DNA of 64,000 nt from Halanaerobium salsuginis. Its GTDB lineage: Bacteria > Bacillota > Halanaerobiia > Halanaerobiales > Halanaerobiaceae. The notes beneath the pieces were generated by a model that was given only the letters and a program-made list of their open reading frames with translations, was not told the DNA's origin and searched no databases. The DNA lies in NCBI RefSeq assembly GCF_900114545.1, contig NZ_FOTI01000001.1:62001-126000 (forward strand). The letters are read 5' to 3'. Every line of letters starts with the position of its first letter. The stretch's first letter is position 1. Both the position numbers and the translations under genes were made by a program. Positions 1 through 64,000 of the stretch are shown here, piece after piece.

Positions 1-84
1 TCCCACCCCACTTAAGATTAAAATAATTAATAAACACCCTGTAATAAAAATAGCTAAGCTAGTGCTAGTTAAACTTTTTTTCAT
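1..84 (-). CDS. N-terminus of an exported or membrane protein (cut by window edge)
   Basis: Only the first 28 codons are in the window, read leftwards from the ATG at 84-82. The start is supported by a good ribosome binding site (GGGAGAAGG) just upstream. The peptide begins MKKSLTSTS and continues into a hydrophobic run ending at the window edge, so it is a signal peptide or membrane anchor. It contains a Cys at residue 17 (ITGC), but the hydrophobic stretch continues past it, so a lipoprotein is not clearly indicated. The function cannot be told from this fragment. It is divergent from the cyclophilin gene. Confidence 0.6.
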   Translation of the reverse strand, partial: MKKSLTSTSLAIFITGCLLIILILSGVG

Positions 85-182
85 TTAATCCTTCTCCCTT
101 CTTTTTGAAGCCTAAATTAATTTTAATTAATTATATAATCAATTGCTTTTAGCTGTCAATTACTTGAACTAATTAGCTGTAG

Positions 183-231
183 TTAAGTTTGATTAGTTTA
201 ATTTATCTTAAATTAAGTTGATTAGTTTAAT
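183..231. repeat. Short direct repeat in intergenic region
   Basis: Two near-identical copies, TTAAGTTTGATTAGTTTAAT (183-202) and TTAAGTTGATTAGTTTAAT (213-231), start 30 bp apart in the divergent intergenic region. They lie upstream of the ppiB promoter. They may be a regulator binding site, but the region is very AT-rich and chance is possible. Confidence 0.35.
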
Positions 232-256
232 CCTAAAGAAATAAAGGGCCTTAAAT

Positions 257-285
257 TTGTATTTTTAGCTTTAATTTAATATAAT
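257..285 (+). promoter_or_regulatory. SigA-type promoter of ppiB
   Basis: TTGTAT (257-262), a 17-bp spacer and a consensus TATAAT (280-285) lie about 40 bp before the cyclophilin start codon. The -10 is perfect and the -35 is moderate. Confidence 0.6.
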
Positions 286-326
286 TAAGGAAGTGAAAAT
301 CTAATTATTTAAGGAGAGGTGTTTTA

Positions 327-851
327 ATGAGTAAAAATCCAGAAGTAACAATTACAATGACTACTGGTGAAGAAATTAAAATTGAATTATTGCCAGAAAA
401 GGCAGAGAATACAGTCCGTAATTTTATTGAGTTAGCAGAAGCCGGTTATTATGATGGGCTTAAATTTCATCGGGTTATTCCTGGCTTTATGGTTCAGGGA
501 GGTTGCCCAGATGGTACTGGGATGGGTAATCCAGGTTATGCAATTAAGGGTGAATTTAGCAGTAATGGATATGATAACGATCTCGCTCATCAAAGAGGAA
601 TAATATCAATGGCTAGAAGTGCACAGCCAGATTCAGCTGGTTCTCAGTTTTTTATAATGCATCAAGATGCACCACATCTTGATGGCCAGTATGCTGCTTT
701 TGGTCAGGTTATTTCTGGGCTGGAAGTTGTAGATCAAATTGCTGCTGTAGAAACTGACCATAGAGATATGCCTAAAATAGATCAAATTATGGAAACTGTG
801 ACAGTAGAAACTTTTGATCAAGAATATGAACCAGCTGCTAAAATTAATTAG
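327..851 (+). CDS. ppiB: Peptidyl-prolyl cis-trans isomerase, cyclophilin type
   Basis: A 174-residue cytoplasmic cyclophilin that would catalyse cis-trans isomerisation of X-Pro bonds in folding proteins. It has no signal peptide. Family signatures are clear: FHRVIPGFMVQGG (catalytic Arg and the FxxxQGG core), SAGSQFFI, and LDGQYAAFGQV near residues 117-127. The length matches single-domain bacterial PpiB. The start is an ATG with AAGGAGAGG upstream. It is monocistronic, with its own promoter and a strong terminator. Confidence 0.93.
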   Translation: MSKNPEVTITMTTGEEIKIELLPEKAENTVRNFIELAEAGYYDGLKFHRVIPGFMVQGGCPDGTGMGNPGYAIKGEFSSNGYDNDLAHQRGIISMARSAQPDSAGSQFFIMHQDAPHLDGQYAAFGQVISGLEVVDQIAAVETDHRDMPKIDQIMETVTVETFDQEYEPAAKIN

Positions 852-866
852 TTTAATAGATAACTG

Positions 867-893
867 AAGCCGGCAGCTTACCGCCGGCTTTTT
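867..893 (+). terminator. Rho-independent terminator of ppiB
   Basis: AAGCCGGC (867-874) pairs with GCCGGCTT (883-890) across an 8-nt loop and is followed by a T run, 16 bp after the ppiB stop. Confidence 0.9.
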
Positions 894-931
894 ATTTTAT
901 TTAATAAATTATTTCAGAGAGGAAAATGATT

Positions 932-1498
932 ATGGAACCATTATATCGTAATAAATTATCTTCTCCTAGATTGGAGCTGCGAGTGCTTAAACCTGCTCAA
1001 GCGGACTTAGTTCTAGATTATTACCAGAGAAATAAATTATTTCTAAAAAAATGGTCAGCAGAAAGAGAAGCTTCTTTTTATACTATTACTGAACAGCAGA
1101 ATCAGCTGGCCGCTGATTTAACTTCTATTAGAAGAGGTCAGTTATATAGAGTCTGGATTTTTAAAAAGGCAGATCCAGCAAAAGTTATTGGGAGCATTTC
1201 ATTTAGTAATATTGTGCGCGGCTGTTTTCATTCCTGTTTTTTAGGTTACCAGCTGTCTCAATCAGAAGTTAAGCAGGGTTATATGACTGAAGCTTTGAAA
1301 ACAGCTATAAATTATGCTTTTTCTGATTTAAGGTTGCATAGAATAGAGGCTAATATTATGCCTGAGAATAAAGCATCTCTGCGAGTTGTAGAAAAATTAG
1401 GTTTTTATTGTGAGGGGTTGGCTAAAAACTATTTAAAGATTAATGGCAGTTGGCAAGACCATTTACATTTAGTTTTACTAAATCATAATGTAGAATAA
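932..1498 (+). CDS. GNAT family N-acetyltransferase (RimJ/RimL-like)
   Basis: About 188 residues with the pattern of the RimJ/RimL (Acetyltransf_3) branch of GNAT enzymes, which move an acetyl group from acetyl-CoA to a protein N-terminus or a small amine. Visible features are SPRLELRVLKPAQADLVLDYY at the N-terminus in two segments, a central beta strand with GYQLSQSEVKQGYMTEAL (acetyl-CoA loop) and RIEANIMPENKASLRVVEKLGF near the C-terminus. Two ATGs are possible. The one at 932 sits 9 nt after GAGAGG and is preferred to 926, which is too close to it. The substrate is unknown. Confidence 0.85.
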   Translation: MEPLYRNKLSSPRLELRVLKPAQADLVLDYYQRNKLFLKKWSAEREASFYTITEQQNQLAADLTSIRRGQLYRVWIFKKADPAKVIGSISFSNIVRGCFHSCFLGYQLSQSEVKQGYMTEALKTAINYAFSDLRLHRIEANIMPENKASLRVVEKLGFYCEGLAKNYLKINGSWQDHLHLVLLNHNVE

Positions 1499-1552
1499 TC
1501 AGATAATTAAAAGAAAATATATTAGTAATTTGCCAAAAAAAGGGATTGGACA

Positions 1553-2089
1553 ATGGCTGCACAAATTCTTGTTGATAGTGCCTGTGACTTACCAGATAGT
1601 CTTGTAGCTGATTAGTCCAGAAGAATTTATAAATAGTTTTATTACAAGTGCTGCTAAAGGTGAAGCCTGTCTTTATCTTAGTTTTTCTTCGCAAATGTCA
1701 GGTGCTTATCAAACTGGTTGACCATCTATTTATGCTGGATAATTTGAAGGCTCTGCAAAAGGGAGGTCGAATTAGTAAGACTAAATATCTGTTAGGTAAT
1801 GTTTTACAGATAAAGCCAGTTTTAGATGTAGAAGCAGGAAAGATTGAAGTTATCGAGAAAATACCGGGTTCTAAAAAGGCTATTAATATAATGACCGAAC
1901 TATTTAAAGAAAAGAAGTTATAATTTAGATAAATAGCTAATTGCTATTACTCATGCAAATGATAGAGAAAAGGCTGAGGATTTAAAGCAAGAAATTGAGG
2001 CATCAGGTGGTCAAGTGTTTTTGGTTAAGCTAATTAGCAGTGTTTTGGTTAGCCATCTTGGTCAGGGTGGAATTAGAATATTTTTTTGA
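1553..2089 (+). pseudogene. Decayed DegV family (fatty-acid-binding) gene
   Basis: Four fragments in different frames together read as a shrunken DegV protein. The first is MAAQILVDSACDLPDSL (from 1553, stop at 1613-1615), which is the DegV N-terminus. The second is PEEFINSFITSAAKGEA with SFSSQMSGAYQT (1617-1721). The third, about 1717-1923, carries LQKGGRISKTKYLLGN and IKPVLDVEAGK, the most conserved DegV block. The fourth, about 1938-2089, reads ITHANDREKAEDLKQEI and SHLGQGGIRIFF, the C-terminus. At least two internal deletions of roughly 60 codons and several frameshifts separate them. Intact DegV is about 280 residues. The 91-codon open frame at 1648-1923 is a product of this decay and not a gene. 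Confidence 0.85.
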
Positions 2090-2110
2090 AGCAGTATCTT
2101 TTTTAAACTT

Positions 2111-2153
2111 AAAAACCCCCAAGAAACCTGAATTACCAGGGTAAACTTGGGGG
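2111..2153 (-). terminator. Terminator of tRNA-Leu(GAG)
   Basis: CCCCCAAG (2116-2123) pairs with CTTGGGGG (2146-2153). Read on the minus strand the hairpin is followed by TTTTTAAG, so it serves the minus-strand tRNA gene. The + side lacks a T run. Confidence 0.8.
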
Positions 2154-2176
2154 TAAATTATCTTATTAAATTTAAA

Positions 2177-2264
2177 TGGTGCCGAGGGCGGGATTCGAAC
2201 CCGCACGGTCTAAGCGACCACTAGCCCCTCAAGCTAACGCGTCTGCCAGTTCCGCCACCTCGGC
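2177..2264 (-). tRNA. tRNA-Leu (anticodon GAG)
   Basis: An 88-nt class II tRNA on the minus strand with acceptor GCCGAGG/CCTCGGC, encoded CCA, a long variable arm and TTCGAAT T-loop. The anticodon loop TTGAGGG gives GAG, reading CUC/CUU leucine codons. It has its own promoter and terminator. Confidence 0.96.
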
Positions 2265-2277
2265 ATCACAATTATAA

Positions 2278-2305
2278 ATTATACCATAAAAAATAATTTT
2301 GTCAA
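2278..2305 (-). promoter_or_regulatory. Promoter of tRNA-Leu(GAG)
   Basis: On the minus strand, TTGACA (2305-2300), a 16-bp spacer and TATAAT (2283-2278) match both consensus hexamers fully, 14 bp from the tRNA 5' end. Confidence 0.85.
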
Positions 2306-2459
2306 TATTTTTCTTTAATTATCTTTTTAAATCAAAAAATAAGAAAAAGAATTAAATTTATTTTAATTGCTTATCCTCTAAATTACTCTTTCTTTTGCAG
2401 GAATTGCAATTATAATCAAGAATATAAATTTAGAGAGGGAAATAGGGGAGGCAAATACA

Positions 2460-3719
2460 GTGTCAGAAGAAAATACTAATGATTCTAAAAAAGGTTATAA
2501 ATGGATTGGGGCTATTTTAATTGTCCTGCTTTTAATTTTTATTGGTATTGCCGGTTTTTATCTGGAACATGATTTTGGCAGAGTTAATAAAAATTCAGTT
2601 GAGCAAAGTGAAATAATTCAGCAGGGAGATCAAGAAACTGAAAATCAAAGTGAGCAGTCTGGAGCAGATAGCGGTGAGTCAATTTTAAATGATAATTCTG
2701 CAGTTCAATCTCAATCTGATTTAAATCTAAATAAAAATTCAGCTAATGACGTAATTAAAACAGATACAAGTACCAATGAAATAGAATCTGAAAATAGTAA
2801 AGATATTACATCAGCAGCAAAAGATGTTAAAAAAGAAAAACTGGCTGAAATAATTGAGCAGAATGAAGCTGGAAGCTTAGAGAGTGAAATTCTAAATCCA
2901 GAAAAAGTTAAATTAAAAGAAGATTTACAGAATAAAGATTATGAAATTCAGCATTCTTCGAATCAATCTGATCAGGAAACAGATAATCAAAGTGAAAAAT
3001 CAGTAAATAATTCTGATCTTGTTGAAAATAATAAAACTGAAGTTAAACAATCATTATTTGATCGTTTAATGAGTATAATTGGTTTAAATGAAGCAGAATT
3101 TGAACAAAATTTAAATATTCTATTTGTTGGGTTTGATGATGAAGCAAGTGTTTCGCTAGGCACTGTAGAGGCTGATTCGATTATGCTTGCTTACTTGCGA
3201 CCTAATGAGCATAAAATATTTTTAAAAAATATTGATCAAGATTTAATCTATCAAAAAAGAGCTTTAAAAGATTATCCAGAATCTGAGCTTAAAGAAGTGG
3301 TTAGAAATAATTTTGAATCTGAATTAAATAATTATGTTTATGTAAATTACCAGGGATTTGAAAAAGTAATAGATGAACTTGGTGGAATAGAGTTAAAATT
3401 AGCTGAGCCTTTGAAAATATCAGCGCTAGGACTTAATTTAAAAGCTGGTTCTAATATGTTATCAGGCAAGGAAGCTTTAAACTTTACCCGCTGGAAGGGA
3501 GGTAGTAAGTCAGATCGTTTAGCAAGGCAGAAAAAGGTAATTAATGCCGTGCTAGCAAAGTTAAGATCTAATAGTGTCTTATTTAACGTTAAAGATCTTT
3601 ATAATACTATAGTTAATAGTTATAATTCTGTTGAGACTGACATTGATCCAGTTCTGGCAGCCGAAATTTTTAACTATATTCATAAAAATAGTGATTTAAA
3701 GCTTGAATATATTGAATAA
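2460..3719 (+). CDS. LytR-CpsA-Psr (LCP) family protein, divergent
   Basis: 419 residues: a short cytoplasmic head, one membrane span (about 16-35), a Ser/Asn/Asp/Glu-rich linker (about 40-200) and a C-terminal LCP-like domain (about 215-410). LCP enzymes transfer lipid-linked wall or capsule polymers onto peptidoglycan. Family marks seen are NILFVGFDDEA, EADSIML, NYQGFEKVIDELGGIEL and SDRLARQKKVI. The usual Pro-Arg-Asp loop after the second strand reads LKNIDQDLI, so phosphate-contact residues appear lost and activity is uncertain. The linker holds an internal repeat, DQETENQSEQS near residue 57 and DQETDNQSEKS near 171. The start is GTG with GGGGAGG upstream. The acidic linker fits a surface protein of a halophile. 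Confidence 0.8.
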   Translation: MSEENTNDSKKGYKWIGAILIVLLLIFIGIAGFYLEHDFGRVNKNSVEQSEIIQQGDQETENQSEQSGADSGESILNDNSAVQSQSDLNLNKNSANDVIKTDTSTNEIESENSKDITSAAKDVKKEKLAEIIEQNEAGSLESEILNPEKVKLKEDLQNKDYEIQHSSNQSDQETDNQSEKSVNNSDLVENNKTEVKQSLFDRLMSIIGLNEAEFEQNLNILFVGFDDEASVSLGTVEADSIMLAYLRPNEHKIFLKNIDQDLIYQKRALKDYPESELKEVVRNNFESELNNYVYVNYQGFEKVIDELGGIELKLAEPLKISALGLNLKAGSNMLSGKEALNFTRWKGGSKSDRLARQKKVINAVLAKLRSNSVLFNVKDLYNTIVNSYNSVETDIDPVLAAEIFNYIHKNSDLKLEYIE

Positions 3720-3831
3720 GCTGGCGAATAAAGCTTGTTAAGAAAAAAATAACTGCAGTTGATTTTAGAAGTATTTGTGAGGATTAAGAATTTAAATTAG
3801 CTTAATAACTGATATCAACTAATATTTGTTT

Positions 3832-3860
3832 TTGACTTCAAGCAGCATTTTATATATACT
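3832..3860 (+). promoter_or_regulatory. Promoter of the five-tRNA cluster
   Basis: TTGACT (3832-3837), a 17-bp spacer and TATACT (3855-3860) lie about 43 bp before tRNA-Val. Confidence 0.75.
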
Positions 3861-3903
3861 AGTTATTGCTGACGCGGTAATTATAAATTTAATTTACTGC
3901 AGA

Positions 3904-3979
3904 GGGCGAATAGCTCAGTTGGGAGAGCACCTGCCTTACAAGCAGGGGGTCACAGGTTCGAGCCCTGTTTCGCCCACCA
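3904..3979 (+). tRNA. tRNA-Val (anticodon TAC)
   Basis: A 76-nt cloverleaf with acceptor GGGCGAA/TTCGCCC, anticodon stem CCTGC/GCAGG, loop CTTACAA and encoded CCA. First gene of a five-tRNA operon. Confidence 0.97.
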
Positions 3980-4036
3980 TTTTATTTAAGTCAGTTACAG
4001 TTACATATGGAAGTATTAGTAACTTCCCAGGAAAGT

Positions 4037-4113
4037 GGAGGTGTAGCGTAGCGGTTTAACGCGCCGGCCTGTCAAGCCGGAGATCGCGAGTTCAAATCTC
4101 GTCTCCTCCGCCA
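4037..4113 (+). tRNA. tRNA-Asp (anticodon GTC)
   Basis: A 77-nt cloverleaf with anticodon stem CCGGC/GCCGG, loop CTGTCAA, T-loop TTCAAAT and encoded CCA. The acceptor stem GGAGGTG/CTCCTCC pairs except for a T6-T67 mismatch. Confidence 0.95.
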
Positions 4114-4117
4114 TTAT

Positions 4118-4193
4118 GGTGGGATAGCTCAGTCGGTAGAGCAGAGGATTGAAAATCCTCGTGTCGACAGTTCGATTCTGTCTCCCACCACCA
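4118..4193 (+). tRNA. tRNA-Phe (anticodon GAA)
   Basis: A 76-nt cloverleaf with acceptor GGTGGGA/TCCCACC, anticodon stem GAGGA/TCCTC, loop TTGAAAA and encoded CCA. It is the presumed effector species for the pheS T-box. Confidence 0.97.
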
Positions 4194-4199
4194 TTTTTT

Positions 4200-4274
4200 G
4201 CGGGAATAGCTCAGTGGTAGAGCATCACGTTGCCAACGTGAGGGTCGCGAGTTCAAATCTCGTTTCCCGCTCCA
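4200..4274 (+). tRNA. tRNA-Gly (anticodon GCC)
   Basis: A 75-nt cloverleaf with acceptor GCGGGAA/TTCCCGC, anticodon stem TCACG/CGTGA, loop TTGCCAA and encoded CCA. Confidence 0.97.
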
Positions 4275-4293
4275 TTTTTTTATTTGCAGCCTG

Positions 4294-4368
4294 GGCGGCA
4301 TAGCCAAGTGGTAAGGCAGAGGACTGCAAATCCTTTATTCATCGGTTCAAATCCGATTGCCGCCTCCA
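4294..4368 (+). tRNA. tRNA-Cys (anticodon GCA)
   Basis: A 75-nt cloverleaf starting GGCGGCA, anticodon loop CTGCAAA, T-loop TTCAAAT and encoded CCA. Last gene of the cluster. Confidence 0.96.
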
Positions 4369-4384
4369 TAATACTTCGTGATCT

Positions 4385-4407
4385 AACAGCCATTTGGGCT
4401 GTTTTTT
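4385..4407 (+). terminator. Terminator of the tRNA cluster
   Basis: AACAGCC (4385-4391) pairs with GGCTGTT (4397-4403) across a 5-nt loop and is followed by TTTT. Confidence 0.85.
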
Positions 4408-4506
4408 GTATTTTGGGGTAATTATTTTTAGAGATTTTTAGTTCTGTATTGATATAAGTTTTAACTTAGTAGATTGTTAAATTAATGTTAAAGACTAATT
4501 TAAGGC

Positions 4507-4547
4507 TTGACTGGACTAACTTTTAAAGCTATTATATGATTATAATC
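4507..4547 (+). promoter_or_regulatory. Promoter with overlapping palindromic operator of arsR-arsC
   Basis: TTGACT (4507-4512), a 17-bp spacer and TATTAT (4530-4535) form the promoter. A perfect 10-bp palindrome GATTATAATC (4538-4547) lies at the expected transcription start and is a good place for ArsR autorepression. The position also shows that the ATG at 4536 cannot be the arsR start codon. Confidence 0.6.
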
Positions 4548-4574
4548 GAATATAATAATATAAGGATGAAAATA

Positions 4575-4949
4575 ATGGATCTAATGAAAGTTTTAAAAGC
4601 ATTATCTCATCAAAATAGAATTAGGATTTTAAACTTATTACAGAAACAGCAGCTTTGTGTCTGTGAAATAGAGAATATTATGCAGATAAATCAGTCAAAT
4701 GCTTCTCGCCATCTTAATAAGCTAAAGCAGGCTGGGCTTATTTATAGTAACCAGGCAGCACATTGGGTATATTATTATTTAAACAATAAATTAATAGCAG
4801 AGCATACGTTTCTTAATAATTTATTTACTGAAGAAACTCTTAATTTAGAAATTTGTCAATTAGATGAACTTCGTTTACAAAAATATAATAAAAGTAACTT
4901 AACTTGTGTTAATTTAAGTAATGATACTTCTATTTTAGATAAAATATAG
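4575..4949 (+). CDS. arsR: ArsR/SmtB family metalloregulator
   Basis: A winged-helix repressor of about 124 residues that would leave DNA on binding arsenite or antimonite. HTH features are KALSHQNRIRILNLL, the recognition segment INQSNASRHLNKLKQAGL, and a wing ending WVYYYL. The pair LCVCEIE matches the Cys-x-Cys metal-sensing motif of classical ArsR on helix alpha-3. The start is taken at ATG 4575, because 4536 overlaps the promoter. ATG 4566 is the alternative. arsC follows 65 bp downstream, probably in one transcript. The short C-terminal tail has additional Cys residues of unknown use. Confidence 0.85.
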   Translation: MDLMKVLKALSHQNRIRILNLLQKQQLCVCEIENIMQINQSNASRHLNKLKQAGLIYSNQAAHWVYYYLNNKLIAEHTFLNNLFTEETLNLEICQLDELRLQKYNKSNLTCVNLSNDTSILDKI

Positions 4950-5014
4950 AAAATAATGTTTTAGCTTATACTCAATAAATATTTTAAAGGATCAGATAAG
5001 AGGAGTGATAAATA

Positions 5015-5416
5015 ATGAAATATAAAGTAGCTTTTGTTTGTATTGGTAATTCTTGTCGTAGTCAAATGGCAGAAGGCTTTGCTAGGCATTATGGTAGTGA
5101 TGTTTTAGAAGTTTACAGTGCAGGTACAGACCCAGCAGATCAGGTAAAAGAAAATGCTATTAAAGCAATGGCAGAAGTGAATATTAATATTAATAATCAA
5201 TATCCAAAATTATTGGCTGATATACCAGATGAACTTGATATTTTAATTACTATGGGTTGTGGAGTAGAATGTCCTTATATTCCTTGTAAAATAAGAGAAG
5301 ATTGGGGCTTAGATGATCCAGCTGGTAAGCCAATTGAAGTATTTAGAGAAACAAGGGATGTAATTAAAGAAAAAGTAAAAAAATTAATTGCTCAGGCCAG
5401 ACAAGAAGATATCTAG
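5015..5416 (+). CDS. arsC: Arsenate reductase, thioredoxin-coupled LMW-PTPase type
   Basis: 133 residues that reduce arsenate to arsenite in the cytoplasm. The phosphatase-like P-loop is CIGNSCR, with catalytic Cys9 and Arg15. The redox relay is GCGVECPYIPC, with Cys82 and Cys91 matching the Cys82/Cys89 pair of Bacillus ArsC. EDWGLDDPAG is the conserved acid loop. Length is typical. A strong AGGAG site precedes the ATG. No arsenite pump (arsB/acr3) follows, so export must depend on a gene elsewhere. Confidence 0.93.
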   Translation: MKYKVAFVCIGNSCRSQMAEGFARHYGSDVLEVYSAGTDPADQVKENAIKAMAEVNININNQYPKLLADIPDELDILITMGCGVECPYIPCKIREDWGLDDPAGKPIEVFRETRDVIKEKVKKLIAQARQEDI

Positions 5417-5443
5417 ACTATAAAAATATATTTTAATTTTTGC

Positions 5444-5472
5444 TTGCCATTTACTATTTTTTATGATATATT
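5444..5472 (+). promoter_or_regulatory. Promoter upstream of tRNA-Lys
   Basis: TTGCCA (5444-5449), a 17-bp spacer and TATATT (5467-5472) lie about 75 bp before tRNA-Lys. A small hairpin falls between them. Confidence 0.45.
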
Positions 5473-5480
5473 TATTTATG

Positions 5481-5500
5481 GCTCAACAAACTGAGCTTTT
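5481..5500 (+). terminator. Weak terminator-like hairpin after arsC
   Basis: GCTCA (5481-5485) and TGAGC (5492-5496) are followed by TTTT. The stem is only five base pairs. Confidence 0.35.
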
Positions 5501-5547
5501 ATTTATGCTTTGTTTTTTTGCTGTTTGCAGAAAAATATTGTTATCGT

Positions 5548-5624
5548 AGACCATTAGCTCAATTGGCTAGAGCACCTGACTCTTAATCAGGGGGTTCAGG
5601 GTTCGAGTCCCTGATGGTCTACCA
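5548..5624 (+). tRNA. tRNA-Lys (anticodon CTT)
   Basis: A 77-nt cloverleaf with acceptor AGACCAT/ATGGTCT, anticodon stem CCTGA/TCAGG, loop CTCTTAA and encoded CCA. It reads AAG. Confidence 0.96.
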
Positions 5625-5655
5625 TTTCAACAAGCTTTTGGCGATAAATTTGTGC

Positions 5656-5684
5656 TTGACAAAGTATTGGACGATTGATATAAT
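5656..5684 (+). promoter_or_regulatory. Consensus promoter of tRNA-Leu(TAA)
   Basis: TTGACA (5656-5661), a 17-bp spacer and TATAAT (5679-5684) form a full consensus promoter, 36 bp before tRNA-Leu. Confidence 0.85.
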
Positions 5685-5720
5685 ACAAAATGTCGCAACA
5701 AAAACTTTATTTTATACCAG

Positions 5721-5809
5721 GCCGGGGTGGCGGAATTGGCAGACGCATCGGACTTAAAATCCGGTGGGAATTTATTCCCGTGTCGGTTCGAGCCCGACCC
5801 CCGGCACCA
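5721..5809 (+). tRNA. tRNA-Leu (anticodon TAA)
   Basis: An 89-nt class II tRNA with acceptor GCCGGGG/CCCCGGC, a long variable arm, anticodon loop CTTAAAA and encoded CCA. It reads UUA/UUG. Confidence 0.97.
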
Positions 5810-5813
5810 CTTT

Positions 5814-5837
5814 CCACATTTTTAGTGTGGTTTTTTT
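5814..5837 (+). terminator. Terminator of tRNA-Leu(TAA)
   Basis: CCACA (5814-5818) pairs with TGTGG (5826-5830) and is followed by seven T. Confidence 0.65.
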
Positions 5838-5863
5838 ATATTAAAAATTAAACTAAAAAATAT

Positions 5864-5892
5864 TTGACATTTAAGCTGAATAAGACTATAAT
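5864..5892 (+). promoter_or_regulatory. Consensus promoter of the thrS leader
   Basis: TTGACA (5864-5869), a 17-bp spacer and TATAAT (5887-5892), immediately upstream of the T-box leader. Confidence 0.85.
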
Positions 5893-5914
5893 TATAAAAA
5901 ATAATAATTAAATG

Positions 5915-6187
5915 CATTGAGGGAGAAGAGTAAATTTAGTAGATAGTTAACAGAGAACTGTGCCGGCGGCTGAAAGCACATAACCAATCACTGAATTGAA
6001 AACCACTCCTGAGCAGGCAGAAGGAACCAAGTATTTCTGCCCGGATAAACCGTTACCTTATCATTAAGTGAATAATAGAGTTGAAATTTAATTAAATTTT
6101 CTGTAGTAATTATTTTAATTTTATTATTAACTAGAGTGGAACCACGATATCCTTCGTCTCTATATTTTGAGATGAGGGATTTTTTGA
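5915..6187 (+). promoter_or_regulatory. T-box riboswitch, threonine specifier (ACC)
   Basis: A leader of about 270 nt whose transcription is governed by uncharged tRNA-Thr. The specifier codon ACC (6002-6004) follows GAAA and precedes ACTCCTGAGC, the conserved end of stem I. The T-box antiterminator core is AGAGTGGAACCACG (6133-6146), with the TGGA bulge at 6137-6140. The terminator CCTTCGTCTC (6151-6160) and GAGATGAGGG (6169-6178) forms a 10-bp stem followed by six T after one A. Class and specifier agree with the downstream thrS. TGGA would pair with a tRNA ending UCCA. Confidence 0.92.
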
Positions 6188-6262
6188 TTTTTTATAGTTT
6201 GTGTACTTAAAAGTTTAATTAATTTAAATAATTTAGCATAATCTTAATAGGAGGGAAATACA

Positions 6263-8194
6263 ATGGAAAAAGTAAAAGTTACTCTGCCTGATGGTTCAGT
6301 TAAGGAATATGAGGCTGGTACTACAATCGAAGAAGTTGCTTATTCAATCGGTAAAGGGTTGGGAAGAGATGCTATTGCAGGTGTAGTTGATGGCAAACAG
6401 GTTGATGTTTATTATCCAATTGAAAAAAATATTGAACTGGCGATCATTACAATTGATAGTGATGAAGCTCTGGAAATAATTCGTCATACTACTTCTCATG
6501 TAATGGCGCAAGCTGTTAAAAGAGTCTATGATGATGTACAGGTTGCAATTGGTCCAGCAATAGATGATGGTTTTTATTATGACTTTGATTTAGCTGAGAC
6601 AATCAATGAAGATTCTCTGGTTGAGATTGAAGCTGAAATGGATAAAATTATTAAAGCAGATCTTGAAATTAGACGTAGAGAATTACCACGAGCTGAAGCA
6701 GTTGAATTAATGAAGCAGAGAAATGAAAAATATAAATTAGAATTAATTTCTGAACTTGATGATGAAATGATTAGTCTTTATTTTCAAGATGATTTTGTAG
6801 ATCTTTGTCGGGGCCCACATCTGCCTTCAACTGGTTATATTAAAGCTTTTAAACTGCTTAATGTAGCTGGCGCTTATTGGCGGGGAGACGAAAATAATGA
6901 AATGCTGCAGAGAATTTATGGTACAGCTTTTGCCTCTCAAAAAGAGCTAGATAAATATTTGGCCAGAATTGAAGAGGCTAAGAAAAGAGATCATCGTAAA
7001 ATTGGTAAAGAGCTAGATTTATTTAGTTTACAAGATGAAGGTAAGGGCTTTCCTTTCTTCCATCCTAAAGGAATGGCTATTAGAAATGAACTGGTTAATT
7101 TCTGGCAGGAAGAACATCGTAAAGCTGGTTATCAAGAAATTAAAACACCAATTATTTTAGATGAATCGCTCTGGCACCGCTCTGGTCACTGGGATCATTA
7201 TAAGGATAACATGTACTTTACTACTATTGATGATGAAGCACATGCGGTTAAACCAATGAACTGTCCTGGTGGTATTTTAGTTTATAAAAATTCTATGCAT
7301 AGTTATCGTGAAATGCCAATTAGAATGGCCGAAATGGGTCTAGTTCATCGACATGAAATGTCAGGAGTTCTGCATGGCTTAATGAGGGTCAGGAGTTTTA
7401 CCCAAGATGATGCTCATATATATTGCCTGCCCGAACAAATTGAGGAAGAATTAATTGGAGTAATGGACTTAGTTGATACGATTTATAGTACTTTTGGTTT
7501 TAAATATAAAGTTGAACTAAGTACAAAACCAGAAAAAGCAATGGGATCTGATGAGCTCTGGGATCAAGCCACTGCTGCTCTTAAAAATGCAATCGATAAA
7601 AATGGACTTGAATATGAGATTAATGAAGGTGATGGTGCTTTTTATGGTCCTAAAATTGATTTTCACCTCGAAGATTGTCTTGGTCGGACCTGGCAGTGTG
7701 GAACAATTCAGCTTGATTTCCAGATGCCGGAAAGATTTGAAATGACATACATTGGTCAAGATGGCGAAGAACACCGTCCAGTAATGATTCACCGGGCTAT
7801 CTATGGTAGTCTGGAAAGATTTATGGGGATTTTAATTGAGCATTTTGCTGGTGCTTTTCCAACCTGGCTGGCTCCTGTTCAAGTTGAAGTTATTCCTGTT
7901 TCTGATGATCAGCTTGACTATGCTTTTAAAGTCAAAGCAGCTCTCAGTGAAGCTAAATTGAGAGTAGAGGTAGATGCCCGGCCTGAAAAAGTAGGCTATA
8001 AAATTAGAGATGCTCAAGTTAAACAAGTTCCATATATGTTGATTGTTGGCAGTCGAGAAGAAGAGGACAATACTGTTTCAGTTAGAGAGAGAAGGGAAGG
8101 CGATCTTGGGACAAGTACAGTCGCTGAATTTAAAAATAAAATTATTGATGAAATCGCTAATAAAGAATTTACAGTAGAAGATACTTTGAGCTAA
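6263..8194 (+). CDS. thrS: Threonyl-tRNA synthetase
   Basis: 643 residues, the same length class as Bacillus ThrS; charges tRNA-Thr. In order: TGS domain (about 1-62, starting VKVTLPDGSVKEY), the editing/second additional domain with HTTSHVMAQAV, the class II catalytic core with MNCPGG (motif region and zinc Cys), RMAEMGLVHRHEMSG and RVRSFTQDDAHIYC (motif 2), a GxGxxR-type motif 3 region ending IHRAIYGSLERF, and a C-terminal anticodon-binding domain. The start is ATG with AGGAGGG 10 nt upstream. Expression is controlled by the T-box leader. Confidence 0.97.
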   Translation: MEKVKVTLPDGSVKEYEAGTTIEEVAYSIGKGLGRDAIAGVVDGKQVDVYYPIEKNIELAIITIDSDEALEIIRHTTSHVMAQAVKRVYDDVQVAIGPAIDDGFYYDFDLAETINEDSLVEIEAEMDKIIKADLEIRRRELPRAEAVELMKQRNEKYKLELISELDDEMISLYFQDDFVDLCRGPHLPSTGYIKAFKLLNVAGAYWRGDENNEMLQRIYGTAFASQKELDKYLARIEEAKKRDHRKIGKELDLFSLQDEGKGFPFFHPKGMAIRNELVNFWQEEHRKAGYQEIKTPIILDESLWHRSGHWDHYKDNMYFTTIDDEAHAVKPMNCPGGILVYKNSMHSYREMPIRMAEMGLVHRHEMSGVLHGLMRVRSFTQDDAHIYCLPEQIEEELIGVMDLVDTIYSTFGFKYKVELSTKPEKAMGSDELWDQATAALKNAIDKNGLEYEINEGDGAFYGPKIDFHLEDCLGRTWQCGTIQLDFQMPERFEMTYIGQDGEEHRPVMIHRAIYGSLERFMGILIEHFAGAFPTWLAPVQVEVIPVSDDQLDYAFKVKAALSEAKLRVEVDARPEKVGYKIRDAQVKQVPYMLIVGSREEEDNTVSVRERREGDLGTSTVAEFKNKIIDEIANKEFTVEDTLS

Positions 8195-8217
8195 TTAAAA
8201 TCATTCTGAAAAAATTA

Positions 8218-8246
8218 TTGACAGCTAGTCTGACATATGCTATACT
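8218..8246 (+). promoter_or_regulatory. Promoter of infC-rpmI-rplT
   Basis: TTGACA (8218-8223), a 17-bp spacer and TATACT (8241-8246), 24 bp after the thrS stop. Confidence 0.85.
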
Positions 8247-8252
8247 TATTTA

Positions 8253-8427
8253 GAAAAAGAAAGTAGAGACACCTGTTTCTCACCAGTTAAGACTGGTTAA
8301 TATCAGTTTATTCTGCTGTTGCTTAGTTGGCAGAATTTAATCGCTATCTATTTATGTCTATTGAATAGATAGGCTGTTGTACTGATTAATTTGATTTCAA
8401 ACGGGTGGTTTCTACCATCCGTTTTTT
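8253..8427 (+). promoter_or_regulatory. L20-type autoregulatory leader with terminator
   Basis: A structured leader of about 175 nt before infC, ending in a terminator: ACGGGTGG (8401-8408) pairs with CCATCCGT (8415-8422), then six T. In Firmicutes the infC-rpmI-rplT leader binds ribosomal protein L20 and terminates transcription when L20 is in excess (Rfam L20_leader). Position and terminator fit; the L20-binding fold itself was not modelled. Confidence 0.75.
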
Positions 8428-8460
8428 GTTTTTTCTATATCACTCAGGAGGTGCATAAAT

Positions 8461-8976
8461 ATCGTTAATGAGTTAAGAACTAATGATCGGATTAGAGCAA
8501 GAGAGGTTCGTCTGATCGATCAAGATGGAGAGCAAATTGGTATTAGGTCGCTGAATGAAGCTTTAGATAGGGCTGTTGAGCAGGGAATGGACTTAGTAGA
8601 GGTTGCTCCCCAGGCTAATCCACCTGTATGCAGAATTATGGATTACGGAAAATATAAGTATGAACAGGCCAAGAAAGAAAAAGAAGCCAAAAAGAACCAG
8701 AATGTTATGAATGTAAAAGAGGTTCAAATGGGCGTTAAAATTGAAGATCATGATTTTAATGTAAAACTAAAACAGGCACGGAGGTTTCTCAACAATAAAG
8801 ATAAAGTAAAAGTTAGGATTCGCTTTAGAGGTAGAGAAATGATGCATAAAGAACTTGGTTATGATCTTATGGACCGTTTAATTGAAGGTACTGAAGATAT
8901 TGGTAAGGTTGAAAGTAAAGCTAAAATGGAAGGTAGAAATATGATGATGTTTCTAACTCCGGAAAGTGATAAGTAA
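8461..8976 (+). CDS. infC: Translation initiation factor IF-3 (non-canonical ATC start)
   Basis: 171 residues. IF-3 binds the 30S subunit, prevents premature 50S joining and checks the start codon. The N domain begins VNELRTNDRIRAREVRLI, and the C domain contains VKVRIRFRGREMMHKELGY. The family's N-terminus extends well upstream of the first ATG in frame (8587). The only start that fits the strong AGGAGGTG (8446-8453), at 7-nt spacing, is ATC at 8461. Rare AUU/AUC starts on infC are known to let IF-3 repress its own translation. rpmI and rplT follow. Confidence 0.9.
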   Translation: MVNELRTNDRIRAREVRLIDQDGEQIGIRSLNEALDRAVEQGMDLVEVAPQANPPVCRIMDYGKYKYEQAKKEKEAKKNQNVMNVKEVQMGVKIEDHDFNVKLKQARRFLNNKDKVKVRIRFRGREMMHKELGYDLMDRLIEGTEDIGKVESKAKMEGRNMMMFLTPESDK

Positions 8977-9051
8977 TTACAGCAGTTGAATTATTTTAAA
9001 TAGACATTATTTAACTGGCAAAAACAATTATAAGTAGTAGGAGGTTAAATC

Positions 9052-9246
9052 ATGCCAAAACTTAAAACACATAAAGGAATTGCTAAAAGAGTTAAGACTA
9101 CTTCTAAAGGCAAACTTAAACATCACAAAGGTTTTCACAGCCATATTTTAACTAAAAAAAGTGGTAAAAGAAAAAGAGATTTAAGAAAAGCTAAATTATT
9201 AAGTAAATCATATCAAAAAAAATATAAAAAATTATTAAATAGATAA
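9052..9246 (+). CDS. rpmI: 50S ribosomal protein L35
   Basis: 64 very basic residues starting [13 protein letters not shown], with the [13 protein letters not shown] segment typical of bL35. The length is canonical. The ATG follows AGGAGG at good spacing. It lies between infC and rplT, the universal order, and should share the L20-regulated transcript. Confidence 0.97.
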
Positions 9247-9290
9247 AAAAATAACAGACTTTTAAATTTTTGGAAGGAGTGTCATTTGAG

Positions 9291-9650
9291 ATGCCACGTG
9301 TAAAAAGAGGAAATAAGGCGCGCAAGCGTAGAAAAAAAGTATTGAAGCTGGCTAAAGGTTACTTTGGCTCCCGGAGTAAGTTATATCGCCCTGCTAATCA
9401 GGCGGTAATGAAATCTTTACATTATGCTTATCGTGATCGGAGAAATAAAAAACGTGAATTCCGCAAACTGTGGATTACCCGGATTAATGCTGCAGCAAGA
9501 CAGGAAGGCTTATCTTACAGCCGTTTTATTAATGGTTTAAGACAGGCAGAGGTAGAAATTGATCGTAAAATGTTAGCTGATCTGGCTGTAAATGATCAGT
9601 CTGCTTTTGCTGATTTAGTTACCTTAGCTAAAGCTCAGTTAGGAAATTAA
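9291..9650 (+). CDS. rplT: 50S ribosomal protein L20
   Basis: 119 residues starting [19 protein letters not shown], the standard bL20 N-terminus, with [19 protein letters not shown] following. bL20 is an early 50S assembly protein binding 23S rRNA and in Firmicutes the repressor of this operon. The open frame extends upstream to 9270, but homology puts the start at ATG 9291, 12 nt after AAGGAG. Confidence 0.96.
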
Positions 9651-9653
9651 ATA

Positions 9654-10460
9654 ATGGAAGTTATCAGCAGTTCTCAAAATGATAAGGTTAAGTATTTAAA
9701 TAAACTTTATCGAAGTCGGACAAGACGTCAGGAAGGACTCTTTATTCTGGAAGGAAAGAGACTTATTGAGGCTGCAGCAGCAGGAGGAGCAGATTTTAAA
9801 CAAGTCTTTCTCACTCCTGCTTTTTTTGAGACAGCTGCTCATGAGCAGCTGTTAAATATTTTAAAAAATAGTGCTGAGCTAATTCTTATTACACCAGAAT
9901 TATTAGCTGATTTAGCTTCTACAGTTAATCCTCAGGGAATACTGGCAACTGTCAAAGAAAATGTATTAACTGAAGATAAATTTTATCAGTCAGCAGCTAA
10001 AATATTACTGCTGGATAGGATTCAGGATCCTGGTAATATGGGGACAATGATCAGAACTGCTGTTGCAGCAGGCTTCTCAGGTATTATTACTCTCAAAGGA
10101 TCAGTTGATATTTATAACCAAAAGGTTATTCGTTCAACAATGGGAGCAATTTTTTCGATTCCTATTAGACAGCGGGTTAAACAGCAGAATTTTTTGACTG
10201 AATTAAATAATTCAGCTAGCCAGCACGAATTATTAGCTGCAGATCTAACAGCAGCTGAATATCATTTTGAACATCAATATCAAACTAAGCTTATTTTAAT
10301 GATCGGTAATGAAGCAAATGGACTGGCACCAGAATTACTTACAGCTGCAGATAGCCGCCTAAAAATTCCACTTGCTGGTCAAATTGAATCTCTTAATGCT
10401 GCTGTAGCAGCTTCTGTAATTGCTTTTGAGATTTTGAGTAGGTCACTGCAAAATAAATAG
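9654..10460 (+). CDS. SpoU/TrmH family RNA 2'-O-methyltransferase
   Basis: 268 residues. The N-terminal substrate-binding domain starts EVISSSQNDKVKYLNKLYRSRTRR with FILEGKRLIEAA. The C-terminal SPOUT knot domain has LLLDRIQDPGNMGTMIRTA (motif 1), LILMIGNEANGL (motif 2) and IPLAGQIESLNAAVAASV (motif 3), which bind S-adenosylmethionine. The target is probably a ribose in 23S rRNA. The same gene (ysgA) sits between rplT and pheS in Bacillus. It starts 4 nt after the rplT stop, so it is translationally close to the ribosomal operon. Confidence 0.92.
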   Translation: MEVISSSQNDKVKYLNKLYRSRTRRQEGLFILEGKRLIEAAAAGGADFKQVFLTPAFFETAAHEQLLNILKNSAELILITPELLADLASTVNPQGILATVKENVLTEDKFYQSAAKILLLDRIQDPGNMGTMIRTAVAAGFSGIITLKGSVDIYNQKVIRSTMGAIFSIPIRQRVKQQNFLTELNNSASQHELLAADLTAAEYHFEHQYQTKLILMIGNEANGLAPELLTAADSRLKIPLAGQIESLNAAVAASVIAFEILSRSLQNK

Positions 10461-10489
10461 CAAAAGCAAGTTAGTTACTCAAAAGAGGC

Positions 10490-10518
10490 TTGTTAGAGTT
10501 TGATATTTATGGTATAAT
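10490..10518 (+). promoter_or_regulatory. Promoter of the pheST leader
   Basis: TTGTTA (10490-10495), a 17-bp spacer and TATAAT (10513-10518). Confidence 0.7.
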
Positions 10519-10544
10519 CAAAAGAAAAATATTTTAGAAAAGCT

Positions 10545-10773
10545 AAGAAAGAGAAAGTAGCTAAAGGTAATTATGACAGGGAATAACTGGCCAGACTGAA
10601 ACCAGTTTAATAATTTAATTTAGTGAAGTTCACTCTGGAGCTGAGAGCTGAAAATAAGTAGGCTTTTCCGGAAGCAGCAGCTTTCGTTAAGAAAAAAGTG
10701 ATTCCACTGTTTTACAGTTGGGATAATCAGGGTGGTTATACGGTAATCTCGTCCCTTAGGGACGGGATTTTTT
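10545..10773 (+). promoter_or_regulatory. T-box riboswitch, phenylalanine specifier (TTC)
   Basis: The leader has a stem I ending in GAAG-TTC-ACTCTGGAGC, with specifier TTC at 10629-10631, parallel to the thrS leader. The antiterminator core is AGGGTGGTTATACGG (10729-10743), a somewhat altered T-box with bulge TGGT complementary to an ACCA tRNA end. The terminator ATCTCGTCCC (10746-10755) and GGGACGGGAT (10759-10768) has a TTA loop and a T run. Uncharged tRNA-Phe should switch pheST on. Confidence 0.9.
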
Positions 10774-10822
10774 CTATTTTAAAGATAGTTAATTTATTCA
10801 AATTAATTTGGAGGTGTTAGTT

Positions 10823-11848
10823 TTGGATTTATTGAAAGATCTAAAAAAAATTGAAGAAGAAGCAGCTGCCGAGTTAAGCTCAGTTGCTGATTTAGCTGAA
10901 CTAGAAGAACTTAGAATTAAATATCTAGGTAAAAAAGGTGCTGTACAGTCAGTATTTGCACAAATGGGTAAAATATCTGCTGAAGAAAGACCAGTGGTTG
11001 GTAAAGAAGCCAATTTACTCAAAAACAAAATTCAGAACTGGATAGGTGAACATAAAGAAAAACTAACAGCTGAAGCAGCTGAGCAGAGATTTGCAGCTGA
11101 AAAAATTGATGTAACTCTGCCAGGAGCTCAGATTAAAACAGGAAGAACTCATCCTTTAAGTTTAATTCGCCAGGAATTAGAAGAAATATTTATTGGAATG
11201 GGTTATAAAATAGCTGAAGGTCCAGAAATCGAGAGCGAATATTATAATTTTGAAGCGTTAAATATTCCAGAACATCATCCAGCTCGTGATCTGCAGGATA
11301 CTTTATATATTGATGATAATTACCTGCTGCGAACTCATACTTCTCCCGTTCAGGTCAGGACTATGGAAGCTCAGGAACCTCCTGTTAGAATTATTGCCCC
11401 AGGTCGAGTTTATCGTTCTGATGAATTAGATGCTTCTCATTCGCCTATTTTTCATCAGGCAGAAGGTCTGGTAATTGATCGAGATATTTCTTTTAGTGAT
11501 TTAAAAGGGACAATAGAATTAATTGTAGAAGCTTTATTCGGTAAAAATAGAGAAGTAAGGTTTAGACCTAGCTATTTCCCTTTTACTGAGCCAAGTGCGG
11601 AAGTTGATGTTTCCTGTATTGTCTGCGGAGGTGAGGGATGTCCTCTTTGCTCAAGAACCGGCTGGTTAGAAATTATGGGTTCTGGAATGGTTCATCCTAA
11701 TGTCTTAGAAATGTCTGGTTATGACAAAGATTATTATAGTGGTTTTGCTTTTGGAATTGGGCTTGATCGGTTAGCTTTATTAAAATATGGGATTGATGAT
11801 ATTCGTGTGCTTTATGAGAATGATCAGCGCTTTTTACATCAATTTTAG
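10823..11848 (+). CDS. pheS: Phenylalanyl-tRNA synthetase alpha subunit
   Basis: About 341 residues. The N-terminal coiled coil (about 1-90) binds tRNA; the class II catalytic domain follows, with HPLSLIRQELEEIFIGMGY, HTSPVQVRTM (motif 2 region), RVYRSDELDASHSPIFHQ and GFAFGIGLDRLALLKYGI (motif 3). It forms an alpha2-beta2 enzyme with PheT. The TTG at 10823 is preferred because GGAGGTG ends 6 nt before it. The upstream TTG at 10808 overlaps that site. Confidence 0.96.
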   Translation: MDLLKDLKKIEEEAAAELSSVADLAELEELRIKYLGKKGAVQSVFAQMGKISAEERPVVGKEANLLKNKIQNWIGEHKEKLTAEAAEQRFAAEKIDVTLPGAQIKTGRTHPLSLIRQELEEIFIGMGYKIAEGPEIESEYYNFEALNIPEHHPARDLQDTLYIDDNYLLRTHTSPVQVRTMEAQEPPVRIIAPGRVYRSDELDASHSPIFHQAEGLVIDRDISFSDLKGTIELIVEALFGKNREVRFRPSYFPFTEPSAEVDVSCIVCGGEGCPLCSRTGWLEIMGSGMVHPNVLEMSGYDKDYYSGFAFGIGLDRLALLKYGIDDIRVLYENDQRFLHQF

Positions 11849-11912
11849 TTAATAAATTTATTTTAACGATTTACTTTAAAGTTTATTAAAGATTAAAGAA
11901 AGGATGATTATT

Positions 11913-14339
11913 TTGCAGATATCTTATAATTGGTTAAAAAAATATCTTGAGCTTAATTTTACTCCGCAAGATCTGGCCGAAAAAATGACAATGGCTGGTT
12001 TAGAAGTAGAAGGAGTTGAATATCTTGGTGAGGGATTAGAGGATATAATTATTGCTAAAATTGAAAGAATAGATCCTCATCCTGATGCCGATAAATTGGT
12101 AATCTGTCAGGTGAGAACCTCTGCTGAGCAAGATCTTTTTCCTGTTGTTACAGGAGCACCTAATGTAAAAGCAGGTCAGATGGTACCACTAGCTAAAGTT
12201 GGCGCTAGTTTACCAGGAGGAATCCAGATTGAAGAAGTAAAACTAAGAGGTGAGTTATCTCAGGGAATGCTTTGTTCTGCAGATGAACTGGGTCTGCAGG
12301 AAGACAGGGCAGCTGGTATAATGATTTTAAGTGAAGATGCACCCCTTGGCGGTAGTTTCCTGCGCTATAAGAATTTAGATGACTATATCTTTAAACTTGA
12401 TCTAACGCCTAATTATGCTCGCTGTTTAGGGATGATTGGAGTTGCAAGAGAACTTAAATCATTGTATGCTCCTGAAAAAGAATTAGTTAAACCAGAAATA
12501 TCTTTTACAGAATCAAACTCTGAAGAAGAAATTAGTAAGCAGGTTAAAATAACTATTCAGGATCCAGATCTTTGTCCGAGATATACAGCACGTCTAGTTA
12601 AAAATCTTGAAATAAAAGATTCACCAGATTGGCTGCAACGTCGTCTCCGGGCAGCAGGAATTAGGCCGATTAATAATGTAGTTGATATCAGTAATTTTGT
12701 TTTAATGGAATATAATCAGCCATTACACACTTTTGATTTTGATAAAATTGAATCAGGTCAAGTGATAGTTAGAAGAGCAGATCAAGCTGAAAAAATGCAG
12801 ACCCTTGATGATCAAGAACGCCAGCTGACAGATGATATGCTTGTAATTGCTGATCCCGAAAAAGCAATAGCAGTTGCTGGAGTTATGGGCGGATTAAATA
12901 GTGAAGTGACAGCTGAGACAACTAATGTTTTAATAGAATCAGCTTATTTTAATCCAATTAGTATTCGTAAAACAGCTAAAAAACTAGGTATGCATTCTGA
13001 TGCCTCTCATCGTTTTGAAAGAGGTATAGATATTGAAAAAGTTATTGAAGCTAACAATAGAGCCTGCCAGCTTCTGGAGAAATACGCTGGTGGAGAAGTT
13101 GTACCAGGAGTTATTGATCAATATCCAATTCATTTCGAAGCACCTGTAATTGAGTTAAGGACCGCACGAGTTAATCAGCTATTGGGAATTGAACTTAAAA
13201 GTGAAGAAATTGCTGCTGGCTTAACCAGGTTAGGCTTCACAGTTGAAACTAAACAAAATGATTTTCTGGTAACTGTACCTTCTTATCGAACTGATGTCAG
13301 TCAGGCGGCAGATTTAGTAGAAGAGGTAGCTCGAATTTATGGTTATAATAAAATACCGTCTACCAGACCTGTTGCTACTCAGAGAGGAAGACGCAGTCCA
13401 CAGCAAAAATTTGAATTGCGAGTTAAGCAATTACTGCAGTCTGCTGGACTAGATCAAGTAATAACTTATAGTCTGCAGGATAAAAAAGACTATCAAAAAT
13501 TAGCTTTACTCCAAAATCAGGAATACAAAGATTTTGTCAGCATTAAAAATCCTTTAAGTGAAGCTTTTGCAATTTTAAGGACTACTCTTTTTCCAGGTCT
13601 GCTTAATGTTTTATCTAGTAACTCTCGCCGCCAGATAGAAGAAATGGCAATTTTTGAGACTGGAACAGTTTTCCTTAATCAAGGTCAGAATAAACGTCCT
13701 GTCGAGTTGCATAAACTTGGAGCTGCTGTTTTTGGTAATAAACATAATTATTGGCAGCAGGGAGCACCTAATTTTTATAAACTAAAAGGTATTTTAGAAA
13801 TGTTGTTTAACAGAACAGCTCTAAAAGAAGTTGAATTTATTCCAGCTGCAGATGAAGAACAGAAATTTATGCATCCAGGTAGAAAAGCAGAAATTAAGTC
13901 GGGAACTACTACACTTGGTTATTTAGGTGAAATTCATCCTGAACTTGCTGCCGAAAATGATTTACCAGTTGGAACTGCAGTTTTTGAAATTGATCTCGAT
14001 TTATTATTTAAACTAACTAAAGCTGAAAAGTATCATTACCAAAAATTAGTTAAATATCCTGTCTTAGCACGTGATCTGGCAATTGTAATTGCAGCTGACC
14101 TACCAATAGGTAAAATTTATCAGGCAATTAAAAGCCAGGGAGGTAAAATGCTTAAAAATCTGCAGTTATTTGATATTTATCAGGGAGATCAGATAAAATC
14201 AGGTTATAAAAGTGCAGCTTTTGAACTTAAATTTCAGGCAGAAGATCGTACTTTAACTGATCAAGAAGTAAATCAGCGTTTTAATAAGATAGTAGAGCAT
14301 CTGGCAGCTGAATATTCAGCAGAAATTCGAGGAAATTAG
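11913..14339 (+). CDS. pheT: Phenylalanyl-tRNA synthetase beta subunit
   Basis: About 808 residues, standard length. Domains in order: N-terminal MQISYNWLKKYLEL, an EMAP/tRNA-binding OB fold (about 40-155, with HPDADKLVICQV), the B3/B4 editing domain, the B5 domain, a catalytic-like core and a C-terminal ferredoxin-fold anticodon-binding domain (from about 715, with PVLARDLAIVI). The ATG at 11904 is part of the AAGGATG ribosome site. The TTG at 11913, 9 nt later, gives the family's usual N-terminus. Co-transcribed with pheS. Confidence 0.95.
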   Translation: MQISYNWLKKYLELNFTPQDLAEKMTMAGLEVEGVEYLGEGLEDIIIAKIERIDPHPDADKLVICQVRTSAEQDLFPVVTGAPNVKAGQMVPLAKVGASLPGGIQIEEVKLRGELSQGMLCSADELGLQEDRAAGIMILSEDAPLGGSFLRYKNLDDYIFKLDLTPNYARCLGMIGVARELKSLYAPEKELVKPEISFTESNSEEEISKQVKITIQDPDLCPRYTARLVKNLEIKDSPDWLQRRLRAAGIRPINNVVDISNFVLMEYNQPLHTFDFDKIESGQVIVRRADQAEKMQTLDDQERQLTDDMLVIADPEKAIAVAGVMGGLNSEVTAETTNVLIESAYFNPISIRKTAKKLGMHSDASHRFERGIDIEKVIEANNRACQLLEKYAGGEVVPGVIDQYPIHFEAPVIELRTARVNQLLGIELKSEEIAAGLTRLGFTVETKQNDFLVTVPSYRTDVSQAADLVEEVARIYGYNKIPSTRPVATQRGRRSPQQKFELRVKQLLQSAGLDQVITYSLQDKKDYQKLALLQNQEYKDFVSIKNPLSEAFAILRTTLFPGLLNVLSSNSRRQIEEMAIFETGTVFLNQGQNKRPVELHKLGAAVFGNKHNYWQQGAPNFYKLKGILEMLFNRTALKEVEFIPAADEEQKFMHPGRKAEIKSGTTTLGYLGEIHPELAAENDLPVGTAVFEIDLDLLFKLTKAEKYHYQKLVKYPVLARDLAIVIAADLPIGKIYQAIKSQGGKMLKNLQLFDIYQGDQIKSGYKSAAFELKFQAEDRTLTDQEVNQRFNKIVEHLAAEYSAEIRGN

Positions 14340-14345
14340 AATTCC

Positions 14346-14365
14346 AGGCAGGAATTTGCCTTTTT
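14346..14365 (+). terminator. Terminator after pheT
   Basis: AGGCA (14346-14350) pairs with TGCCT (14357-14361), followed by a T run; short but well placed. Confidence 0.6.
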
Positions 14366-14411
14366 GTAATGAATATATTATATTAGACTACTATAGCTGG
14401 AGATGTTGCTA

Positions 14412-14759
14412 ATGATTGCAAAAAAGCAGGATAAAAATAAATTTAAATTGAATATTTTAGGTGATCAGTTTACTGTAACTGGAGATTTTGATGAGGACTA
14501 TATAGCTAAATTGGCTGATTATGTTGAAAAGACTGGTTTAGAGATTCGTAATGCTTATCCTAAACTGCCTTTTCGGAGACTTTCTAATCTGACAATGATT
14601 AATCTGGCTGATGAATATTTTAAATTGCGCAGTCAGTGCATAGAACTAAGTAAAGAAAAAGAAAGATTGCGGGAAGCAAATCAAAGCCTGCATCAAGAAT
14701 TAAAAAAGCTCAGACAAGAAAACGAAGAACTCAATACACTACTTGAGGAGGTAGAATAA
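14412..14759 (+). CDS. zapA: Cell division protein ZapA
   Basis: About 115 residues. ZapA bundles FtsZ filaments at the division site. The N-terminal globular part has NKFKLNILGDQFTVTGDFDEDYI, and the C-terminal half is a long coiled coil rich in Glu, Lys and Leu (about 75-115). ATG 14412 follows GGAG with 9-nt spacing. The earlier ATG at 14403 overlaps the ribosome site. It is first in the order zapA-cvpA-polX-mutS2, the same as in Bacillus. Confidence 0.88.
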   Translation: MIAKKQDKNKFKLNILGDQFTVTGDFDEDYIAKLADYVEKTGLEIRNAYPKLPFRRLSNLTMINLADEYFKLRSQCIELSKEKERLREANQSLHQELKKLRQENEELNTLLEEVE

Positions 14760-15251
14760 TTGGATATTATTAATTTCCTTGATGTTATTATCCTGGTTAT
14801 TCTGCTCTTTTTTGCCTACAATGGTTTTCGAAGAGGCTTTATCGACCAAACAAGCACTATTTTAGGATTGCTGGCTGCTTTATTTGTTGCAGTTAGGCAG
14901 TATGAGTATTTTCAGCAGTTTTTAGAACCATATTTAGATTTATCGACTTCTTTAATTCAGTTTATTAGTTTTGCGATTATCTTTGTTGTTGTAAATATAG
15001 TTATCCATGTGCTGGGAATTACTTTGAAAAAAATTGTTGATGCTATATTTTTACAGCCAGTTGATCGGGCTGCTGGATTTTTATTGGGAGTTGTTAAAGC
15101 AGGAATTATTATTTATCTTTTAATTTTAATTCTGGCTCAGATTCCTTATCAGAAGGTGCATCAGGTATTAAATAATTCATTTTTAGCCCAAAGAATAATT
15201 GAAGCATCTCCTTATATTCAATCTAAAATAGAGGAATTTTTACGGCCATGA
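14760..15251 (+). CDS. CvpA family membrane protein
   Basis: 163 residues with four predicted membrane spans (about 6-24, 28-45, 63-85, 102-125) and the family's N-terminal LDVIILVILLFFAYNGFRRGF. CvpA proteins are linked to colicin V production in E. coli; the role in Firmicutes is unknown. It starts with TTG directly after the zapA stop, with GAGGAGG inside the zapA end, so the two are translationally coupled. Confidence 0.85.
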   Translation: MDIINFLDVIILVILLFFAYNGFRRGFIDQTSTILGLLAALFVAVRQYEYFQQFLEPYLDLSTSLIQFISFAIIFVVVNIVIHVLGITLKKIVDAIFLQPVDRAAGFLLGVVKAGIIIYLLILILAQIPYQKVHQVLNNSFLAQRIIEASPYIQSKIEEFLRP

Positions 15252-15269
15252 TATTTTTCATGGCCTTTT
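15244..15269 (+). terminator. Terminator overlapping the cvpA stop codon
   Basis: GGCCATGA (15244-15251) pairs perfectly with TCATGGCC (15258-15265), followed by TTTT. The stem includes the cvpA TGA. It may reduce read-through into polX. Confidence 0.75.
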
Positions 15270-15294
15270 CAATATTTCAGTGAGGTGATTTAAA

Positions 15295-17028
15295 ATGCAG
15301 GAATTAACTAATAAAGAAATCGCCAGAGTCTTGACAGAATTTGCTGATTTACTGGCAATTAAAGGGGAAAATGATTTTAAAATAAGGGCCTACACTAATG
15401 CTGCTCGAAAAATAGAATCATATCCAGAAAAGATTAAAGAATTGGCAGCAGAGGATAAGTTAAAAGAAATCAAAGGAATCGGTAGTGGTATTGGTGAGTC
15501 AATTAAGGAACTGCTTAATGATGGCCAAATAGCTGAAATGGCAGCTATTAAAGCGGAACTACCAGCTGGAGTAATTGCTATGACTGATATCCAGGGTTTA
15601 GGTCCCAAGACAGCGCATCGTTTTTATTATGAGCTTGAAATTGAAGATTTAACAAGTCTTGAAGCTGCTTTAAGTGATGGTAAAATAAGAAAGTTAAAAG
15701 GTTTTGGTAAAAAATCAGAAGAAAAATTACTGCAGGCTTTACAAAATCATACTAAATATGTTAATAAAATAACTCTTGCTAAAGCTTTAAAAACAGCAGC
15801 AGAAATTATTAAGGAAATAAAAACTAGTCTTACTGATGATTTGTACAGTCAGCTTGAAATTTGTGGCAGCAGTAGGCGCAAAAAAGAATTGATTGGTGAT
15901 CTTGATATTTTAATTGCTACAGCTAAGCCAGCAGAATTATCTGCTAAATTAAAAAATCTTGATTTTACTGCTGAAGTCATTGGAGCTGGAGATACAAAAG
16001 TTAGCATTAGAACTGAGGCGGGAGTTCAGACAGATTTCCGTCTGGTCAGTCAGGCAGAATTTCCGTCTGCACTGCATTATTTTACAGGATCACAGGCTCA
16101 TAATGTTAGAATGAGACAGCTGGCTAAACAACATGATTTAAAGCTAAGTGAGTATGGACTTTTTAAAACTGATGGCAGTAAAGAAGAAATTAAAAGCGAG
16201 CAGGATATTTTTAAGCTTTTAGGGCTGGCCTATATTATTCCAGAACTACGGGAAGATCAAGGAGAAATTGAGGCTGCCCAAACTGGTAATTTACCGGAGA
16301 GTATTGCAGAAAAAGATTATCAGGGAGATCTGCATCTGCATTCCAATTATAGTGATGGTGCATTTTCTATTGCAGAGATGGCAGCAGAAGCTCAAAAAAG
16401 AGGATATCAGTATATAGCTGTAACTGACCATTCTCAAGCTTTAACTGTTGCAAATGGAATGAGTGAACAAGCTTTAAAAAAGCAGATTAAAGAGATTGAT
16501 GAACTTAATCAAAAATTTACTGATTTCAAAATTTTAAAGGGAGTAGAAGTAGATATTTTAAAGTCAGGGGAACTTTATTTTTCAGTTGAATTATTAGATC
16601 AGCTTGATTTTGTAATTGCTTCTGTACACAGCTATTTTAACTTAACTGAGTTAGAAATGACAGAACGACTCTGTAAAGCGGCTGCTAATCCTCAGGTGAA
16701 TTTAATAGCACATCCAACTGGTAGAATTTTAGGAGGAAGATCAGCCTATCAAATTAATTTTGCTAAGCTGTTAGAGATTTGTGCAGCTAATAATACTGCT
16801 CTAGAAATTAACGCTTCTCCAACTCGCCTTGATCTTAATGCAGAAAAAGCACGTCAGGCCAGAAAAGCTGGCGTTAAGATTGCGATTAATACTGATGCTC
16901 ATCACTATCGAGAATATGATGATATTAAATTGGGAATAGCAACTGCTCGAAGGGGTTGGCTGGAAAAAGCAGATGTGATTAATACTTTTAGTCAGCAGGA
17001 ATTACTTGCTTTTTTACAGGTAGATTAA
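15295..17028 (+). CDS. polX: DNA polymerase/3'-5' exonuclease, family X (PolX)
   Basis: 577 residues (Bacillus PolX about 570), a gap-filling repair polymerase with a nuclease domain. In order: an 8-kDa helix-hairpin-helix region (about 1-90, with IKGIGSGIGESI), fingers with a second HhH, the palm with GDLDILIAT carrying the metal-binding Asp pair, and from about 345 a PHP phosphoesterase domain with DLHLHSNYSDG, VTDHSQ, HPTGR and NTDAHH metal ligands. ATG start with a GAGGTGA site. mutS2 follows 28 bp on. Confidence 0.95.
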   Translation: MQELTNKEIARVLTEFADLLAIKGENDFKIRAYTNAARKIESYPEKIKELAAEDKLKEIKGIGSGIGESIKELLNDGQIAEMAAIKAELPAGVIAMTDIQGLGPKTAHRFYYELEIEDLTSLEAALSDGKIRKLKGFGKKSEEKLLQALQNHTKYVNKITLAKALKTAAEIIKEIKTSLTDDLYSQLEICGSSRRKKELIGDLDILIATAKPAELSAKLKNLDFTAEVIGAGDTKVSIRTEAGVQTDFRLVSQAEFPSALHYFTGSQAHNVRMRQLAKQHDLKLSEYGLFKTDGSKEEIKSEQDIFKLLGLAYIIPELREDQGEIEAAQTGNLPESIAEKDYQGDLHLHSNYSDGAFSIAEMAAEAQKRGYQYIAVTDHSQALTVANGMSEQALKKQIKEIDELNQKFTDFKILKGVEVDILKSGELYFSVELLDQLDFVIASVHSYFNLTELEMTERLCKAAANPQVNLIAHPTGRILGGRSAYQINFAKLLEICAANNTALEINASPTRLDLNAEKARQARKAGVKIAINTDAHHYREYDDIKLGIATARRGWLEKADVINTFSQQELLAFLQVD

Positions 17029-17055
17029 CAATTATCATACTGGAGGTAGCTAAAG

Positions 17056-19431
17056 TTGAAAGAACACAGTCTTGATGTTTTAGAATATAAGAAGATAATT
17101 AAATTAACTGCTGATAGATCAGCAACTAAGATTGGTAAAGAAATTGTTTTAAATATGGAGCCAGTTGCCAATAAAGGCTATATTCAAAATAGGCTGGCTG
17201 AAGTAACAGCTTTAAAAACAATGATTGAAGATTATTCTGCTCTGCCCTTTGGAGGAGTTAGGGATATTAGGGAGGCACTGCAAAAGTCTGCTAAGGGAGC
17301 TGTGCTTGCAACTAATGAGATTAGTGAGGTTAGATCAACTCTACGCGGTATAAAAGAGTTACATCAATATCTGGCTAAAATAGAAAAAGAACTTGACCCC
17401 CGCCTTATTGAGCGGGAATATCAAGTCATTTATGATTTAAGTGCTGAGCTGAGAACAAGACCAGCGCTGGCCCGTGAGATAGATCGCTGTTTAAATGATT
17501 ATGGCGAAATAGCAGATGATGCCAGTCCAAGACTGCACTCTCTGCGTTCAAAGATGACAGCTCTAGAAAATGATATTCGTGATCGGCTTGATTCAATTGT
17601 CAAAAGCAAACATTATCAAAATATGCTGCAGGAAAGTATTGTTACTAGACGGGAGAATCGTTATGTAGTACCAGTTAAACAAGAACAGCGCAGTAATTTT
17701 GATGGAATTGTACATGGTCAATCAGCTAGTGGTTTAACTTTATTTATGGAGCCAATGGCAGTTGTAAAGTTAAATAATGAATTAAGAGAAGTAAAAGCTA
17801 GGGAAAGTGCTGAAATTCAAAGAATATTACAGATGTTGAGTGCTAAGATTGCTCAAGAAGAAGAAATCTTAAAAACTGATTTAATGATTATTTCCCGGCT
17901 GGACAGTATTTCAGCTGCAGCAAAATTTAGTCTTGACTTTAAATGTAATCCACCTCAAGTTAATGAAACTGGTTTAATTGAATTAAATCAGGCCCGGCAT
18001 CCGCTTTTGAAAGAAAAACCTGTTCCGATTGATCTTAAATTAGGAAATAAAATTTCTACTCTTGTTATAACTGGTCCTAATACAGGAGGTAAGACTGTTG
18101 CTTTAAAAACAGTAGGGCTTTTAACTTTAATGGCTCAAACTGGTTTTCATATCCCGGCTGCTGTTAATTCTACAGTAGCAGTTTTCCAACAAATATATGC
18201 TGATATTGGAGATGAACAAAGTATTGAGCAAAATTTGAGTACTTTTTCTTCTCATATGCACCGGATAAGGGAATTTCTGGCTTCTGCTGATAAATCGACT
18301 CTTGTTTTAATGGATGAGTTAGGAGTTGGGACTGATCCAGAAGAAGGAGCTGCGCTTGGTATTTCAATCTTAGAATCATTACAGCAAAAAAATGCAATTA
18401 CTATTGCAACTACTCATTATAGCCAGCTAAAAAGTTATGCCTATACAACTGAGAAAGTTGAAAATGCTTCGGTTGAATTTGATATTGAAACTTTAAAACC
18501 TACTTATAATTTAATTATGGGAGTACCTGGTGGATCTAATGCTTTTGAAATAGCACTTAGATTAGGAATTCCTGAGTCGATTATTAGGCGGGCCAGATCA
18601 CTGCTCAGTGAAGATGAAATAAAAGTTGAAACTATAATTAAAGAATTAAATCAGGAACGAAATCGCTATCAAAATTTGCGGCAGGAAATGGAAAGCTATC
18701 ATCAGCGGGAAAAAGAATTAAAAGAAAAATATGAGCGTTTAATCGTTGAACAGCAGGAGAAGCATCAGACTGAAATGGAGCAGGCTCGTGAAGAAGCTGC
18801 TGAGATTGTTCAGGAAGCTAAAAAAGAAGCACGTCGAATTATTAGTGAATTAAAAGATAAAGATTATCTCCAGCGTTCTGAAGTTGATCGGGCACAAAGT
18901 TCAGCTAATCAAGATTTAAAAGATTTAAGGCAATCTTTTGATCAACCAGCTGCTCAGCAGGCTGAGCAGGAAATTAAAAGTGATTTTGAAGTTGGTGACC
19001 AGGTTAGAGTCCGCAGCATTGGACGTAAAGGTGAAATTATCGAGATTGATTGGGATAAAAAAGAGGCCCGCATTCAGGCTGGAATTATGAAAATAACAGC
19101 TTCATTAACTGAATTGGTTAAAGTTGAACTTCCAGAGCCAGAAGAAGAAGAGCAGTTGCAAAAATATCGAGTTAAAAAAGCAAGTAAGGTAGCAAATAAA
19201 TTAGATCTAAGAGGTGAAAGATACGAAGCTGCTCAGTATAAGGTTGATAAATATCTTGATGATGCTTTCCTAGCCGGTTTAAAAGAAGTAGAAATAGTAC
19301 ATGGTAAAGGTACTGGTGCTCTGCGTGAAGCAGTTGAAGATGTATTGCAGAGAAATGAACATGTAGAAAAATTTAGACTTGGTATTCAGCGTGAAGGTGG
19401 AACCGGTGTAACTATTGTAAGACTTAAATAG
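17056..19431 (+). CDS. mutS2: Endonuclease MutS2
   Basis: 791 residues. MutS2 acts on recombination intermediates and, in Bacillus, on collided ribosomes. It has MutS core helices and a P-loop ATPase with GPNTGGKT (about residue 339) and LVLMDELGVGTDPEEG (Walker B). A long coiled coil follows (about 520-640), then a C-terminal Smr nuclease domain with LDLRGERYEAA and VEIVHGKGTGALREAV. There is no mismatch-recognition domain, as expected for this branch. TTG start with GGAGG 9 nt upstream. Confidence 0.95.
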   Translation: MKEHSLDVLEYKKIIKLTADRSATKIGKEIVLNMEPVANKGYIQNRLAEVTALKTMIEDYSALPFGGVRDIREALQKSAKGAVLATNEISEVRSTLRGIKELHQYLAKIEKELDPRLIEREYQVIYDLSAELRTRPALAREIDRCLNDYGEIADDASPRLHSLRSKMTALENDIRDRLDSIVKSKHYQNMLQESIVTRRENRYVVPVKQEQRSNFDGIVHGQSASGLTLFMEPMAVVKLNNELREVKARESAEIQRILQMLSAKIAQEEEILKTDLMIISRLDSISAAAKFSLDFKCNPPQVNETGLIELNQARHPLLKEKPVPIDLKLGNKISTLVITGPNTGGKTVALKTVGLLTLMAQTGFHIPAAVNSTVAVFQQIYADIGDEQSIEQNLSTFSSHMHRIREFLASADKSTLVLMDELGVGTDPEEGAALGISILESLQQKNAITIATTHYSQLKSYAYTTEKVENASVEFDIETLKPTYNLIMGVPGGSNAFEIALRLGIPESIIRRARSLLSEDEIKVETIIKELNQERNRYQNLRQEMESYHQREKELKEKYERLIVEQQEKHQTEMEQAREEAAEIVQEAKKEARRIISELKDKDYLQRSEVDRAQSSANQDLKDLRQSFDQPAAQQAEQEIKSDFEVGDQVRVRSIGRKGEIIEIDWDKKEARIQAGIMKITASLTELVKVELPEPEEEEQLQKYRVKKASKVANKLDLRGERYEAAQYKVDKYLDDAFLAGLKEVEIVHGKGTGALREAVEDVLQRNEHVEKFRLGIQREGGTGVTIVRLK

Positions 19432-19460
19432 TATATTTAATAATAATTTATTTGTTTAAA

Positions 19461-19491
19461 ATAAAAGCTGGCCAGTCTGGCCAGCTTTTAT
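19461..19491. terminator. Bidirectional terminator between mutS2 and the PBP gene
   Basis: ATAAAAGCTGGCCA (19461-19474) is fully complementary to TGGCCAGCTTTTAT (19478-19491). T runs occur on both strands, between two convergent genes. Confidence 0.9.
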
Positions 19492-19526
19492 TATTTAGCA
19501 TAATTTTAAGTTGAAACTTTAGCTGT

Positions 19527-21995
19527 TTAATCACTACCAAAAATATCGAAAATACTGCGTCCAGAATCCTGCTGATTATCCTCTGTTTGATTCTGGTTAT
19601 TATCTGTCTGATCATCAGCTGTTTGATTACCATTATTTGAATTAGAATCATTTTCTTCAGAAGAATTATCTGAATTAAAATTGAATCCATTATCAGGGTG
19701 GAGATTACATGTTCTAGTTGGTTTTAATTCATAGTGTGGCTTGCCATTTCTTCTTAATTTAGGAATACCATATTCAGAATCAATTTGCTGAACTGGTTCT
19801 CCAACACCAACTACATAAAGACCTCTTACTAAGTCTTTTGCTTTTTTATTAGCATTATTTTCGCGAAAACTTTTTTGAGTTGGTCCAATTCTAATTCCAG
19901 AGTCAACTAGATAGTGTCTTTCTTCAATTTGATCAGCCGGACAATTAGCAGTTGCAATTAAGCCACTGCGTTTATCAACTTTAATAGTTTCAACAGGACC
20001 ATGTAATTTTTCAGTTTGTAGAGGTTCAGTTCCCTTTTTAAAAGGCAGAACATCTATTCTTGGGGAATAATCATTAGGACGCAGTCCTGTATATGGATCG
20101 ACAGCTACTTCAATTATACCATCTGGTTTCTGAAAATCAATTATTGGCATATCTTTTACTGCAGCTCGCATATACTCTCCCCAGATTTGAGCTGCTTCTC
20201 CACTGCCAACTGTTTTAACATCATACTCCATTGAACGCCGGGTATCTTCTCCAATCCAGACACTGGTTGCTATTTGAGATGTAAAGCCAACAAACCAGGC
20301 ATCAGTATAATCATTAGTTGTCCCTGTTTTACCAGCAACATCACGATTTTTCATTTGCGCCCGGTGACCAGTTCCATTTTCAACAACACTTTTTAGCATA
20401 GAAGTAATTAAATAGCTATTAGCTTCTGACATTATCATTTTACTAGCTGGTTGAGCTTGATAGATTAAATTATCATTTTTATCGTAAACTTTATTAATAG
20501 CATGTGGTTCTGTATAGATTCCTTTATTAGCAAAAACACTATAAGCAGCAGCCATTTCCAGCGGGGTTACACCTCGATTAAGCCCTCCCAGAGCTAGTGA
20601 ATAATGATCATCATAATAATCATCTTTAGTAAAAGTAGAAATACCAAGTTTAGTAGTAAAATCAAGTACATTTTTTACGCCCACATTTTTAATTAGCTTA
20701 ACAGCAGCTATGTTAACTGAATGAGTTAAAGCAGTGTTAAGATTAATTAGTCCACGATATTTATTACCATAATCTTTTGGCCAGATCGAAAGATTCTTTT
20801 TATTACTTTCTGAAGCTAACATTGGTAAATCATTAATTACTGTAGCTGTGGTATAATCTCCTTTAATTAAGGCAGTCGAATAGACAAAGGGCTTAAAAGC
20901 TGATCCTGGCTGGCGTACTGCCTGATAAGCTCGATTAAACTGATCTGTTCCTCTCCCGCCAATCATAGCTTTGATTGCTCCATTATTTACATCAAGACTA
21001 ACTAAAGAGAGCTGTGGCTGTAAATTGCCATTTTGGCCTGACTGAAAAGAAGGAATAAAACCATTTTCTATTTTATTTTTTATAGTGTTTTCGGCAAGAT
21101 GTTGCATTGTTGGATCAAGAGTTGTATAAACTTTTAACCCACCATTATAAACAAGTGAAGCACCAAATTTATCAATTAATTTATCTCTGACATATAAAAT
21201 GAAATAATGGGCAATTTCTTGTTTTTTTGAACCGCCCTGGGCCAGATGTAGTTTTTCTGCCTGAGCTTGATTGCGCTGCTTTTTAGTAATATAACCGAGT
21301 TCATACATTCTATCTAAAACGACATTACGTCTTTTAATTGCGAGTTCAGGATTGCGCAGTGGAGAATAATTATTAGGAGATTGAGGCAAACCAGCGATTA
21401 AAGCTGACTCTGCTAAATCAAGTTCCCAGACATGTTTATCAAAATACTGCAGAGAAGCAGTTTCTACTCCATAAGCACTGTGTCCTAAGAAAATTTCATT
21501 TAAATACATTTCAAGAATTTCTGACTTGGTATACATTCTTTCAAATTGAATTGCCAAATAAGCTTCTTGAATTTTACGATAATAAGTTTTATTTAAAGTT
21601 AAAAAAGCATTACGAGCTAACTGCTGGGTAATTGTACTTGCTCCCTGATCCAGCAGATCACCTTTCATAATATTATTAACCATGGCCCGGGCGATTCCCC
21701 AGAAATCAATTCCATGGTGAACATAAAATTTAGTATCCTCAATAGCTATAATTGCATTTTTTAAATTTTCCGGCATTTTTTCCAGCGGTACATAGACTCT
21801 ATTTTCTTTAAAAAGTTTAGTTAAAAGCTCGCCATTTGCATCATAGATCATTGTGGCCTGACTTGAACCTTTATAATCTGTTATATCTGGGGTATCCTGG
21901 ATAATCCAGGTGATAGCACCTAAAACAGCACCCGTTCCCAGGGCGAATATTATTAAAAAGGTAATTAAAATTATTGCCTTTGTCTTTTTCTTCAT
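19527..21995 (-). CDS. Class A penicillin-binding protein (PBP1A family)
   Basis: 822 residues, a bifunctional peptidoglycan synthase with one N-terminal membrane span (about 7-31). The GT51 glycosyltransferase domain has AIEDTKFYVHHGIDFWG and QGASTITQQLARN. The transpeptidase domain has the SxxK motif PGSAFKPF (Ser365), an SxN motif in HSVN and KTGTT (Lys556). The tail (about 770-822) is a low-complexity Asn/Asp/Gln run, typical of an extended, acidic surface segment. Minus-strand ATG with GGGAGG upstream. It is ponA/mrcA-like; the exact orthologue is not decided. Confidence 0.94.
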   Translation of the reverse strand: MKKKTKAIILITFLIIFALGTGAVLGAITWIIQDTPDITDYKGSSQATMIYDANGELLTKLFKENRVYVPLEKMPENLKNAIIAIEDTKFYVHHGIDFWGIARAMVNNIMKGDLLDQGASTITQQLARNAFLTLNKTYYRKIQEAYLAIQFERMYTKSEILEMYLNEIFLGHSAYGVETASLQYFDKHVWELDLAESALIAGLPQSPNNYSPLRNPELAIKRRNVVLDRMYELGYITKKQRNQAQAEKLHLAQGGSKKQEIAHYFILYVRDKLIDKFGASLVYNGGLKVYTTLDPTMQHLAENTIKNKIENGFIPSFQSGQNGNLQPQLSLVSLDVNNGAIKAMIGGRGTDQFNRAYQAVRQPGSAFKPFVYSTALIKGDYTTATVINDLPMLASESNKKNLSIWPKDYGNKYRGLINLNTALTHSVNIAAVKLIKNVGVKNVLDFTTKLGISTFTKDDYYDDHYSLALGGLNRGVTPLEMAAAYSVFANKGIYTEPHAINKVYDKNDNLIYQAQPASKMIMSEANSYLITSMLKSVVENGTGHRAQMKNRDVAGKTGTTNDYTDAWFVGFTSQIATSVWIGEDTRRSMEYDVKTVGSGEAAQIWGEYMRAAVKDMPIIDFQKPDGIIEVAVDPYTGLRPNDYSPRIDVLPFKKGTEPLQTEKLHGPVETIKVDKRSGLIATANCPADQIEERHYLVDSGIRIGPTQKSFRENNANKKAKDLVRGLYVVGVGEPVQQIDSEYGIPKLRRNGKPHYELKPTRTCNLHPDNGFNFNSDNSSEENDSNSNNGNQTADDQTDNNQNQTEDNQQDSGRSIFDIFGSD

Positions 21996-22053
21996 TACTC
22001 AACCTCCCGTTCAAATAAATATTATAACATAAAACAACTGTTTATGGTACCCC

Positions 22054-22082
22054 TTGTTAGTAATTAATCTATCTGTTATAAT
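22054..22082 (+). promoter_or_regulatory. Promoter of tyrS
   Basis: TTGTTA (22054-22059), a 17-bp spacer and TATAAT (22077-22082). Transcription would start near 22089, giving a leader of about 57 nt. Confidence 0.75.
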
Positions 22083-22097
22083 TAAATGACAAAGGAT

Positions 22098-22145
22098 ACA
22101 GGAGGTGAACTGCCTGTCGCCCGATAATTGGGACAGGTGTTTTTT
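22098..22145 (+). promoter_or_regulatory. Short two-state leader before tyrS
   Basis: CCTGTC (22113-22118) can pair with GACAGG (22132-22137), followed by T6, which resembles a compact terminator. The same hairpin would bury the AGGTG site used by tyrS. CCTGT can instead pair with ACAGG at 22098-22102, freeing the site. An unused AGGAGGTG lies at 22100-22107. No T-box motif is present. Confidence 0.45.
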
Positions 22146-23366
22146 ATGGAAATTAATGAACAACTAGAGATATTAAAGCGGGGAGTAAGTGACCTTATTT
22201 CTGAGCAGGAATTAAAAGATAAATTAATTAAAGCTGAAAAAGAAGGTCGTCCGTTGAAAGTTAAACTTGGTCTTGATCCAACTGCACCAGATATTCATTT
22301 AGGTCATACAGTAGTTTTACGTAAATTGAAGCAGTTCCAGGATTTAGGACATGAAGTCTATTTAGTAATTGGAGATTTTACTGGAATGATAGGTGATCCA
22401 ACTGGAAAATCTGAAACTAGAAAACAATTAACAGAGGCTGAAGTTAAAGAAAATGCTCGTACATATCAGGAACAGTTCTCTAAAGTACTTGACCCAGAGA
22501 AAACAAAAGTTGTTTTTAATGGTGATTGGTTAGGGGAAATGAACTTTGCTGATGTTTTAGAACTGTCAGCTTATTATACTGTAGCTAGAATGCTGGAAAG
22601 AGATGATTTTTCTAAACGTTATCAGGCTGAAAAACCAATTGGAATTCACGAGTTTTTCTATCCTTTAATGCAAGGTTATGATTCCGTTGCAATTGAAGCT
22701 GATGTCGAATTAGGAGGAACTGATCAGCGTTTTAACTTATTAGTCGGTCGTAATCTACAAAAAGAATATGGTCAGGAAGCACAGGTTGTTGTTATGATGC
22801 CTCTTTTAGAAGGTTTAGATGGGGTTAATAAGATGAGTAAAAGTCTGGATAATTATATTGGAGTTTATGATGAACCAGCTGATATGTACGGAAAAGTGAT
22901 GTCAATTCCTGATAATATGATCTTGCGTTATTTTGAACTCTTAACTGATATTTCTGCGAGCAGATTAAGTGAAATTAAAGCAAAACTTGCTAATGATGAT
23001 TTTAATCCAATGCAGTTAAAAAAAGAACTAGCAGCAGAAATTGTAAAGATATATCATAATGATGATGCAGCCAGTCAGGCAGCAGCAGAATTTGCTAATG
23101 TTTTTTCAGAAGGTAATTTACCCGAAGATATTCCAGAAGTAGAAATTAAAAGTACTGATCTAAAAGCAGGGGAACTCTGGATTGTTAAATTAGTGGCAGC
23201 CACTGGTCTGGTAGATTCTAATAGTGAAGCCAGAAGAATGATTAAACAAGGTGCTGTAACTATTAATGATCAAAAATATGAAAAAATTAATCTTGATCTC
23301 AAGGTTGAAGATAATATGATTATTCAGATTGGTAAAAGACGGTTTGCTAAAATAAAATTAGTTTAG
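22146..23366 (+). CDS. tyrS: Tyrosyl-tRNA synthetase
   Basis: 406 residues, class I synthetase for tyrosine. Features: [19 protein letters not shown] (HIGH-type HLGH), a [13 protein letters not shown] tyrosine-pocket segment, [10 protein letters not shown] (KMSKS), and a C-terminal S4 RNA-binding domain with [16 protein letters not shown]. The open frame can be read from TTG 22128, but that start falls in the leader hairpin. ATG 22146 follows AGGTG at a suitable distance and gives a normal N-terminus. Confidence 0.95.
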
Positions 23367-23510
23367 ACTGCTTATTTAAGTCTTGTTTTTTTATTATATA
23401 TAATGTAAGTAAAATTCATTTCAGATTATACAGCTGATTTTAAATCAATAATAATTTGATTTTAAATAATAGAAATAAACTATTAATTAATTTAAGGAAG
23501 GAAGGTTTCA

Positions 23511-26147
23511 ATGATAAAAAGTGGAGATGAAATACGACAGGCTTATCTTGATTTTTTTGCGTCAAAAGGACACTTAGTTTTAGATAGTGCACCTTTGATT
23601 CCAAAAAATGATCCTAGCCTGCTCTGGATAAATGCTGGTATGGCTCCCTTTAAATCTTATTTTGATGGCAGCCTTGAGCCACCAAAACACAGAATTACTA
23701 CCAGCCAAAAATGTATTAGAACAAATGATATCGAGAATGTTGGAAAAACTGCTCGTCATCATACTTATTTCGAAATGCTGGGCAATTTTTCTTTCGGTGA
23801 TTATTTTAAAGCAGAAGCAATTAACTGGGCCTGGGAATTTGTAACTGAAGTTTTGCAGCTTGATACTGATAAACTCTGGATTACAATTTATGAAGATGAT
23901 GAAGAAGCTTTTGAAATCTGGCATGATGAGGTTGGCCTGGCAGAAGAAAGAATTATTAGAATGGGTAAAAAGGAAAATTTCTGGCAGATTGGAACTGGTC
24001 CTTGTGGTCCCTGTTCTGAAATTCATTATGACCGTGGTGAAGCTGCTGGCAACTCAGCTGAAGATGTTATTGGGGGAGAAGGAGATCGCTTTCTAGAAAT
24101 CTGGAATCTTGTTTTTACTCAATATAATTATACGGAAGCGGGCGAGTATTTAGAATTACCAAATAAAAATATAGATACCGGTATGGGTCTGGAAAGAGTG
24201 GCTTCTATTTTACAGGAGACGGAAACAAATTTTGAAACAGATTTAATTAAGCCGCTAATTGACCAGGTAGTAGAAATGACAGGAATTCCTTATCGTAAGG
24301 ATCAAACAACAATAACTGCTTATCGAGTAATCGCTGATCATATTCGCTCAGTAGCAGTTGCTATTTCTGATGGAGCTTTACCAGCTAATGAGGGCCGGGG
24401 TTATGTAATTCGACGTTTAATTAGACGGGCTGCTCGTTATGGTCGCAAATTAGGTTTTGAAAATCCCTTTTTATATAAACTAGTTGCTAAAACAGCCGAA
24501 ATTGTAGAGGCTGTTGCTCCAGAACTTAAAAACCAGCTAGAACATGTAGAGAACGTAGTCAAATCAGAAGAAAAAAGCTTCTTACAGACACTGGCTCAAG
24601 GTCTCAGTATTTTAGAAGAACTTCTGCTTGAACTTGAAGCAGAAAACAAAAATTTGATTAGTGGCCAGGATGCTTTTAAACTATATGATACTTATGGATT
24701 CCCATTTGATTTGACAGAAGAAATTGCTGCTGAGTCAGGCTTTAAAGTTGATCAACAGGGCTTTGATCAGGAGATGGAACTGCAGCGTCAGCGAGCTCGA
24801 GAAGCAAGAGAAGAGACTAACTTTAGTCGCGGAGAGCTGGAGAAAACTTATGCGGAGTTCAAGACAGAATTAGCAGCAGAACCATTTACTGGCTATAATT
24901 CTTTAGAGGAAAAAGCCAAAGTGGTTGCTCTTTTAAAAGAACAGCAGCAAGTTGATTCTCTGTCAGAAGGAGAAGTAGGAGAAGTAATTTTGGATAAAAC
25001 TCCTTTTTATGCTGAAAGTGGAGGTCAAGTTGGTGATGAAGGCTTAATTACTGGTGATGAATTTAAAGCTGAAGTACAGGATACTTCTAAAATAGCTGGA
25101 GTTGTTGTCCACCAGATAAAGGTTAAATCAGGTCTGTTTAAATCAAAGCAGGCGGTAAAAGCGGCTGTTTATCCTGATCGCAGAAAGGCTACTGCACGGC
25201 ACCACTCGGCAACTCACTTGCTGCAAAAAGCTTTGCAAAAAGTTCTGGGAGATCATGTTAATCAATCAGGCTCTTTAGTAGCTCCAGATAGACTTCGTTT
25301 TGATTTTACTCATTTTGCAGCTCTTACAGAAAAAGAGCTAAAAGAGGTTGAATATCTGGTTAATCAGGCTATTATGGCTAATTATCCAGTGACTACTTTG
25401 AATAAATCTCTGGCAGAAGCTAAAGCAATGGGAGCTATGGCTCTTTTTGGAGAAAAATATGGCTCTGAAGTTAGGGTAGTTAAAATGGGAGATTATAGTC
25501 TTGAACTCTGTGGTGGAACTCATGTTAATGCAACAGGAGATATTGGTTCTTTTAAAATCATTGCAGAAAGTGGTATTGCAGCTGGAGTAAGAAGAATTGA
25601 AGCTGTCACAGGAGAATTTGCTCTTGATTATTTTAATCAGAAACTTAATATTTTAAATACTGCAGCAGCTGAATTAAAGACTGAAGCTGATAATTTACCG
25701 CTCAGAATTGAACAATTACAGCAACAGAATAAAAATTTGAATAAAGAAATTGCTGACCTGAAGCAAAAATTAGCTGGTTCTAAAAAAGATGATCTGCTTG
25801 CTCAGCTGCAAAAAAAGCAGGGAGTTAATTTTTTAACAGCAGATTTAACTGGTTTTGATAGTCAAAGTTTAAGAGATTTAGTAGATCAATTGAAAGACCA
25901 GCTTGATTCAGCTATAATTGTTCTGGCCAGTAAAGCCGAAAATAAAGTTATTTTTGTAGCTGCTGTGACCAAAGACTTAATTGAACAGGGTTTTAAAGCT
26001 GGTCAGATAATTGCTCGAGTTGCTAAAATTGCTGGTGGTGGCGGTGGAGGAAGACCTGATATGGCACAGGCCGGAGGATCTCAACCAGCTAAAACTGCTC
26101 AAGCATTGGCAGAAGTCGAGGCAATAATTACTGAAACGGTAGGCTAA
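23511..26147 (+). CDS. alaS: Alanyl-tRNA synthetase
   Basis: 878 residues, full length. The class II catalytic domain has HHTYFEMLGNFSFGDYF and NIDTGMGLERVASILQ. The editing domain has HHSATHLLQKAL and the zinc site CGGTHV. A coiled segment (about 715-765) precedes the C-terminal DHHA1 domain ending GGGGGGRPDMAQAGG. ATG start with an AAGGAAGGAAGG site. ireB follows 82 bp downstream. No T-box was found in the 140-bp upstream gap. Confidence 0.96.
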   Translation: MIKSGDEIRQAYLDFFASKGHLVLDSAPLIPKNDPSLLWINAGMAPFKSYFDGSLEPPKHRITTSQKCIRTNDIENVGKTARHHTYFEMLGNFSFGDYFKAEAINWAWEFVTEVLQLDTDKLWITIYEDDEEAFEIWHDEVGLAEERIIRMGKKENFWQIGTGPCGPCSEIHYDRGEAAGNSAEDVIGGEGDRFLEIWNLVFTQYNYTEAGEYLELPNKNIDTGMGLERVASILQETETNFETDLIKPLIDQVVEMTGIPYRKDQTTITAYRVIADHIRSVAVAISDGALPANEGRGYVIRRLIRRAARYGRKLGFENPFLYKLVAKTAEIVEAVAPELKNQLEHVENVVKSEEKSFLQTLAQGLSILEELLLELEAENKNLISGQDAFKLYDTYGFPFDLTEEIAAESGFKVDQQGFDQEMELQRQRAREAREETNFSRGELEKTYAEFKTELAAEPFTGYNSLEEKAKVVALLKEQQQVDSLSEGEVGEVILDKTPFYAESGGQVGDEGLITGDEFKAEVQDTSKIAGVVVHQIKVKSGLFKSKQAVKAAVYPDRRKATARHHSATHLLQKALQKVLGDHVNQSGSLVAPDRLRFDFTHFAALTEKELKEVEYLVNQAIMANYPVTTLNKSLAEAKAMGAMALFGEKYGSEVRVVKMGDYSLELCGGTHVNATGDIGSFKIIAESGIAAGVRRIEAVTGEFALDYFNQKLNILNTAAAELKTEADNLPLRIEQLQQQNKNLNKEIADLKQKLAGSKKDDLLAQLQKKQGVNFLTADLTGFDSQSLRDLVDQLKDQLDSAIIVLASKAENKVIFVAAVTKDLIEQGFKAGQIIARVAKIAGGGGGGRPDMAQAGGSQPAKTAQALAEVEAIITETVG

Positions 26148-26229
26148 TTTATTTTACAAAAAACAAGGTATTTGTAGGCGGCTGCCGAATTAGATAAATA
26201 GGGCAAATAAAATGACAGGATGTGATAGC

Positions 26230-26490
26230 ATGGCTGCAGATGATTTTAATGATAAAACAATGCGCTTTAAAATTAATAAAGAAGATTTAAGTGAAGCTGG
26301 TTTTGTACTCAAAAAAGTCTCTAATGCTCTTGAGGAAAAAGGCTATAATCCTATTAATCAAATTGTAGGCTATTTACTTTCTGGTGATCCTGCTTATATT
26401 ACCAGCTATAAAGATGCAAGAACAATGATCAGAACTATTGATCGCGATGAGATTATAGAAGAGTTATTGAAATCCTACCTAAATTATTAA
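26230..26490 (+). CDS. ireB: IreB family regulatory phosphoprotein (UPF0297)
   Basis: About 86 residues matching the IreB/YrzL family: [46 protein letters not shown] and [18 protein letters not shown]. In Enterococcus IreB is a substrate of the PASTA kinase IreK and affects cephalosporin resistance. ATG 26230, after AGGATGTG, is preferred to 26212. In Bacillus and Clostridia it sits between alaS and ruvX; here ruvX is displaced by about 4 kb. Confidence 0.92.
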
Positions 26491-26517
26491 CTAATTCTTA
26501 AATTTAATAGAGCTTTG

Positions 26518-26553
26518 AAAACTTCTACCTTTTGCCGGGGGTAGAAGTTTTTT
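26518..26553 (+). terminator. Terminator of alaS-ireB
   Basis: AAAACTTCTACC (26518-26529) pairs with GGTAGAAGTTTT (26540-26551), followed by T. Confidence 0.88.
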
Positions 26554-26633
26554 ATAATTATTTTAAATAAACAGAAATATTTAACTATAAATCAAAAAAA
26601 GTTGAAAATAACTTTATTATAGCAATAAATGTC

Positions 26634-26662
26634 TTGTTATTAATCTTTTTTTTATATAAAAT
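26634..26662 (+). promoter_or_regulatory. Promoter of the oxidoreductase gene
   Basis: TTGTTA (26634-26639), a 17-bp spacer and TAAAAT (26657-26662), 34 bp before the start codon. Confidence 0.5.
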
Positions 26663-26696
26663 TCACTTAGATTAAATTAAATCTAAGGAGGAATAA

Positions 26697-27977
26697 ATGA
26701 TGAGATATGCAATTATAGGTACAGGATCCCGTGCCGCTATGTACTATGAGGCACTAGTTAAAAATGAAAAAATTGCAGCTGAAAACGAATTAGTTGCTTT
26801 ACTAGATTTAAATCAGACTAGAATGGATTATGTAAATCAGCAACTAGAACTTAGTCTGCCTACATATAAACCACATCAATTTGAAGAAATGATAGCTAAA
26901 GAGAATATTGAAGGAATAGTAGTTACTACTAAAGATGCCCATCATCATGAATATATTATTAAAGGATTAGAAAAAGATCTTAAAGTTATTACCGAAAAAC
27001 CAATGACTACTAATGAAGAAAAAAATCAGGCTATTTTAGATACTATGGCAGCAACTGGCAATGATTTAACTGTTACTTTCAATTATAGATATTCTCCCTA
27101 TCGTTCTAAATTAAAAGAACTGCTGCAATCTGGAGTAATTGGTCAGATTACAATGGTTGAGTTTCACTGGTATCTTGATACTACTCATGGAGCAGATTAT
27201 TATCGCCGCTGGCACGGTGAGAAAAGAAATTCTGGTTCACTGTGGGTGCATAAGGCAACCCATCATTTTGATTTAGTCAACTGGTGGCTTGATTCGGCTC
27301 CGGCAGAAGTTTTTGCATTTGGTGAAAAAAGATTTTATCAACCAGAAACATTCCCTTATCGGATGCGCTGTCATAACTGTGATGCAAAAAAAGAATGCAA
27401 ATTCTATCTTGACCTCAGTGCTTCCGAAAAGCTAACCGGACTTTATCTAGAAGCTGAAAAAGAAGATGGTTACTTTAGAGATCGCTGTGTTTTTTCGCCA
27501 GAAATTAATATTTGGGATACCAGGACTTTAACTGTTAAATATCAAAATAGAGCTTTATTAAGTTATTCACTTAATAACTATGCTCCTTATGAAGGCTACA
27601 AAGTTGCTTTTATTGGAACTAAAGGTAGAATAGAACAGGATGTTGTAGAGGCTTCCTATATCAGTGGTCATGATGGTAAACTAGAAAGACAGACTTCTGA
27701 AAATAATATTCGTATGGAAGTTTTTCCTCTTTTTAAGGAATCATATCTAATTGAAACCGAAGTAGAATCAGAGGGTCATGGTGGTGGAGATAAACGTCTC
27801 CTGGAAGATATTTTTCTGGAAAATCCTGCTGCAGATCCGCTGCATCGGCAAGCTGGGGGCTATGATGGTGCAATGTCAATCCTGACTGGAATTGCTGCCC
27901 GCCGTTCAATTGAAAAAGAACAGCCAATTAAAATTTCAGCTTTAGTAGATTTTCCAGCTGAATTTGAATTAAAATAA
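26697..27977 (+). CDS. Gfo/Idh/MocA family oxidoreductase
   Basis: 426 residues. The N-terminal Rossmann fold has YAIIGTGSRAAMYYEAL. The family's EKP motif reads TEKPMTTNEEKN near residue 97, and the C-terminal alpha/beta domain has HATHHFDLVNWW-type residues written here as VHKATHHFDLVNW. These enzymes oxidise or reduce sugars, inositols or sugar acids with NAD(P). A Cys-rich insert, CHNCDAKKEC, near residue 223 may bind metal or be structural. The substrate cannot be told. ATG with AGGAGG. It begins a three-gene insert between ireB and ruvX. Confidence 0.88.
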   Translation: MMRYAIIGTGSRAAMYYEALVKNEKIAAENELVALLDLNQTRMDYVNQQLELSLPTYKPHQFEEMIAKENIEGIVVTTKDAHHHEYIIKGLEKDLKVITEKPMTTNEEKNQAILDTMAATGNDLTVTFNYRYSPYRSKLKELLQSGVIGQITMVEFHWYLDTTHGADYYRRWHGEKRNSGSLWVHKATHHFDLVNWWLDSAPAEVFAFGEKRFYQPETFPYRMRCHNCDAKKECKFYLDLSASEKLTGLYLEAEKEDGYFRDRCVFSPEINIWDTRTLTVKYQNRALLSYSLNNYAPYEGYKVAFIGTKGRIEQDVVEASYISGHDGKLERQTSENNIRMEVFPLFKESYLIETEVESEGHGGGDKRLLEDIFLENPAADPLHRQAGGYDGAMSILTGIAARRSIEKEQPIKISALVDFPAEFELK

Positions 27978-28002
27978 TTTTATTAACAAAAACTTATAGA
28001 TC

Positions 28003-28031
28003 AGGCTTCTGAAATATTTCAGAAGCCTTTT
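28003..28031 (+). terminator. Terminator of the oxidoreductase gene
   Basis: AGGCTTCTGAAAT (28003-28015) and ATTTCAGAAGCCT (28016-28028) form a perfect inverted repeat followed by TTT. Confidence 0.88.
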
Positions 28032-28088
28032 GCTCTATCGGCAGTGTTTTGTAATTCTGCAAAAGTTGAATTTAGGAGGAATATTAAA

Positions 28089-29876
28089 TTGAGTTCATTT
28101 AAAAGGTTTTTAGCTTATGTAAAGCCTTATTGGTACTATATTTTATTTGCAGCTTTTGGTGGTATGATAAAATTTGTTTTGCCGATGATATTTCCCCAAT
28201 TAATGCGTTATTTTATGGATGAATTTTTAGTTAATGCTGCAGTAATAAATGATACACTTAGAAGTGAATATGTCAGTAAAATAAGTTATTATTCTGCAGT
28301 TTTAATTGCAGTCTATTTTTTTATCTGGATTCCTGGAGTTTACATTCGACATAAATATTCTGGTAAGCTGGCCCAGAGTGTTATTTTTGATTTGCGTTAT
28401 AACCTTTATCGTCATATTCAGCGGATGTCTGCTTCCTATTTCGATCATAACAAATCAGGTGGAATAGTAACTAGATTAATTAGTGATATTCAGATGTGTC
28501 AAAATATGCTGGGCAATGCAATGACTAATATCTGGATTGATGGGTCTATTTTACTATTTTTGTTAGTAATAATGTTTAAAATGGATGTCGTTTTAACTTT
28601 GATTAGTTTAGCAATTTTGCCCTTTTATATCATAATAATAAAAACAATCGGGCAGCGGGTTAAAAGATCAAGTTTACTTGTGCAAAATGAAATTGAAGAT
28701 ATGCAGGGAGATATTCAGGAAAAAATTTCGGGAGCAAATGTAATTAGAGCTTTTACAATGGAAAAACAGGAAGCAGATCGTTTTGCACAAAAATCTAGAA
28801 AATTATTTGACTTTAATATGACGAGAGTTAAGCTCTCGGCAGCTAATAATGCTTTAAATGGATTTCTAATTAAAATTGCTCCAGTGATTATTGTCTGGTT
28901 TGCTTCCTTAAGTGTTCTTAATGGACGATTAACCATCGGAGAAATGACAGCTTTTTATGCTTATCTTGGTATGTTTTATATGCCGATTGAAAGATTTTCT
29001 CAACTAAATGTTGTTTTTTCTAACTCAATGGCAGCAATAGAACGAGTATTTGAAGTTTTTGATCAGACTCCTGATGTTCAGGAAAGTAATTCAGCTGGTA
29101 AATTAGAAAATGTAAAAGGAGCTGTTGAATTTAGAAACGTTTCCTTTGCTTATAATGAAAATGAAAAAATTTTAACTGATATTAATTTAAAAGTTGAGCC
29201 TGGTGAAAAGATTGCTTTTGTTGGAGCAAGCGGAGCAGGGAAATCTTCTCTAGTTAATTTAATTCCCCGTTTTTATGATGTTTCTGCTGGAGAAATTTTA
29301 ATTGATAATCAGGATATTAGAGATTTTACTTTAAAGTCTCTACGAGAAAATATTGGGATTGTGTTACAGGAAGCCATTCTTTTTAGTGGAAGTCTAAAAG
29401 AAAATATTTTGTATGGCAAAAAAGATGCAACTGCTGATGAGATAATAAAAGCTGCTCAAGCAGCAAATGCCTATGATTTTATTATGGAATTTGAAGCAGG
29501 TTTTGAAACAGAAGTTGGAGAACGCGGTTCAATGCTATCTGGAGGACAAAAGCAGCGCTTAACAATTACCAGAGCATTTTTAAGTGATCCAGCTATTTTA
29601 ATTTTAGATGAAGCAACTTCAGCACTTGATTCTCGCTCCGAAAATTTGATTCAGGAATCACTAGAAAAGTTAATGGAAGGTCGAACTACTTTTATTATAG
29701 CTCATCGGCTCTCTACAATAATGAATGTAGATAAAATAGTTGTTTTAGAAAATGGCAAAATCAAAGAAGTTGGTACTCATCAGCAATTACTGCAGCAAAA
29801 TGGTATTTATACTCAATATTTTAAAGAACAATTTCAGGAAGCAATAAAATATTCAACAGAAGAGTTAAGCGATTAA
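28089..29876 (+). CDS. ABC exporter, fused permease-ATPase
   Basis: About 595 residues. The N-terminal membrane domain (about 1-310) has six spans. The ATPase domain has Walker A GASGAGKSS, signature LSGGQKQRL, Walker B AILILDEATSALD and the H-loop IIAHRLS. The organisation is that of MsbA/multidrug half-transporters that work as dimers. The substrate is unknown. TTG 28089 follows AGGAGGA at 8 nt and gives a normal N-terminus. The upstream ATG at 28044 lies next to the preceding terminator and lacks a ribosome site. Convergent with the AraC gene, only 2 bp away. Confidence 0.92.
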   Translation: MSSFKRFLAYVKPYWYYILFAAFGGMIKFVLPMIFPQLMRYFMDEFLVNAAVINDTLRSEYVSKISYYSAVLIAVYFFIWIPGVYIRHKYSGKLAQSVIFDLRYNLYRHIQRMSASYFDHNKSGGIVTRLISDIQMCQNMLGNAMTNIWIDGSILLFLLVIMFKMDVVLTLISLAILPFYIIIIKTIGQRVKRSSLLVQNEIEDMQGDIQEKISGANVIRAFTMEKQEADRFAQKSRKLFDFNMTRVKLSAANNALNGFLIKIAPVIIVWFASLSVLNGRLTIGEMTAFYAYLGMFYMPIERFSQLNVVFSNSMAAIERVFEVFDQTPDVQESNSAGKLENVKGAVEFRNVSFAYNENEKILTDINLKVEPGEKIAFVGASGAGKSSLVNLIPRFYDVSAGEILIDNQDIRDFTLKSLRENIGIVLQEAILFSGSLKENILYGKKDATADEIIKAAQAANAYDFIMEFEAGFETEVGERGSMLSGGQKQRLTITRAFLSDPAILILDEATSALDSRSENLIQESLEKLMEGRTTFIIAHRLSTIMNVDKIVVLENGKIKEVGTHQQLLQQNGIYTQYFKEQFQEAIKYSTEELSD

Positions 29877-29878
29877 AA

Positions 29879-30712
29879 CTAAATTTGCTTAAGTTTTCTA
29901 TATTCCAGAGGAGAAAGTTTAGTATAAGACTTAAAAATACGTCCAAAGTGGGTAATATTATTATAGCCAACTTGACTGGCGATTTCAGTAATACTCAGTT
30001 GAGTTTGCTGTAATAACTTACCGGCTTCTTTAATTCTGACATTATTTTTATATTCGACAAAATTAAAGCCAGTTACTTCTTTAAAAGCTCTACTCAGGTA
30101 AGCAGGACTATAATTAAATTGTTTAGCTAGTCTGGTTAAACTTAGTTTTTCAGTAAAATTCTGACTAATATAAGTAGCAATTTGGGAAATATTCTCATGC
30201 TTTTGGTCGGGATGAATAATATTCTCTTTAACTAAACTCCCAGCAATACGTTTGATAAATATTAAAATTTCGATAAATTTAATTAAAAGAGAGAGTTTGT
30301 GTTCAGCTTTGTTATTTTGGTATTTTTCATTTAAGAGCAGAAATAGTTTTTCTTCTAGCCAGAGCTGCTGTTCAGGATTTAAATTTAAAACACTTTTATT
30401 TGCTTTAAAAATAGAAAAAAGTTGTGCAGTTTTCATTTCAGACTTTAAGTTATTAAAAGAATTTTCTTCAAACTGCAGTAAAATTCGCTCATGAGCTGGA
30501 TTTTTTTTATTAATTGTAGTTGTTTTATGAAGAATATTTTTGTCTATTAAAATTAGATCTCCCTTTTTAACATGATAACTTCGCTTGTCAATAAAATAAT
30601 TTCTTTCTCCAGTTAAAAGATAATAAATTTCATATTGTTCATGGTAATGCTTTTCTTCCATATTAAAAGAACCTTTTTCCCGTTTAACATGGGTTATTGT
30701 TAGATCCTGCAT
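29879..30712 (-). CDS. AraC family transcriptional regulator with cupin sensor
   Basis: 277 residues. The N-terminal cupin-like domain has HYHEQYEIYYLLTGERNYFI and HVKKGDLILIDKNILHKT, a common carbohydrate-sensing layout. Two C-terminal HTH motifs are FNYSPAYLSRAFKEVTGFNF and IASQVGYNNITHFGRIFKSY. It probably controls the neighbouring oxidoreductase and transporter in response to a sugar-like ligand; that is inference. Minus-strand ATG with GGGAGGA upstream; divergent from ruvX. Confidence 0.88.
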   Translation of the reverse strand: MQDLTITHVKREKGSFNMEEKHYHEQYEIYYLLTGERNYFIDKRSYHVKKGDLILIDKNILHKTTTINKKNPAHERILLQFEENSFNNLKSEMKTAQLFSIFKANKSVLNLNPEQQLWLEEKLFLLLNEKYQNNKAEHKLSLLIKFIEILIFIKRIAGSLVKENIIHPDQKHENISQIATYISQNFTEKLSLTRLAKQFNYSPAYLSRAFKEVTGFNFVEYKNNVRIKEAGKLLQQTQLSITEIASQVGYNNITHFGRIFKSYTKLSPLEYRKLKQI

Positions 30713-30740
30713 AGTCTTCCTCCCTAAAATAGCAATTGAT

Positions 30741-30769
30741 TTGCTTATTTACTAAAATAATTATATAAT
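30741..30769 (+). promoter_or_regulatory. Promoter of the ruvX operon
   Basis: TTGCTT (30741-30746), a 17-bp spacer and TATAAT (30764-30769). It gives ruvX its own start now that alaS-ireB is distant. Confidence 0.65.
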
Positions 30770-30804
30770 AATTAACTGAAGAAATAAAATTGGAGGCAAA
30801 ATCT

Positions 30805-31218
30805 TTGCGAATTTTAGGAATTGATTATGGTAATAAAAGAGTTGGAATAGCAGTTAGTGACGAACTTGGCTGGACTGCTCAGCCAGTAACAACTCTTGCT
30901 ATGCATGGGCATCAGGAATTGTTAACAGAGCTAAGGTCTTATCTGGAGAAGTATCAGATCGAGCAAGTAGTAGTTGGTATGCCATATAATCTGGATGGCT
31001 CACTTGGTAAAAGAGGTGAAATTACTCAAGCTTTTATTAATTTTTTGCAAAAGAACTTAACTATTCCAGTTGTGATTCAAGATGAGCGTTTGACAACCAG
31101 TCAGGCTAATAGAATTCTGCTTGCAGCTGATGTAAGCAGAAAAGGCAGAAAAAAAGTTGTTGATAAACTGGCTGCTGTCTTAATTTTACAGGCTTTTTTA
31201 GATAAAGAGATAAATTAA
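30805..31218 (+). CDS. ruvX: Holliday junction resolvase-like protein YqgF/RuvX
   Basis: About 137 residues with an RNase H-like fold: RILGIDYGNKRVGIAVSDE (catalytic Asp), VVGMPYNLDGSLGKRG, and DERLTTSQANRIL with acidic residues. In E. coli YqgF acts in 16S rRNA 5'-end maturation. The TTG at 30805, 8 nt after GGAGG, gives the canonical MRILGIDYG start. The frame's earlier TTG at 30790 overlaps the ribosome site. Confidence 0.93.
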   Translation: MRILGIDYGNKRVGIAVSDELGWTAQPVTTLAMHGHQELLTELRSYLEKYQIEQVVVGMPYNLDGSLGKRGEITQAFINFLQKNLTIPVVIQDERLTTSQANRILLAADVSRKGRKKVVDKLAAVLILQAFLDKEIN

Positions 31219-31264
31219 GTTAGAAATTAATTAGAGTTTAAAAATATTTAAGGAGGAATAAATT

Positions 31265-31525
31265 ATGGCTGCAGGAGAATTTTGGATTGATGAAGCAGAA
31301 AAAGAACTTGTCTTAGTTGATCAGGATCAAGAAAGTAGATTTGTAATTGAGGATGATCTAGTCGTTGATGGTGTGAAATATCTAATTATCATTGCTGCTG
31401 ATGCTGCTGAAGATGAAGCTGCAACAGTAGTGAAAATTTCTCATGATAATGGAGAAGAGATTATTATACCAGTTGAAGCTGAAGCAGAATTTAATAAAGT
31501 TCAGCAGGCATATCTTGATGCTTAA
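31265..31525 (+). CDS. DUF1292 family protein (YrzB)
   Basis: 86 acidic residues with the family's FVIEDDLVVDGVKYLIIIAAD and EIIIPVEAEAEFNKVQQAY. DUF1292 genes follow ruvX in many Firmicutes; the function is unknown. ATG with an AAGGAGG site. The small acidic protein is probably cytoplasmic. Confidence 0.85.
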   Translation: MAAGEFWIDEAEKELVLVDQDQESRFVIEDDLVVDGVKYLIIIAADAAEDEAATVVKISHDNGEEIIIPVEAEAEFNKVQQAYLDA

Positions 31526-31598
31526 TCAGCATTAGAAAATAATACAATCATTTTATAAATTAAGCAATTATTGTGACTGGCAAGAAATGAGGTAATCT

Positions 31599-32606
31599 GT
31601 GAAAAAAACAGCTTTTATATTTCTAATCTTTATCATTTTACTTGGCTTTTCCCTAAAATGTTATTCTTTGATTGGACCGGTTGATCAGGGAAATCCTGAG
31701 CAGGTTATGGTTGAAATAAAAAAAGGGATGACTGGTAAAGATATTTCGCAGCTTTTAGAAAAGAAGGGACTTATAAAATCAAGTTCTGTCTTTTATGTTT
31801 TACTAAGATTAAAAGGGATTAATAATCTCAAGGCAGGTTATTACAAATTTTTGAGCACTGATTCCCTTTTTATTATTTTGACTAAAATAAGACAGGGGCA
31901 GGAAGAAATTTTTCAATTAACAATTCCAGAGGGATTTACAGTTGCTGAAGTTATTAAGCGGTTTAATGAACTTGATTTTCCTGATTATAAAGCAAGCTTA
32001 CTGCAAAAAGAGTTAAGCCGACAAGCTGCAGCAGCTAAATTGTTTCAACTTGATTTTTTACAGAGTGGGGATCTCATAGAACCAGCTGAAGGACTTATAA
32101 TTCCTGATACTTATAATTTCCCGTTAAGTTATACTGAAAAACAGTTGGCAGCAGCTTTAATTGGTGATTTTAAAACAAAACGTCTGCCAGAATTAAAACA
32201 GGCAGCTTTAAATAGTGAGTATTCAGCTTATCAAATATTAATCATTGCCTCTTTGATTGAAGCAGAAGGTAAAATTGCTGCTGAAAGAAAAATAATTGCT
32301 TCGGTTATTTATAATCGTCTTGCTCTGGGAATGCCTTTACAATTGGATGCAACTGTTCAATATTTACTGCCAGAACGCAAAACAAGAATTTTATATAGTG
32401 ATCTTGAGGTTAAATCACCTTATAATACTTATCAGATAAAAGGACTGCCGCCTGCTCCAATTTCTAATCCAGGAGATTCGGCTCTGCAGGCTGCTTTTAA
32501 GCCAGCGGCAACAGATTATTTATTCTATTTTGCTAAAAAAGATGGGAGCCATGTTTTTAGTAAAAATTATCAGGAACACCTGCAGAAGCAGCAGGATATT
32601 AATTAA
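31599..32606 (+). CDS. mltG: Endolytic murein transglycosylase MltG
   Basis: 335 residues with one N-terminal membrane span (about 3-22) and an extracytoplasmic YceG/MltG domain. A LysM-like part has VEIKKGMTGKDISQLLEKKGLI in two segments. The catalytic region is LIIASLIEAEGKI with the active Glu, followed by VIYNRLALGMPLQLDATVQY and LPPAPISNPGDSAL. It cleaves nascent glycan strands near the membrane. GTG start after a GAGGTAA site. Confidence 0.94.
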   Translation: MKKTAFIFLIFIILLGFSLKCYSLIGPVDQGNPEQVMVEIKKGMTGKDISQLLEKKGLIKSSSVFYVLLRLKGINNLKAGYYKFLSTDSLFIILTKIRQGQEEIFQLTIPEGFTVAEVIKRFNELDFPDYKASLLQKELSRQAAAAKLFQLDFLQSGDLIEPAEGLIIPDTYNFPLSYTEKQLAAALIGDFKTKRLPELKQAALNSEYSAYQILIIASLIEAEGKIAAERKIIASVIYNRLALGMPLQLDATVQYLLPERKTRILYSDLEVKSPYNTYQIKGLPPAPISNPGDSALQAAFKPAATDYLFYFAKKDGSHVFSKNYQEHLQKQQDIN

Positions 32607-32623
32607 ATTTAAGGAAGTTAATT

Positions 32624-33274
32624 ATGAAACTTACAGATCTTAATAATAAATTTTCTCAACAGAAATGGATTGTAGAAGAACTTAAAGAACTTGAGCTGCG
32701 CTGTCAAGAAGACCATATTCCGCTTTTAGATCGTGATGCGGCTGATTTTCTTAAATTACAGCTTAAAATTAAACAGCCAGTAAAAATTCTGGAAATTGGT
32801 ACAGCTTATGGATTTTCTACTTTGCTGATGGCTAAATATTCTGCAGCTAAAGCTAAAATAACAACTGTTGAGCTGGAGCCAGAGTTAGTTGAAATTGCCC
32901 GACAAAATTTTATTAAATATGATTATAATGATAAAATTAATCTAAAGGCAGGAGATGCCTTTGATGTTTTATTGTATCTGCAGGATAAATTTGATTTTAT
33001 TTTGCTTGATGCTGCTAAGGGACAGTATTTATATTTATTAGAATATGTGTTTGATTTACTTAAGCCTGGTGGTATTTTGCTGACTGATAATGTACTCTAT
33101 AAAGGTCTTGTTTTAAAACAGGGCCCAATAAGACATAAAGTTAGAACAATAGTTAATAATTTAAGCGATTTTTTAAAATTGATTATGAATCATCCTGAAC
33201 TTGATAGTACAATTATTACGGCTGGAGATGGAATGGCTTTAAGCAGGAGGAAGATTTTAAATGAAGAAAGTTGA
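32624..33274 (+). CDS. trmR: O-methyltransferase, TrmR (YrrM) family
   Basis: 216 residues, class I methyltransferase. The SAM motif is ILEIGTAYGFSTLLMA, followed by VELEPELVEIARQNF, FDFILLDAAKGQY and DNVLYKGLV. The position next to the U32 protein matches Bacillus yrrM-yrrN-yrrO, where TrmR methylates 5-hydroxyuridine at the wobble position of tRNAs made by TrhP. Assignment rests on family plus context. Its 3' end overlaps the next gene by 14 nt. Confidence 0.85.
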   Translation: MKLTDLNNKFSQQKWIVEELKELELRCQEDHIPLLDRDAADFLKLQLKIKQPVKILEIGTAYGFSTLLMAKYSAAKAKITTVELEPELVEIARQNFIKYDYNDKINLKAGDAFDVLLYLQDKFDFILLDAAKGQYLYLLEYVFDLLKPGGILLTDNVLYKGLVLKQGPIRHKVRTIVNNLSDFLKLIMNHPELDSTIITAGDGMALSRRKILNEES

Positions 33275-34496
33275 ATTACTGGCACCAGCAGGCAGTTTAG
33301 CAAAATTAAAAACTGCCATTTTCTTTGGAGCTGATGCTGTTTATTGTGGTGGCTTGAATTTTGGTTTACGCGCAGGAGCAGATAATTTTACTATTGCTGA
33401 ATTAAAAGCAGGAATTGAATTTGCACATCAAAAAGATAAAAAGGTTTATATGACTCTGAATATGATTCCTCATAATCAGGAATTAGCTAAATTACCTGAT
33501 TATTTAAATCAGATTAAAGAGCTGCAGCTTGATGCTTTAATTATTTCTGATCCAGGGGTATTAAGCCTGGTAAAGAAATCAATGCCTGAAATGGAGATCC
33601 ATATCAGTACTCAGGCTAATAATGTTAACTGGGCAGCGGCTCTTTTCTGGGCAGAACAGGGTGCTGATCGAATTATTCTGGCCCGGGAACTTGGCAAAAC
33701 TGAGATAAATGAAATAACAGCTAAAACTAAAAATCAGGCTGAAATAGAAGTTTTTGTTCATGGTGCAATGTGTATTTCCTATTCTGGACGCTGTTTGTTA
33801 AGTAATTATCTAGTCGGACGTGACGCTAACAAAGGAGATTGTGCCCAATCATGCCGCTGGCAATATCATTTAGTTGAAGCAAAAAGGCCGGGAGAATACT
33901 ATCCAATTGTTGAGAATGAACAGGGAACTTTTATTATGAATTCCAGGGATTTAAATTTAGCGGAAGAAATCCCAGAACTAATTGAAGCAGGGGTAAGTAG
34001 TTTAAAGATTGAAGGACGCATGAAAAGCATTCATTATACTGCAACTGTTGTTAATACTTATCGCCAGTTGATTGATGGCTATTATGCAGACCCAGCTCAT
34101 TATCAACCGGATCCAGATTTGCTGGCAGAATTAACTAAGATCAGTCATCGTGATTATACTAAAGGCTTTTACTATGGTAAACCTGGTTCTGATGGACAGC
34201 GCTATCAGAGTTCATCTTATGTCAGAAGTTATGATTTTATGGGAGTTATTCGAGATTATGACCTAAAAAAAGCTGAAATTTTGGTTGAGGTTAGAAATAA
34301 AATTTTCACAGGTGATCAGCTTGAAATAATTACTCCAGGTAGAAAATCATTTACAATAAGAGTAGATTACTTAATTGATCAAGCAAGTGATCAGCAGATC
34401 GAAACAGCTCCTCATCCTAAACAGCTGGTCCGGATACCTGCTCCTGATTTTATAAAACCAGGCTCACTTTTACGCAGAATAAAGGAAGATCAATAA
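33261..34496 (+). CDS. trhP: Peptidase U32 family protein, tRNA 5-hydroxyuridine synthesis (TrhP-like)
   Basis: 411 residues: ELLAPAGSLAKLKTAIFFGADAVY at the N-terminus and the U32 signature EVFVHGAMCISYSGRCLLSNYLVG in segments, with Cys residues in MCISYSGRC and DCAQSCRW that probably bind an Fe-S cluster. C-terminal beta domain from about 330. U32 proteins of this branch (YegQ/TrhP) make ho5U34 in tRNA. Only one such gene is present, where Bacillus has two. Coupled to trmR by overlap. Confidence 0.88.
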   Translation: MKKVELLAPAGSLAKLKTAIFFGADAVYCGGLNFGLRAGADNFTIAELKAGIEFAHQKDKKVYMTLNMIPHNQELAKLPDYLNQIKELQLDALIISDPGVLSLVKKSMPEMEIHISTQANNVNWAAALFWAEQGADRIILARELGKTEINEITAKTKNQAEIEVFVHGAMCISYSGRCLLSNYLVGRDANKGDCAQSCRWQYHLVEAKRPGEYYPIVENEQGTFIMNSRDLNLAEEIPELIEAGVSSLKIEGRMKSIHYTATVVNTYRQLIDGYYADPAHYQPDPDLLAELTKISHRDYTKGFYYGKPGSDGQRYQSSSYVRSYDFMGVIRDYDLKKAEILVEVRNKIFTGDQLEIITPGRKSFTIRVDYLIDQASDQQIETAPHPKQLVRIPAPDFIKPGSLLRRIKEDQ

Positions 34497-34729
34497 TGGC
34501 TAAAACTACAGAAAAGTTATTTTATCAAGTTGATCCTGTTCAGATAAATTTTATTGATATGATAATTAAAGCTTACGAAGGTATTGGGATTGTTAATGTT
34601 GACCATCAAAATAAGGGCCGGATCTGGATTGAAGTTACTGCTGGTACAAAGTTAGAAGTGAAAGAAGTAATGAGAGATTTAGGTCAGCAGTTTGAGGTCG
34701 AATATCTAGGAGAAAATAGAGCAGACTAA
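34496..34729 (+). CDS. DUF4911 family protein
   Basis: 77 residues, cytoplasmic, with a single alpha/beta-looking domain: QVDPVQINFIDMIIKAYEGIG and GRIWIEVTAGTKLEVKEVM. Its start overlaps the trhP stop by one base (TAATG), a sign of translational coupling and perhaps a shared role with the U32 protein. Function unknown; assigned to DUF4911 from memory of the family in similar neighbourhoods. Confidence 0.65.
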   Translation: MAKTTEKLFYQVDPVQINFIDMIIKAYEGIGIVNVDHQNKGRIWIEVTAGTKLEVKEVMRDLGQQFEVEYLGENRAD

Positions 34730-34796
34730 TTTTTTTATTGAATTTGTCCGGGCTGATTAAAGAAAATAATGAATATTTAATGTAAAATAAGAACAT

Positions 34797-34825
34797 TTGA
34801 CAAGCCGACTTTTATTGTTTATTAT
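34797..34825 (+). promoter_or_regulatory. Promoter of the SleB-like gene
   Basis: TTGACA (34797-34802), a 17-bp spacer and TATTAT (34820-34825), with a leader of about 100 nt. It looks like a vegetative promoter and not a sporulation-sigma one. Confidence 0.65.
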
Positions 34826-34929
34826 TAATATGATAATTAAAAGTAATTATTAATAAGTATTAATTTAATCTTTTAAGTGATGTTCTTAGTTTATATTTTA
34901 ACTTGTTTTATGATAAGGAGGTAATTTAA

Positions 34930-35619
34930 ATGCTGAGCAGAGCTAAAATTTTAGCTTCAGTAATGCTACTCCTGTTGATGATTTCTTTTGTCAGTCTGGA
35001 AAAAGTAGAAGCTTTAGATATGTATGAGTTTGGGACAAGAGTGATTCGCCAGGGAGAAGAAGGAATAGATGTTGCAGTGTTACAGCATAAACTAAAAAAA
35101 ATAGGTTACTATCAGGGTCATGTTGATGGTTTGTATGGAAAAGGTACGGTAGCAGCAGTGAAAAAATTCCAGCAAGCAAATGGATTACAGGTAGATGGTG
35201 TTTTTGGGAAAAGTTCTTTCGCTGTCCTGCCTAAATTGAATGTTGAACTTGAATATAATATTTCGCGAGATGATATCTTACTGTTGGCCCGGGTAATTAA
35301 CGGTGAAGCCAGAGGAGAAGATTTTAAAGGCAAGGTTGCTGTAGGTTCCGTAATTTTAAATAGAATTAAAGATAATAAATTTCCGAACACTATTCGGGGA
35401 GTTATCTTACAAAAAGGTCAGTTTAGTAGTTTGATGGATGGTCAGGCTAATTATTATCCAGGTGAGGAAGAATTGCAGGCTGCTCGAGCGGCTTTATTGG
35501 GTTATGATCCGACTAGAGGGTCTATTTATTTTTATAATCCTGATGTAGCTACAAATACTGGTTGGGTATCTCGCCAAAGTTATGTTACTCGAATTGGCGG
35601 ACATGTATTTATGAGATAA
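34930..35619 (+). CDS. sleB: Cell wall hydrolase, SleB-like, with peptidoglycan-binding domain
   Basis: 229 residues: signal peptide (about 1-28), PG_binding_1 domain (about 38-98, with GEEGIDVAVLQHKLKKIGYY and VKKFQQANGLQVDG) and a SleB/Hydrolase_2 domain (about 115-229, with LLARVINGEARGEDFKGKVA holding the catalytic Glu, and VILNRIKDNKFPNTI). The family includes spore cortex-lytic enzymes. With no other spore gene here and a vegetative-type promoter, a general wall role is as likely. ATG with AAGGAGG. Confidence 0.9.
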   Translation: MLSRAKILASVMLLLLMISFVSLEKVEALDMYEFGTRVIRQGEEGIDVAVLQHKLKKIGYYQGHVDGLYGKGTVAAVKKFQQANGLQVDGVFGKSSFAVLPKLNVELEYNISRDDILLLARVINGEARGEDFKGKVAVGSVILNRIKDNKFPNTIRGVILQKGQFSSLMDGQANYYPGEEELQAARAALLGYDPTRGSIYFYNPDVATNTGWVSRQSYVTRIGGHVFMR

Positions 35620-35651
35620 AAAAAATAGCACCAATAAGGTGCTATTTTTTT
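35620..35651. terminator. Bidirectional terminator between sleB and abrB
   Basis: AAAAAATAGCACC (35620-35632) pairs with GGTGCTATTTTTT (35638-35650). T runs lie on both strands between convergent genes. Confidence 0.88.
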
Positions 35652-35685
35652 AGTCAATTAATATCCATTTTTTAGAATAAATGTA

Positions 35686-35943
35686 TTATTTTTTATCCTG
35701 TTGTAGTTCCTGCATATTTCCCATGCATTCACCACAGATAGTTCTACCTTTATATTCAATAGTGTCATCTGCACTACCGCAGAAAATGCAGGCTGGTTCA
35801 TATTTTTTTAAAATTATTTTTTCCTCATCAACAAATATTTCCATGGGGTCTTTTTTATTAATATTCATAGTTTTCCTCAATTCAATAGGAATTACCATTC
35901 TACCCAAATCGTCAATTTTGCGGACAATACCAGTAGATTTCAT
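35686..35943 (-). CDS. abrB: AbrB family transition-state regulator with zinc finger
   Basis: 85 residues. The N-terminal swapped-hairpin DNA-binding domain is STGIVRKIDDLGRMVIPIEL, and the C-terminal part carries CIFCGS and CGECM, a CxxC-CxxC zinc ribbon common in clostridial AbrB. These proteins bind AT-rich DNA and repress stationary-phase genes. Minus-strand ATG with AAAGGAG. Divergent from the Fur-family gene. Confidence 0.92.
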   Translation of the reverse strand: MKSTGIVRKIDDLGRMVIPIELRKTMNINKKDPMEIFVDEEKIILKKYEPACIFCGSADDTIEYKGRTICGECMGNMQELQQDKK

Positions 35944-35993
35944 GTTAATTCTCCTTTCTTAACAAATTTCGACAAAATATTCTTATTTATTAC

Positions 35994-36022
35994 ATTATAC
36001 ATTTATTCATACTCTTAGTCAA
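35994..36022 (-). promoter_or_regulatory. Promoter of abrB
   Basis: On the minus strand TTGACT (36022-36017), a 17-bp spacer and TATAAT (35999-35994). Confidence 0.8.
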
Positions 36023-36144
36023 TAGTAAAAAGTTATTTTTCGAAGTAAAATATGGTATTTAAAAACAATAATTCGAAAAAATTATTAATTTTTTTGAAAA
36101 TCTATGATAAAATAAGATTAGTCTTCAATAAAGAGGTGTTGTTA

Positions 36145-36585
36145 ATGGAAAACTTAAGAGAAAAATTTAAGTTGAGATTGGCTGAGAACAACTATAAACT
36201 AACTAGACAGCGAGAAATAATTCTAGAAACTATTCTGGAAAATAAGCAGTGGCACTTTACTGCAGAGGAATTATTTTCTGAAGTTAGAAAAAAAGAAAAA
36301 GAGATCGGTATGGCAACTATTTATAGAACTTTAGAATTAATGAGTAAGCTTGATATTCTTAATGTACTGGAATTTAATGATGATTCCCGGAAATATGAGT
36401 TATATCTTAAAGAATCTCACCATCACCATTTGATCTGCAAAAATTGCGGTAAATTGATTGAATTTAACGATCAAGATATAGATTATTTTGAGAGTGAGTT
36501 AGAAGAAAAATATAATTTTAAAATAACAGAACATAAACTGCGGTTTTATGGCTATTGTGAAAAATGCAGTCAGGAAATTAATTGA
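36145..36585 (+). CDS. Fur family metalloregulator
   Basis: About 146 residues. Winged helix with NYKLTRQREIILETIL and GMATIYRTLELMSKL; metal sites with ESHHHHLICKNCGKLIEF and YGYCEKCSQ (two CxxC pairs, structural zinc). It could be Fur, PerR or Zur; the sequence does not settle which. The frame is open back to 36052, but ATG 36145 after GAGGTG gives the normal N-terminus. The upstream gap to abrB holds two TTCGAA sites (36040-36045, 36073-36078) of unknown meaning. Confidence 0.88.
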   Translation: MENLREKFKLRLAENNYKLTRQREIILETILENKQWHFTAEELFSEVRKKEKEIGMATIYRTLELMSKLDILNVLEFNDDSRKYELYLKESHHHHLICKNCGKLIEFNDQDIDYFESELEEKYNFKITEHKLRFYGYCEKCSQEIN

Positions 36586-36644
36586 ATAACAAGGATTTTT
36601 AACTCGGAGGGAGAATACTATAAAGTAAGAGAGGTAGGTTGAAT

Positions 36645-37337
36645 ATGGAAGAAACCAAACAATGTTTAAAAGACTTAACTGTATTCCAGAACCTGGATCA
36701 CGAAGAATTAGAAATGTTTTGTCAGAACTCTTATGCCAGGATATATGAAAAAGAAGAAGTTATATTTTTTGAAAATGACAGTGTAAAAAAACTTTATTTA
36801 CTTGTTAAAGGTAAAGTTAAATTATCTATGCTTTCGGCAGAAGGAAAAGAAAAAGTCTTAACTATTTTGCAGGAAGGAGATATTTTTGGTGAGCTTTCTT
36901 TATTTGATGAAGATCCTCATCCTTTAACTGCTGAAGTTATGGAAACAGCAAGATTGTTAGTTATTCCCTGGCATGAATTAGAAAAGATGATTATCCAGAA
37001 GCCGAGTCTAGCAATTAAAATTATTGAAGCTCTAGCTAAAAAAACCAGACTTTTAACCAGTCAAGTTCGCGAGTTGGTTTTTCAGGATGCGGCAGGACGA
37101 CTGGCTAGCTTATTATCCAGGTTAGCTGAAGATTTTGGAAGAAAAATAGAGGATGGAACTGTAATTGATTTGGTTTTAACTCATCAGGAAATTGCGAATT
37201 TAATTGGCTCCTCCCGAGTGACAGTAACTAAATTGATTAATCGTTTTATTGATGAAGGTTTAATGACAATTAAAAAACGTAAAATTATTATTTTAGATTT
37301 TGAATCACTGGGCGAAAGACTGCAGACTGTCTTTTAA
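36645..37337 (+). CDS. Crp/Fnr family transcriptional regulator
   Basis: About 230 residues: cyclic-nucleotide-binding-like beta roll (about 15-125, with GEEDIFGELSLFDEDPHPLTA-type segment here EGDIFGELSLFDEDP), a long dimer helix, and a C-terminal HTH with LTHQEIANLIGSSRVTVTKL. The N-terminus lacks the Fe-S Cys cluster of Fnr, so oxygen sensing of that kind is unlikely. ATG 36645 is chosen; TTG 36639 is possible. A terminator follows. Confidence 0.9.
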   Translation: MEETKQCLKDLTVFQNLDHEELEMFCQNSYARIYEKEEVIFFENDSVKKLYLLVKGKVKLSMLSAEGKEKVLTILQEGDIFGELSLFDEDPHPLTAEVMETARLLVIPWHELEKMIIQKPSLAIKIIEALAKKTRLLTSQVRELVFQDAAGRLASLLSRLAEDFGRKIEDGTVIDLVLTHQEIANLIGSSRVTVTKLINRFIDEGLMTIKKRKIIILDFESLGERLQTVF

Positions 37338-37378
37338 AAGGAGATTCAATTATTTAAAGATAAATTTTACATAAATAT

Positions 37379-37404
37379 ACACGCTGGTTTTACCGGCGTG
37401 TTTT
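37379..37404 (+). terminator. Terminator of the crp-like gene
   Basis: ACACGC (37379-37384) pairs with GCGTGT (37396-37401), extended by an inner GG/CC pair and followed by TTT. Confidence 0.75.
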
Positions 37405-37443
37405 AGTTTTTATTATTTTGTAATTTACTGGAGGTAAATAAAG

Positions 37444-38331
37444 ATGAGTATTTTTGTACCTGACACTGAAACAAAACTATATGGTTTATTAGGAAAAACA
37501 CTGGGGCATTCAATTTCTCCTGTCCTGCATAACCAGGCCTTTCATGATTTAAAACTTAATGCACTTTATTTAATGCTGGAAACTGGCGAGCAGGATTTAG
37601 GTGAGTATGTGCAATCTTTAAAAAATATTGGTTTCTTAGGCTGGAATGTTACTATTCCACATAAAGAGACTATTATCCCTTATTTAAGTGGACTTTCTTC
37701 TTTAGCACGGGATGCAGGAGCTGTTAATACTGTTTTAAATAGAAGAGGCCGTTTAACTGGTTATAATACAGATGTGATTGGTTTTCAGCGTCAGGTAGAA
37801 GAGACTGGCTTTATAGTAAAAGATAAGCAGGCTGTTGTGTTGGGAGCTGGCGGTTCAGCCCGGGCAGTTATTGCTGCTCTAATTCAACTTGATCTGGCTA
37901 AAATAACTGTAGTTAATCGTACATTAGCTCATGCAGAAGAAGTAATAACTATTTTTCAGGAAAAAGCTCCAGCTGTTGAATTTGAATTCTGCGAATTAGA
38001 AGAAGAAAAATATGCGGCTTACATAAAAGATGCAGATTTAATTATTAATACAACTCCAGTAGGAATGTATCATGCTCAGGCTGAAACCAAGCTAGTTATT
38101 AACCCTGAATATTTTCATGATCAGCAGCTGGTACTTGATTTAATCTATAATCCTTTACCAACTGAGCTTCTCAAAGCAGCTCAGGCCAAAGGAGCACAAA
38201 TTGGTAATGGTTTACCGACTCTTATCTATCAAGCAGAAGCTTCTTTTAAACTCTGGACTAAGAAAATGCCTGATCGTAGTAATTGGCTTAAGCTTGGTCA
38301 AAAAGCAGTTGCAGAGATTAATCAGCAGTAA
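37444..38331 (+). CDS. aroE: Shikimate dehydrogenase
   Basis: 295 residues, NADP-dependent reduction of 3-dehydroshikimate in aromatic amino-acid synthesis. Features: LGHSISPVLHNQAF (substrate site Ser pair), NVTIPHKE with catalytic Lys, NTDVIGF, nucleotide motif VLGAGGSARAV, NRT after it, and GNGLPTLIYQAEASFKLW at the C-terminus. ATG with GGAGG. It stands alone without other aro genes. Confidence 0.95.
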   Translation: MSIFVPDTETKLYGLLGKTLGHSISPVLHNQAFHDLKLNALYLMLETGEQDLGEYVQSLKNIGFLGWNVTIPHKETIIPYLSGLSSLARDAGAVNTVLNRRGRLTGYNTDVIGFQRQVEETGFIVKDKQAVVLGAGGSARAVIAALIQLDLAKITVVNRTLAHAEEVITIFQEKAPAVEFEFCELEEEKYAAYIKDADLIINTTPVGMYHAQAETKLVINPEYFHDQQLVLDLIYNPLPTELLKAAQAKGAQIGNGLPTLIYQAEASFKLWTKKMPDRSNWLKLGQKAVAEINQQ

Positions 38332-38398
38332 AAATATTGTTATTTAGCTGCTCAATTTATTTGCCTGACATTAATTTTTTGATTATTAAATTTTTCAC

Positions 38399-38427
38399 TG
38401 TACATTAAAAATAAATTAAGGTATAAT
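38399..38427 (+). promoter_or_regulatory. Probable promoter of the pil operon
   Basis: TGTACA (38399-38404), a 17-bp spacer and TATAAT (38422-38427), about 75 bp before the riboswitch aptamer. The -35 is weak. Confidence 0.55.
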
Positions 38428-38499
38428 TGGATTAGATTTTATAACTCAGGCTATTCTGGGTTTTAATCAACAATTTTAATTAAAAAGATAATATTTTAT

Positions 38500-38615
38500 A
38501 AAAAGCAAAATAATTGAAAAATTATTACGCAAAGAGATAAGTCTAAGGAAGTAATTCTATGATTGTTATTTCTGCCTCAGGTCAAATTGCCAGTGATATA
38601 ATTATGGCAATTTTT
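38500..38615 (+). promoter_or_regulatory. c-di-GMP-I (GEMM) riboswitch with terminator
   Basis: The aptamer shows the GEMM-I plan. GCAA (38505-38508) begins P1. A hairpin AATAATT-GAAA-AATTATT (38509-38526) carries the conserved GAAA tetraloop. ACGCAAAG (38527-38534) follows. A helix pairs AGAGATAA (38533-38540) with TTATTTCT (38566-38573). Inside it TCTAAG and TATGA resemble the 11-nt tetraloop receptor. P1 closes with TTGC (38587-38590). The terminator AAATTGCCA (38584-38592) with TGGCAATTT (38605-38613) and a T run uses the same TTGC, so the closed aptamer should block termination: an ON switch for pilB and the genes after it. Basis: motif match by eye. Confidence 0.85.
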
Positions 38616-38675
38616 CTTTTATAAAATTATAGATAAATAATTATTAAATAAAGATTTGTTAAAGGTGGTGATTTT

Positions 38676-40379
38676 TTGGCTCCAAAAAAGCGTAAAAGAT
38701 TAGGGGAATTACTGGTTGATCATCAATATATTACTAAAAAACAGCTTACAGATGCTTTAAATGTCAGCCAAAAGAGCAGTAAAAAGTTAGGAGAGATACT
38801 GGTTGAACTTGGCTATGTTAAAGAAAGAGATTTAATTGAAGTTTTAGAGTTTCAACGGGGAATTCCCCATGCTGATTTAGATAAATATTTTTATGATCCC
38901 AGCTTATCAGATACAATTCCTGAAAATATTGCTCGCCGTTATTTAGCCTTTCCACTTGAAAAAAATGAAGATGGCCAGTTAAAAGTTGTTATGGCTGATC
39001 CGACTGATATTGTTGCAATTGATGATCTAGAAATGCTGACCAATTATCAAATTAAGCCCCTCTATGGAGCACCAACTAAGATTAGAAAAGCACTTGATAA
39101 TTTGTATGGTAGTGATAATCTGGATGTAGCTGATATTTTTGACGATTTAAAGTTAAATGAACTTGAGCTTAATGCTGATAATCAAAAAAGTGAAGCTGAG
39201 CTTCAGGAAGAAGAATTACGAGAAATGCTCGATGAAGCGCCAATTATTAAGCTTGCTAACTATATAATCAGCAATGCTTACCATAAAAAGGCCAGTGATA
39301 TTCATATAGAACCAGAAGAAAATTCAATTAGAATTCGTTATCGAATTGATGGTGTTCTGCAGACAGAAATGCGTGCACCTAAAAACTCCCACCGGGCACT
39401 AGTTTCGCGGATAAAAATAATAGCTGATCTTGATATTACAGAAAGTAGAGTACCTCAGGATGGTAGGATCAAGATGGTTTTTCAGGGAGAAAAACTTGAT
39501 CTTAGAGTATCAACTCTACCGACTATTAGGGGAGAAAAGGTCGTAATTAGACTCTTAACTCAAGATACCAATCTATTGGAATTAAACAATCTTGGTCTGT
39601 CAGCTGAAAATGAAACTAAATTTGAGAATTTAATTAAAAAAAGTAATGGAATTGTTTTATTAACTGGACCGACTGGCAGTGGTAAAACAACAACTCTTTT
39701 TGCTGCTTTAAATAAACTTAATCGAGCAGAAGTTAATTTGATTACAATTGAAGATCCAGTTGAGTATCAATTAGATGGAGTTTATCAGGTTCAGGCTCAG
39801 CCAAAAGCAGGCTTAACTTTTGCGCGGACATTACGTTCTATTCTGCGTCAGGATCCAGATATTATTATGGTAGGAGAAATGCGAGATGAAGAAACAGCCG
39901 AAATAGCTGTGCGGGCAGCCTTAACAGGTCATTTAGTTTTTAGTACTCTGCATACTAATGATGCAGTTTCTTCGCTAACTAGATTAATTGATATGGGTCT
40001 GGCTCCTTATCTAGTAGCAGCCGCGATTAATGGTGTTGTTGCTCAACGTTTATTGCGTAAATTATGTCCTCACTGTAAAGAGAAACGAGACCTATCACCA
40101 GAAGATAATTATTATTCTGGAGCTAAAGATCTTCAAGCAGCTTATTTTGCAGTTGGCTGTCCTGATTGTAATAATACTGGTTATCAGGGGCGAATTGCTA
40201 TTCAGGAAATATTTGTACTAGATAATAAGATTAAAGAAATGATTGTTAATAATCAAAGCAAAGAACAAATCGAAGCCTATGCACGCCAGCAGGGTATGTT
40301 ATCTTTAAAAGAAGATGGCTTAAAAAAAGTTGCCAGTGGAGAAACTGATCTGGCAGAATTGCAGAGAATAATTTTTTAA
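38676..40379 (+). CDS. pilB: Type IV pilus assembly ATPase PilB
   Basis: 567 residues, cytoplasmic hexameric motor for pilus extension. An N-terminal MshEN/T2SSE_N region (about 1-150, with KRLGELLVDHQYI and LGEILVELGYV) binds c-di-GMP in some homologues. The ATPase domain has Walker A GPTGSGKTTTL, ITIEDPVEYQL (Asp box), ILRQDPDIIMVGEMRD (Walker B), HTND (His box) and a tetracysteine zinc site CPHC...CPDC. TTG start after AAAGGTGG. First gene after the riboswitch. Confidence 0.95.
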   Translation: MAPKKRKRLGELLVDHQYITKKQLTDALNVSQKSSKKLGEILVELGYVKERDLIEVLEFQRGIPHADLDKYFYDPSLSDTIPENIARRYLAFPLEKNEDGQLKVVMADPTDIVAIDDLEMLTNYQIKPLYGAPTKIRKALDNLYGSDNLDVADIFDDLKLNELELNADNQKSEAELQEEELREMLDEAPIIKLANYIISNAYHKKASDIHIEPEENSIRIRYRIDGVLQTEMRAPKNSHRALVSRIKIIADLDITESRVPQDGRIKMVFQGEKLDLRVSTLPTIRGEKVVIRLLTQDTNLLELNNLGLSAENETKFENLIKKSNGIVLLTGPTGSGKTTTLFAALNKLNRAEVNLITIEDPVEYQLDGVYQVQAQPKAGLTFARTLRSILRQDPDIIMVGEMRDEETAEIAVRAALTGHLVFSTLHTNDAVSSLTRLIDMGLAPYLVAAAINGVVAQRLLRKLCPHCKEKRDLSPEDNYYSGAKDLQAAYFAVGCPDCNNTGYQGRIAIQEIFVLDNKIKEMIVNNQSKEQIEAYARQQGMLSLKEDGLKKVASGETDLAELQRIIF

Positions 40380-40405
40380 AAACTGTCAGGTTAGGAGTGA
40401 TAAAT

Positions 40406-41467
40406 TTGGATTTTGCTGAATTACTAAAAATAGTTTCAAATGATGATCAGATTTCTGATCTACATTTAACTGTATTTTCTCCTCCTTATATCCGGGTTAA
40501 TGGAGATTTACAGCCTTATCTTAAATATAAGGAGAAGTTAACACCGGAAGATACAGAACGTCTGGCCCGGGAAATGATGACTGAAAGGCAGTATAAAGAG
40601 TTTAATGAGCTGGGAGAGATTGATTTTTCTTATCGTCTGCCAGGAATTTCCCGTTTCCGGGTTAATGCCTATCATCAGCGAGGAAGTGTCGGGATTGCCC
40701 TCCGGATAATTCCGAATCAGGTGCCAACTATCGAGCAGATGGGACTGCCAGATGTTTTAAAAAGTCTTGCTATGCAAAGAATGGGGTTAATTTTAAGTAC
40801 AGGACCAACAGGTAGTGGGAAGTCAACTACACAGGCTGCAATTATTAATGAAATTAATCAGCATAAAAAATCGCATATTTTGACTTTAGAAGATCCAATT
40901 GAGTATCTGCATAAGCATAATAAAAGTCTAGTTCATCAGCGAGAAATTGGCAGTGATACCAGTAACTTTAAGCGTGGCTTACGGGCCTGCTTAAGGCAGG
41001 ATCCTGATGTTATTTTAGTAGGTGAAATGCGTGATTTAGAAACAATTAAAATAGCTCTGGAAGCAGCTGAAACAGGTCACTTAGTACTGGCAACTCTGCA
41101 TACTAATAGTGCACCAGCAACTATAGACAGGATTATTGATGCTTTTCCTGCTGGTCAGCAGGAACAGATTAAGATTCAACTTGCTTCCGTACTCAGTGCA
41201 ATTATTGCACAGCAGTTAATTTCTAAAGCTGATAATAGCGGTCGTATTGCCGCCTTTGAAATAATGATTGCAACTTCAGCAATTAGAAATATCATCCGGG
41301 AAGGTAAGACAAATCAAATTTATTCAGCAATTCAGACTGGTGGCCGTTATAATATGATTACTATGGATAGCTATCTGCTTAATCTTTATAATGCTGGCCA
41401 GGTTAGTAAAAAAGAGGTTCTTCATCATTGTAATGATGTTAAATATGTTCAGGATAAATTGCGCTAG
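40406..41467 (+). CDS. pilT: Type IV pilus retraction ATPase PilT
   Basis: About 353 residues. N-terminal PAS-like domain with SDLHLTVFSPPYIRVNGDLQ, Walker A GPTGSGKSTT, LTLEDPIEYLH, LRQDPDVILVGEMRDLETI (Walker B) and AIIAQQLI. The retraction-specific AIRNLIRE-type motif is present as AIRNIIREGKTNQI. TTG 40406 is preferred because AGGAGTG ends 6 nt before it; GTG 40397 overlaps that site. Its presence predicts retractile, twitching-competent pili. Confidence 0.95.
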   Translation: MDFAELLKIVSNDDQISDLHLTVFSPPYIRVNGDLQPYLKYKEKLTPEDTERLAREMMTERQYKEFNELGEIDFSYRLPGISRFRVNAYHQRGSVGIALRIIPNQVPTIEQMGLPDVLKSLAMQRMGLILSTGPTGSGKSTTQAAIINEINQHKKSHILTLEDPIEYLHKHNKSLVHQREIGSDTSNFKRGLRACLRQDPDVILVGEMRDLETIKIALEAAETGHLVLATLHTNSAPATIDRIIDAFPAGQQEQIKIQLASVLSAIIAQQLISKADNSGRIAAFEIMIATSAIRNIIREGKTNQIYSAIQTGGRYNMITMDSYLLNLYNAGQVSKKEVLHHCNDVKYVQDKLR

Positions 41468-41478
41468 GGAGGTGCAGT

Positions 41479-42726
41479 ATGGCAACCACTTTTTTTTATA
41501 AGGCCCGGGGCAGTGCAGGCCAAATTTTAGAAGGGATGATAGAGGCAGGTAGTAGAGAAGAAGTAGCTGGTCAGTTGCGTGATAAAAATCTTTATGCAAT
41601 TAAAATTGAAGCTCAAGATCAGGCAGCAGCTAGTGCAGCTGGAAAAACCAGTCTACTCAATTTTGATTTAGCTGAATTATCATTATTTGCTAAAGGCTAT
41701 AAAATTGCTGAATTAGCTAATTTTGCCCAGCGGCTGTCAGTCTTGATTGCAGCAGGAATTCCTCTGGTTAGATCAATTAATATTATTAAAAAACAGTCAA
41801 ATGTTAAGCATGAACAGCAGATGTTAACTGAAGTACTGACAGATATTGAAGCAGGAGCAACTCTTTCTAACACATTACAGAAATTTCCCCGTTATTTTCC
41901 CACTTTATTTGTGCAGTTGATTAAGGCAGGTGAAACTGGTGGTGTTCTCGATAGTGTATTGGCTGAGTTAGTCGAATATTATCGTAATCGAGATCGGATT
42001 AATAAAGAAGTTAAGTCAGCTCTTTATTATCCAGTTGTAATTGTAATTGTAGCAATTGCAGCAGTTTTTATCTTGATGGGCTTTGTTTTACCAAATATCT
42101 TAAATATGCTGCTCAGTTTTGGGGGTGAAATTCCACTGCCAACTAAAATTTTGATGGCAGTCAGTAATTTTATTGCTGGCTATTGGTGGCTTATTTTATT
42201 AACAGTGATTGGGGCCGGAATTTTAATCAGGAATTATTTCAAATCACCAGTTGGGAAACATTTTCGTGATCAAGTTTTGCTTAAAATACCTGTTCTAGGT
42301 GATTTAATTCGTAAAGTAGCAGTGTCACGTTTTGCCAGCACTCTATCTCTGCTGCTGCAGAGTGGGGTTAATATTGTAAATGCTTTACCAGTGGTAGAAG
42401 AGGTAGTAGGTAATGAAGTTTTTGCAGATGTTTTATTGGAAACTAGATTAAGAATTAGAGAAGGGACAACTTTATCTGAACCAATTCAGAAAAGTGGCGA
42501 ATTTCCTCCTATGGTAGTTCAGATGCTAAAAGTAGGGGAAGAAAGTGGTAATATTGAAGATATGCTTAACAAGGTTTCTGATTACTATGATTTAGAGGTT
42601 GCTAATGCAATTGAAGGTAGTATTTCTTTAATTGAACCAGCAATGATTATTATTTTAGCAGTGATTGTAGGAGGAATAGTTGCCGCAACTATTTTACCTT
42701 TATTTGCTGTTTATCAGAGTATTTAA
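41479..42726 (+). CDS. pilC: Type IV pilus inner-membrane platform protein PilC
   Basis: 415 residues with two GspF domains (about 75-200 and 280-405), each starting as a cytoplasmic helical bundle, and three membrane spans (about 180-205, 230-250, 385-408). Family marks include LSVLIAAGIPLVRSI, IKAGETGGVLDSVL and KVGEESGNIEDML. It couples the motors to pilin assembly. ATG start with GGGAGGTG. A short N-terminal FYKARGSAGQILEGMIEAGS is the usual PilC head. Confidence 0.95.
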   Translation: MATTFFYKARGSAGQILEGMIEAGSREEVAGQLRDKNLYAIKIEAQDQAAASAAGKTSLLNFDLAELSLFAKGYKIAELANFAQRLSVLIAAGIPLVRSINIIKKQSNVKHEQQMLTEVLTDIEAGATLSNTLQKFPRYFPTLFVQLIKAGETGGVLDSVLAELVEYYRNRDRINKEVKSALYYPVVIVIVAIAAVFILMGFVLPNILNMLLSFGGEIPLPTKILMAVSNFIAGYWWLILLTVIGAGILIRNYFKSPVGKHFRDQVLLKIPVLGDLIRKVAVSRFASTLSLLLQSGVNIVNALPVVEEVVGNEVFADVLLETRLRIREGTTLSEPIQKSGEFPPMVVQMLKVGEESGNIEDMLNKVSDYYDLEVANAIEGSISLIEPAMIIILAVIVGGIVAATILPLFAVYQSI

Positions 42727-42814
42727 TTAACTAAATTTAAAATAATTTTAAATTAATGATGGTAAAAGTTTTAATCTTATGATAAAATATGATAAATAAT
42801 ATATATTTAGAAAT

Positions 42815-42912
42815 TGGAGGCTGAGATTGTCGGTTGTTTTTACTGGGTACCCTTTGTACCGACAGGAGCCATTGGTACAACCGACCAGAATTAATTTTGG
42901 TCGGTTTTTTTA
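42815..42912 (+). promoter_or_regulatory. Switch-like structured leader with terminator before the major pilin
   Basis: Four segments can pair in two ways. TGTCGGT (42828-42834) pairs with ACCGACA (42858-42864), extended by GGCT/AGCC (42819-42822, 42867-42870). Alternatively GTCGGTTGT (42829-42837) pairs with ACAACCGAC (42877-42885). The latter excludes the terminator AACCGACCA (42879-42887) with TGGTCGGTT (42898-42906) and its T run. GGTAC (42874-42878) can pair with GTACC (42847-42851), as a pseudoknot in the first fold. The order CGGTT, TGGGTACC, GGTACAACCGACC recalls the c-di-GMP-II core, but its P1 and P3 are not evident. Confidence 0.65.
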
Positions 42913-42990
42913 TTTTAAATTTATTTTGAGGAGGTGGTCAGCACCTTGTAGGGGAGAATTTTATTTGTTTTAGTACAATTTTAAACAAAA

Positions 42991-43009
42991 GAGCTGTCTT
43001 TAACAGCTC
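42991..43009. other. Hairpin in the pilin leader
   Basis: GAGCTGT (42991-42997) pairs with ACAGCTC (43003-43009) across CTTTA, in the 195-nt stretch between the switch terminator and the pilin gene. No T run follows on the + strand. An AGGTG/CACCT hairpin also lies near 42931-42945. They may stabilise or process the pilin mRNA. Nothing else was recognised in this gap. Confidence 0.45.
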
Positions 43010-43106
43010 AAAAATATTTTCACCTGGCTTTGATAAATATTTCTTAGAGTAGAGTTAGCAATTAGCTTAAATAATTTATCAGGCCAAAAACTTAAGGAGG
43101 AAAAAA

Positions 43107-43529
43107 ATGAAAAATATCAGAAAAGTATTTAAAAGAAATGAAGGTTTTACATTAATCGAATTATTAATTGTAATTGTTATTTTAGGTATCCTGGCAGCAA
43201 TTGCTGTACCTAACCTGGCTGGTTTAACTGACACAGCAGACAAAGCAGCTGTTCAGGCTAATATGCGGACTCTAATGACAGAGATTGAAGCTTTTAAGGC
43301 TCAGCACCCTAATTCAACTATAACAGTATCTACAACTGATGGTTTAGATATTTCATTTACTAATGCTGGTGGGGATACTTTTGATAGTAGTGCCGTCACT
43401 TCTTTGAATGATCAAAATGTGACTTTAACTACTCCGGAAAATGCTGATGCTGACTATAGTATTAAAGCGAGTATTGATAATTGGAGCGTTACAATAACTG
43501 ATAGTGGAATCACTACCAGTGGTGAATAA
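43107..43529 (+). CDS. pilA: Type IV pilin (major pilin candidate)
   Basis: 140-residue prepilin with a short basic leader (NIRKVFKRNEG) cleaved by PilD before FTLIELLIVIVILGIL. Glu5 of the mature protein is present, needed for assembly. The hydrophobic helix is followed by a small, Thr/Asp-rich globular domain. No Cys pair is visible. A strong AAGGAGG site and a dedicated structured leader suggest high expression, hence the major pilin call. Confidence 0.92.
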   Translation: MKNIRKVFKRNEGFTLIELLIVIVILGILAAIAVPNLAGLTDTADKAAVQANMRTLMTEIEAFKAQHPNSTITVSTTDGLDISFTNAGGDTFDSSAVTSLNDQNVTLTTPENADADYSIKASIDNWSVTITDSGITTSGE

Positions 43530-43621
43530 ATTAAATTAAATTTAAGGAGGGATTGACTTTGCAGCTAAATTAAACTGATTTAAAAAAGATCAATCTCTTC
43601 TTTTTAACTTTAGTTATTACT

Positions 43622-45316
43622 TTGCTGCCTGTTATTATGCATTTGAAACTGATTATTTTTGATTCATCTGCAGCAAAGTTGTGGGGTAGTTTTATTTATC
43701 TTGATTTTTATTCTTATTATAAAATGATTTTTTTATTAACTATCTCAGCCCTGATTTTAGTTATTTTTTTACTGTATTTACGAACCGAAGATTTGCTTAT
43801 AACTAAGTATTATTTTCCGATGATTATTTATGCCATATTTATTTTACTGGCAGCAGTTTTTACTGAATACAGTGAAATTGTAATTAAAGGTTTTCCAGAT
43901 CGTTTTGAAAATAGCTATGTGTTGTTGGCTTATCTAGTGCTGACTGTAGTTAGTCTTAATTTAGTAGCAGAAAAAGAATCAGTATTCTTTTTGCTAAAGG
44001 GGCTTTTAGTTGCCTCTGCCTTACTTTCCATACAGGGGATTTTTCAGTTTTATAATCTTGATTTATTAACAACTAGTTTTGGTAAACATCTAGTTACCCC
44101 ATCCGGATTAGAATTTTTTACTAATCAACTTAGTTTTATCGGGAAAAAAGTTATTTATAGTACTCTTTACAATCCTAATTATGTTGGCAGTTATGCGGTT
44201 ATGGTGCTGGCACTAGCTTTAACCTTTTTTATGCTGGCTAAAAGAAAAAGAGAATTATGGGTTTGGGGATTTTTAACTTTATTGTATTATAGTTTTTTAG
44301 TAGGTTCTCGTTCCCGGGCAGGATTTTTATCTTTTTTGGCAGTTATGGTGCTTTTAATTATAATTTTAGGCCGGCAGCTTAAAAAAAATTATTGCCGATT
44401 AATTGTAATTTTATTTTTATTTTGCCTAATCTTTGCTATAATGGGAGCAAGGAGTGTAGATAGCATTTTTAGTGATATTTTATTTCCACTTTCTGAATCA
44501 GAATTAGCTAAAGAAGCTTTGATTTTACCTCCCATTACTCAGGTTGATTTTAATTCGAAAAAGCATATTTTAACACTGTTTACTACTGAAGCTAAATTTA
44601 AATTTATTTTGCAAGATTCTCAATTTAAATTACTACAGCCAGATTCAGCATTAACAATAGTAAAGAGAAATAGTTCTGGCGTTGAATATGACTTTTTGCA
44701 ATTTAATTTGAGCAAACATCAATTTTTAGCTAATTATAAATCTACTCTGAAGTGGAATTATGGTAGTAAAAAAGCAGTGTTTGTTTACCAGGATTCTAAA
44801 CTTTATCTTAAAGGTATTCAGGGACATTTATTTCCTTTGACTAAAGTTGAGCATTGGGGATTTAGCGGCTATGAGCGGCTTGGTTCTTCCCGGCTTTATA
44901 TTTGGTCTCGAACAATCCCTTTATTAAAAAAGACATTTTTTATTGGACATGGTGCAGATAGTTTTGCAATGTACTTTCCCCAACAGGATGTAGTAGGTAA
45001 ACTAAAATATTTTAATGATCCAGCTATTTTAGTTGATAAACCACATAATCTTTATTTGCAAATTGCAATTAATACAGGAGTTTTATCTTTATTAGCACTA
45101 TTAGTCCTATGGCTGAGTTATTTAGCTCAGAGTATAAATTTATATTTTAAAGCTAGTTTTAATTGCTGGGAGCAGAAAACTGGTCTGGCAGTTATGCTAG
45201 CAATTGCAGCCTATTTAATGGCTGGTTTTTTTAATGATAGCGTAGTTTCGGCAGCACCGATATTTTGGATTTTATTGGGAATTGGCATTAGAATTAATTT
45301 AAAGCAGTTAGACTAA
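43622..45316 (+). CDS. O-antigen ligase/polymerase-like membrane protein, possible pilin glycosyltransferase
   Basis: About 564 residues with at least ten membrane spans and a large extracytoplasmic loop (about 295-415). The Wzy_C-like segment has NPNYVGSYAVMVLALAL, LVGSRSRAGFLSF and IGHGADSFAMYFPQ with VDKPHNLYLQIAINTGVL, the pattern of WaaL/PglL enzymes. Sitting between two pilin genes it could glycosylate pilins. The start is a problem: the strong AAGGAGG serves TTG 43559, whose frame reads MQLN then TAA (43571-43573) and then continues in the same frame into TDLKKINLFFLTLVI and this open frame. TTG 43622 has no good ribosome site and would remove the first membrane span. Confidence 0.75.
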   Translation: MLPVIMHLKLIIFDSSAAKLWGSFIYLDFYSYYKMIFLLTISALILVIFLLYLRTEDLLITKYYFPMIIYAIFILLAAVFTEYSEIVIKGFPDRFENSYVLLAYLVLTVVSLNLVAEKESVFFLLKGLLVASALLSIQGIFQFYNLDLLTTSFGKHLVTPSGLEFFTNQLSFIGKKVIYSTLYNPNYVGSYAVMVLALALTFFMLAKRKRELWVWGFLTLLYYSFLVGSRSRAGFLSFLAVMVLLIIILGRQLKKNYCRLIVILFLFCLIFAIMGARSVDSIFSDILFPLSESELAKEALILPPITQVDFNSKKHILTLFTTEAKFKFILQDSQFKLLQPDSALTIVKRNSSGVEYDFLQFNLSKHQFLANYKSTLKWNYGSKKAVFVYQDSKLYLKGIQGHLFPLTKVEHWGFSGYERLGSSRLYIWSRTIPLLKKTFFIGHGADSFAMYFPQQDVVGKLKYFNDPAILVDKPHNLYLQIAINTGVLSLLALLVLWLSYLAQSINLYFKASFNCWEQKTGLAVMLAIAAYLMAGFFNDSVVSAAPIFWILLGIGIRINLKQLD

Positions 45317-45346
45317 CCTGATTGCTAAAAAAATGGAGGCTTAGTT

Positions 45347-45787
45347 ATGGAGAGACAACGGTCATTTAAATTGACTGAGCAGGGGTTTACCCTGATTGAA
45401 CTTTTGATAGTAATTGTTATTTTAGGAATTTTAGCTTCAATTGCAATCCCCAATTTAAGTGGGATTACAGAAAAAGCAAGAGAAGAAGCCCTTACTTTTA
45501 ATGTAAGAACTTTACAAACAGAAATTAGTGTTTATAAATTTAAGCATGACAATTATCCTGCTGCAGCTGATACAGCAGCTTTTATTAATAATTATCAAGC
45601 TGAATTTAATGCTCTAAAAAGTATTGTAGGAGAAGTTGGTACTGCTAATTTAGCAACTGATTATTATTATGCTAGTAATGGTAGTGACTATGTTTTTTCA
45701 GTTAAGTTAACTGATGATTTGTTTATTGGGATTTCCAACCAGAGTGGTCTGGAGACTGATTTAACAGGACATCTCAGTCTAGATTAA
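45347..45787 (+). CDS. Type IV pilin, second copy
   Basis: 146 residues with leader KLTEQG and mature N-terminus FTLIELLIVIVILGILASIA, nearly identical to the first pilin over the helix but different in the globular part (YKFKHDNYPAAADTAAFINNY). The PilA/GspG-like body ends in a short beta region. ATG with GGAGG. It may be an alternative major pilin or a minor one. Confidence 0.9.
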   Translation: MERQRSFKLTEQGFTLIELLIVIVILGILASIAIPNLSGITEKAREEALTFNVRTLQTEISVYKFKHDNYPAAADTAAFINNYQAEFNALKSIVGEVGTANLATDYYYASNGSDYVFSVKLTDDLFIGISNQSGLETDLTGHLSLD

Positions 45788-45816
45788 TAAAACTAAGAAG
45801 ATTGGATGGCGATCAG

Positions 45817-46560
45817 ATGCTTATTTTTATCTTTATTTTAGGACTTTTAATCGGCAGTTTCTTAAATGTGGTAATTTATCGACTTCCCCGGGGCGAATCA
45901 ATTGTTTTTCCTGCCTCACATTGTCCAGAATGTGGCCATCAGCTGGGAGCACTAGAATTAATACCAGTAGTAAGCTATCTTTTTTTACAGGGGAAGTGTC
46001 GTGCCTGTGCTAGTAAAATAGCAGTAACTTATCCACTGATTGAGTTAACAACTGCTTTAATTTTTGTGCTTAACTATTTATATCTGGAAAATTTAACTGT
46101 GCTGTTAGCTGGTTTAATTTTTTCTTCCTTATTAATTGCTCTAACAGTGATTGATTATCAAAAACAGATTCTGCCCGATAAATTAACTCTGGGCGGCTTA
46201 ATAGTAGGACTTTTTTTAGCTTTTTTTAGAAGTGATTTAGCTATGGGACAGGCAATTTTGGGTCTTTTAGCAGGGGGAGGATTTCTATTAATTCTGGCTT
46301 ACTTAAGTAAAGGTGGTATTGGTGGTGGTGATATTAAGATGATGGCTATGGTAGGTAGTTTTGCTGGCCCTGTAATTGCCGTTACAGCAATTTTTTTAGC
46401 AGCTGTGCTGGCACTTTTATTTGCTTTACCAGGAATTTTCAAGGGTAAATTACAATTAAAAAGCAAATTACCTTTTGGACCTTTCTTAGCTGCAGCCTCA
46501 CTTTTACTCTGGTTCTGGGAAGATATCTTCTTTCATTTTTATTTGAATTTGTTTATTTAG
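45817..46560 (+). CDS. pilD: Prepilin peptidase PilD
   Basis: About 247 residues, an inner-membrane aspartyl protease and N-methylase for prepilins. N-terminal domain with LPRGESIVFPASHCPECGH and CRACAS (two CxxC pairs), then spans with VIDYQKQILPDKL and GGIGGGDIKMMAMVG, which supply the two catalytic Asp residues. ATG 45817 matches the usual family N-terminus MLIFIFILGLLIGSFLN; TTG 45802 is an alternative. Confidence 0.93.
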   Translation: MLIFIFILGLLIGSFLNVVIYRLPRGESIVFPASHCPECGHQLGALELIPVVSYLFLQGKCRACASKIAVTYPLIELTTALIFVLNYLYLENLTVLLAGLIFSSLLIALTVIDYQKQILPDKLTLGGLIVGLFLAFFRSDLAMGQAILGLLAGGGFLLILAYLSKGGIGGGDIKMMAMVGSFAGPVIAVTAIFLAAVLALLFALPGIFKGKLQLKSKLPFGPFLAAASLLLWFWEDIFFHFYLNLFI

Positions 46561-46575
46561 CCAGGGAGGTATTTA

Positions 46576-47031
46576 ATGAATATATTTAGAGAACAGGCAG
46601 GGATAACACTTATTGAAACAGTTATAACCTTGTTTTTAATAGTGCTGTTAATTACTGCTTTTGCGGCAGCCTTGATTACAGGTGTGCATACTCAGGCTCA
46701 ATCAGCTAATCGTAAACAGGCGATTAATCTGGCAGCTGATCTAGCTGAGCTGCTGCACAGTAAAAACGAATCTGGTCAGAATCTGTTAACTCAAATTATA
46801 AAAGGTGAAAATCTTAGTTATGATTCAGCTAGTTTTAATTTAACTAATGAGTTATTAAGTAACTATACAAGCGATTTTAATTTAATTGGCAATGATCAGC
46901 AAGTTCAGATTAAATACAATACTTTCGGTGATTGGCATGATTTGTTAAACCTTACTATTCAGGTTAACTGGCAGGATAGACATAGTTATCAGGAGAGCTT
47001 AAAAACTTTATTGGCAGTTGGTCTATCATGA
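46576..47031 (+). CDS. Minor pilin, PilV/GspI-like (cassette 1)
   Basis: 151 residues: prepilin leader EQAG then ITLIETVITLFLIVLLITAF, with Glu5 present. The body is short and lacks known motifs. It starts 16 bp after pilD with a GGGAGG site and overlaps the next gene by 4 nt (ATGA). With the two following genes it forms a triplet like GspI-GspJ-GspK, which primes pilus assembly and makes the tip. Confidence 0.82.
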   Translation: MNIFREQAGITLIETVITLFLIVLLITAFAAALITGVHTQAQSANRKQAINLAADLAELLHSKNESGQNLLTQIIKGENLSYDSASFNLTNELLSNYTSDFNLIGNDQQVQIKYNTFGDWHDLLNLTIQVNWQDRHSYQESLKTLLAVGLS

Positions 47032-47519
47032 TTAAATTAATAAAGCATTTTAATGGCTCAGGTTTTACTTTACTGGAGATAATTCTGACTTTAATTATTT
47101 TTTTATTAATTTCTTTGATTGTTACGCCAATTTTAATCTCAAGTTTTGATATTTTAGATAGCAGTAGTACTGAAATGAGCCAGGATCAATTATTAGCTCT
47201 TGCTCAGCAAAAATTGGCTGCTTATCTTAGAACAGCAATTGCTGATTCGACTAATCAATTTGGACAAGGGAGAAATAACTGGACGTTTTCTGGTTATAGC
47301 TCAGCTGTTGATGAAAATAAATATCGACTTAATTTAATTAATGATACTTTATATCTTCAGATTAATAGTCAGCCTCAGCAAATTATTTTGCAGAATGTAA
47401 GTGGCTTCTATATTAGACAATTGACGACTAAAAATAGATTTTTGATTTATTTAGAAACTAATGTTGAAGGTAAAACAGAACAGCAGCGAGAATTTGTAGT
47501 TTCGCGAAACTACAACTAG
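47028..47519 (+). CDS. Minor pilin, PilW/GspJ-like (cassette 1)
   Basis: 163 residues: leader HFNGSG then FTLLEIILTLIIFLLISLIV, Glu5 present, followed by a body with QDQLLALAQQKLAAYLRTAI, the helical region common in PilW/GspJ. Start codon overlaps the previous stop, so translation is coupled. Confidence 0.82.
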   Translation: MIKLIKHFNGSGFTLLEIILTLIIFLLISLIVTPILISSFDILDSSSTEMSQDQLLALAQQKLAAYLRTAIADSTNQFGQGRNNWTFSGYSSAVDENKYRLNLINDTLYLQINSQPQQIILQNVSGFYIRQLTTKNRFLIYLETNVEGKTEQQREFVVSRNYN

Positions 47520-47534
47520 AAAGGAGAGTATAGA

Positions 47535-49256
47535 ATGAATTATATTAAGAATAAACAGGGTATAGCTTTAATATTTTTATTAATAATTTTAATTGTAGTT
47601 GCTACTTTAGTTTTTGCTCTCCTCAAATCTGATTTATTTGATTTACATTTTAAAGATGAGATGATCAGTCAGCAAAAAGCTTTTTATCTGGCAGATGCTG
47701 GTGCAGAAAGACTTATTTTTTTATTTAGGAAATCAGGCAAAAAAATATTTTTAGAAGATTATGAAGATTTAACTAGTGATGATACTGATTTTATCAAGGG
47801 TAAAAAAAGACAGCTGGCTGATTATGAGGGCTTTTATCAGATTACTAATCCTGATTATTCGATCGAAGATGATCAGGTTTCAGTTGATATTTTAGGCAGT
47901 TATTCAGGTTTAGATAAAAAAATTGGCTTAACCTTTGACTTAACATCTTCTAATGAAGGCGGCCCTTTTAATAATGCTTTATTTGCTGCTTCTAGTAGTG
48001 GTGGAGGTTCGGAACCTGTTATTGCCATGTCTGGTAGTGCCAAAATAGACGGTGACATTAAGACAAATGCTACTGCCTATAATGAAGTTAGTGTAGATCC
48101 AGCTGCTCAAATAGATGGTAATTTAGACCTTGATTATAGTGAAGAAGCAGTTACAGAAGCTGATGTTAAAGTGGCTAAAAAGCCTGGTGATCAGGTCTGG
48201 TCAGCTGCGCACGGAGCCTATCGTCCTTCAGATGGAATTATCTGGTATAATGGCTTTTATTATAAGGCTAAATATTATACTACTTCAGCTCCAGATGCAG
48301 ATAGTTCCTGGTCACGTCAAATCCCGGCGGGAGACGCCTGGCCCTGGTTTAAAAATCAGACTTATAATACTGGAGATGAGGTCTGGTATAATGAGCAAAA
48401 ATATGTAGCAAAATATAATACTACCAATGATAAACCTGCAGACTCTGCTGCCTGGGAGCGAATGGTTAGAAATGTTAGTGGTTCTATTAATAATTTAGAG
48501 CATCAGGATTATCCAGATCCTGAATTTCCTGATTTCCCAGATGATTTATCTCTGCGGAGTGATTTTACAACTCCATGGACAGAATCTGGTGTTTATACTA
48601 TTGCGGAAGATGGTCAATATAATAATATTTCTGTAACTTCTGATCGAACTTTAACCATTGATTTAAACAACAGTACACGAATAATTAGAGTAAACAACCT
48701 TAATCTAAATCAGGGTCATATTGTTTTGACAAACAAAGGAGAAAATGGGCGGCTGATTTTATATGTTGGTGATGAGTTTACAATGACTGGCAGCAGTGAT
48801 ATCAATTATCTGTCAAGTAATAATTCAACAGAGCCAAATCAAATTGATGATGTAATGTTATACTATGCTGGTGATCAGGCTGTTAATCTTGGCGGATCTA
48901 CTCATTATTATGGGAATATATTTATTGAAAAAGCTGACTTAAATATTGGTGGTGGTAGTGGTGTTATGGGGAATATTATTAGTCGAGGTTCAGCAATTAA
49001 TATTTCTGGAGGAACTTCAGTTGATACTAGAATAATTTATGCTCTAGATTCTAAAGTAGATATTTCGGGTGGTGCATATGTAGAGGGAACTGTAATGGCA
49101 AATAGCTTTAATATTTCGGGAGGAACCACTTTAAAATATGAGCCCAGCAATTTAGATAGTTTTCCCTTTGCTGATCTTTTTACTCCTGAAGAAGAAGAGG
49201 AACTTAAGGGAGGTGGGACAGCTCAAGATAATTTAGTTAAATGGTATAATAATTAA
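47535..49256 (+). CDS. Large PilX/GspK-like minor pilin with two carbohydrate-binding-like modules (cassette 1)
   Basis: 573 residues. N-terminus NKQGIALIFLLIILIVVATL is pilin-like but lacks Glu5, as in GspK/PilX tip subunits; QQKAFYLADAGAERL follows. At about 221-308 two tandem modules match the CBM5/12 (chitin-binding type 3) pattern W-x-Y-x2-GD-x-V-W-Y-x2-Y-x-A: WSAAHGAYRPSDGIIWYNG and WFKNQTYNTGDEVWYNEQKY. The C-terminal part (about 400-540) is rich in ISGG/IGGG repeats, resembling a polymer-forming beta-helix as in bactofilin-like or DUF7305 proteins. It probably sits at the pilus tip and contacts a polysaccharide; that is inference. Confidence 0.8.
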   Translation: MNYIKNKQGIALIFLLIILIVVATLVFALLKSDLFDLHFKDEMISQQKAFYLADAGAERLIFLFRKSGKKIFLEDYEDLTSDDTDFIKGKKRQLADYEGFYQITNPDYSIEDDQVSVDILGSYSGLDKKIGLTFDLTSSNEGGPFNNALFAASSSGGGSEPVIAMSGSAKIDGDIKTNATAYNEVSVDPAAQIDGNLDLDYSEEAVTEADVKVAKKPGDQVWSAAHGAYRPSDGIIWYNGFYYKAKYYTTSAPDADSSWSRQIPAGDAWPWFKNQTYNTGDEVWYNEQKYVAKYNTTNDKPADSAAWERMVRNVSGSINNLEHQDYPDPEFPDFPDDLSLRSDFTTPWTESGVYTIAEDGQYNNISVTSDRTLTIDLNNSTRIIRVNNLNLNQGHIVLTNKGENGRLILYVGDEFTMTGSSDINYLSSNNSTEPNQIDDVMLYYAGDQAVNLGGSTHYYGNIFIEKADLNIGGGSGVMGNIISRGSAINISGGTSVDTRIIYALDSKVDISGGAYVEGTVMANSFNISGGTTLKYEPSNLDSFPFADLFTPEEEEELKGGGTAQDNLVKWYNN

Positions 49257-49279
49257 CCTTTTTAAGGGGGAAGAAGGTT

Positions 49280-49804
49280 ATGTTAAAAATTACTCAAAAC
49301 AGGGGTTTTACTTTGCTAGAAGTTTTGCTGGCTTTAATTATAGTTGTAGTTTTAATAACTGCTTTTACTGGTGCTATGCTGGCTGGATTTAGAAGTGAGA
49401 CTAGTGTTAATAATTCTGACTGCATAGTTAATTTTTCTGCCAGTATAATGGATTATTTATCTGATCCAGCAGTATTTAGGCTTTTAGTAAAAAAACATCT
49501 GGCAAATAAGCTAGCTGCCGGAAGTTATCAGCAAAATATTGCAGAATTTATTGATAATGATTTAAAAGAAATGGGAAGTTCTGATTTAGTCGGAGAAACT
49601 CTTGATATCAAATCTGATTTAACTGAATTATATAGTAAATATGAATTAATTGATGATTTTCAACTTACTGAGCAGTCTAAAATTAAAATTAGTGATCAGT
49701 CAGCAATTATTGCGGGTTTATATAAGGTTGAATTAGATATGAACTGGCTAAATAAAAATCAACCAGGTCAGTATAATCTGGCAACTTTTCTGGGGGTTGA
49801 TTAA
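49280..49804 (+). CDS. Minor pilin, PilV/GspI-like (cassette 2)
   Basis: 174 residues: leader ITQNRG then FTLLEVLLALIIVVVLITAF, Glu5 present. It closely parallels the first cassette's PilV-like protein in the helix (LITAF) but has a longer body. AAGGGGG site upstream. First gene of the second triplet. Confidence 0.82.
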   Translation: MLKITQNRGFTLLEVLLALIIVVVLITAFTGAMLAGFRSETSVNNSDCIVNFSASIMDYLSDPAVFRLLVKKHLANKLAAGSYQQNIAEFIDNDLKEMGSSDLVGETLDIKSDLTELYSKYELIDDFQLTEQSKIKISDQSAIIAGLYKVELDMNWLNKNQPGQYNLATFLGVD

Positions 49805-49805
49805 A

Positions 49806-50321
49806 ATGCTGAAAAATAATTCTGGTTTAACTTTACTCGAACTGTTACTTTCCATTGTTATATTTAGTGTAATAATGACAATAATTGCTTTAATTCTTTT
49901 TCAATCTTTTACTTTTTTAGATGATTCTAGTCAGCGAATAGCCAAAAATCGTCTAGATGAAGTTATGTTAGAAAATATTAGTCGATTCTTACGTAAAACA
50001 GTCCAATATGAAGAAAAAATTGAAGCAGGTGAAAATACTAAATATATTTATTATATTTATCAAAATTTAAATGAAGATGGGCAGCCAATTGATTTAGTAA
50101 AATTAACTTATGATAAAGCAGCTCAAACTTTAGAACTGCTAGAGTCAGACAAGTTAGTCCAAAAACTTAATAATGTAGCTAGTTTTAATCTCACTACTTT
50201 AATTACTGATCAAAAAAGTGACTTTAGAATTGAATTAAGTACAATTACTAATGGCATAAGAAAAGATAAGATAAAAACTGTTTATTCAAGAAATCTGGCA
50301 GTCTTAGCAGAGGAGGAATAG
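49806..50321 (+). CDS. Minor pilin, PilW/GspJ-like (cassette 2)
   Basis: About 171 residues: leader KNNSG then LTLLELLLSIVIFSVIMTII, Glu5 present, with FLDDSSQRIAKNRLDEVMLE paralleling the first cassette's FDILDSSSTEMSQDQLLAL region. ATG 49806 begins one base after the previous stop. TTG 49797 is possible but lies directly against the GGGGG site. Confidence 0.82.
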   Translation: MLKNNSGLTLLELLLSIVIFSVIMTIIALILFQSFTFLDDSSQRIAKNRLDEVMLENISRFLRKTVQYEEKIEAGENTKYIYYIYQNLNEDGQPIDLVKLTYDKAAQTLELLESDKLVQKLNNVASFNLTTLITDQKSDFRIELSTITNGIRKDKIKTVYSRNLAVLAEEE

Positions 50322-50324
50322 CCA

Positions 50325-51986
50325 ATGTTGGATAATAGAGGGTCAGCAATTATTATGTCAATTTTTCTGCTGCTTATAGTTGGTACTTTGTCCACTGCTT
50401 TTTTAATAGTTAATAATTCTAACCTCAGGTTAAGTTCTAATTCAGCAGCAGCTACTCAGGCTTTTTATGCAGCTGAAGGGGGAAGTAATTTTTTAGATCT
50501 TTATTTAAATAAGTTTTATCATGATAAAATTGCTGGGAAAAGTATTTTCTCTGCTGATGAGATTAAACCTGAACTTGATCTGATGCTAGCTGAATTAAAT
50601 CAAAAAAATTTAACTCTGGATAATTATAATTTAAGTTATAGTTATCAGCCAGATGAAAACTATCAGAAAAATAACCTTTACCTTTTTAAAGTAAATGCTA
50701 AACATGGTTTGCGTTCAAAAACAATTTCTATTCAATATAAAATAGATCATTTAATTGATTATTTTAGATTTTCTCGTTTTGCTAATAAAATAAATATTAG
50801 TAATTCATATTTTCAGGATGTTGATCGACATTCATTTGGAACAGCCGAAAAACGTTATTATAACTGGTCACCTTATAGTAATTATAGTCTGGGAGATTTA
50901 GTAGTTTATAATAATCAAGTTTATATTAGTAATTCAGACTATAATCCTGGTGAAGCTGTAGAGCCTGGGCAGCAAGATTGGCAGAAAAATTGGACACTTG
51001 ATATTAGCTATCAGCCCTGGGATAGAGAGCAAAGTTATGCTAAAGATCAAATTGTAATTAGGAATAATGATCTCTATTTGAGCTTAAGTAATAATAATCA
51101 AAGTACACCTGGGAGAAGCAGCAGCTGGCAATTAGCTCAACCAGATCTAGTAACAGAAACTAATTTAAGTAGAGACAATGTTGAATATGGATTAACTTCA
51201 TTACCAAATAAAGATGATTATGATTATCAGGAAAAAATAGTGGCTGAGTTTAAAACAAGATTGGCTAGTGAAGGCGGTTATACTTATCAAGACACAGAGC
51301 CAGATACTACTAAATATAATACCTGGAGCAATAAAGTATATAGAACAGGTAGTGAAGTTATTAATAATGGTAAAGTTTATAAAGCGATTAGAGAAAAATG
51401 GAGTTTATTTTGGAGAGTTGCCCAGCCAGAGCCAGGTGTAGGGTCAAATTGGGGCTATTATTGGCAGTTAGAAGATGCGGTTTATAATTTCTTTAATGAT
51501 GATACTGATTATGAAGCTAATTATATTTTAATCGATGGAGATTTTAATCCTACTGAATCTGAAATTAAATATTTTGATAAACCAAATGATCAAGTGTTGC
51601 ATATTTTAATTGATGGTGAAATAAAACCAGCAGCAGAAGTATCTTTGCGTGGTAGGGCTAATATAATTATTTATACTACAGCAGATCTTGTTTCTTTCGA
51701 AGCTGGTCACATTACAATGCCCTGGGAATCTGAGATTAATCTAGCCTATTTTGCTCCTTTTGCTACTTACACAAGTAATAATTTTAGAGGAGGATATGCT
51801 TCATCTATGGTTTTTAATGAAATTAATTTAAATAATGAACGGATAAGTAGTGTCACTACTTATTCTGATGATAATCCTCTGCGCGGTAGTATTGATCCTG
51901 GTATAGCAGAATTAACTAGAATCCATGGTAATCCTAATTTTGAAATTGATAAAACTGGTCCAGTTAGATTAATCTGGAATGATTAA
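50325..51986 (+). CDS. Large PilX/GspK-like minor pilin with three carbohydrate-binding-like modules (cassette 2)
   Basis: 553 residues. N-terminus DNRGSAIIMSIFLLLIVGTL lacks Glu5, as in tip subunits, followed by ATQAFYAAEGGSNFL. Three modules with the CBM5/12 pattern are visible: YNWSPYSNYSLGDLVVYNN (about 176), PWDREQSYAKDQIVIRNN (about 228) and YNTWSNKVYRTGSEVINNG (about 328), each ending near a Trp. The middle and C-terminal region is Asn/Tyr/Asp-rich. Parallel to the first cassette's large subunit but divergent and without the ISGG repeats. Strong GAGGAGG site. Confidence 0.8.
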   Translation: MLDNRGSAIIMSIFLLLIVGTLSTAFLIVNNSNLRLSSNSAAATQAFYAAEGGSNFLDLYLNKFYHDKIAGKSIFSADEIKPELDLMLAELNQKNLTLDNYNLSYSYQPDENYQKNNLYLFKVNAKHGLRSKTISIQYKIDHLIDYFRFSRFANKINISNSYFQDVDRHSFGTAEKRYYNWSPYSNYSLGDLVVYNNQVYISNSDYNPGEAVEPGQQDWQKNWTLDISYQPWDREQSYAKDQIVIRNNDLYLSLSNNNQSTPGRSSSWQLAQPDLVTETNLSRDNVEYGLTSLPNKDDYDYQEKIVAEFKTRLASEGGYTYQDTEPDTTKYNTWSNKVYRTGSEVINNGKVYKAIREKWSLFWRVAQPEPGVGSNWGYYWQLEDAVYNFFNDDTDYEANYILIDGDFNPTESEIKYFDKPNDQVLHILIDGEIKPAAEVSLRGRANIIIYTTADLVSFEAGHITMPWESEINLAYFAPFATYTSNNFRGGYASSMVFNEINLNNERISSVTTYSDDNPLRGSIDPGIAELTRIHGNPNFEIDKTGPVRLIWND

Positions 51987-52009
51987 ATTTGGTGCAAGGA
52001 GATGATAAA

Positions 52010-53107
52010 ATGGCGATAAGTCCATTTAGCTTAATTAGGGGAGTTGAATATACAGCAGTTGATTTTGGTCATAATAGTATTAAATTTTTAAATTGTCGGG
52101 TCAAAAATAATAAAATAAATTTTCAGTCTGCTCTTAAAAGAGAAATTCCTACTGGCAGTATTCAGGATGGAGAAATAAAAGATAAACATTTATTAAGAAA
52201 AATAATAACTGATATTTTTAAGACAAATAATTTTAGTTCTGGAATTCTTTTAATGACCCCCGCTGCTGGCAAAACCTTTGTCCGCAGGCTTAATTTGCCT
52301 AAAATGCCAGAAACAGAGCTTAAAGAAGCACTGAAGTGGGAAGTACAGGAAATATTAGATTTAGGGCTGGATAATATAGCATTAGATTATATTATTCTCT
52401 CAGAAAATGAAAATGAACTAGAGCTGCTATTAACAGTAATGCCTCAGGATATTCTGGCTGATTACCTTGAACTTTTTACTGAAAATTTGTTAAAAGTAAA
52501 AGTTGTTAATTTAGCAGAAATGGCAATGATTTCATTATTACGGGCAAATTATCAGCCTGAGCAGCCTGCTTTACTGCTTGATATTGGATCCAATAAATCT
52601 AAAATAATAGTGGCAGATAGCAGTAATTTTTATTTGAGTCGGGAAATTGAAATTGCTGGTAATAGTTTCAGCAAATTATTTTTGACTGAAGAAAATAGTT
52701 TTGAAGAGGCTGAAATAGCCAAAAAAACTTATCAGTTTGAAATTGATGCTGAAGAGGAGGAAGAAATAATAGATCTTGATTTATTAATGACTGGAGTAGA
52801 AGATAATAGTTCGGTTCAGACAGGAATTAAAAATTTACTGGCTAATTTAATTAATGAACTTAATCGATCAATTGATTATCATAATGAAAGAAATAAAGAG
52901 AATCTAATTAATAATATTTATTTAACTGGTGGAGGATTGCTTTTAAAAGGTCTGGTAGAATATCTACAGGCAGAAATTGATCTGCCGGTAGCTGCACTGG
53001 ATCCCTGGCTTAAATTTAATAATACTGAGTCTGCTGAAGTTAACAAAACTATGATCGCTATAGCAGCTGGCACAGTGTTAAGTGAGGTGGAATATCATGC
53101 GGGTTAA
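52010..53107 (+). CDS. pilM: Type IV pilus assembly protein PilM
   Basis: About 365 residues, an actin-like ATPase that recruits the PilN tail on the cytoplasmic side. Features: AVDFGHNSIKFLNC (phosphate-1 loop), LNLPKMPETELKEALKWEV (the PilM LP..E...A..WE segment), LLLDIGSNKSKIIV (phosphate-2) and NIYLTGGGLLLKGLVEYL (adenosine motif). ATG 52010 follows AAGGAGATG; the frame's TTG at 51989 is too far upstream. Confidence 0.92.
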   Translation: MAISPFSLIRGVEYTAVDFGHNSIKFLNCRVKNNKINFQSALKREIPTGSIQDGEIKDKHLLRKIITDIFKTNNFSSGILLMTPAAGKTFVRRLNLPKMPETELKEALKWEVQEILDLGLDNIALDYIILSENENELELLLTVMPQDILADYLELFTENLLKVKVVNLAEMAMISLLRANYQPEQPALLLDIGSNKSKIIVADSSNFYLSREIEIAGNSFSKLFLTEENSFEEAEIAKKTYQFEIDAEEEEEIIDLDLLMTGVEDNSSVQTGIKNLLANLINELNRSIDYHNERNKENLINNIYLTGGGLLLKGLVEYLQAEIDLPVAALDPWLKFNNTESAEVNKTMIAIAAGTVLSEVEYHAG

Positions 53108-53621
53108 TCTGCTGGAAAAAGATGAAAGTTACAAAATAAACTGGACAGAGATTATTTATATAATAATAATAATTGCTGTTTTGGCAATTCCAGCTGTTAA
53201 TTATTATGTAAATAGATTAGAATTAAAAACTTTGCAATCTAATAAGCTGAGCTGGCAGCAGCAGCTAACTGCTATTCAGCCTCAATTTGAGTATTATCAG
53301 AAATTAAATCAGGAAGTAAGTAATTTTAAATTACCTGTTAAAATGGAAATGGAATCCTATCAGCTGTCGCCAGCGCTGCGAGAGTTTTCAAATTTAGTAC
53401 CAGCAGCTATTTATTTTGATTCACTAAATTATCAGACAGGTAACTTAGTGATTACAGGTAATGCAACTACTGTAAGATCATTATTAGATTTTTTAGCTAA
53501 TATTTATGATTCTACTATTTTTTCAGTAGTTTCACTAGAACGTTTTCAGCAAGAGTCAGAACTTAATTTTAAGCTAACAGTTAAAATAGATACTCCTAGC
53601 AAGAAAGGAGGCATTAATTGA
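53097..53621 (+). CDS. pilN: Type IV pilus alignment protein PilN
   Basis: About 174 residues: a short cytoplasmic N-terminus MRVNLLEKDESYK (the PilM-binding NLL motif), one membrane span (about 17-36), a coiled region and a periplasmic domain. It forms the alignment complex with PilM, PilO and PilP. ATG 53097 overlaps the pilM end by 11 nt. Confidence 0.88.
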   Translation: MRVNLLEKDESYKINWTEIIYIIIIIAVLAIPAVNYYVNRLELKTLQSNKLSWQQQLTAIQPQFEYYQKLNQEVSNFKLPVKMEMESYQLSPALREFSNLVPAAIYFDSLNYQTGNLVITGNATTVRSLLDFLANIYDSTIFSVVSLERFQQESELNFKLTVKIDTPSKKGGIN

Positions 53622-54160
53622 TGAGTAAACTTTCCCGGCGTGAAATAATATTACTTTTAGTTTTATTTGTAGTAGTAGTTTTTGCAGCTTATTATTATTT
53701 TATCTATCAGCCAATGCTGACCAGGCAGGCTGATCTAAGAAATGATCTAACTAATATTCAGACTGATTTTACTGAAGTTTTAACTAAAGTAAATCAAATA
53801 GATAGTCTGGAAAAGCAGCTGGCTGATTTAAAAAAGGAAAGACAGGAACGGCTTGATTTTGAAGTGCGTCAGCCAGAAGAAGTTTTAACCGCTCTTGATT
53901 TTTTTGCTAGACAGAACCAAATTATTATCAGTCAGTACGAAAAAGCTAAGATTGCAGATGGTTATAGTTTTAAATTAAATTTAAGTGGTGATTATTTTCA
54001 ATTGTTAAACTTTTTTAGACTAATCGATAATTGGGATTATCGCCTGGTAGTAGAAAACTTTACTTTGCAAAATTATGACAGTCAATTAGAATTAGATTTA
54101 AACCTATTTTTTTATCAGCCAGATAGCCTGGTTAGATTTTCTCAGGAAATTAAGGGGTGA
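53621..54160 (+). CDS. pilO: Type IV pilus alignment protein PilO
   Basis: About 179 residues: N-terminal span (about 7-27, REIILLLVLFVVVVFAAYYY), a coiled coil (about 35-75) and a ferredoxin-like periplasmic domain with FKLNLSGDYFQLLNFFRLI. ATG overlaps the pilN stop (TGATG), with AAAGGAGG at good distance. Pairs with PilN. Confidence 0.9.
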   Translation: MSKLSRREIILLLVLFVVVVFAAYYYFIYQPMLTRQADLRNDLTNIQTDFTEVLTKVNQIDSLEKQLADLKKERQERLDFEVRQPEEVLTALDFFARQNQIIISQYEKAKIADGYSFKLNLSGDYFQLLNFFRLIDNWDYRLVVENFTLQNYDSQLELDLNLFFYQPDSLVRFSQEIKG

Positions 54161-54164
54161 GAGT

Positions 54165-54602
54165 ATGAAACATTTGAGTATGGTTATTTTAACTATCTGT
54201 TTAGTTCTTTTAGCACCAAAAGTAATGGCATTAAACCTTGCAGTGGATCAGGATTTAATGGATTTTACTTTACAAAATGAATTAGATGAGAATGAAATTA
54301 GTGATTTAAATAATCCTTTTCTTAATCAGCTGCAACCGCTTGTAGAAGATGAGCAGCAGGTAGATCAGCTATTAGTTGAGCAGAATAATAATTTTAACCC
54401 TGAAGCAGCTGCAGAGGAACTCGAAGTTAAAGGGATCCTGGTAACTGGAGGAGAAAAAATTATTTTAATTAAGGATTTAATTAATAATACAAGTGAATTA
54501 CTTAGACCAGGTGAAATGATTGCTGGTTATACTTTATTGTCTTATAGAGATAGCCAGGTTTTTCTTACTAAAAATGGAAATGAATTTACAATTAACTATT
54601 AA
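54165..54602 (+). CDS. pilP: PilP-like periplasmic protein
   Basis: 145 residues: signal peptide (about 1-22), an acidic linker with DLNNPFLNQL, and a C-terminal domain with LEVKGILVTGGEKIILI and LLRPGEMIAGYTLLSYRD, matching the PilP/GspC HR-like fold that contacts the secretin. No lipobox Cys is evident. Called from fold pattern and its place between pilO and pilQ. Confidence 0.8.
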   Translation: MKHLSMVILTICLVLLAPKVMALNLAVDQDLMDFTLQNELDENEISDLNNPFLNQLQPLVEDEQQVDQLLVEQNNNFNPEAAAEELEVKGILVTGGEKIILIKDLINNTSELLRPGEMIAGYTLLSYRDSQVFLTKNGNEFTINY

Positions 54603-54633
54603 ACTATTTCAATAACTGATTGGAGGACGAGCA

Positions 54634-56571
54634 ATGTTTTTAAAAAAGAAAACTTTATTATTAGTTTTATTTTTACTTTGTATTTTTTCACTAACTGTAC
54701 TTGCCGGGCCAGCTCAGCAAATTGACCAGCTGGAATTTAAAAATGCTGATTTAGCAGATGTGCTGCGCACTGTAGCAACCGCAGCAGATGTTAACTTAAT
54801 TACTGACAGCTCAGTCGATGGGAAAATTACTGTTACTTTAAAGGGAATTAGCTTTGCCAAGGCTCTAGACTTAATTACTCAAACTAAAGGTCTGGCCTAT
54901 AAATGGGATGATAATACAGTTGTAGTGGCAGCTCCCGAAAAAATCAACAGTATTTATGCTAATATTACTACAGAATTTGTTAAAGCTAATCAGAATGAGT
55001 TGGAGAATATCGGAACAATTATTAGACAGCTTTTTCCAGAAACTCAAATTACTCTAGATCCAGTGCGCGGCCAGTTTATTCTAAAAGGAGAGGCTGAACA
55101 GTTAAATGAAATTAAAACTATGATAGCTGAGCTGAGTTCAGAGACACCTGTAAGCCAGCCTCAAACTGAGTCAAAGCAGCTTAATGAATCAAACATAGAA
55201 TTATATTCAGCTAATTATCAAGTTTTAAATGCAGAATTGGAAGACTTACAGAGTAAATTATTAGTTGTCAATCCTGCTCTGCAAATTAAAATTAATCCTT
55301 TGACTAACCAGATTACAATTAGTGGTAGACAGCCAGAAGTTAATACTGCTTTAGCAATGGCTAAAACTTATGATGAGAGTCTGGAGCCGACAACAGAAAA
55401 TATTAGGGTGGATTATGTTGATACAGAGCAGATTAATGAAATCTTAACTGCTTTTTATCCTGAAATAAAAGTTCATGTTAATCAAAAAAGAAAAGAAGTA
55501 ATTATTAATGGTCCTCGTAATCAGCTAGCTAATGTTGAATCATTAATTAAGAGTATTAATAAGCCAAGGTATCAGGTTGTTATAGAAACAAGGGTTGAAG
55601 AAATATCAACAGATTTTTCACGCGAGATTGGAATGGATTATGCAAGTGATGGCGGCATTGGTACCATCAATATTGAACGTAACTCTGATGGTGATAAAAT
55701 TAATAAGTTGTCTTATACCTGGGCAGAAATATTTAAGCTGCTTGATAATTCTTCTGATGCCAAAACACTGGCTAAACCAAGTTTAATGACTTTAAACGGA
55801 GAAGAAGCCAATATGGAAATCTTAAATAAAGAGCCCTATGAGGTTACAGAAGATGATGATGAAGGAGATACCACTACTTCCTGGGAATATGCAGAGGCCG
55901 GAGTTAAGCTTAAATTTACCCCCTGGATTACTGAAAACAATGAGATTGAAATGAAAATTGCACCTGAAGTAAGTAACTTTACTGAAAATAATGCAGAAAC
56001 TGCTAGTTCTGATAAAACACCACCTCCAGCAACCCAGACTAGAAAAGTTGAAACATCACTGCGCCTAAAAAATAATGAGACATTTGCGATTAGTGGTTTA
56101 ATCCAGACAGATAAAGAAGGTGGTATAGCCAAAATACCATTCTTTGGTGATATACCATTATTAGGTAAACTATTTACTCACCAGACAAAAGGTAATAAAA
56201 CAAATGAGATCATTATTTTTGTGACTCCCAAAATAATTAAATATGGAGATGAAGTTAGTTCGAAGAATGTTATCAAGAGCAGTAATTTTAACCTTGAACT
56301 TGGTAATAGCTCAAATAGCTCAGAACCAAAGGCACAGGTAGAACAGGAAGTACAGCTAGATAATCCCTCTCAACCTAAAACAGCCGCCACTGAAACAGTT
56401 GAGTCTGTTGAACCACCAGCTCCACCAGTTAAAGAAGATATTATAGCTGATTATCTGGCTGAAAAGGCACAGAGTAGAGAAGAAATCCTGGCTCAATTGA
56501 GTCAAAATAAAGCAAAACAGCAATATCAGGATTTAACAGCTGCTGAATTAGAAGCTATTTTAAATAAATAA
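54634..56571 (+). CDS. pilQ: Type IV pilus secretin PilQ
   Basis: 645 residues: signal peptide (about 1-24), STN/N0 domain (FKNADLADVLRTVATAADVN), two or three N-domains with IRQLFPETQITLDPVRGQFI and YVDTEQINEILTAFYPEI, then the secretin beta-barrel domain (about 310-550) with VVIETRVEEIS, AKPSLMTLNGEEANM and PFFGDIPLLGKLFTH. The tail (about 555-645) is Pro/Glu/Ser-rich with a final amphipathic helix. A secretin makes sense only with an outer membrane. ATG with GGAGG. Confidence 0.93.
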   Translation: MFLKKKTLLLVLFLLCIFSLTVLAGPAQQIDQLEFKNADLADVLRTVATAADVNLITDSSVDGKITVTLKGISFAKALDLITQTKGLAYKWDDNTVVVAAPEKINSIYANITTEFVKANQNELENIGTIIRQLFPETQITLDPVRGQFILKGEAEQLNEIKTMIAELSSETPVSQPQTESKQLNESNIELYSANYQVLNAELEDLQSKLLVVNPALQIKINPLTNQITISGRQPEVNTALAMAKTYDESLEPTTENIRVDYVDTEQINEILTAFYPEIKVHVNQKRKEVIINGPRNQLANVESLIKSINKPRYQVVIETRVEEISTDFSREIGMDYASDGGIGTINIERNSDGDKINKLSYTWAEIFKLLDNSSDAKTLAKPSLMTLNGEEANMEILNKEPYEVTEDDDEGDTTTSWEYAEAGVKLKFTPWITENNEIEMKIAPEVSNFTENNAETASSDKTPPPATQTRKVETSLRLKNNETFAISGLIQTDKEGGIAKIPFFGDIPLLGKLFTHQTKGNKTNEIIIFVTPKIIKYGDEVSSKNVIKSSNFNLELGNSSNSSEPKAQVEQEVQLDNPSQPKTAATETVESVEPPAPPVKEDIIADYLAEKAQSREEILAQLSQNKAKQQYQDLTAAELEAILNK

Positions 56572-56621
56572 ACTTATTGTTAACTGAAATTTTCTGCAGT
56601 TATAAAGCAGAGTTTGATTTT

Positions 56622-56669
56622 AACTCCTGTTAGTAGAAAGCTAGTTTTGTTCTACTAATAGGAGTTTTT
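56622..56669 (+). terminator. Terminator of the pil operon
   Basis: AACTCCTGTTAGTAGAA (56622-56638) pairs with TTCTACTAATAGGAGTT (56650-56666), with one mismatch, then a T run. Confidence 0.88.
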
Positions 56670-56689
56670 ATTTTGATTATTTGAATAAA

Positions 56690-57478
56690 CTAGCTATTAT
56701 TAATTTTACTTTTAAAAACAAGGGCAGTTAATTCTGTTCTGCTTTTAACTTTTGCTTTTTGATAAATATTTGATAAGTGTTTTTTGACGGTATTAATTGA
56801 AATAAAAAGTTCTTTAGCAATTTTCTGATTGCTCTGACCGGCTAATAATAAATTCAATACTTCCTTTTCACGTTCAGTTAATTCAAATTCTTGAGAGATT
56901 TTTTTCATTATTAATTTTGTTTTAAGTTCTTTTTTTTGCTTAATATTATTTAAGAGAAATAATTTATAGACCTGATTGGCTGCATGTTTAGCTATTAATT
57001 CTAAATAAATTAAATCTTTGAGACTAAAATCAGGCTCAGATCTTTCTCTGAATAAACTAATTGTTCCTAATAATCTATTTTGATAATGAATGTCTATGCC
57101 AGCTGAATAATAAAGATTATTTTTAGCTAAAAAGTCAGTAAAATATTCACTTTTGCTCCAGGTTGTATAATCTAGTAGATCAGTACTTTTAGTTGCACCA
57201 GGTTGATTAAAAACAAGCTGACGTATATTATCTAATTTATAATAATAATTACTATAAAGAGTTAATTGTTTTTGATTAATATTAAAGCAGATTGGTTCTC
57301 CCATGATTTTTTCCTGTTCATCAAAGAGAAAAAAATTAGCAGCAAAAAAGGGGATTAAATTATTTAACTTTTTTAGAAAATAATAGGAATAATTATTCAA
57401 ACTGTTTATTTGACCCGTTTCACAGATAAAATTAAAGATTTTTTCCCATTCAATTAGAGTATTTTCCAGATTTTTCAA
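56690..57478 (-). CDS. LuxR family regulator with GAF-like N-terminal domain
   Basis: 262 residues: N-terminal sensor-like domain (about 10-170), possibly GAF, with LGTISLFRERSEPDFS near its end, and a C-terminal LuxR HTH with LTEREKEVLNLLLAGQSNQ and ISINTVKKHLSNIYQKAKV. The signal is unknown. It is convergent with the pil operon and divergent from the exported protein at 57643, which it may control. Minus-strand start ATG at 57478; the upstream GGGGT is only a weak ribosome site. Confidence 0.85.
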   Translation of the reverse strand: MKNLENTLIEWEKIFNFICETGQINSLNNYSYYFLKKLNNLIPFFAANFFLFDEQEKIMGEPICFNINQKQLTLYSNYYYKLDNIRQLVFNQPGATKSTDLLDYTTWSKSEYFTDFLAKNNLYYSAGIDIHYQNRLLGTISLFRERSEPDFSLKDLIYLELIAKHAANQVYKLFLLNNIKQKKELKTKLIMKKISQEFELTEREKEVLNLLLAGQSNQKIAKELFISINTVKKHLSNIYQKAKVKSRTELTALVFKSKINNS

Positions 57479-57539
57479 TTTGCTGACCCCTAACTAAACA
57501 TATTATTTTGCAAGCACTACTAAAAATACTACTTTCGGG

Positions 57540-57557
57540 TAATATTAAAAAATATTA
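57540..57557. promoter_or_regulatory. Inverted repeat in the luxR divergent region
   Basis: TAATATT (57540-57546) and AATATTA (57551-57557) form a 7-4-7 inverted repeat between the LuxR-type gene and the exported-protein gene. It is a candidate operator. Just before it, ACTAC occurs twice (57516-57520, 57529-57533). Confidence 0.4.
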
Positions 57558-57642
57558 TGCAGTGATAGACTAAATATAGACAAGATTATTATTTAAATTC
57601 AGGATTTTAACTAAAAATCCTGCAAAACAAGGGGGAAAAACA

Positions 57643-58239
57643 ATGAGAAAGAGTATTTTTGTAGTGGGAATAATTTTTTTAACAATATTTTTAGTTAGTG
57701 GTGGAGTTTCAGCTCAATCTTATTTAAATAGTATGTTGGGAAATGTTATCCTGGGAGATACTTTAATGTCAGATTGGCAGTTAGATTATCTTAGACCACT
57801 TAAACCAGGTGACTTACAGCCAGGTGAATTTAGAATTAGTCCTCTAGTTGGTAGAGTAAACTATGGTCGTGAAAGAGATCTGATCAACAGTCCTACAAAT
57901 GACTATGATTATGATAATAGCACAATGATTTACATGCTGGTAATGGATACAGCAGTTAGCGAAAAGTTAACTCTACATGGCAAGTACCTTTATCAGCCCT
58001 GGGAAAAATATACCTATGATAACTATGATCCAGATGATGAAAATAGATCTAGTCTGGTAAATTTGTTTGCTAATTATAACTTTACTCCTGATAGAAAAAT
58101 GTATTTTGGCTATAATAGAGTTATAGAAAAAGAGAAAAATTATGACAGTAGTGGTGATTTAGATAGAGAATATGAATATGCAAATGATATTTACTATTTA
58201 GGCTTTGAAATTAGAGGTTCATTTTTCGGTAAAAAATAA
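57643..58239 (+). CDS. Exported protein, probable outer-membrane beta-barrel
   Basis: 198 residues, not recognised as a named family. A signal peptide (about 1-24, ending SAQS) is clear. The rest has alternating hydrophobic-polar stretches rich in Tyr/Phe (LTLHGKYLYQPWEKYTYD, LVNLFANYNFTPDRKMYFGY, DIYYLGFEIRGSFFG) separated by acidic turns. This is the pattern of a small outer-membrane barrel, though the last residue is Lys and not Phe. An AAGGGGG site precedes the ATG; a strong terminator follows. Confidence 0.65.
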   Translation: MRKSIFVVGIIFLTIFLVSGGVSAQSYLNSMLGNVILGDTLMSDWQLDYLRPLKPGDLQPGEFRISPLVGRVNYGRERDLINSPTNDYDYDNSTMIYMLVMDTAVSEKLTLHGKYLYQPWEKYTYDNYDPDDENRSSLVNLFANYNFTPDRKMYFGYNRVIEKEKNYDSSGDLDREYEYANDIYYLGFEIRGSFFGKK

Positions 58240-58258
58240 TAATTAGTTTTGCTTAATC

Positions 58259-58283
58259 AGCTCCCTTTTTGGGAGCTTTTTTT
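58259..58283 (+). terminator. Terminator of the exported-protein gene
   Basis: AGCTCCC (58259-58265) pairs with GGGAGCT (58271-58277) across TTTTT, followed by a T run. Confidence 0.9.
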
Positions 58284-58296
58284 ATTGCTTAAATCC

Positions 58297-58325
58297 TTGA
58301 CATTTTAAGTTATTAGCTATATAAT
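58297..58325 (+). promoter_or_regulatory. Consensus promoter of ilvE
   Basis: TTGACA (58297-58302), a 17-bp spacer and TATAAT (58320-58325). The leader of about 100 nt holds a hairpin, TAATAACATTT (58350-58360) with AAATGCTATTA (58369-58379, one mismatch), followed by TTT. It may be an attenuator but the T run is poor. Confidence 0.8.
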
Positions 58326-58433
58326 TTATAACCAATAAATACTTAAGTGTAATAACATTTCCTTAGTAAAATGCTATTATTTAAGTTGAATTTATTCAAT
58401 AAATTAGAGGGTTAATTTTAAGGAGGAAAAGCA

Positions 58434-59315
58434 GTGAGTAGAAATATTTATTTGAATGGAGAAATTGTGCCTGAAGACCAGGCAAAAGTGTCAGTTTTTG
58501 ACCATGGCTATCTTTATGGCGATGGAATTTTTGAAGGAATTCGAGCTTACAGTGGGCGAGTATTTATGTTAGATGAACATATTAAAAGGTTATATGAGTC
58601 GGCTAAAACAATTATGCTGGAGATTCCTTTAACTAAAGCAGAGATGGAAGCAGCAATTATTGAAACTATTAAAGCAAATGATTTAAAAGATGCTTACATA
58701 AGAGTAGTTGTCTCTAGAGGAATTGGAGATTTAGGATTAGATCCTCGTAAATGTCCAGAAGCAACAGTTGTTATTATTGCAAGTGGGATTCAGCTTTATC
58801 CAGAAGAACTTTATCAAACAGGTTTAAAACTGGTTACTGTACCTACCAGAAGAAATGCAGCAGAAATGGTTAATCCCCGTATTAAGTCACTTAATTATTT
58901 AAATAACATTATGGCCAGAATTGAGGCTAATTTGCAGGATGCTCCTGAAGCTATTATTTTAAATAATGATGGTTATGTAGCTGAATGTACTGGTGATAAC
59001 ATATTTATTGTTGCTGATAATACTCTCTATACACCACCTATTTATGCTGGTATTTTAAAAGGAACTAAGCGTGAAGTAGTACTTAAAATTGCTGCAGAAA
59101 TGGGTTTAGAAGTTAGGGAAGATCTCTTTACCAGACATGATTTATATAATGCAGAAGAATGTTTTTTAAGCGGTACTGCAGCTGAAGTTATTCCTGTTGT
59201 TGAAGTTGATGGTCGAACAATTGGTGATGGCAAAGTTGGCAGTAAAACCACTGATTTGATTAGTCGTTTTAGAGAAATAGCTAATTCAAGTGGACGCGAG
59301 ATTTATTCAGAATAA
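58434..59315 (+). CDS. ilvE: Branched-chain amino-acid aminotransferase
   Basis: 293 residues, fold-type IV PLP enzyme that makes or degrades Leu, Ile and Val. Features: VFDHGYLYGDGIFEGIRAY, IKSLNYLNNIMARIEA with the PLP Lys, EAIILNNDGYVAECTGDNIF and FLSGTAAEVIPV. GTG start with AAGGAGG 8 nt upstream. It leads the ilv genes. Confidence 0.94.
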   Translation: MSRNIYLNGEIVPEDQAKVSVFDHGYLYGDGIFEGIRAYSGRVFMLDEHIKRLYESAKTIMLEIPLTKAEMEAAIIETIKANDLKDAYIRVVVSRGIGDLGLDPRKCPEATVVIIASGIQLYPEELYQTGLKLVTVPTRRNAAEMVNPRIKSLNYLNNIMARIEANLQDAPEAIILNNDGYVAECTGDNIFIVADNTLYTPPIYAGILKGTKREVVLKIAAEMGLEVREDLFTRHDLYNAEECFLSGTAAEVIPVVEVDGRTIGDGKVGSKTTDLISRFREIANSSGREIYSE

Positions 59316-59319
59316 GCAA

Positions 59320-59343
59320 GTAGCTAGATTTTTATCTAGCTAC
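59320..59343 (+). terminator. Hairpin between ilvE and ilvD
   Basis: GTAGCTAGAT (59320-59329) pairs with ATCTAGCTAC (59334-59343). No clean T run follows, so it may be a processing or pause site. Confidence 0.4.
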
Positions 59344-59396
59344 CTATTTAACTTTTCACTAAAAAGAAGCTAGTAGATGTTTAAAGGAGGAAAAGG

Positions 59397-61052
59397 ATGA
59401 GAAGTGATAAGATAAAAAAGGGAGTTGAGCGGGCTCCACATAGATCTCTGCTTTACGCCCTGGGTCTTGATGATGATGACTTAAATAAACCTTTAATTGG
59501 AATTGCAAATTCGGCCAGTGATATTATCCCTGGACACAAGCATCTTGACCGGATTAAAGATGCAGTAGAGCTGGGAATTACTGCTGCTGGTGGTACAGCT
59601 CTATCTTTTTCTACAATTGGAGTTTGTGATGGAATTGCAATGGGTCATCAGGGAATGCATTACTCTTTAGCAAGTAGAGAAATAATTGCTGATTCTGTAG
59701 AAACAGTAGTTAATGGTCATCAGCTTGATGGTTTAGTTTTAATACCAAATTGTGATAAAATTGTACCAGGAATGATGATGGCTGCAGCTAGACTAGATAT
59801 TCCGGCTATTGTAATTAGTGGTGGTCCTATGGAACCAGGCAGCTATTGCGGCCAGTCAATTGATTTGCATAATGTTTTTGAAGCAGTTGGTTCGGTTGTG
59901 TCAGGTAAAATGGAGGAAGCAGAATTAGAAAAAATTTCTCGCAGTGCCTGTCCTGGAGTTGGATCTTGTGCTGGTATGTTTACTGCTAACTCTATGAATT
60001 CGTTAGCTGAAGTTTTAGGATTTGCTTTACCAGGTAATGGTACTATACCTGCAGTAAAGGCTGATCGAATTAGATTGGCTAAAGCAGCTGGGAAAGCAAT
60101 TATGAAATTAGTTGCAGCTGATATTAAACCTTCTGATATTTTAACAGAAGCAGCTTTTTTAAATGCAATTACTGTTGATATGTCACTTGGCTGTTCAACT
60201 AATACTGCTTTACACCTACCAGCTATTGCCCATGAAGCAGGGGTAGAACTTCCCTTAGCCAAGTTTAATGAAATTAGTGATCAGGTACCTCATATTTGCA
60301 GTTTAACACCTGCTGGTAAAAATCATATGCAGGATTTAAATGATGCTGGCGGAATTTATGCTGTAATTAATGAATTAGCTAAAGGTGATCTGATTGAAGA
60401 AGATGTAATGACAGTTACTGCGGCAACTCTCAAAGAAAATTTGGCTAAGAGTACTTTTGTTGATCATAATATAATTCGTTCCCTGGATAATCCTTATCAC
60501 AAAAGAGGTGGTCTGGCTATTTTAAGTGGAAATATTGCTCCTGAAGGTTCGGTAGTTAAACGAGCAGCTGTAGCGCCTCAGATGATGGAACATAGAGGAC
60601 CAGCTCGCATCTATTCGGGCGAAGAAGCTGCTATTAAGGCTATAAATGCTGGGCAGATTAAAGCTGGTGATGTTGTAGTTATTAAGGATGAAGGACCAAA
60701 AGGTGGTCCGGGTATGCGTGAAATGCTGGCTCCCACATCTGCTCTGGCTGGTATGGGGCTTGATGATCAGGTTGCTTTAATCACAGATGGACGTTTTTCG
60801 GGAGCAACTAGAGGTGCTGCTATAGGTCATGTTTCTCCAGAGGCTGCTGCAGGAGGTCCAATTGCTGCTCTGCAAGAAGGCGATATCATTCATATTGATA
60901 TGGATAATTTTATTTTAGAAGTAGAGTTGTCACAAGCAGAACTTGCTGAACGAATGAATAAACTAGAACCGTATACTCCAGATGTAACTGGTTATTTAAA
61001 AAGGTATGCTGCTCTGGTTGGATCTGCTGCTAGAGGAGCTGTTTTAAGCTAA
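59397..61052 (+). CDS. ilvD: Dihydroxy-acid dehydratase
   Basis: 551 residues, Fe-S dehydratase of the third common step in Ile/Val synthesis. Cluster Cys residues lie in [15 protein letters not shown] and [17 protein letters not shown]; the CDG motif reads [14 protein letters not shown]. The C-terminal [19 protein letters not shown] is typical. ATG with AAAGGAGG. Confidence 0.96.
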
Positions 61053-61097
61053 ATTTATTTAAATCCAGAATTATTTTAGAGTATTTTAAAAAAAAGA

Positions 61098-61194
61098 TTG
61101 ATTATAGTGTGATTATCTAGTATAGTAAAAATATAAAACATAATAGAAATGAAGTTACAAGATTAGATAGTAGTAGAGAAGGGTTACTTCATTT
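61098..61194 (+). promoter_or_regulatory. Promoter and upstream hairpin in the ilvD-ilvB gap
   Basis: TTGATT (61098-61103), a 17-bp spacer and TATAGT (61121-61126) could start a 290-nt leader. AAATGAAGT (61147-61155) is complementary to ACTTCATTT (61186-61194) across a purine-rich loop. No T-box core or branched-chain codon run was found in this 372-bp gap. Confidence 0.45.
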
Positions 61195-61326
61195 AAGAAT
61201 AAAAATTAATTAGCATATATTTGTTATTTATTGCTTCAAAATAGGCTATTTTTAATTAAGCTATTAAGAAAGATAATTTCTGTCGGCTGAAATTAAAAAG
61301 GGTAAATTTTCTGACAAATATTATGT

Positions 61327-61388
61327 TATAATTAAATATTCTTAGATTAATTTTTGCCCTGAATACAAGTATTCAGGGCTATTTTTTT
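61327..61388 (+). promoter_or_regulatory. Terminator-type attenuator before ilvB
   Basis: GCCCTGAATAC (61356-61366) is fully complementary to GTATTCAGGGC (61369-61379), then TATTTTTTT. It lies about 35 nt before the ilvB start and after a TATAAT (61327-61332). A strong terminator in this place would cut ilvB-ilvN-ilvC expression unless relieved, so it may be an attenuator, or it may simply end ilvD transcripts. Confidence 0.65.
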
Positions 61389-61424
61389 ACTTACTATCTT
61401 GCAATTCACAGCGGAGGTGAATCT

Positions 61425-63095
61425 ATGCCAAAATTAAATGGTGGAGAAATAATAATTGAGTCATTAAAGAAAGAAAATGTGGAAGTGATATTTGGCTATC
61501 CTGGAGGTGCAGTTTTAAATCTTTATGATGCTTTGTATAATTCATCTTTAACACATTATTTGGGTAGACATGAGCAGGGAGTAGTACATGCAGCAGATGG
61601 TTATGCCAGAAGCACCGGGAAAGTAGGTGTTTGTATTGCCACTTCTGGCCCGGGAGGTACAAATTTGGTTACTGGTTTAGCTAATGCTCAGATGGACTCG
61701 ATTCCTCTAGTTGCTTTTACAGGTCAGGTAGCAAGTTCTTTAATTGGTAAAGATGCTTTTCAGGAAGCTGATATTACTGGTATTTCATTACCAATCACTA
61801 AACATAATTTTTTAGTGACTGACATTAAAGAGCTGGCCCAGACGATTAAAGAAGCTTTTTATATTGCCAGAAGTGGCAGACCAGGGCCTGTATTAATTGA
61901 CCTTGCCAAAGATGTTACTCAGGCTGTGGCAGAATTTAACTATCCAGATAAAGTTAATTTACCTGGTTATAAACCTACTTTTGAAGGCCATAAGCTTCAA
62001 ATTAATAAAGCTGCTCAGGCAATTAATCAGGCTAGTCGTCCTCTTTTATATGTAGGTGGAGGTGCAATTATTTCTGGAGCACAAAAAGAGATTAAGCAAT
62101 TAGTTAATAAAAGTAAAATTCCAATTACAACTACTTTAATGGCACTTGGTATTTATCCGGAAGATGAGGATTTAGCACTTGAAATGTTAGGGATGCATGG
62201 AACTAGATATGCAAATATGGCAACAATTGAAACTGATCTTTTAATTGCAGTTGGGGCTAGATTTGATGATCGAGTGACAGGTAAGCTGGATGAATTTGCT
62301 GCTCAGGCAAAAATTATTCAGATAGATATTGACCCGGCTGAAATAGGTAAAAATGTCGAAGTTGATATTCCAATAGTTGGTGATATTAAGCGAGTTTTGC
62401 AGGAATTAATTCCTCATCTTAATCCAAGAGAATTTGGCAGTTGGCAGCAGAGAATTGCAGAATTGAAGCAGAAGTATCCCCTGACTTATCAATCTGAGGA
62501 GCAAGAAATAATTAAGCCTCAGTTTATTATGGAGGAGATTGATAAATATACTACTGGTGATGCTACTATAGTTACTGAAGTAGGTCAGCACCAAATGTGG
62601 GCAGCTCAATTCCATAAATATCGAAAGCCGCGTCAATTTATCACTTCAGGTGGTCTAGGGACAATGGGTTATGGTTTACCAGCTGCAATTGGGGCTCAAA
62701 TTGGTCAGCCAGATGAGAAAGTATTCTTAATTGCTGGAGATGGCAGTATTCAGATGAATATTCAGGAATTGGGTACTGCACAAACTTATAATATACCAAT
62801 TAAAATTATTATTTTTAATAATAAATATCTGGGTATGGTGCGCCAGTGGCAGGAAATTTTTTATGAAAAAAGATATTCTGCAACTAAAATTCCTGCTCCT
62901 GACTTTGTTAAGTTGGGTGAAGCCTATGGAATTTGGTCGCGTAGTGTACAGAAAAAGTCTGAATTTGATACAGCTTTAAAAGAAGCAATAGAACACCAAG
63001 GGCCAGCAATTCTGGATATTCATATTCCAGAAGATGAAAATGTCTATCCGATGGTTCCAGCTGGAGCAGGACTAAAAGATATGATAGGAGGTTAA
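61425..63095 (+). CDS. ilvB: Acetolactate synthase, large (catalytic) subunit
   Basis: 556 residues, ThDP- and FAD-dependent. It makes acetolactate or acetohydroxybutyrate. N-terminal domain with VIFGYPGGAVLNLYDAL and HEQGVVHAADGYARSTGK holding the catalytic Glu, a central FAD domain, and a C-terminal ThDP domain with GDGSIQMNIQELGTAQ and NNKYLGMVRQWQE. ATG with GGAGGTGA. ilvN follows 4 nt after the stop. Confidence 0.96.
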   Translation: MPKLNGGEIIIESLKKENVEVIFGYPGGAVLNLYDALYNSSLTHYLGRHEQGVVHAADGYARSTGKVGVCIATSGPGGTNLVTGLANAQMDSIPLVAFTGQVASSLIGKDAFQEADITGISLPITKHNFLVTDIKELAQTIKEAFYIARSGRPGPVLIDLAKDVTQAVAEFNYPDKVNLPGYKPTFEGHKLQINKAAQAINQASRPLLYVGGGAIISGAQKEIKQLVNKSKIPITTTLMALGIYPEDEDLALEMLGMHGTRYANMATIETDLLIAVGARFDDRVTGKLDEFAAQAKIIQIDIDPAEIGKNVEVDIPIVGDIKRVLQELIPHLNPREFGSWQQRIAELKQKYPLTYQSEEQEIIKPQFIMEEIDKYTTGDATIVTEVGQHQMWAAQFHKYRKPRQFITSGGLGTMGYGLPAAIGAQIGQPDEKVFLIAGDGSIQMNIQELGTAQTYNIPIKIIIFNNKYLGMVRQWQEIFYEKRYSATKIPAPDFVKLGEAYGIWSRSVQKKSEFDTALKEAIEHQGPAILDIHIPEDENVYPMVPAGAGLKDMIGG

Positions 63096-63099
63096 ATTT

Positions 63100-63591
63100 A
63101 TGACACATATTTTATCTGTCTCTGTTTTAAATAAACCTGGTGTCCTGACGAGAATTGCCGGATTGTTTAGCCGGAGAAATTTTAATATTGAAAGCTTAAA
63201 TGTAGGCAAAACAGAAAACCCAGAGATTTCCCGGATGACTATTGTAGTTAATGGAGATGAAAAAACTTTAGAGCAGGTAACAAAACAGCTCCATAAGTTA
63301 ATTAATGTGCTTAAAATTACTGAGCTTGATAAAAATTCAATTGTTGAACGTGATTTAATTTTGATCAGGGTAAAATGTAGTCGTAAACAGCGCTCAGAAA
63401 TTATTCAGATTGCTGATACATTCAGAGCTCAAATAGTTGATGTAGCACCTGATAGTTTAATGATAGAGGCAACAGGAACTGAAGATAAATTAGAAGCTTT
63501 AACAGAATTACTGAGGGATTTTGGCATAGCAGAATTTGTTAGAACCGGGACTGTAGCTTTAAGCAGAGGCCAGGCCCAGAATCAAAAATAA
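63100..63591 (+). CDS. ilvN: Acetolactate synthase, small (regulatory) subunit
   Basis: 163 residues. N-terminal ACT domain with LSVSVLNKPGVLTRIAGLFS and RNFNIESLNVG (the valine-binding feedback site), and the family's C-terminal domain with LILIRVKCSRKQRSEI and GIAEFVRTGTVALSRG. Translation is likely coupled to ilvB; an AGGAGG site lies in the ilvB end. Also called ilvH. Confidence 0.96.
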   Translation: MTHILSVSVLNKPGVLTRIAGLFSRRNFNIESLNVGKTENPEISRMTIVVNGDEKTLEQVTKQLHKLINVLKITELDKNSIVERDLILIRVKCSRKQRSEIIQIADTFRAQIVDVAPDSLMIEATGTEDKLEALTELLRDFGIAEFVRTGTVALSRGQAQNQK

Positions 63592-63642
63592 TTATTAAAC
63601 TTAATCTAAAATTTAAAACGAACATAAAAGGAGTAGATAAGA

Positions 63643-64000
63643 ATGGAAATTTATTATGATAAAGATGCAGACTTAAAATATTTAGAAGGAAAAAAAGTAG
63701 CGGTAATTGGTTATGGGAGTCAGGGACATGCTCAGGCTCAAAACCTTAAAGATAGTGGAGTAGATGTAATAGTTGGTCTGCGTAAGGAAAGTTCAAGTTG
63801 GCAGGTAGCAGAAGAAGATGGCCTTGATGTTTATACAACAGCAGAAGCAGCAGCTCAGGCAGATATAATTCAGATTTTAATTCCTGATATTAAACAAGGT
63901 TCCGTTTTTAAAAATGATATTGCCCCTAATTTAGAAGCAGGAAATTCTTTAATGTTTTCCCATGGATTTAACATCCATTATGATCAGATTGTACCACCTG
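63643..64000 (+). CDS. ilvC: Ketol-acid reductoisomerase, N-terminal part (cut by window edge)
   Basis: The first 119 codons are present. The protein starts [20 protein letters not shown] and has the NAD(P)-binding [28 protein letters not shown] and the PDIKQGSVF segment, ending in [11 protein letters not shown] at the edge. It isomerises and reduces acetolactate, the step between ilvBN and ilvD. An AAAGGAG site precedes the ATG. Confidence 0.96.

Follow-up and report, generated by a model that had tools for sequence, protein, structure and literature searches.

The window analysed here, i.e. the whole stretch of 64,000 nucleotides of Halanaerobium salsuginis DNA (contig NZ_FOTI01000001.1, positions 62,001 to 126,000 of the forward strand), carries a complete type IVa pilus gene cluster. 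Two large pilin genes, P0001 and P0002, lie inside the cluster with the pilus machinery and a prepilin peptidase encoded nearby (Table 1), and the PilT-like gene supports the earlier proposal that the pilus is retractile. A Wzy_C/O-antigen-ligase-like gene is also present within the cluster. A search for PilY1 was silent, in the controls as well.

Table 1. Pilus genes and CBM5/12-like modules in the window (positions are those of the window; module iE values refer to the HMM of non-Halanaerobium modules).
Feature	Position	Strand	Evidence and remarks
PilB extension ATPase	38676..40379	+	T2SSE 467 bits, MshEN 69.8 bits
PilT-like retraction ATPase	40397..41467	+	T2SSE 167 bits; PilT inferred from length and position
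PilC-type platform protein	41479..42726	+	T2SSF
Major-type pilin	43107..43529	+	N_methyl 37.8 bits
Second major-type (GspG-like) pilin	45347..45787	+	N_methyl 34.8 bits
Prepilin peptidase PilD	45802..46560	+	A24_N_bact, Peptidase_A24
I-type (PilV-like) minor pilin, cassette 1	46576..47031	+	TIGR02523 pilV E 2e-5, sub-threshold; Glu5
J-type minor pilin, cassette 1	47028..47519	+	NF041002 ComGF E 6.9e-8, sub-threshold; Glu5
P0001, K-type-like (GspK/PilX-like) modular pilin, 573 aa	47535..49256	+	Prepilin-type N-terminus; two modules
P0001 module 1, CBM5/12-like	48192..48320	+	iE 1.4e-5; pair Y-Y
P0001 module 2, CBM5/12-like	48336..48464	+	iE 2.2e-10; pair Y-N
I-type minor pilin, cassette 2	49280..49804	+	N_methyl above cut-off; Glu5
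J-type minor pilin, cassette 2	49797..50321	+	N_methyl above cut-off; GspJ E 2.3e-4, sub-threshold; Glu5
P0002, K-type-like modular pilin, three modules, 553 aa	50325..51986	+	PF02839 34.5 bits; PilX_N 23.4
P0002 module 1, CBM5/12-like	50856..50990	+	iE 2.1e-4; single Tyr at or beside pair
P0002 module 2, CBM5/12-like	51009..51137	+	iE 5.4e-5; pair without aromatic; fast-evolving
P0002 module 3, degenerate CBM5/12-like, with insertion	51315..51473	+	iE 3.4e-3
PilM, PilN, PilO-like and small PilP-position gene	51989..54602	+	PilM_2, PilN, T2SSM; last without Pfam match
Secretin PilQ	54634..56571	+	Secretin 159.7 bits

Both P0001 and P0002 combine a prepilin-type N-terminus, with a Gly in front of a hydrophobic helix (...NKQG/IALIF... 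and ...DNRG/SAIIM...), with non-pilin domains and are thus modular type IV pilins; no N_methyl Pfam match was found in either protein. They lack Glu5, which is present in all four adjoining I/J pilins, and come last in the I-J-K gene order, as K-type pilins do. Since the curated cut-offs are not reached (PilX_N 23.4 vs 25.5; GspK 13 vs 130) we label them K-type-like, and neither GspK nor PilX. Tip complexes are capped by a subunit without Glu5 (PMC10191384), and on the basis of their K-type features P0001 and P0002 are probably tip caps, which supports the tip placement proposed in the first-pass annotation. The body of P0001 appears to be a DUF7305/bactofilin-like beta-solenoid (PF23981 DUF7305, E 2.3e-9; Bactofilin, E 8.5e-5). 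The full-length model of P0002 shows a long helix after the prepilin-type N-terminus; with a pLDDT of 52 it is too poor outside the modules to be interpreted.

Each module comprises approximately 45 residues, with two copies in P0001 and three in P0002, and the span of the five (48192-51473) agrees with the 48190-51480 reported before. In a non-circular test with an HMM built from 15 modules, all from non-Halanaerobium organisms, exactly five modules were found among the six-frame ORFs of the window, all of them in P0001 and P0002 (36.0, 20.6, 18.7, 16.8 and 12.9 bits), while no other six-frame ORF scored above 5.3 bits and a set of 20 shuffles peaked at 9.6. The Pfam profile PF02839, suggested in the first-pass annotation as a check, matches P0002 across three stretches at 34.5 bits (cut-off 26.2) and falls short in P0001 at 16.6 bits, where PF14600 also gives a sub-cut-off match (15.7 bits). 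Moreover, profile comparison matched the modules to the chitin-binding domain of Streptomyces griseus ChiC (E 6e-8), and the AF2 model of P0001 module 2 (pLDDT 83-88) is predicted to have the CBM5/12 fold with its core Tyr and Trp, at Z 8.0 and 1.4 Å to the ChiC CBM, in agreement with the fold expected in the first-pass annotation; the model of P0001 module 1 is less sure (pLDDT 42-69). That P0001 by itself stays under the Pfam cut-off might be taken to indicate a chance resemblance of aromatic-rich sequence, but this is excluded by the non-circular HMM, the shuffles, and the profile and fold matches, and we regard it as vanishingly improbable. The five modules are homologous to CBM5/12, and together with the prepilin N-termini this confirms that such modules have been grafted into two PilX-like pilins.

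The sequence signature originally ascribed to the modules holds in part. Its invariant Tyr and closing Trp are kept in all five and are the counterparts of Y265 and W299, which belong to the fold core of CjCBM5 (PMC8449059), while the "GD" is present in only two; because the conserved positions fall on the fold core, what the pattern reveals is the fold rather than a binding strip. Chitin-binding CBM5/12 members have a consecutive aromatic pair, Y-W or W-W (PMC8449059), a trait of these members and not of the whole fold family. The exposed aromatic residues named in the first-pass annotation are accordingly only partly present: a full pair occurs in one of the five modules (P0001 module 1, YY), P0001 module 2 (YN) and P0002 module 1 are partial cases, the latter with Y206 at or adjoining the pair and invariant across four orthologues, P0002 module 2 is without the pair in all four orthologues, and in P0002 module 3, the weakest HMM match of the five, the pair region is unalignable. 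Modules 2 and 3 are also the least conserved parts of P0002, with 27-31% and 31-40% identity (the latter with gaps) among orthologues vs 45-66% for the carrier; they are drifting apart, and may by now have another ligand or serve as spacers. As judged from its better preserved stacking residues, P0001 is the likelier sugar binder. The GC3 of the P0001 module region (0.34 vs 0.18 in the flanks; top 1.3% of cluster stretches) is only suggestive of a foreign origin because Trp codons raise GC3.

The P0002 architecture is conserved in H. congolense, H. saccharolyticum and Halanaerobium sp. MA284, which were identified in genome contigs with an alignment query, whereas a single-sequence query gave no match. 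Large pilins devoid of modules occur in several relatives, including a P0001 homologue in genome G012, and since the pilus cluster is retained in related Halanaerobium that lack modules, these are not needed for pilus assembly. In a family-level survey every detected module was located in a pilin ORF (5 of 14 genomes); CBM5/12 pilins were present in 4 of the 22 CBM5/12-positive genomes of a phylum sample, and in one order pilin-like ORFs carry the domain in all six CBM5/12-positive genomes. Thus, pilins with CBM5/12 modules have turned up repeatedly, in unrelated lineages and on more than one kind of pilin carrier, many with intact pairs (WW, WY or YY); WW is also the pair in a partial relative, G011. 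A plasmid search was negative, and a PHROGs search gave only a weak match to one family of unknown function.

Taken together, we consider it fairly probable that P0001 and P0002 are K-type modular pilins with tip-borne CBM5/12 modules that grip polysaccharide and are coupled to retraction. What the data show directly is the homology to CBM5/12, the fold, the gene context, the retained architecture and its recurrence in other lineages. Each protein is part of a separate I-J-K minor-pilin cassette and would cap a tip complex of the surrounding type IVa pilus; with three modules placed behind the pilin head in P0002 and two inside the beta-solenoid body of P0001, the tip of the pilus would present them to the outside. 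From this we infer a tip location and a multivalent glycan grip, weak per module, after which retraction by the PilT motor would pull the cell along or hold it to a matrix, possibly a biofilm matrix.

What the modules would grip is a separate question. Chitin was the ligand originally put forward, with brine shrimp as a possible source; a pilus of this kind might also take hold of fungal chitin and help the cell to feed. Chitinase CBMs are indeed the best profile and fold matches; the aromatic pair retained in P0001 module 1 and the WW in G011 point the same way. However, the pair is lost in most of the five modules, the fold is shared with tail fibres and spikes of phages and with the baseplate of an injection system, and GH18 and GH20 profile searches of the genome were negative with working controls, i.e. 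they gave no sign of chitin utilisation (for GH19 the control itself was silent). Within the family GH18 was above cut-off only in G012, itself module-free, and no correlation between chitinases and modules was seen. Chitin is therefore not specifically supported; a chitin-grabbing pilus appears improbable and chitin as a selected nutrient ligand unlikely, which also serves as a caution that a CBM5/12 label does not equal chitin binding.

A more credible option, to which we give appreciable though not majority weight, is that the modules bind extracellular polysaccharide of the cell itself or its neighbours, or a pilus glycan, anchoring the tip in a biofilm matrix for aggregation and twitching. 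Social motility in Myxococcus is driven by the recognition of polysaccharide by type IVa pili, with stacking on a surface Trp of PilA that also binds chitosan (PMC12691611), and both the lack of detected GH18 and GH20 enzymes and the Wzy_C/O-antigen-ligase-like gene fit such a ligand. Against the pilus glycan, the module-bearing relative G007 has no ligase-position ORF in its cluster, while module-free relatives do have one; a link between modules and ligase was dropped, as there was no correlation across genomes. Binding of this kind is the most likely sub-case of the polysaccharide-gripping adhesin. Rather unlikely, although less so than the chitin-grabbing pilus, is that the modules have no sugar role and act as structural spacers or decoys, the fold being a small stable unit: P0002 keeps the fold core and mostly loses the binding pair, its modules 2 and 3 show only 27-40% identity vs 45-66% in the carrier, and phage baseplate/tail parts and the injection-system baseplate use the same fold, but other lineages have repeatedly combined pilins with modules whose aromatic pair is intact, and this, like the unchanged Tyr206 in four orthologues, speaks against the spacer reading.

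Returning to the retraction-coupled adhesin, the CBM5/12 pilins might, more tentatively, represent a widespread undescribed class of tip adhesins that arose by independent grafts, with the Halanaerobium modules drifting towards a non-chitin ligand. A well-understood and experimentally tractable polysaccharide-binding module thereby joins the domains grafted on pilus tips. CBM5/12 affinity rests on a few aromatic residues, so that a possible role of glycan grip at the tip in driving pilus function can be tested through point mutations, and if the reading is true the tandem tip modules would couple the pulling of sugar polymers directly to pilus retraction. In the accessible literature on pili with CBMs, chitin, lectins or Halanaerobium we found no report of CBM5/12 in pilins; while modular pilins and the lectin pilin PilC are known, the recurrence of CBM5/12 pilins on different carriers in unrelated lineages is new.

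Modular pilins are widespread according to the accessible part of a survey that required the IPR012902 N-terminal motif (PMC8179133), and since P0001 and P0002 are without an N_methyl match such K-type pilins, and with them this graft, were probably missed; the architectures that its accessible passages name do not include CBM5/12. As described there, GspK/ComZ-type pilins also have an extra inserted domain, and ComZ resembles P0001 in its beta-solenoid, which in P0001 is a probable one, but in the accessible text CBM5/12 modules are not reported for them (PMC8179133). The modules share profile, core Tyr/Trp and fold (1.1-2.0 Å over 43-48 residues) with the CBM5 of S. griseus ChiC (2d49, 1wvu) and CBM5/CBM12 of other chitinases; these have an enzyme carrier and a WW pair, whereas here the carrier is a pilin and the pair is YY, YN or lost. 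The top Foldseek matches are the phage tail proteins Milano gp124 (8fqc) and 7-7-1 (9rkv), which likewise bear copies of a CBM5/12-like fold where a surface machine makes its attachment, but are phage proteins in which a chitin-binding role is not established. PilB of Streptococcus sanguinis and the surveyed modular pilins share the principle of a general-purpose binding domain cut and pasted onto a pilin, as far as the accessible text shows (PMC8179133). Finally, S. sanguinis PilC is a modular minor lectin pilin with a ConA-like module at the pilus tip, for which binding to sialylated glycans and GAGs was shown experimentally (PMC9934059). It resembles P0001 and P0002 in having a glycan-binding-type module on a large pilin with a prepilin N-terminus in a tip minor-pilin complex, and differs in that its ConA-like lectin and Ig-like modules are C-terminal, whereas the CBM5/12 modules lie between the head and the C-terminal domain in P0002 and inside the solenoid in P0001.

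For P0001 and P0002, two large PilX/GspK-like pilins (see the table), the first-pass annotation had claimed five CBM5/12-type modules in total. To avoid circularity, an HMM trained only on modules from other organisms (15 of them) was run on the six-frame translation of the window, where exactly these five copies, together spanning 48192-51473, stood out with 36.0, 20.6, 18.7, 16.8 and 12.9 bits (next-best window ORF, 5.3 bits; best of 20 shuffles, 9.6 bits), which bears out the claim. The Pfam search (PF02839, CBM_5_12) agrees in part: P0002 scored over the cut-off (34.5 bits, three stretches) but P0001 under it (16.6 bits).

Large pilins, their modules (numbered within each pilin) and the surrounding pilus cluster
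Feature	Position	Strand	Description
P0001	47535-49256		large pilin-type gene, 573 aa
P0002	50325-51986		large pilin-type gene, 553 aa
P0001 modules	residues 220-262 and 268-310		M1, M2
P0002 modules	residues 178-222, 229-271, 331-383		M1, M2, M3
Type IVa pilus cluster		+	PilB, PilT-like, PilC platform, two major-type pilins, prepilin peptidase
Type IVa pilus cluster, rest		+	two I-J-K minor-pilin cassettes, PilM, PilN, PilO-like, PilP-position small gene, PilQ secretin

A family profile (window modules plus modules of relatives) matches the chitin-binding domain of Streptomyces griseus chitinase C (ChiC; 2d49, E 6e-8), with further matches to other chitinase and deacetylase CBMs and endoglucanase Z; it also picks up a baseplate protein of a cyanobacterial contractile injection system and two tail proteins of Agrobacterium phages. 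The AlphaFold2 model of the two P0001 modules (mean pLDDT 69; M2 83-88) matches the CBM5 of ChiC at 1.1-1.8 Å (Foldseek) and, in a second structural comparison, with Z 8.0 and 1.4 Å over 46 residues, and CBM5/12 domains form the majority of its top structural matches; the predicted fold is the anticipated one. For full-length P0002 the model is of low quality (pLDDT 52), but M1 and M2 reach 74-84, and the structural matches of these two are the same as for the P0001 modules.

The sugar contacts of CBM5 are made by a consecutive Y-W or W-W pair, while its hydrophobic core includes a Tyr and the closing Trp (PMC8449059). The Tyr and closing Trp by which the modules had been recognized are present, but they are these core residues and not the sugar-contacting pair. 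Exposed aromatics at the binding site are complete in P0001 M1 (YY), but partial in P0001 M2 (YN) and in P0002 M1, with a single Tyr at or beside the pair (Y206, invariant in four orthologues), and absent from P0002 M2 (SN; VN or IN in orthologues); P0002 M3 carries an insertion and its pair is not confidently alignable. Compared at this pair, chitinases have WW, and the pilins of other lineages many WW, WY or YY, with some losses. Between orthologues the P0002 carrier is 45-66% identical and M1 is conserved like it (54-57%), M2 (27-31%) and M3 (31-40%) being the least conserved parts.

The P0001 body is a DUF7305/bactofilin-like solenoid, and its two modules are placed between two blocks shared with a module-free homologue in G012, a genome of the same family, which matches the N-terminus and solenoid (E 5e-20). 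The module segment (48192-48464) has a GC content of 0.44 and a GC3 of 0.34 versus 0.18 in the flanks, a contrast hinting at foreign origin.

Both genes sit within a full type IVa pilus cluster. Glu5 is present in all four I/J pilins and missing from P0001 and P0002, as expected for the subunit capping the tip complex (PMC10191384); together with gene order, this sequence feature would place both at the pilus tip. The I-J-K cassette is duplicated (46576-51986), as in G002 and apparently G003, with a single one in G001, G005, G007, G008 and G009; two cassettes may provide two alternative tips. Between the two major-type pilins lies a Wzy_C/O-antigen-ligase-like membrane protein (43622-45316), a candidate pilin glycosyl (oligosaccharyl) ligase; ORFs of like size occupy this position in several relatives and are absent from others. 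The G008 pilus cluster has a 479-aa ORF, possibly a transposase, on the opposite strand directly ahead of its minor-pilin cassette (L023:3865-5304).

P0002 has module-bearing orthologues in H. congolense, H. saccharolyticum and Halanaerobium sp. MA284_MarDTE_T2, and a partial P0001 relative with modules is present in G011. Within the family, modules were present in 5 of 14 genomes, every match lying in P0001/P0002-type pilin ORFs; the large pilins of G002, G003, G004, G005, G008, G009 and G012 are without them. PF02839 was found in 22 of 398 genomes of the phylum sample, with a pilin carrier in four (G000, G087, G167, G225), and in 6 of 73 genomes of the order of G167, all six with a pilin-like carrier. 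The carriers are N_methyl pilins in G450 and G454 of that order, and have PilX-like N-termini (RGSALLT...AYYLAEAGIQYG or similar) in G167, G410, G415 and G417, assigned by sequence inspection, Pfam PilX_N not being reached. Since carrier types differ, CBM5/12 modules appear to have been joined to pilins in several grafting events. A secreted non-pilin protein of G221 (L040:1486-2469) has three CBM5/12 modules and the 'DEWRxxNVY' linker of pilins in other lineages, and this common linker suggests that the tandem block moves between carriers. Several CBM5/12 pilins (L076:400-1629; L043:910-2433; L078:613-2181) are extended into longer, multi-domain proteins by an additional Ig-like domain, Big_2.

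Chitin had been proposed as the ligand. GH18 and GH20 were not found in the H. salsuginis genome (controls positive; in the GH19 search the control itself was silent), and the only GH18 over the cut-off within the family is in the module-free G012. Chitin feeding is therefore without support, and a role of chitin as an attachment surface is no more than possible; a matrix polysaccharide is no less likely than chitin to be the ligand. The best reading is that P0001 and P0002 represent a modular pilin adhesin, which would be displayed at the pilus tip, grip polysaccharide in a multivalent, weak manner and couple this grip to PilT retraction.

The literature searched yielded no report of CBM5/12 on pilins, K-type especially. 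Modular pilins are already known, carbohydrate-binding ones included: the general grafting of binding domains onto pilins by cut-and-paste has a precedent in PMC8179133, S. sanguinis PilC, a lectin pilin, provides one for a pilin adhesin with a glycan-binding module (PMC9934059), and Myxococcus PilA, where a Trp grips exopolysaccharide and chitosan, one for the grip between pilus and polysaccharide (PMC12691611).
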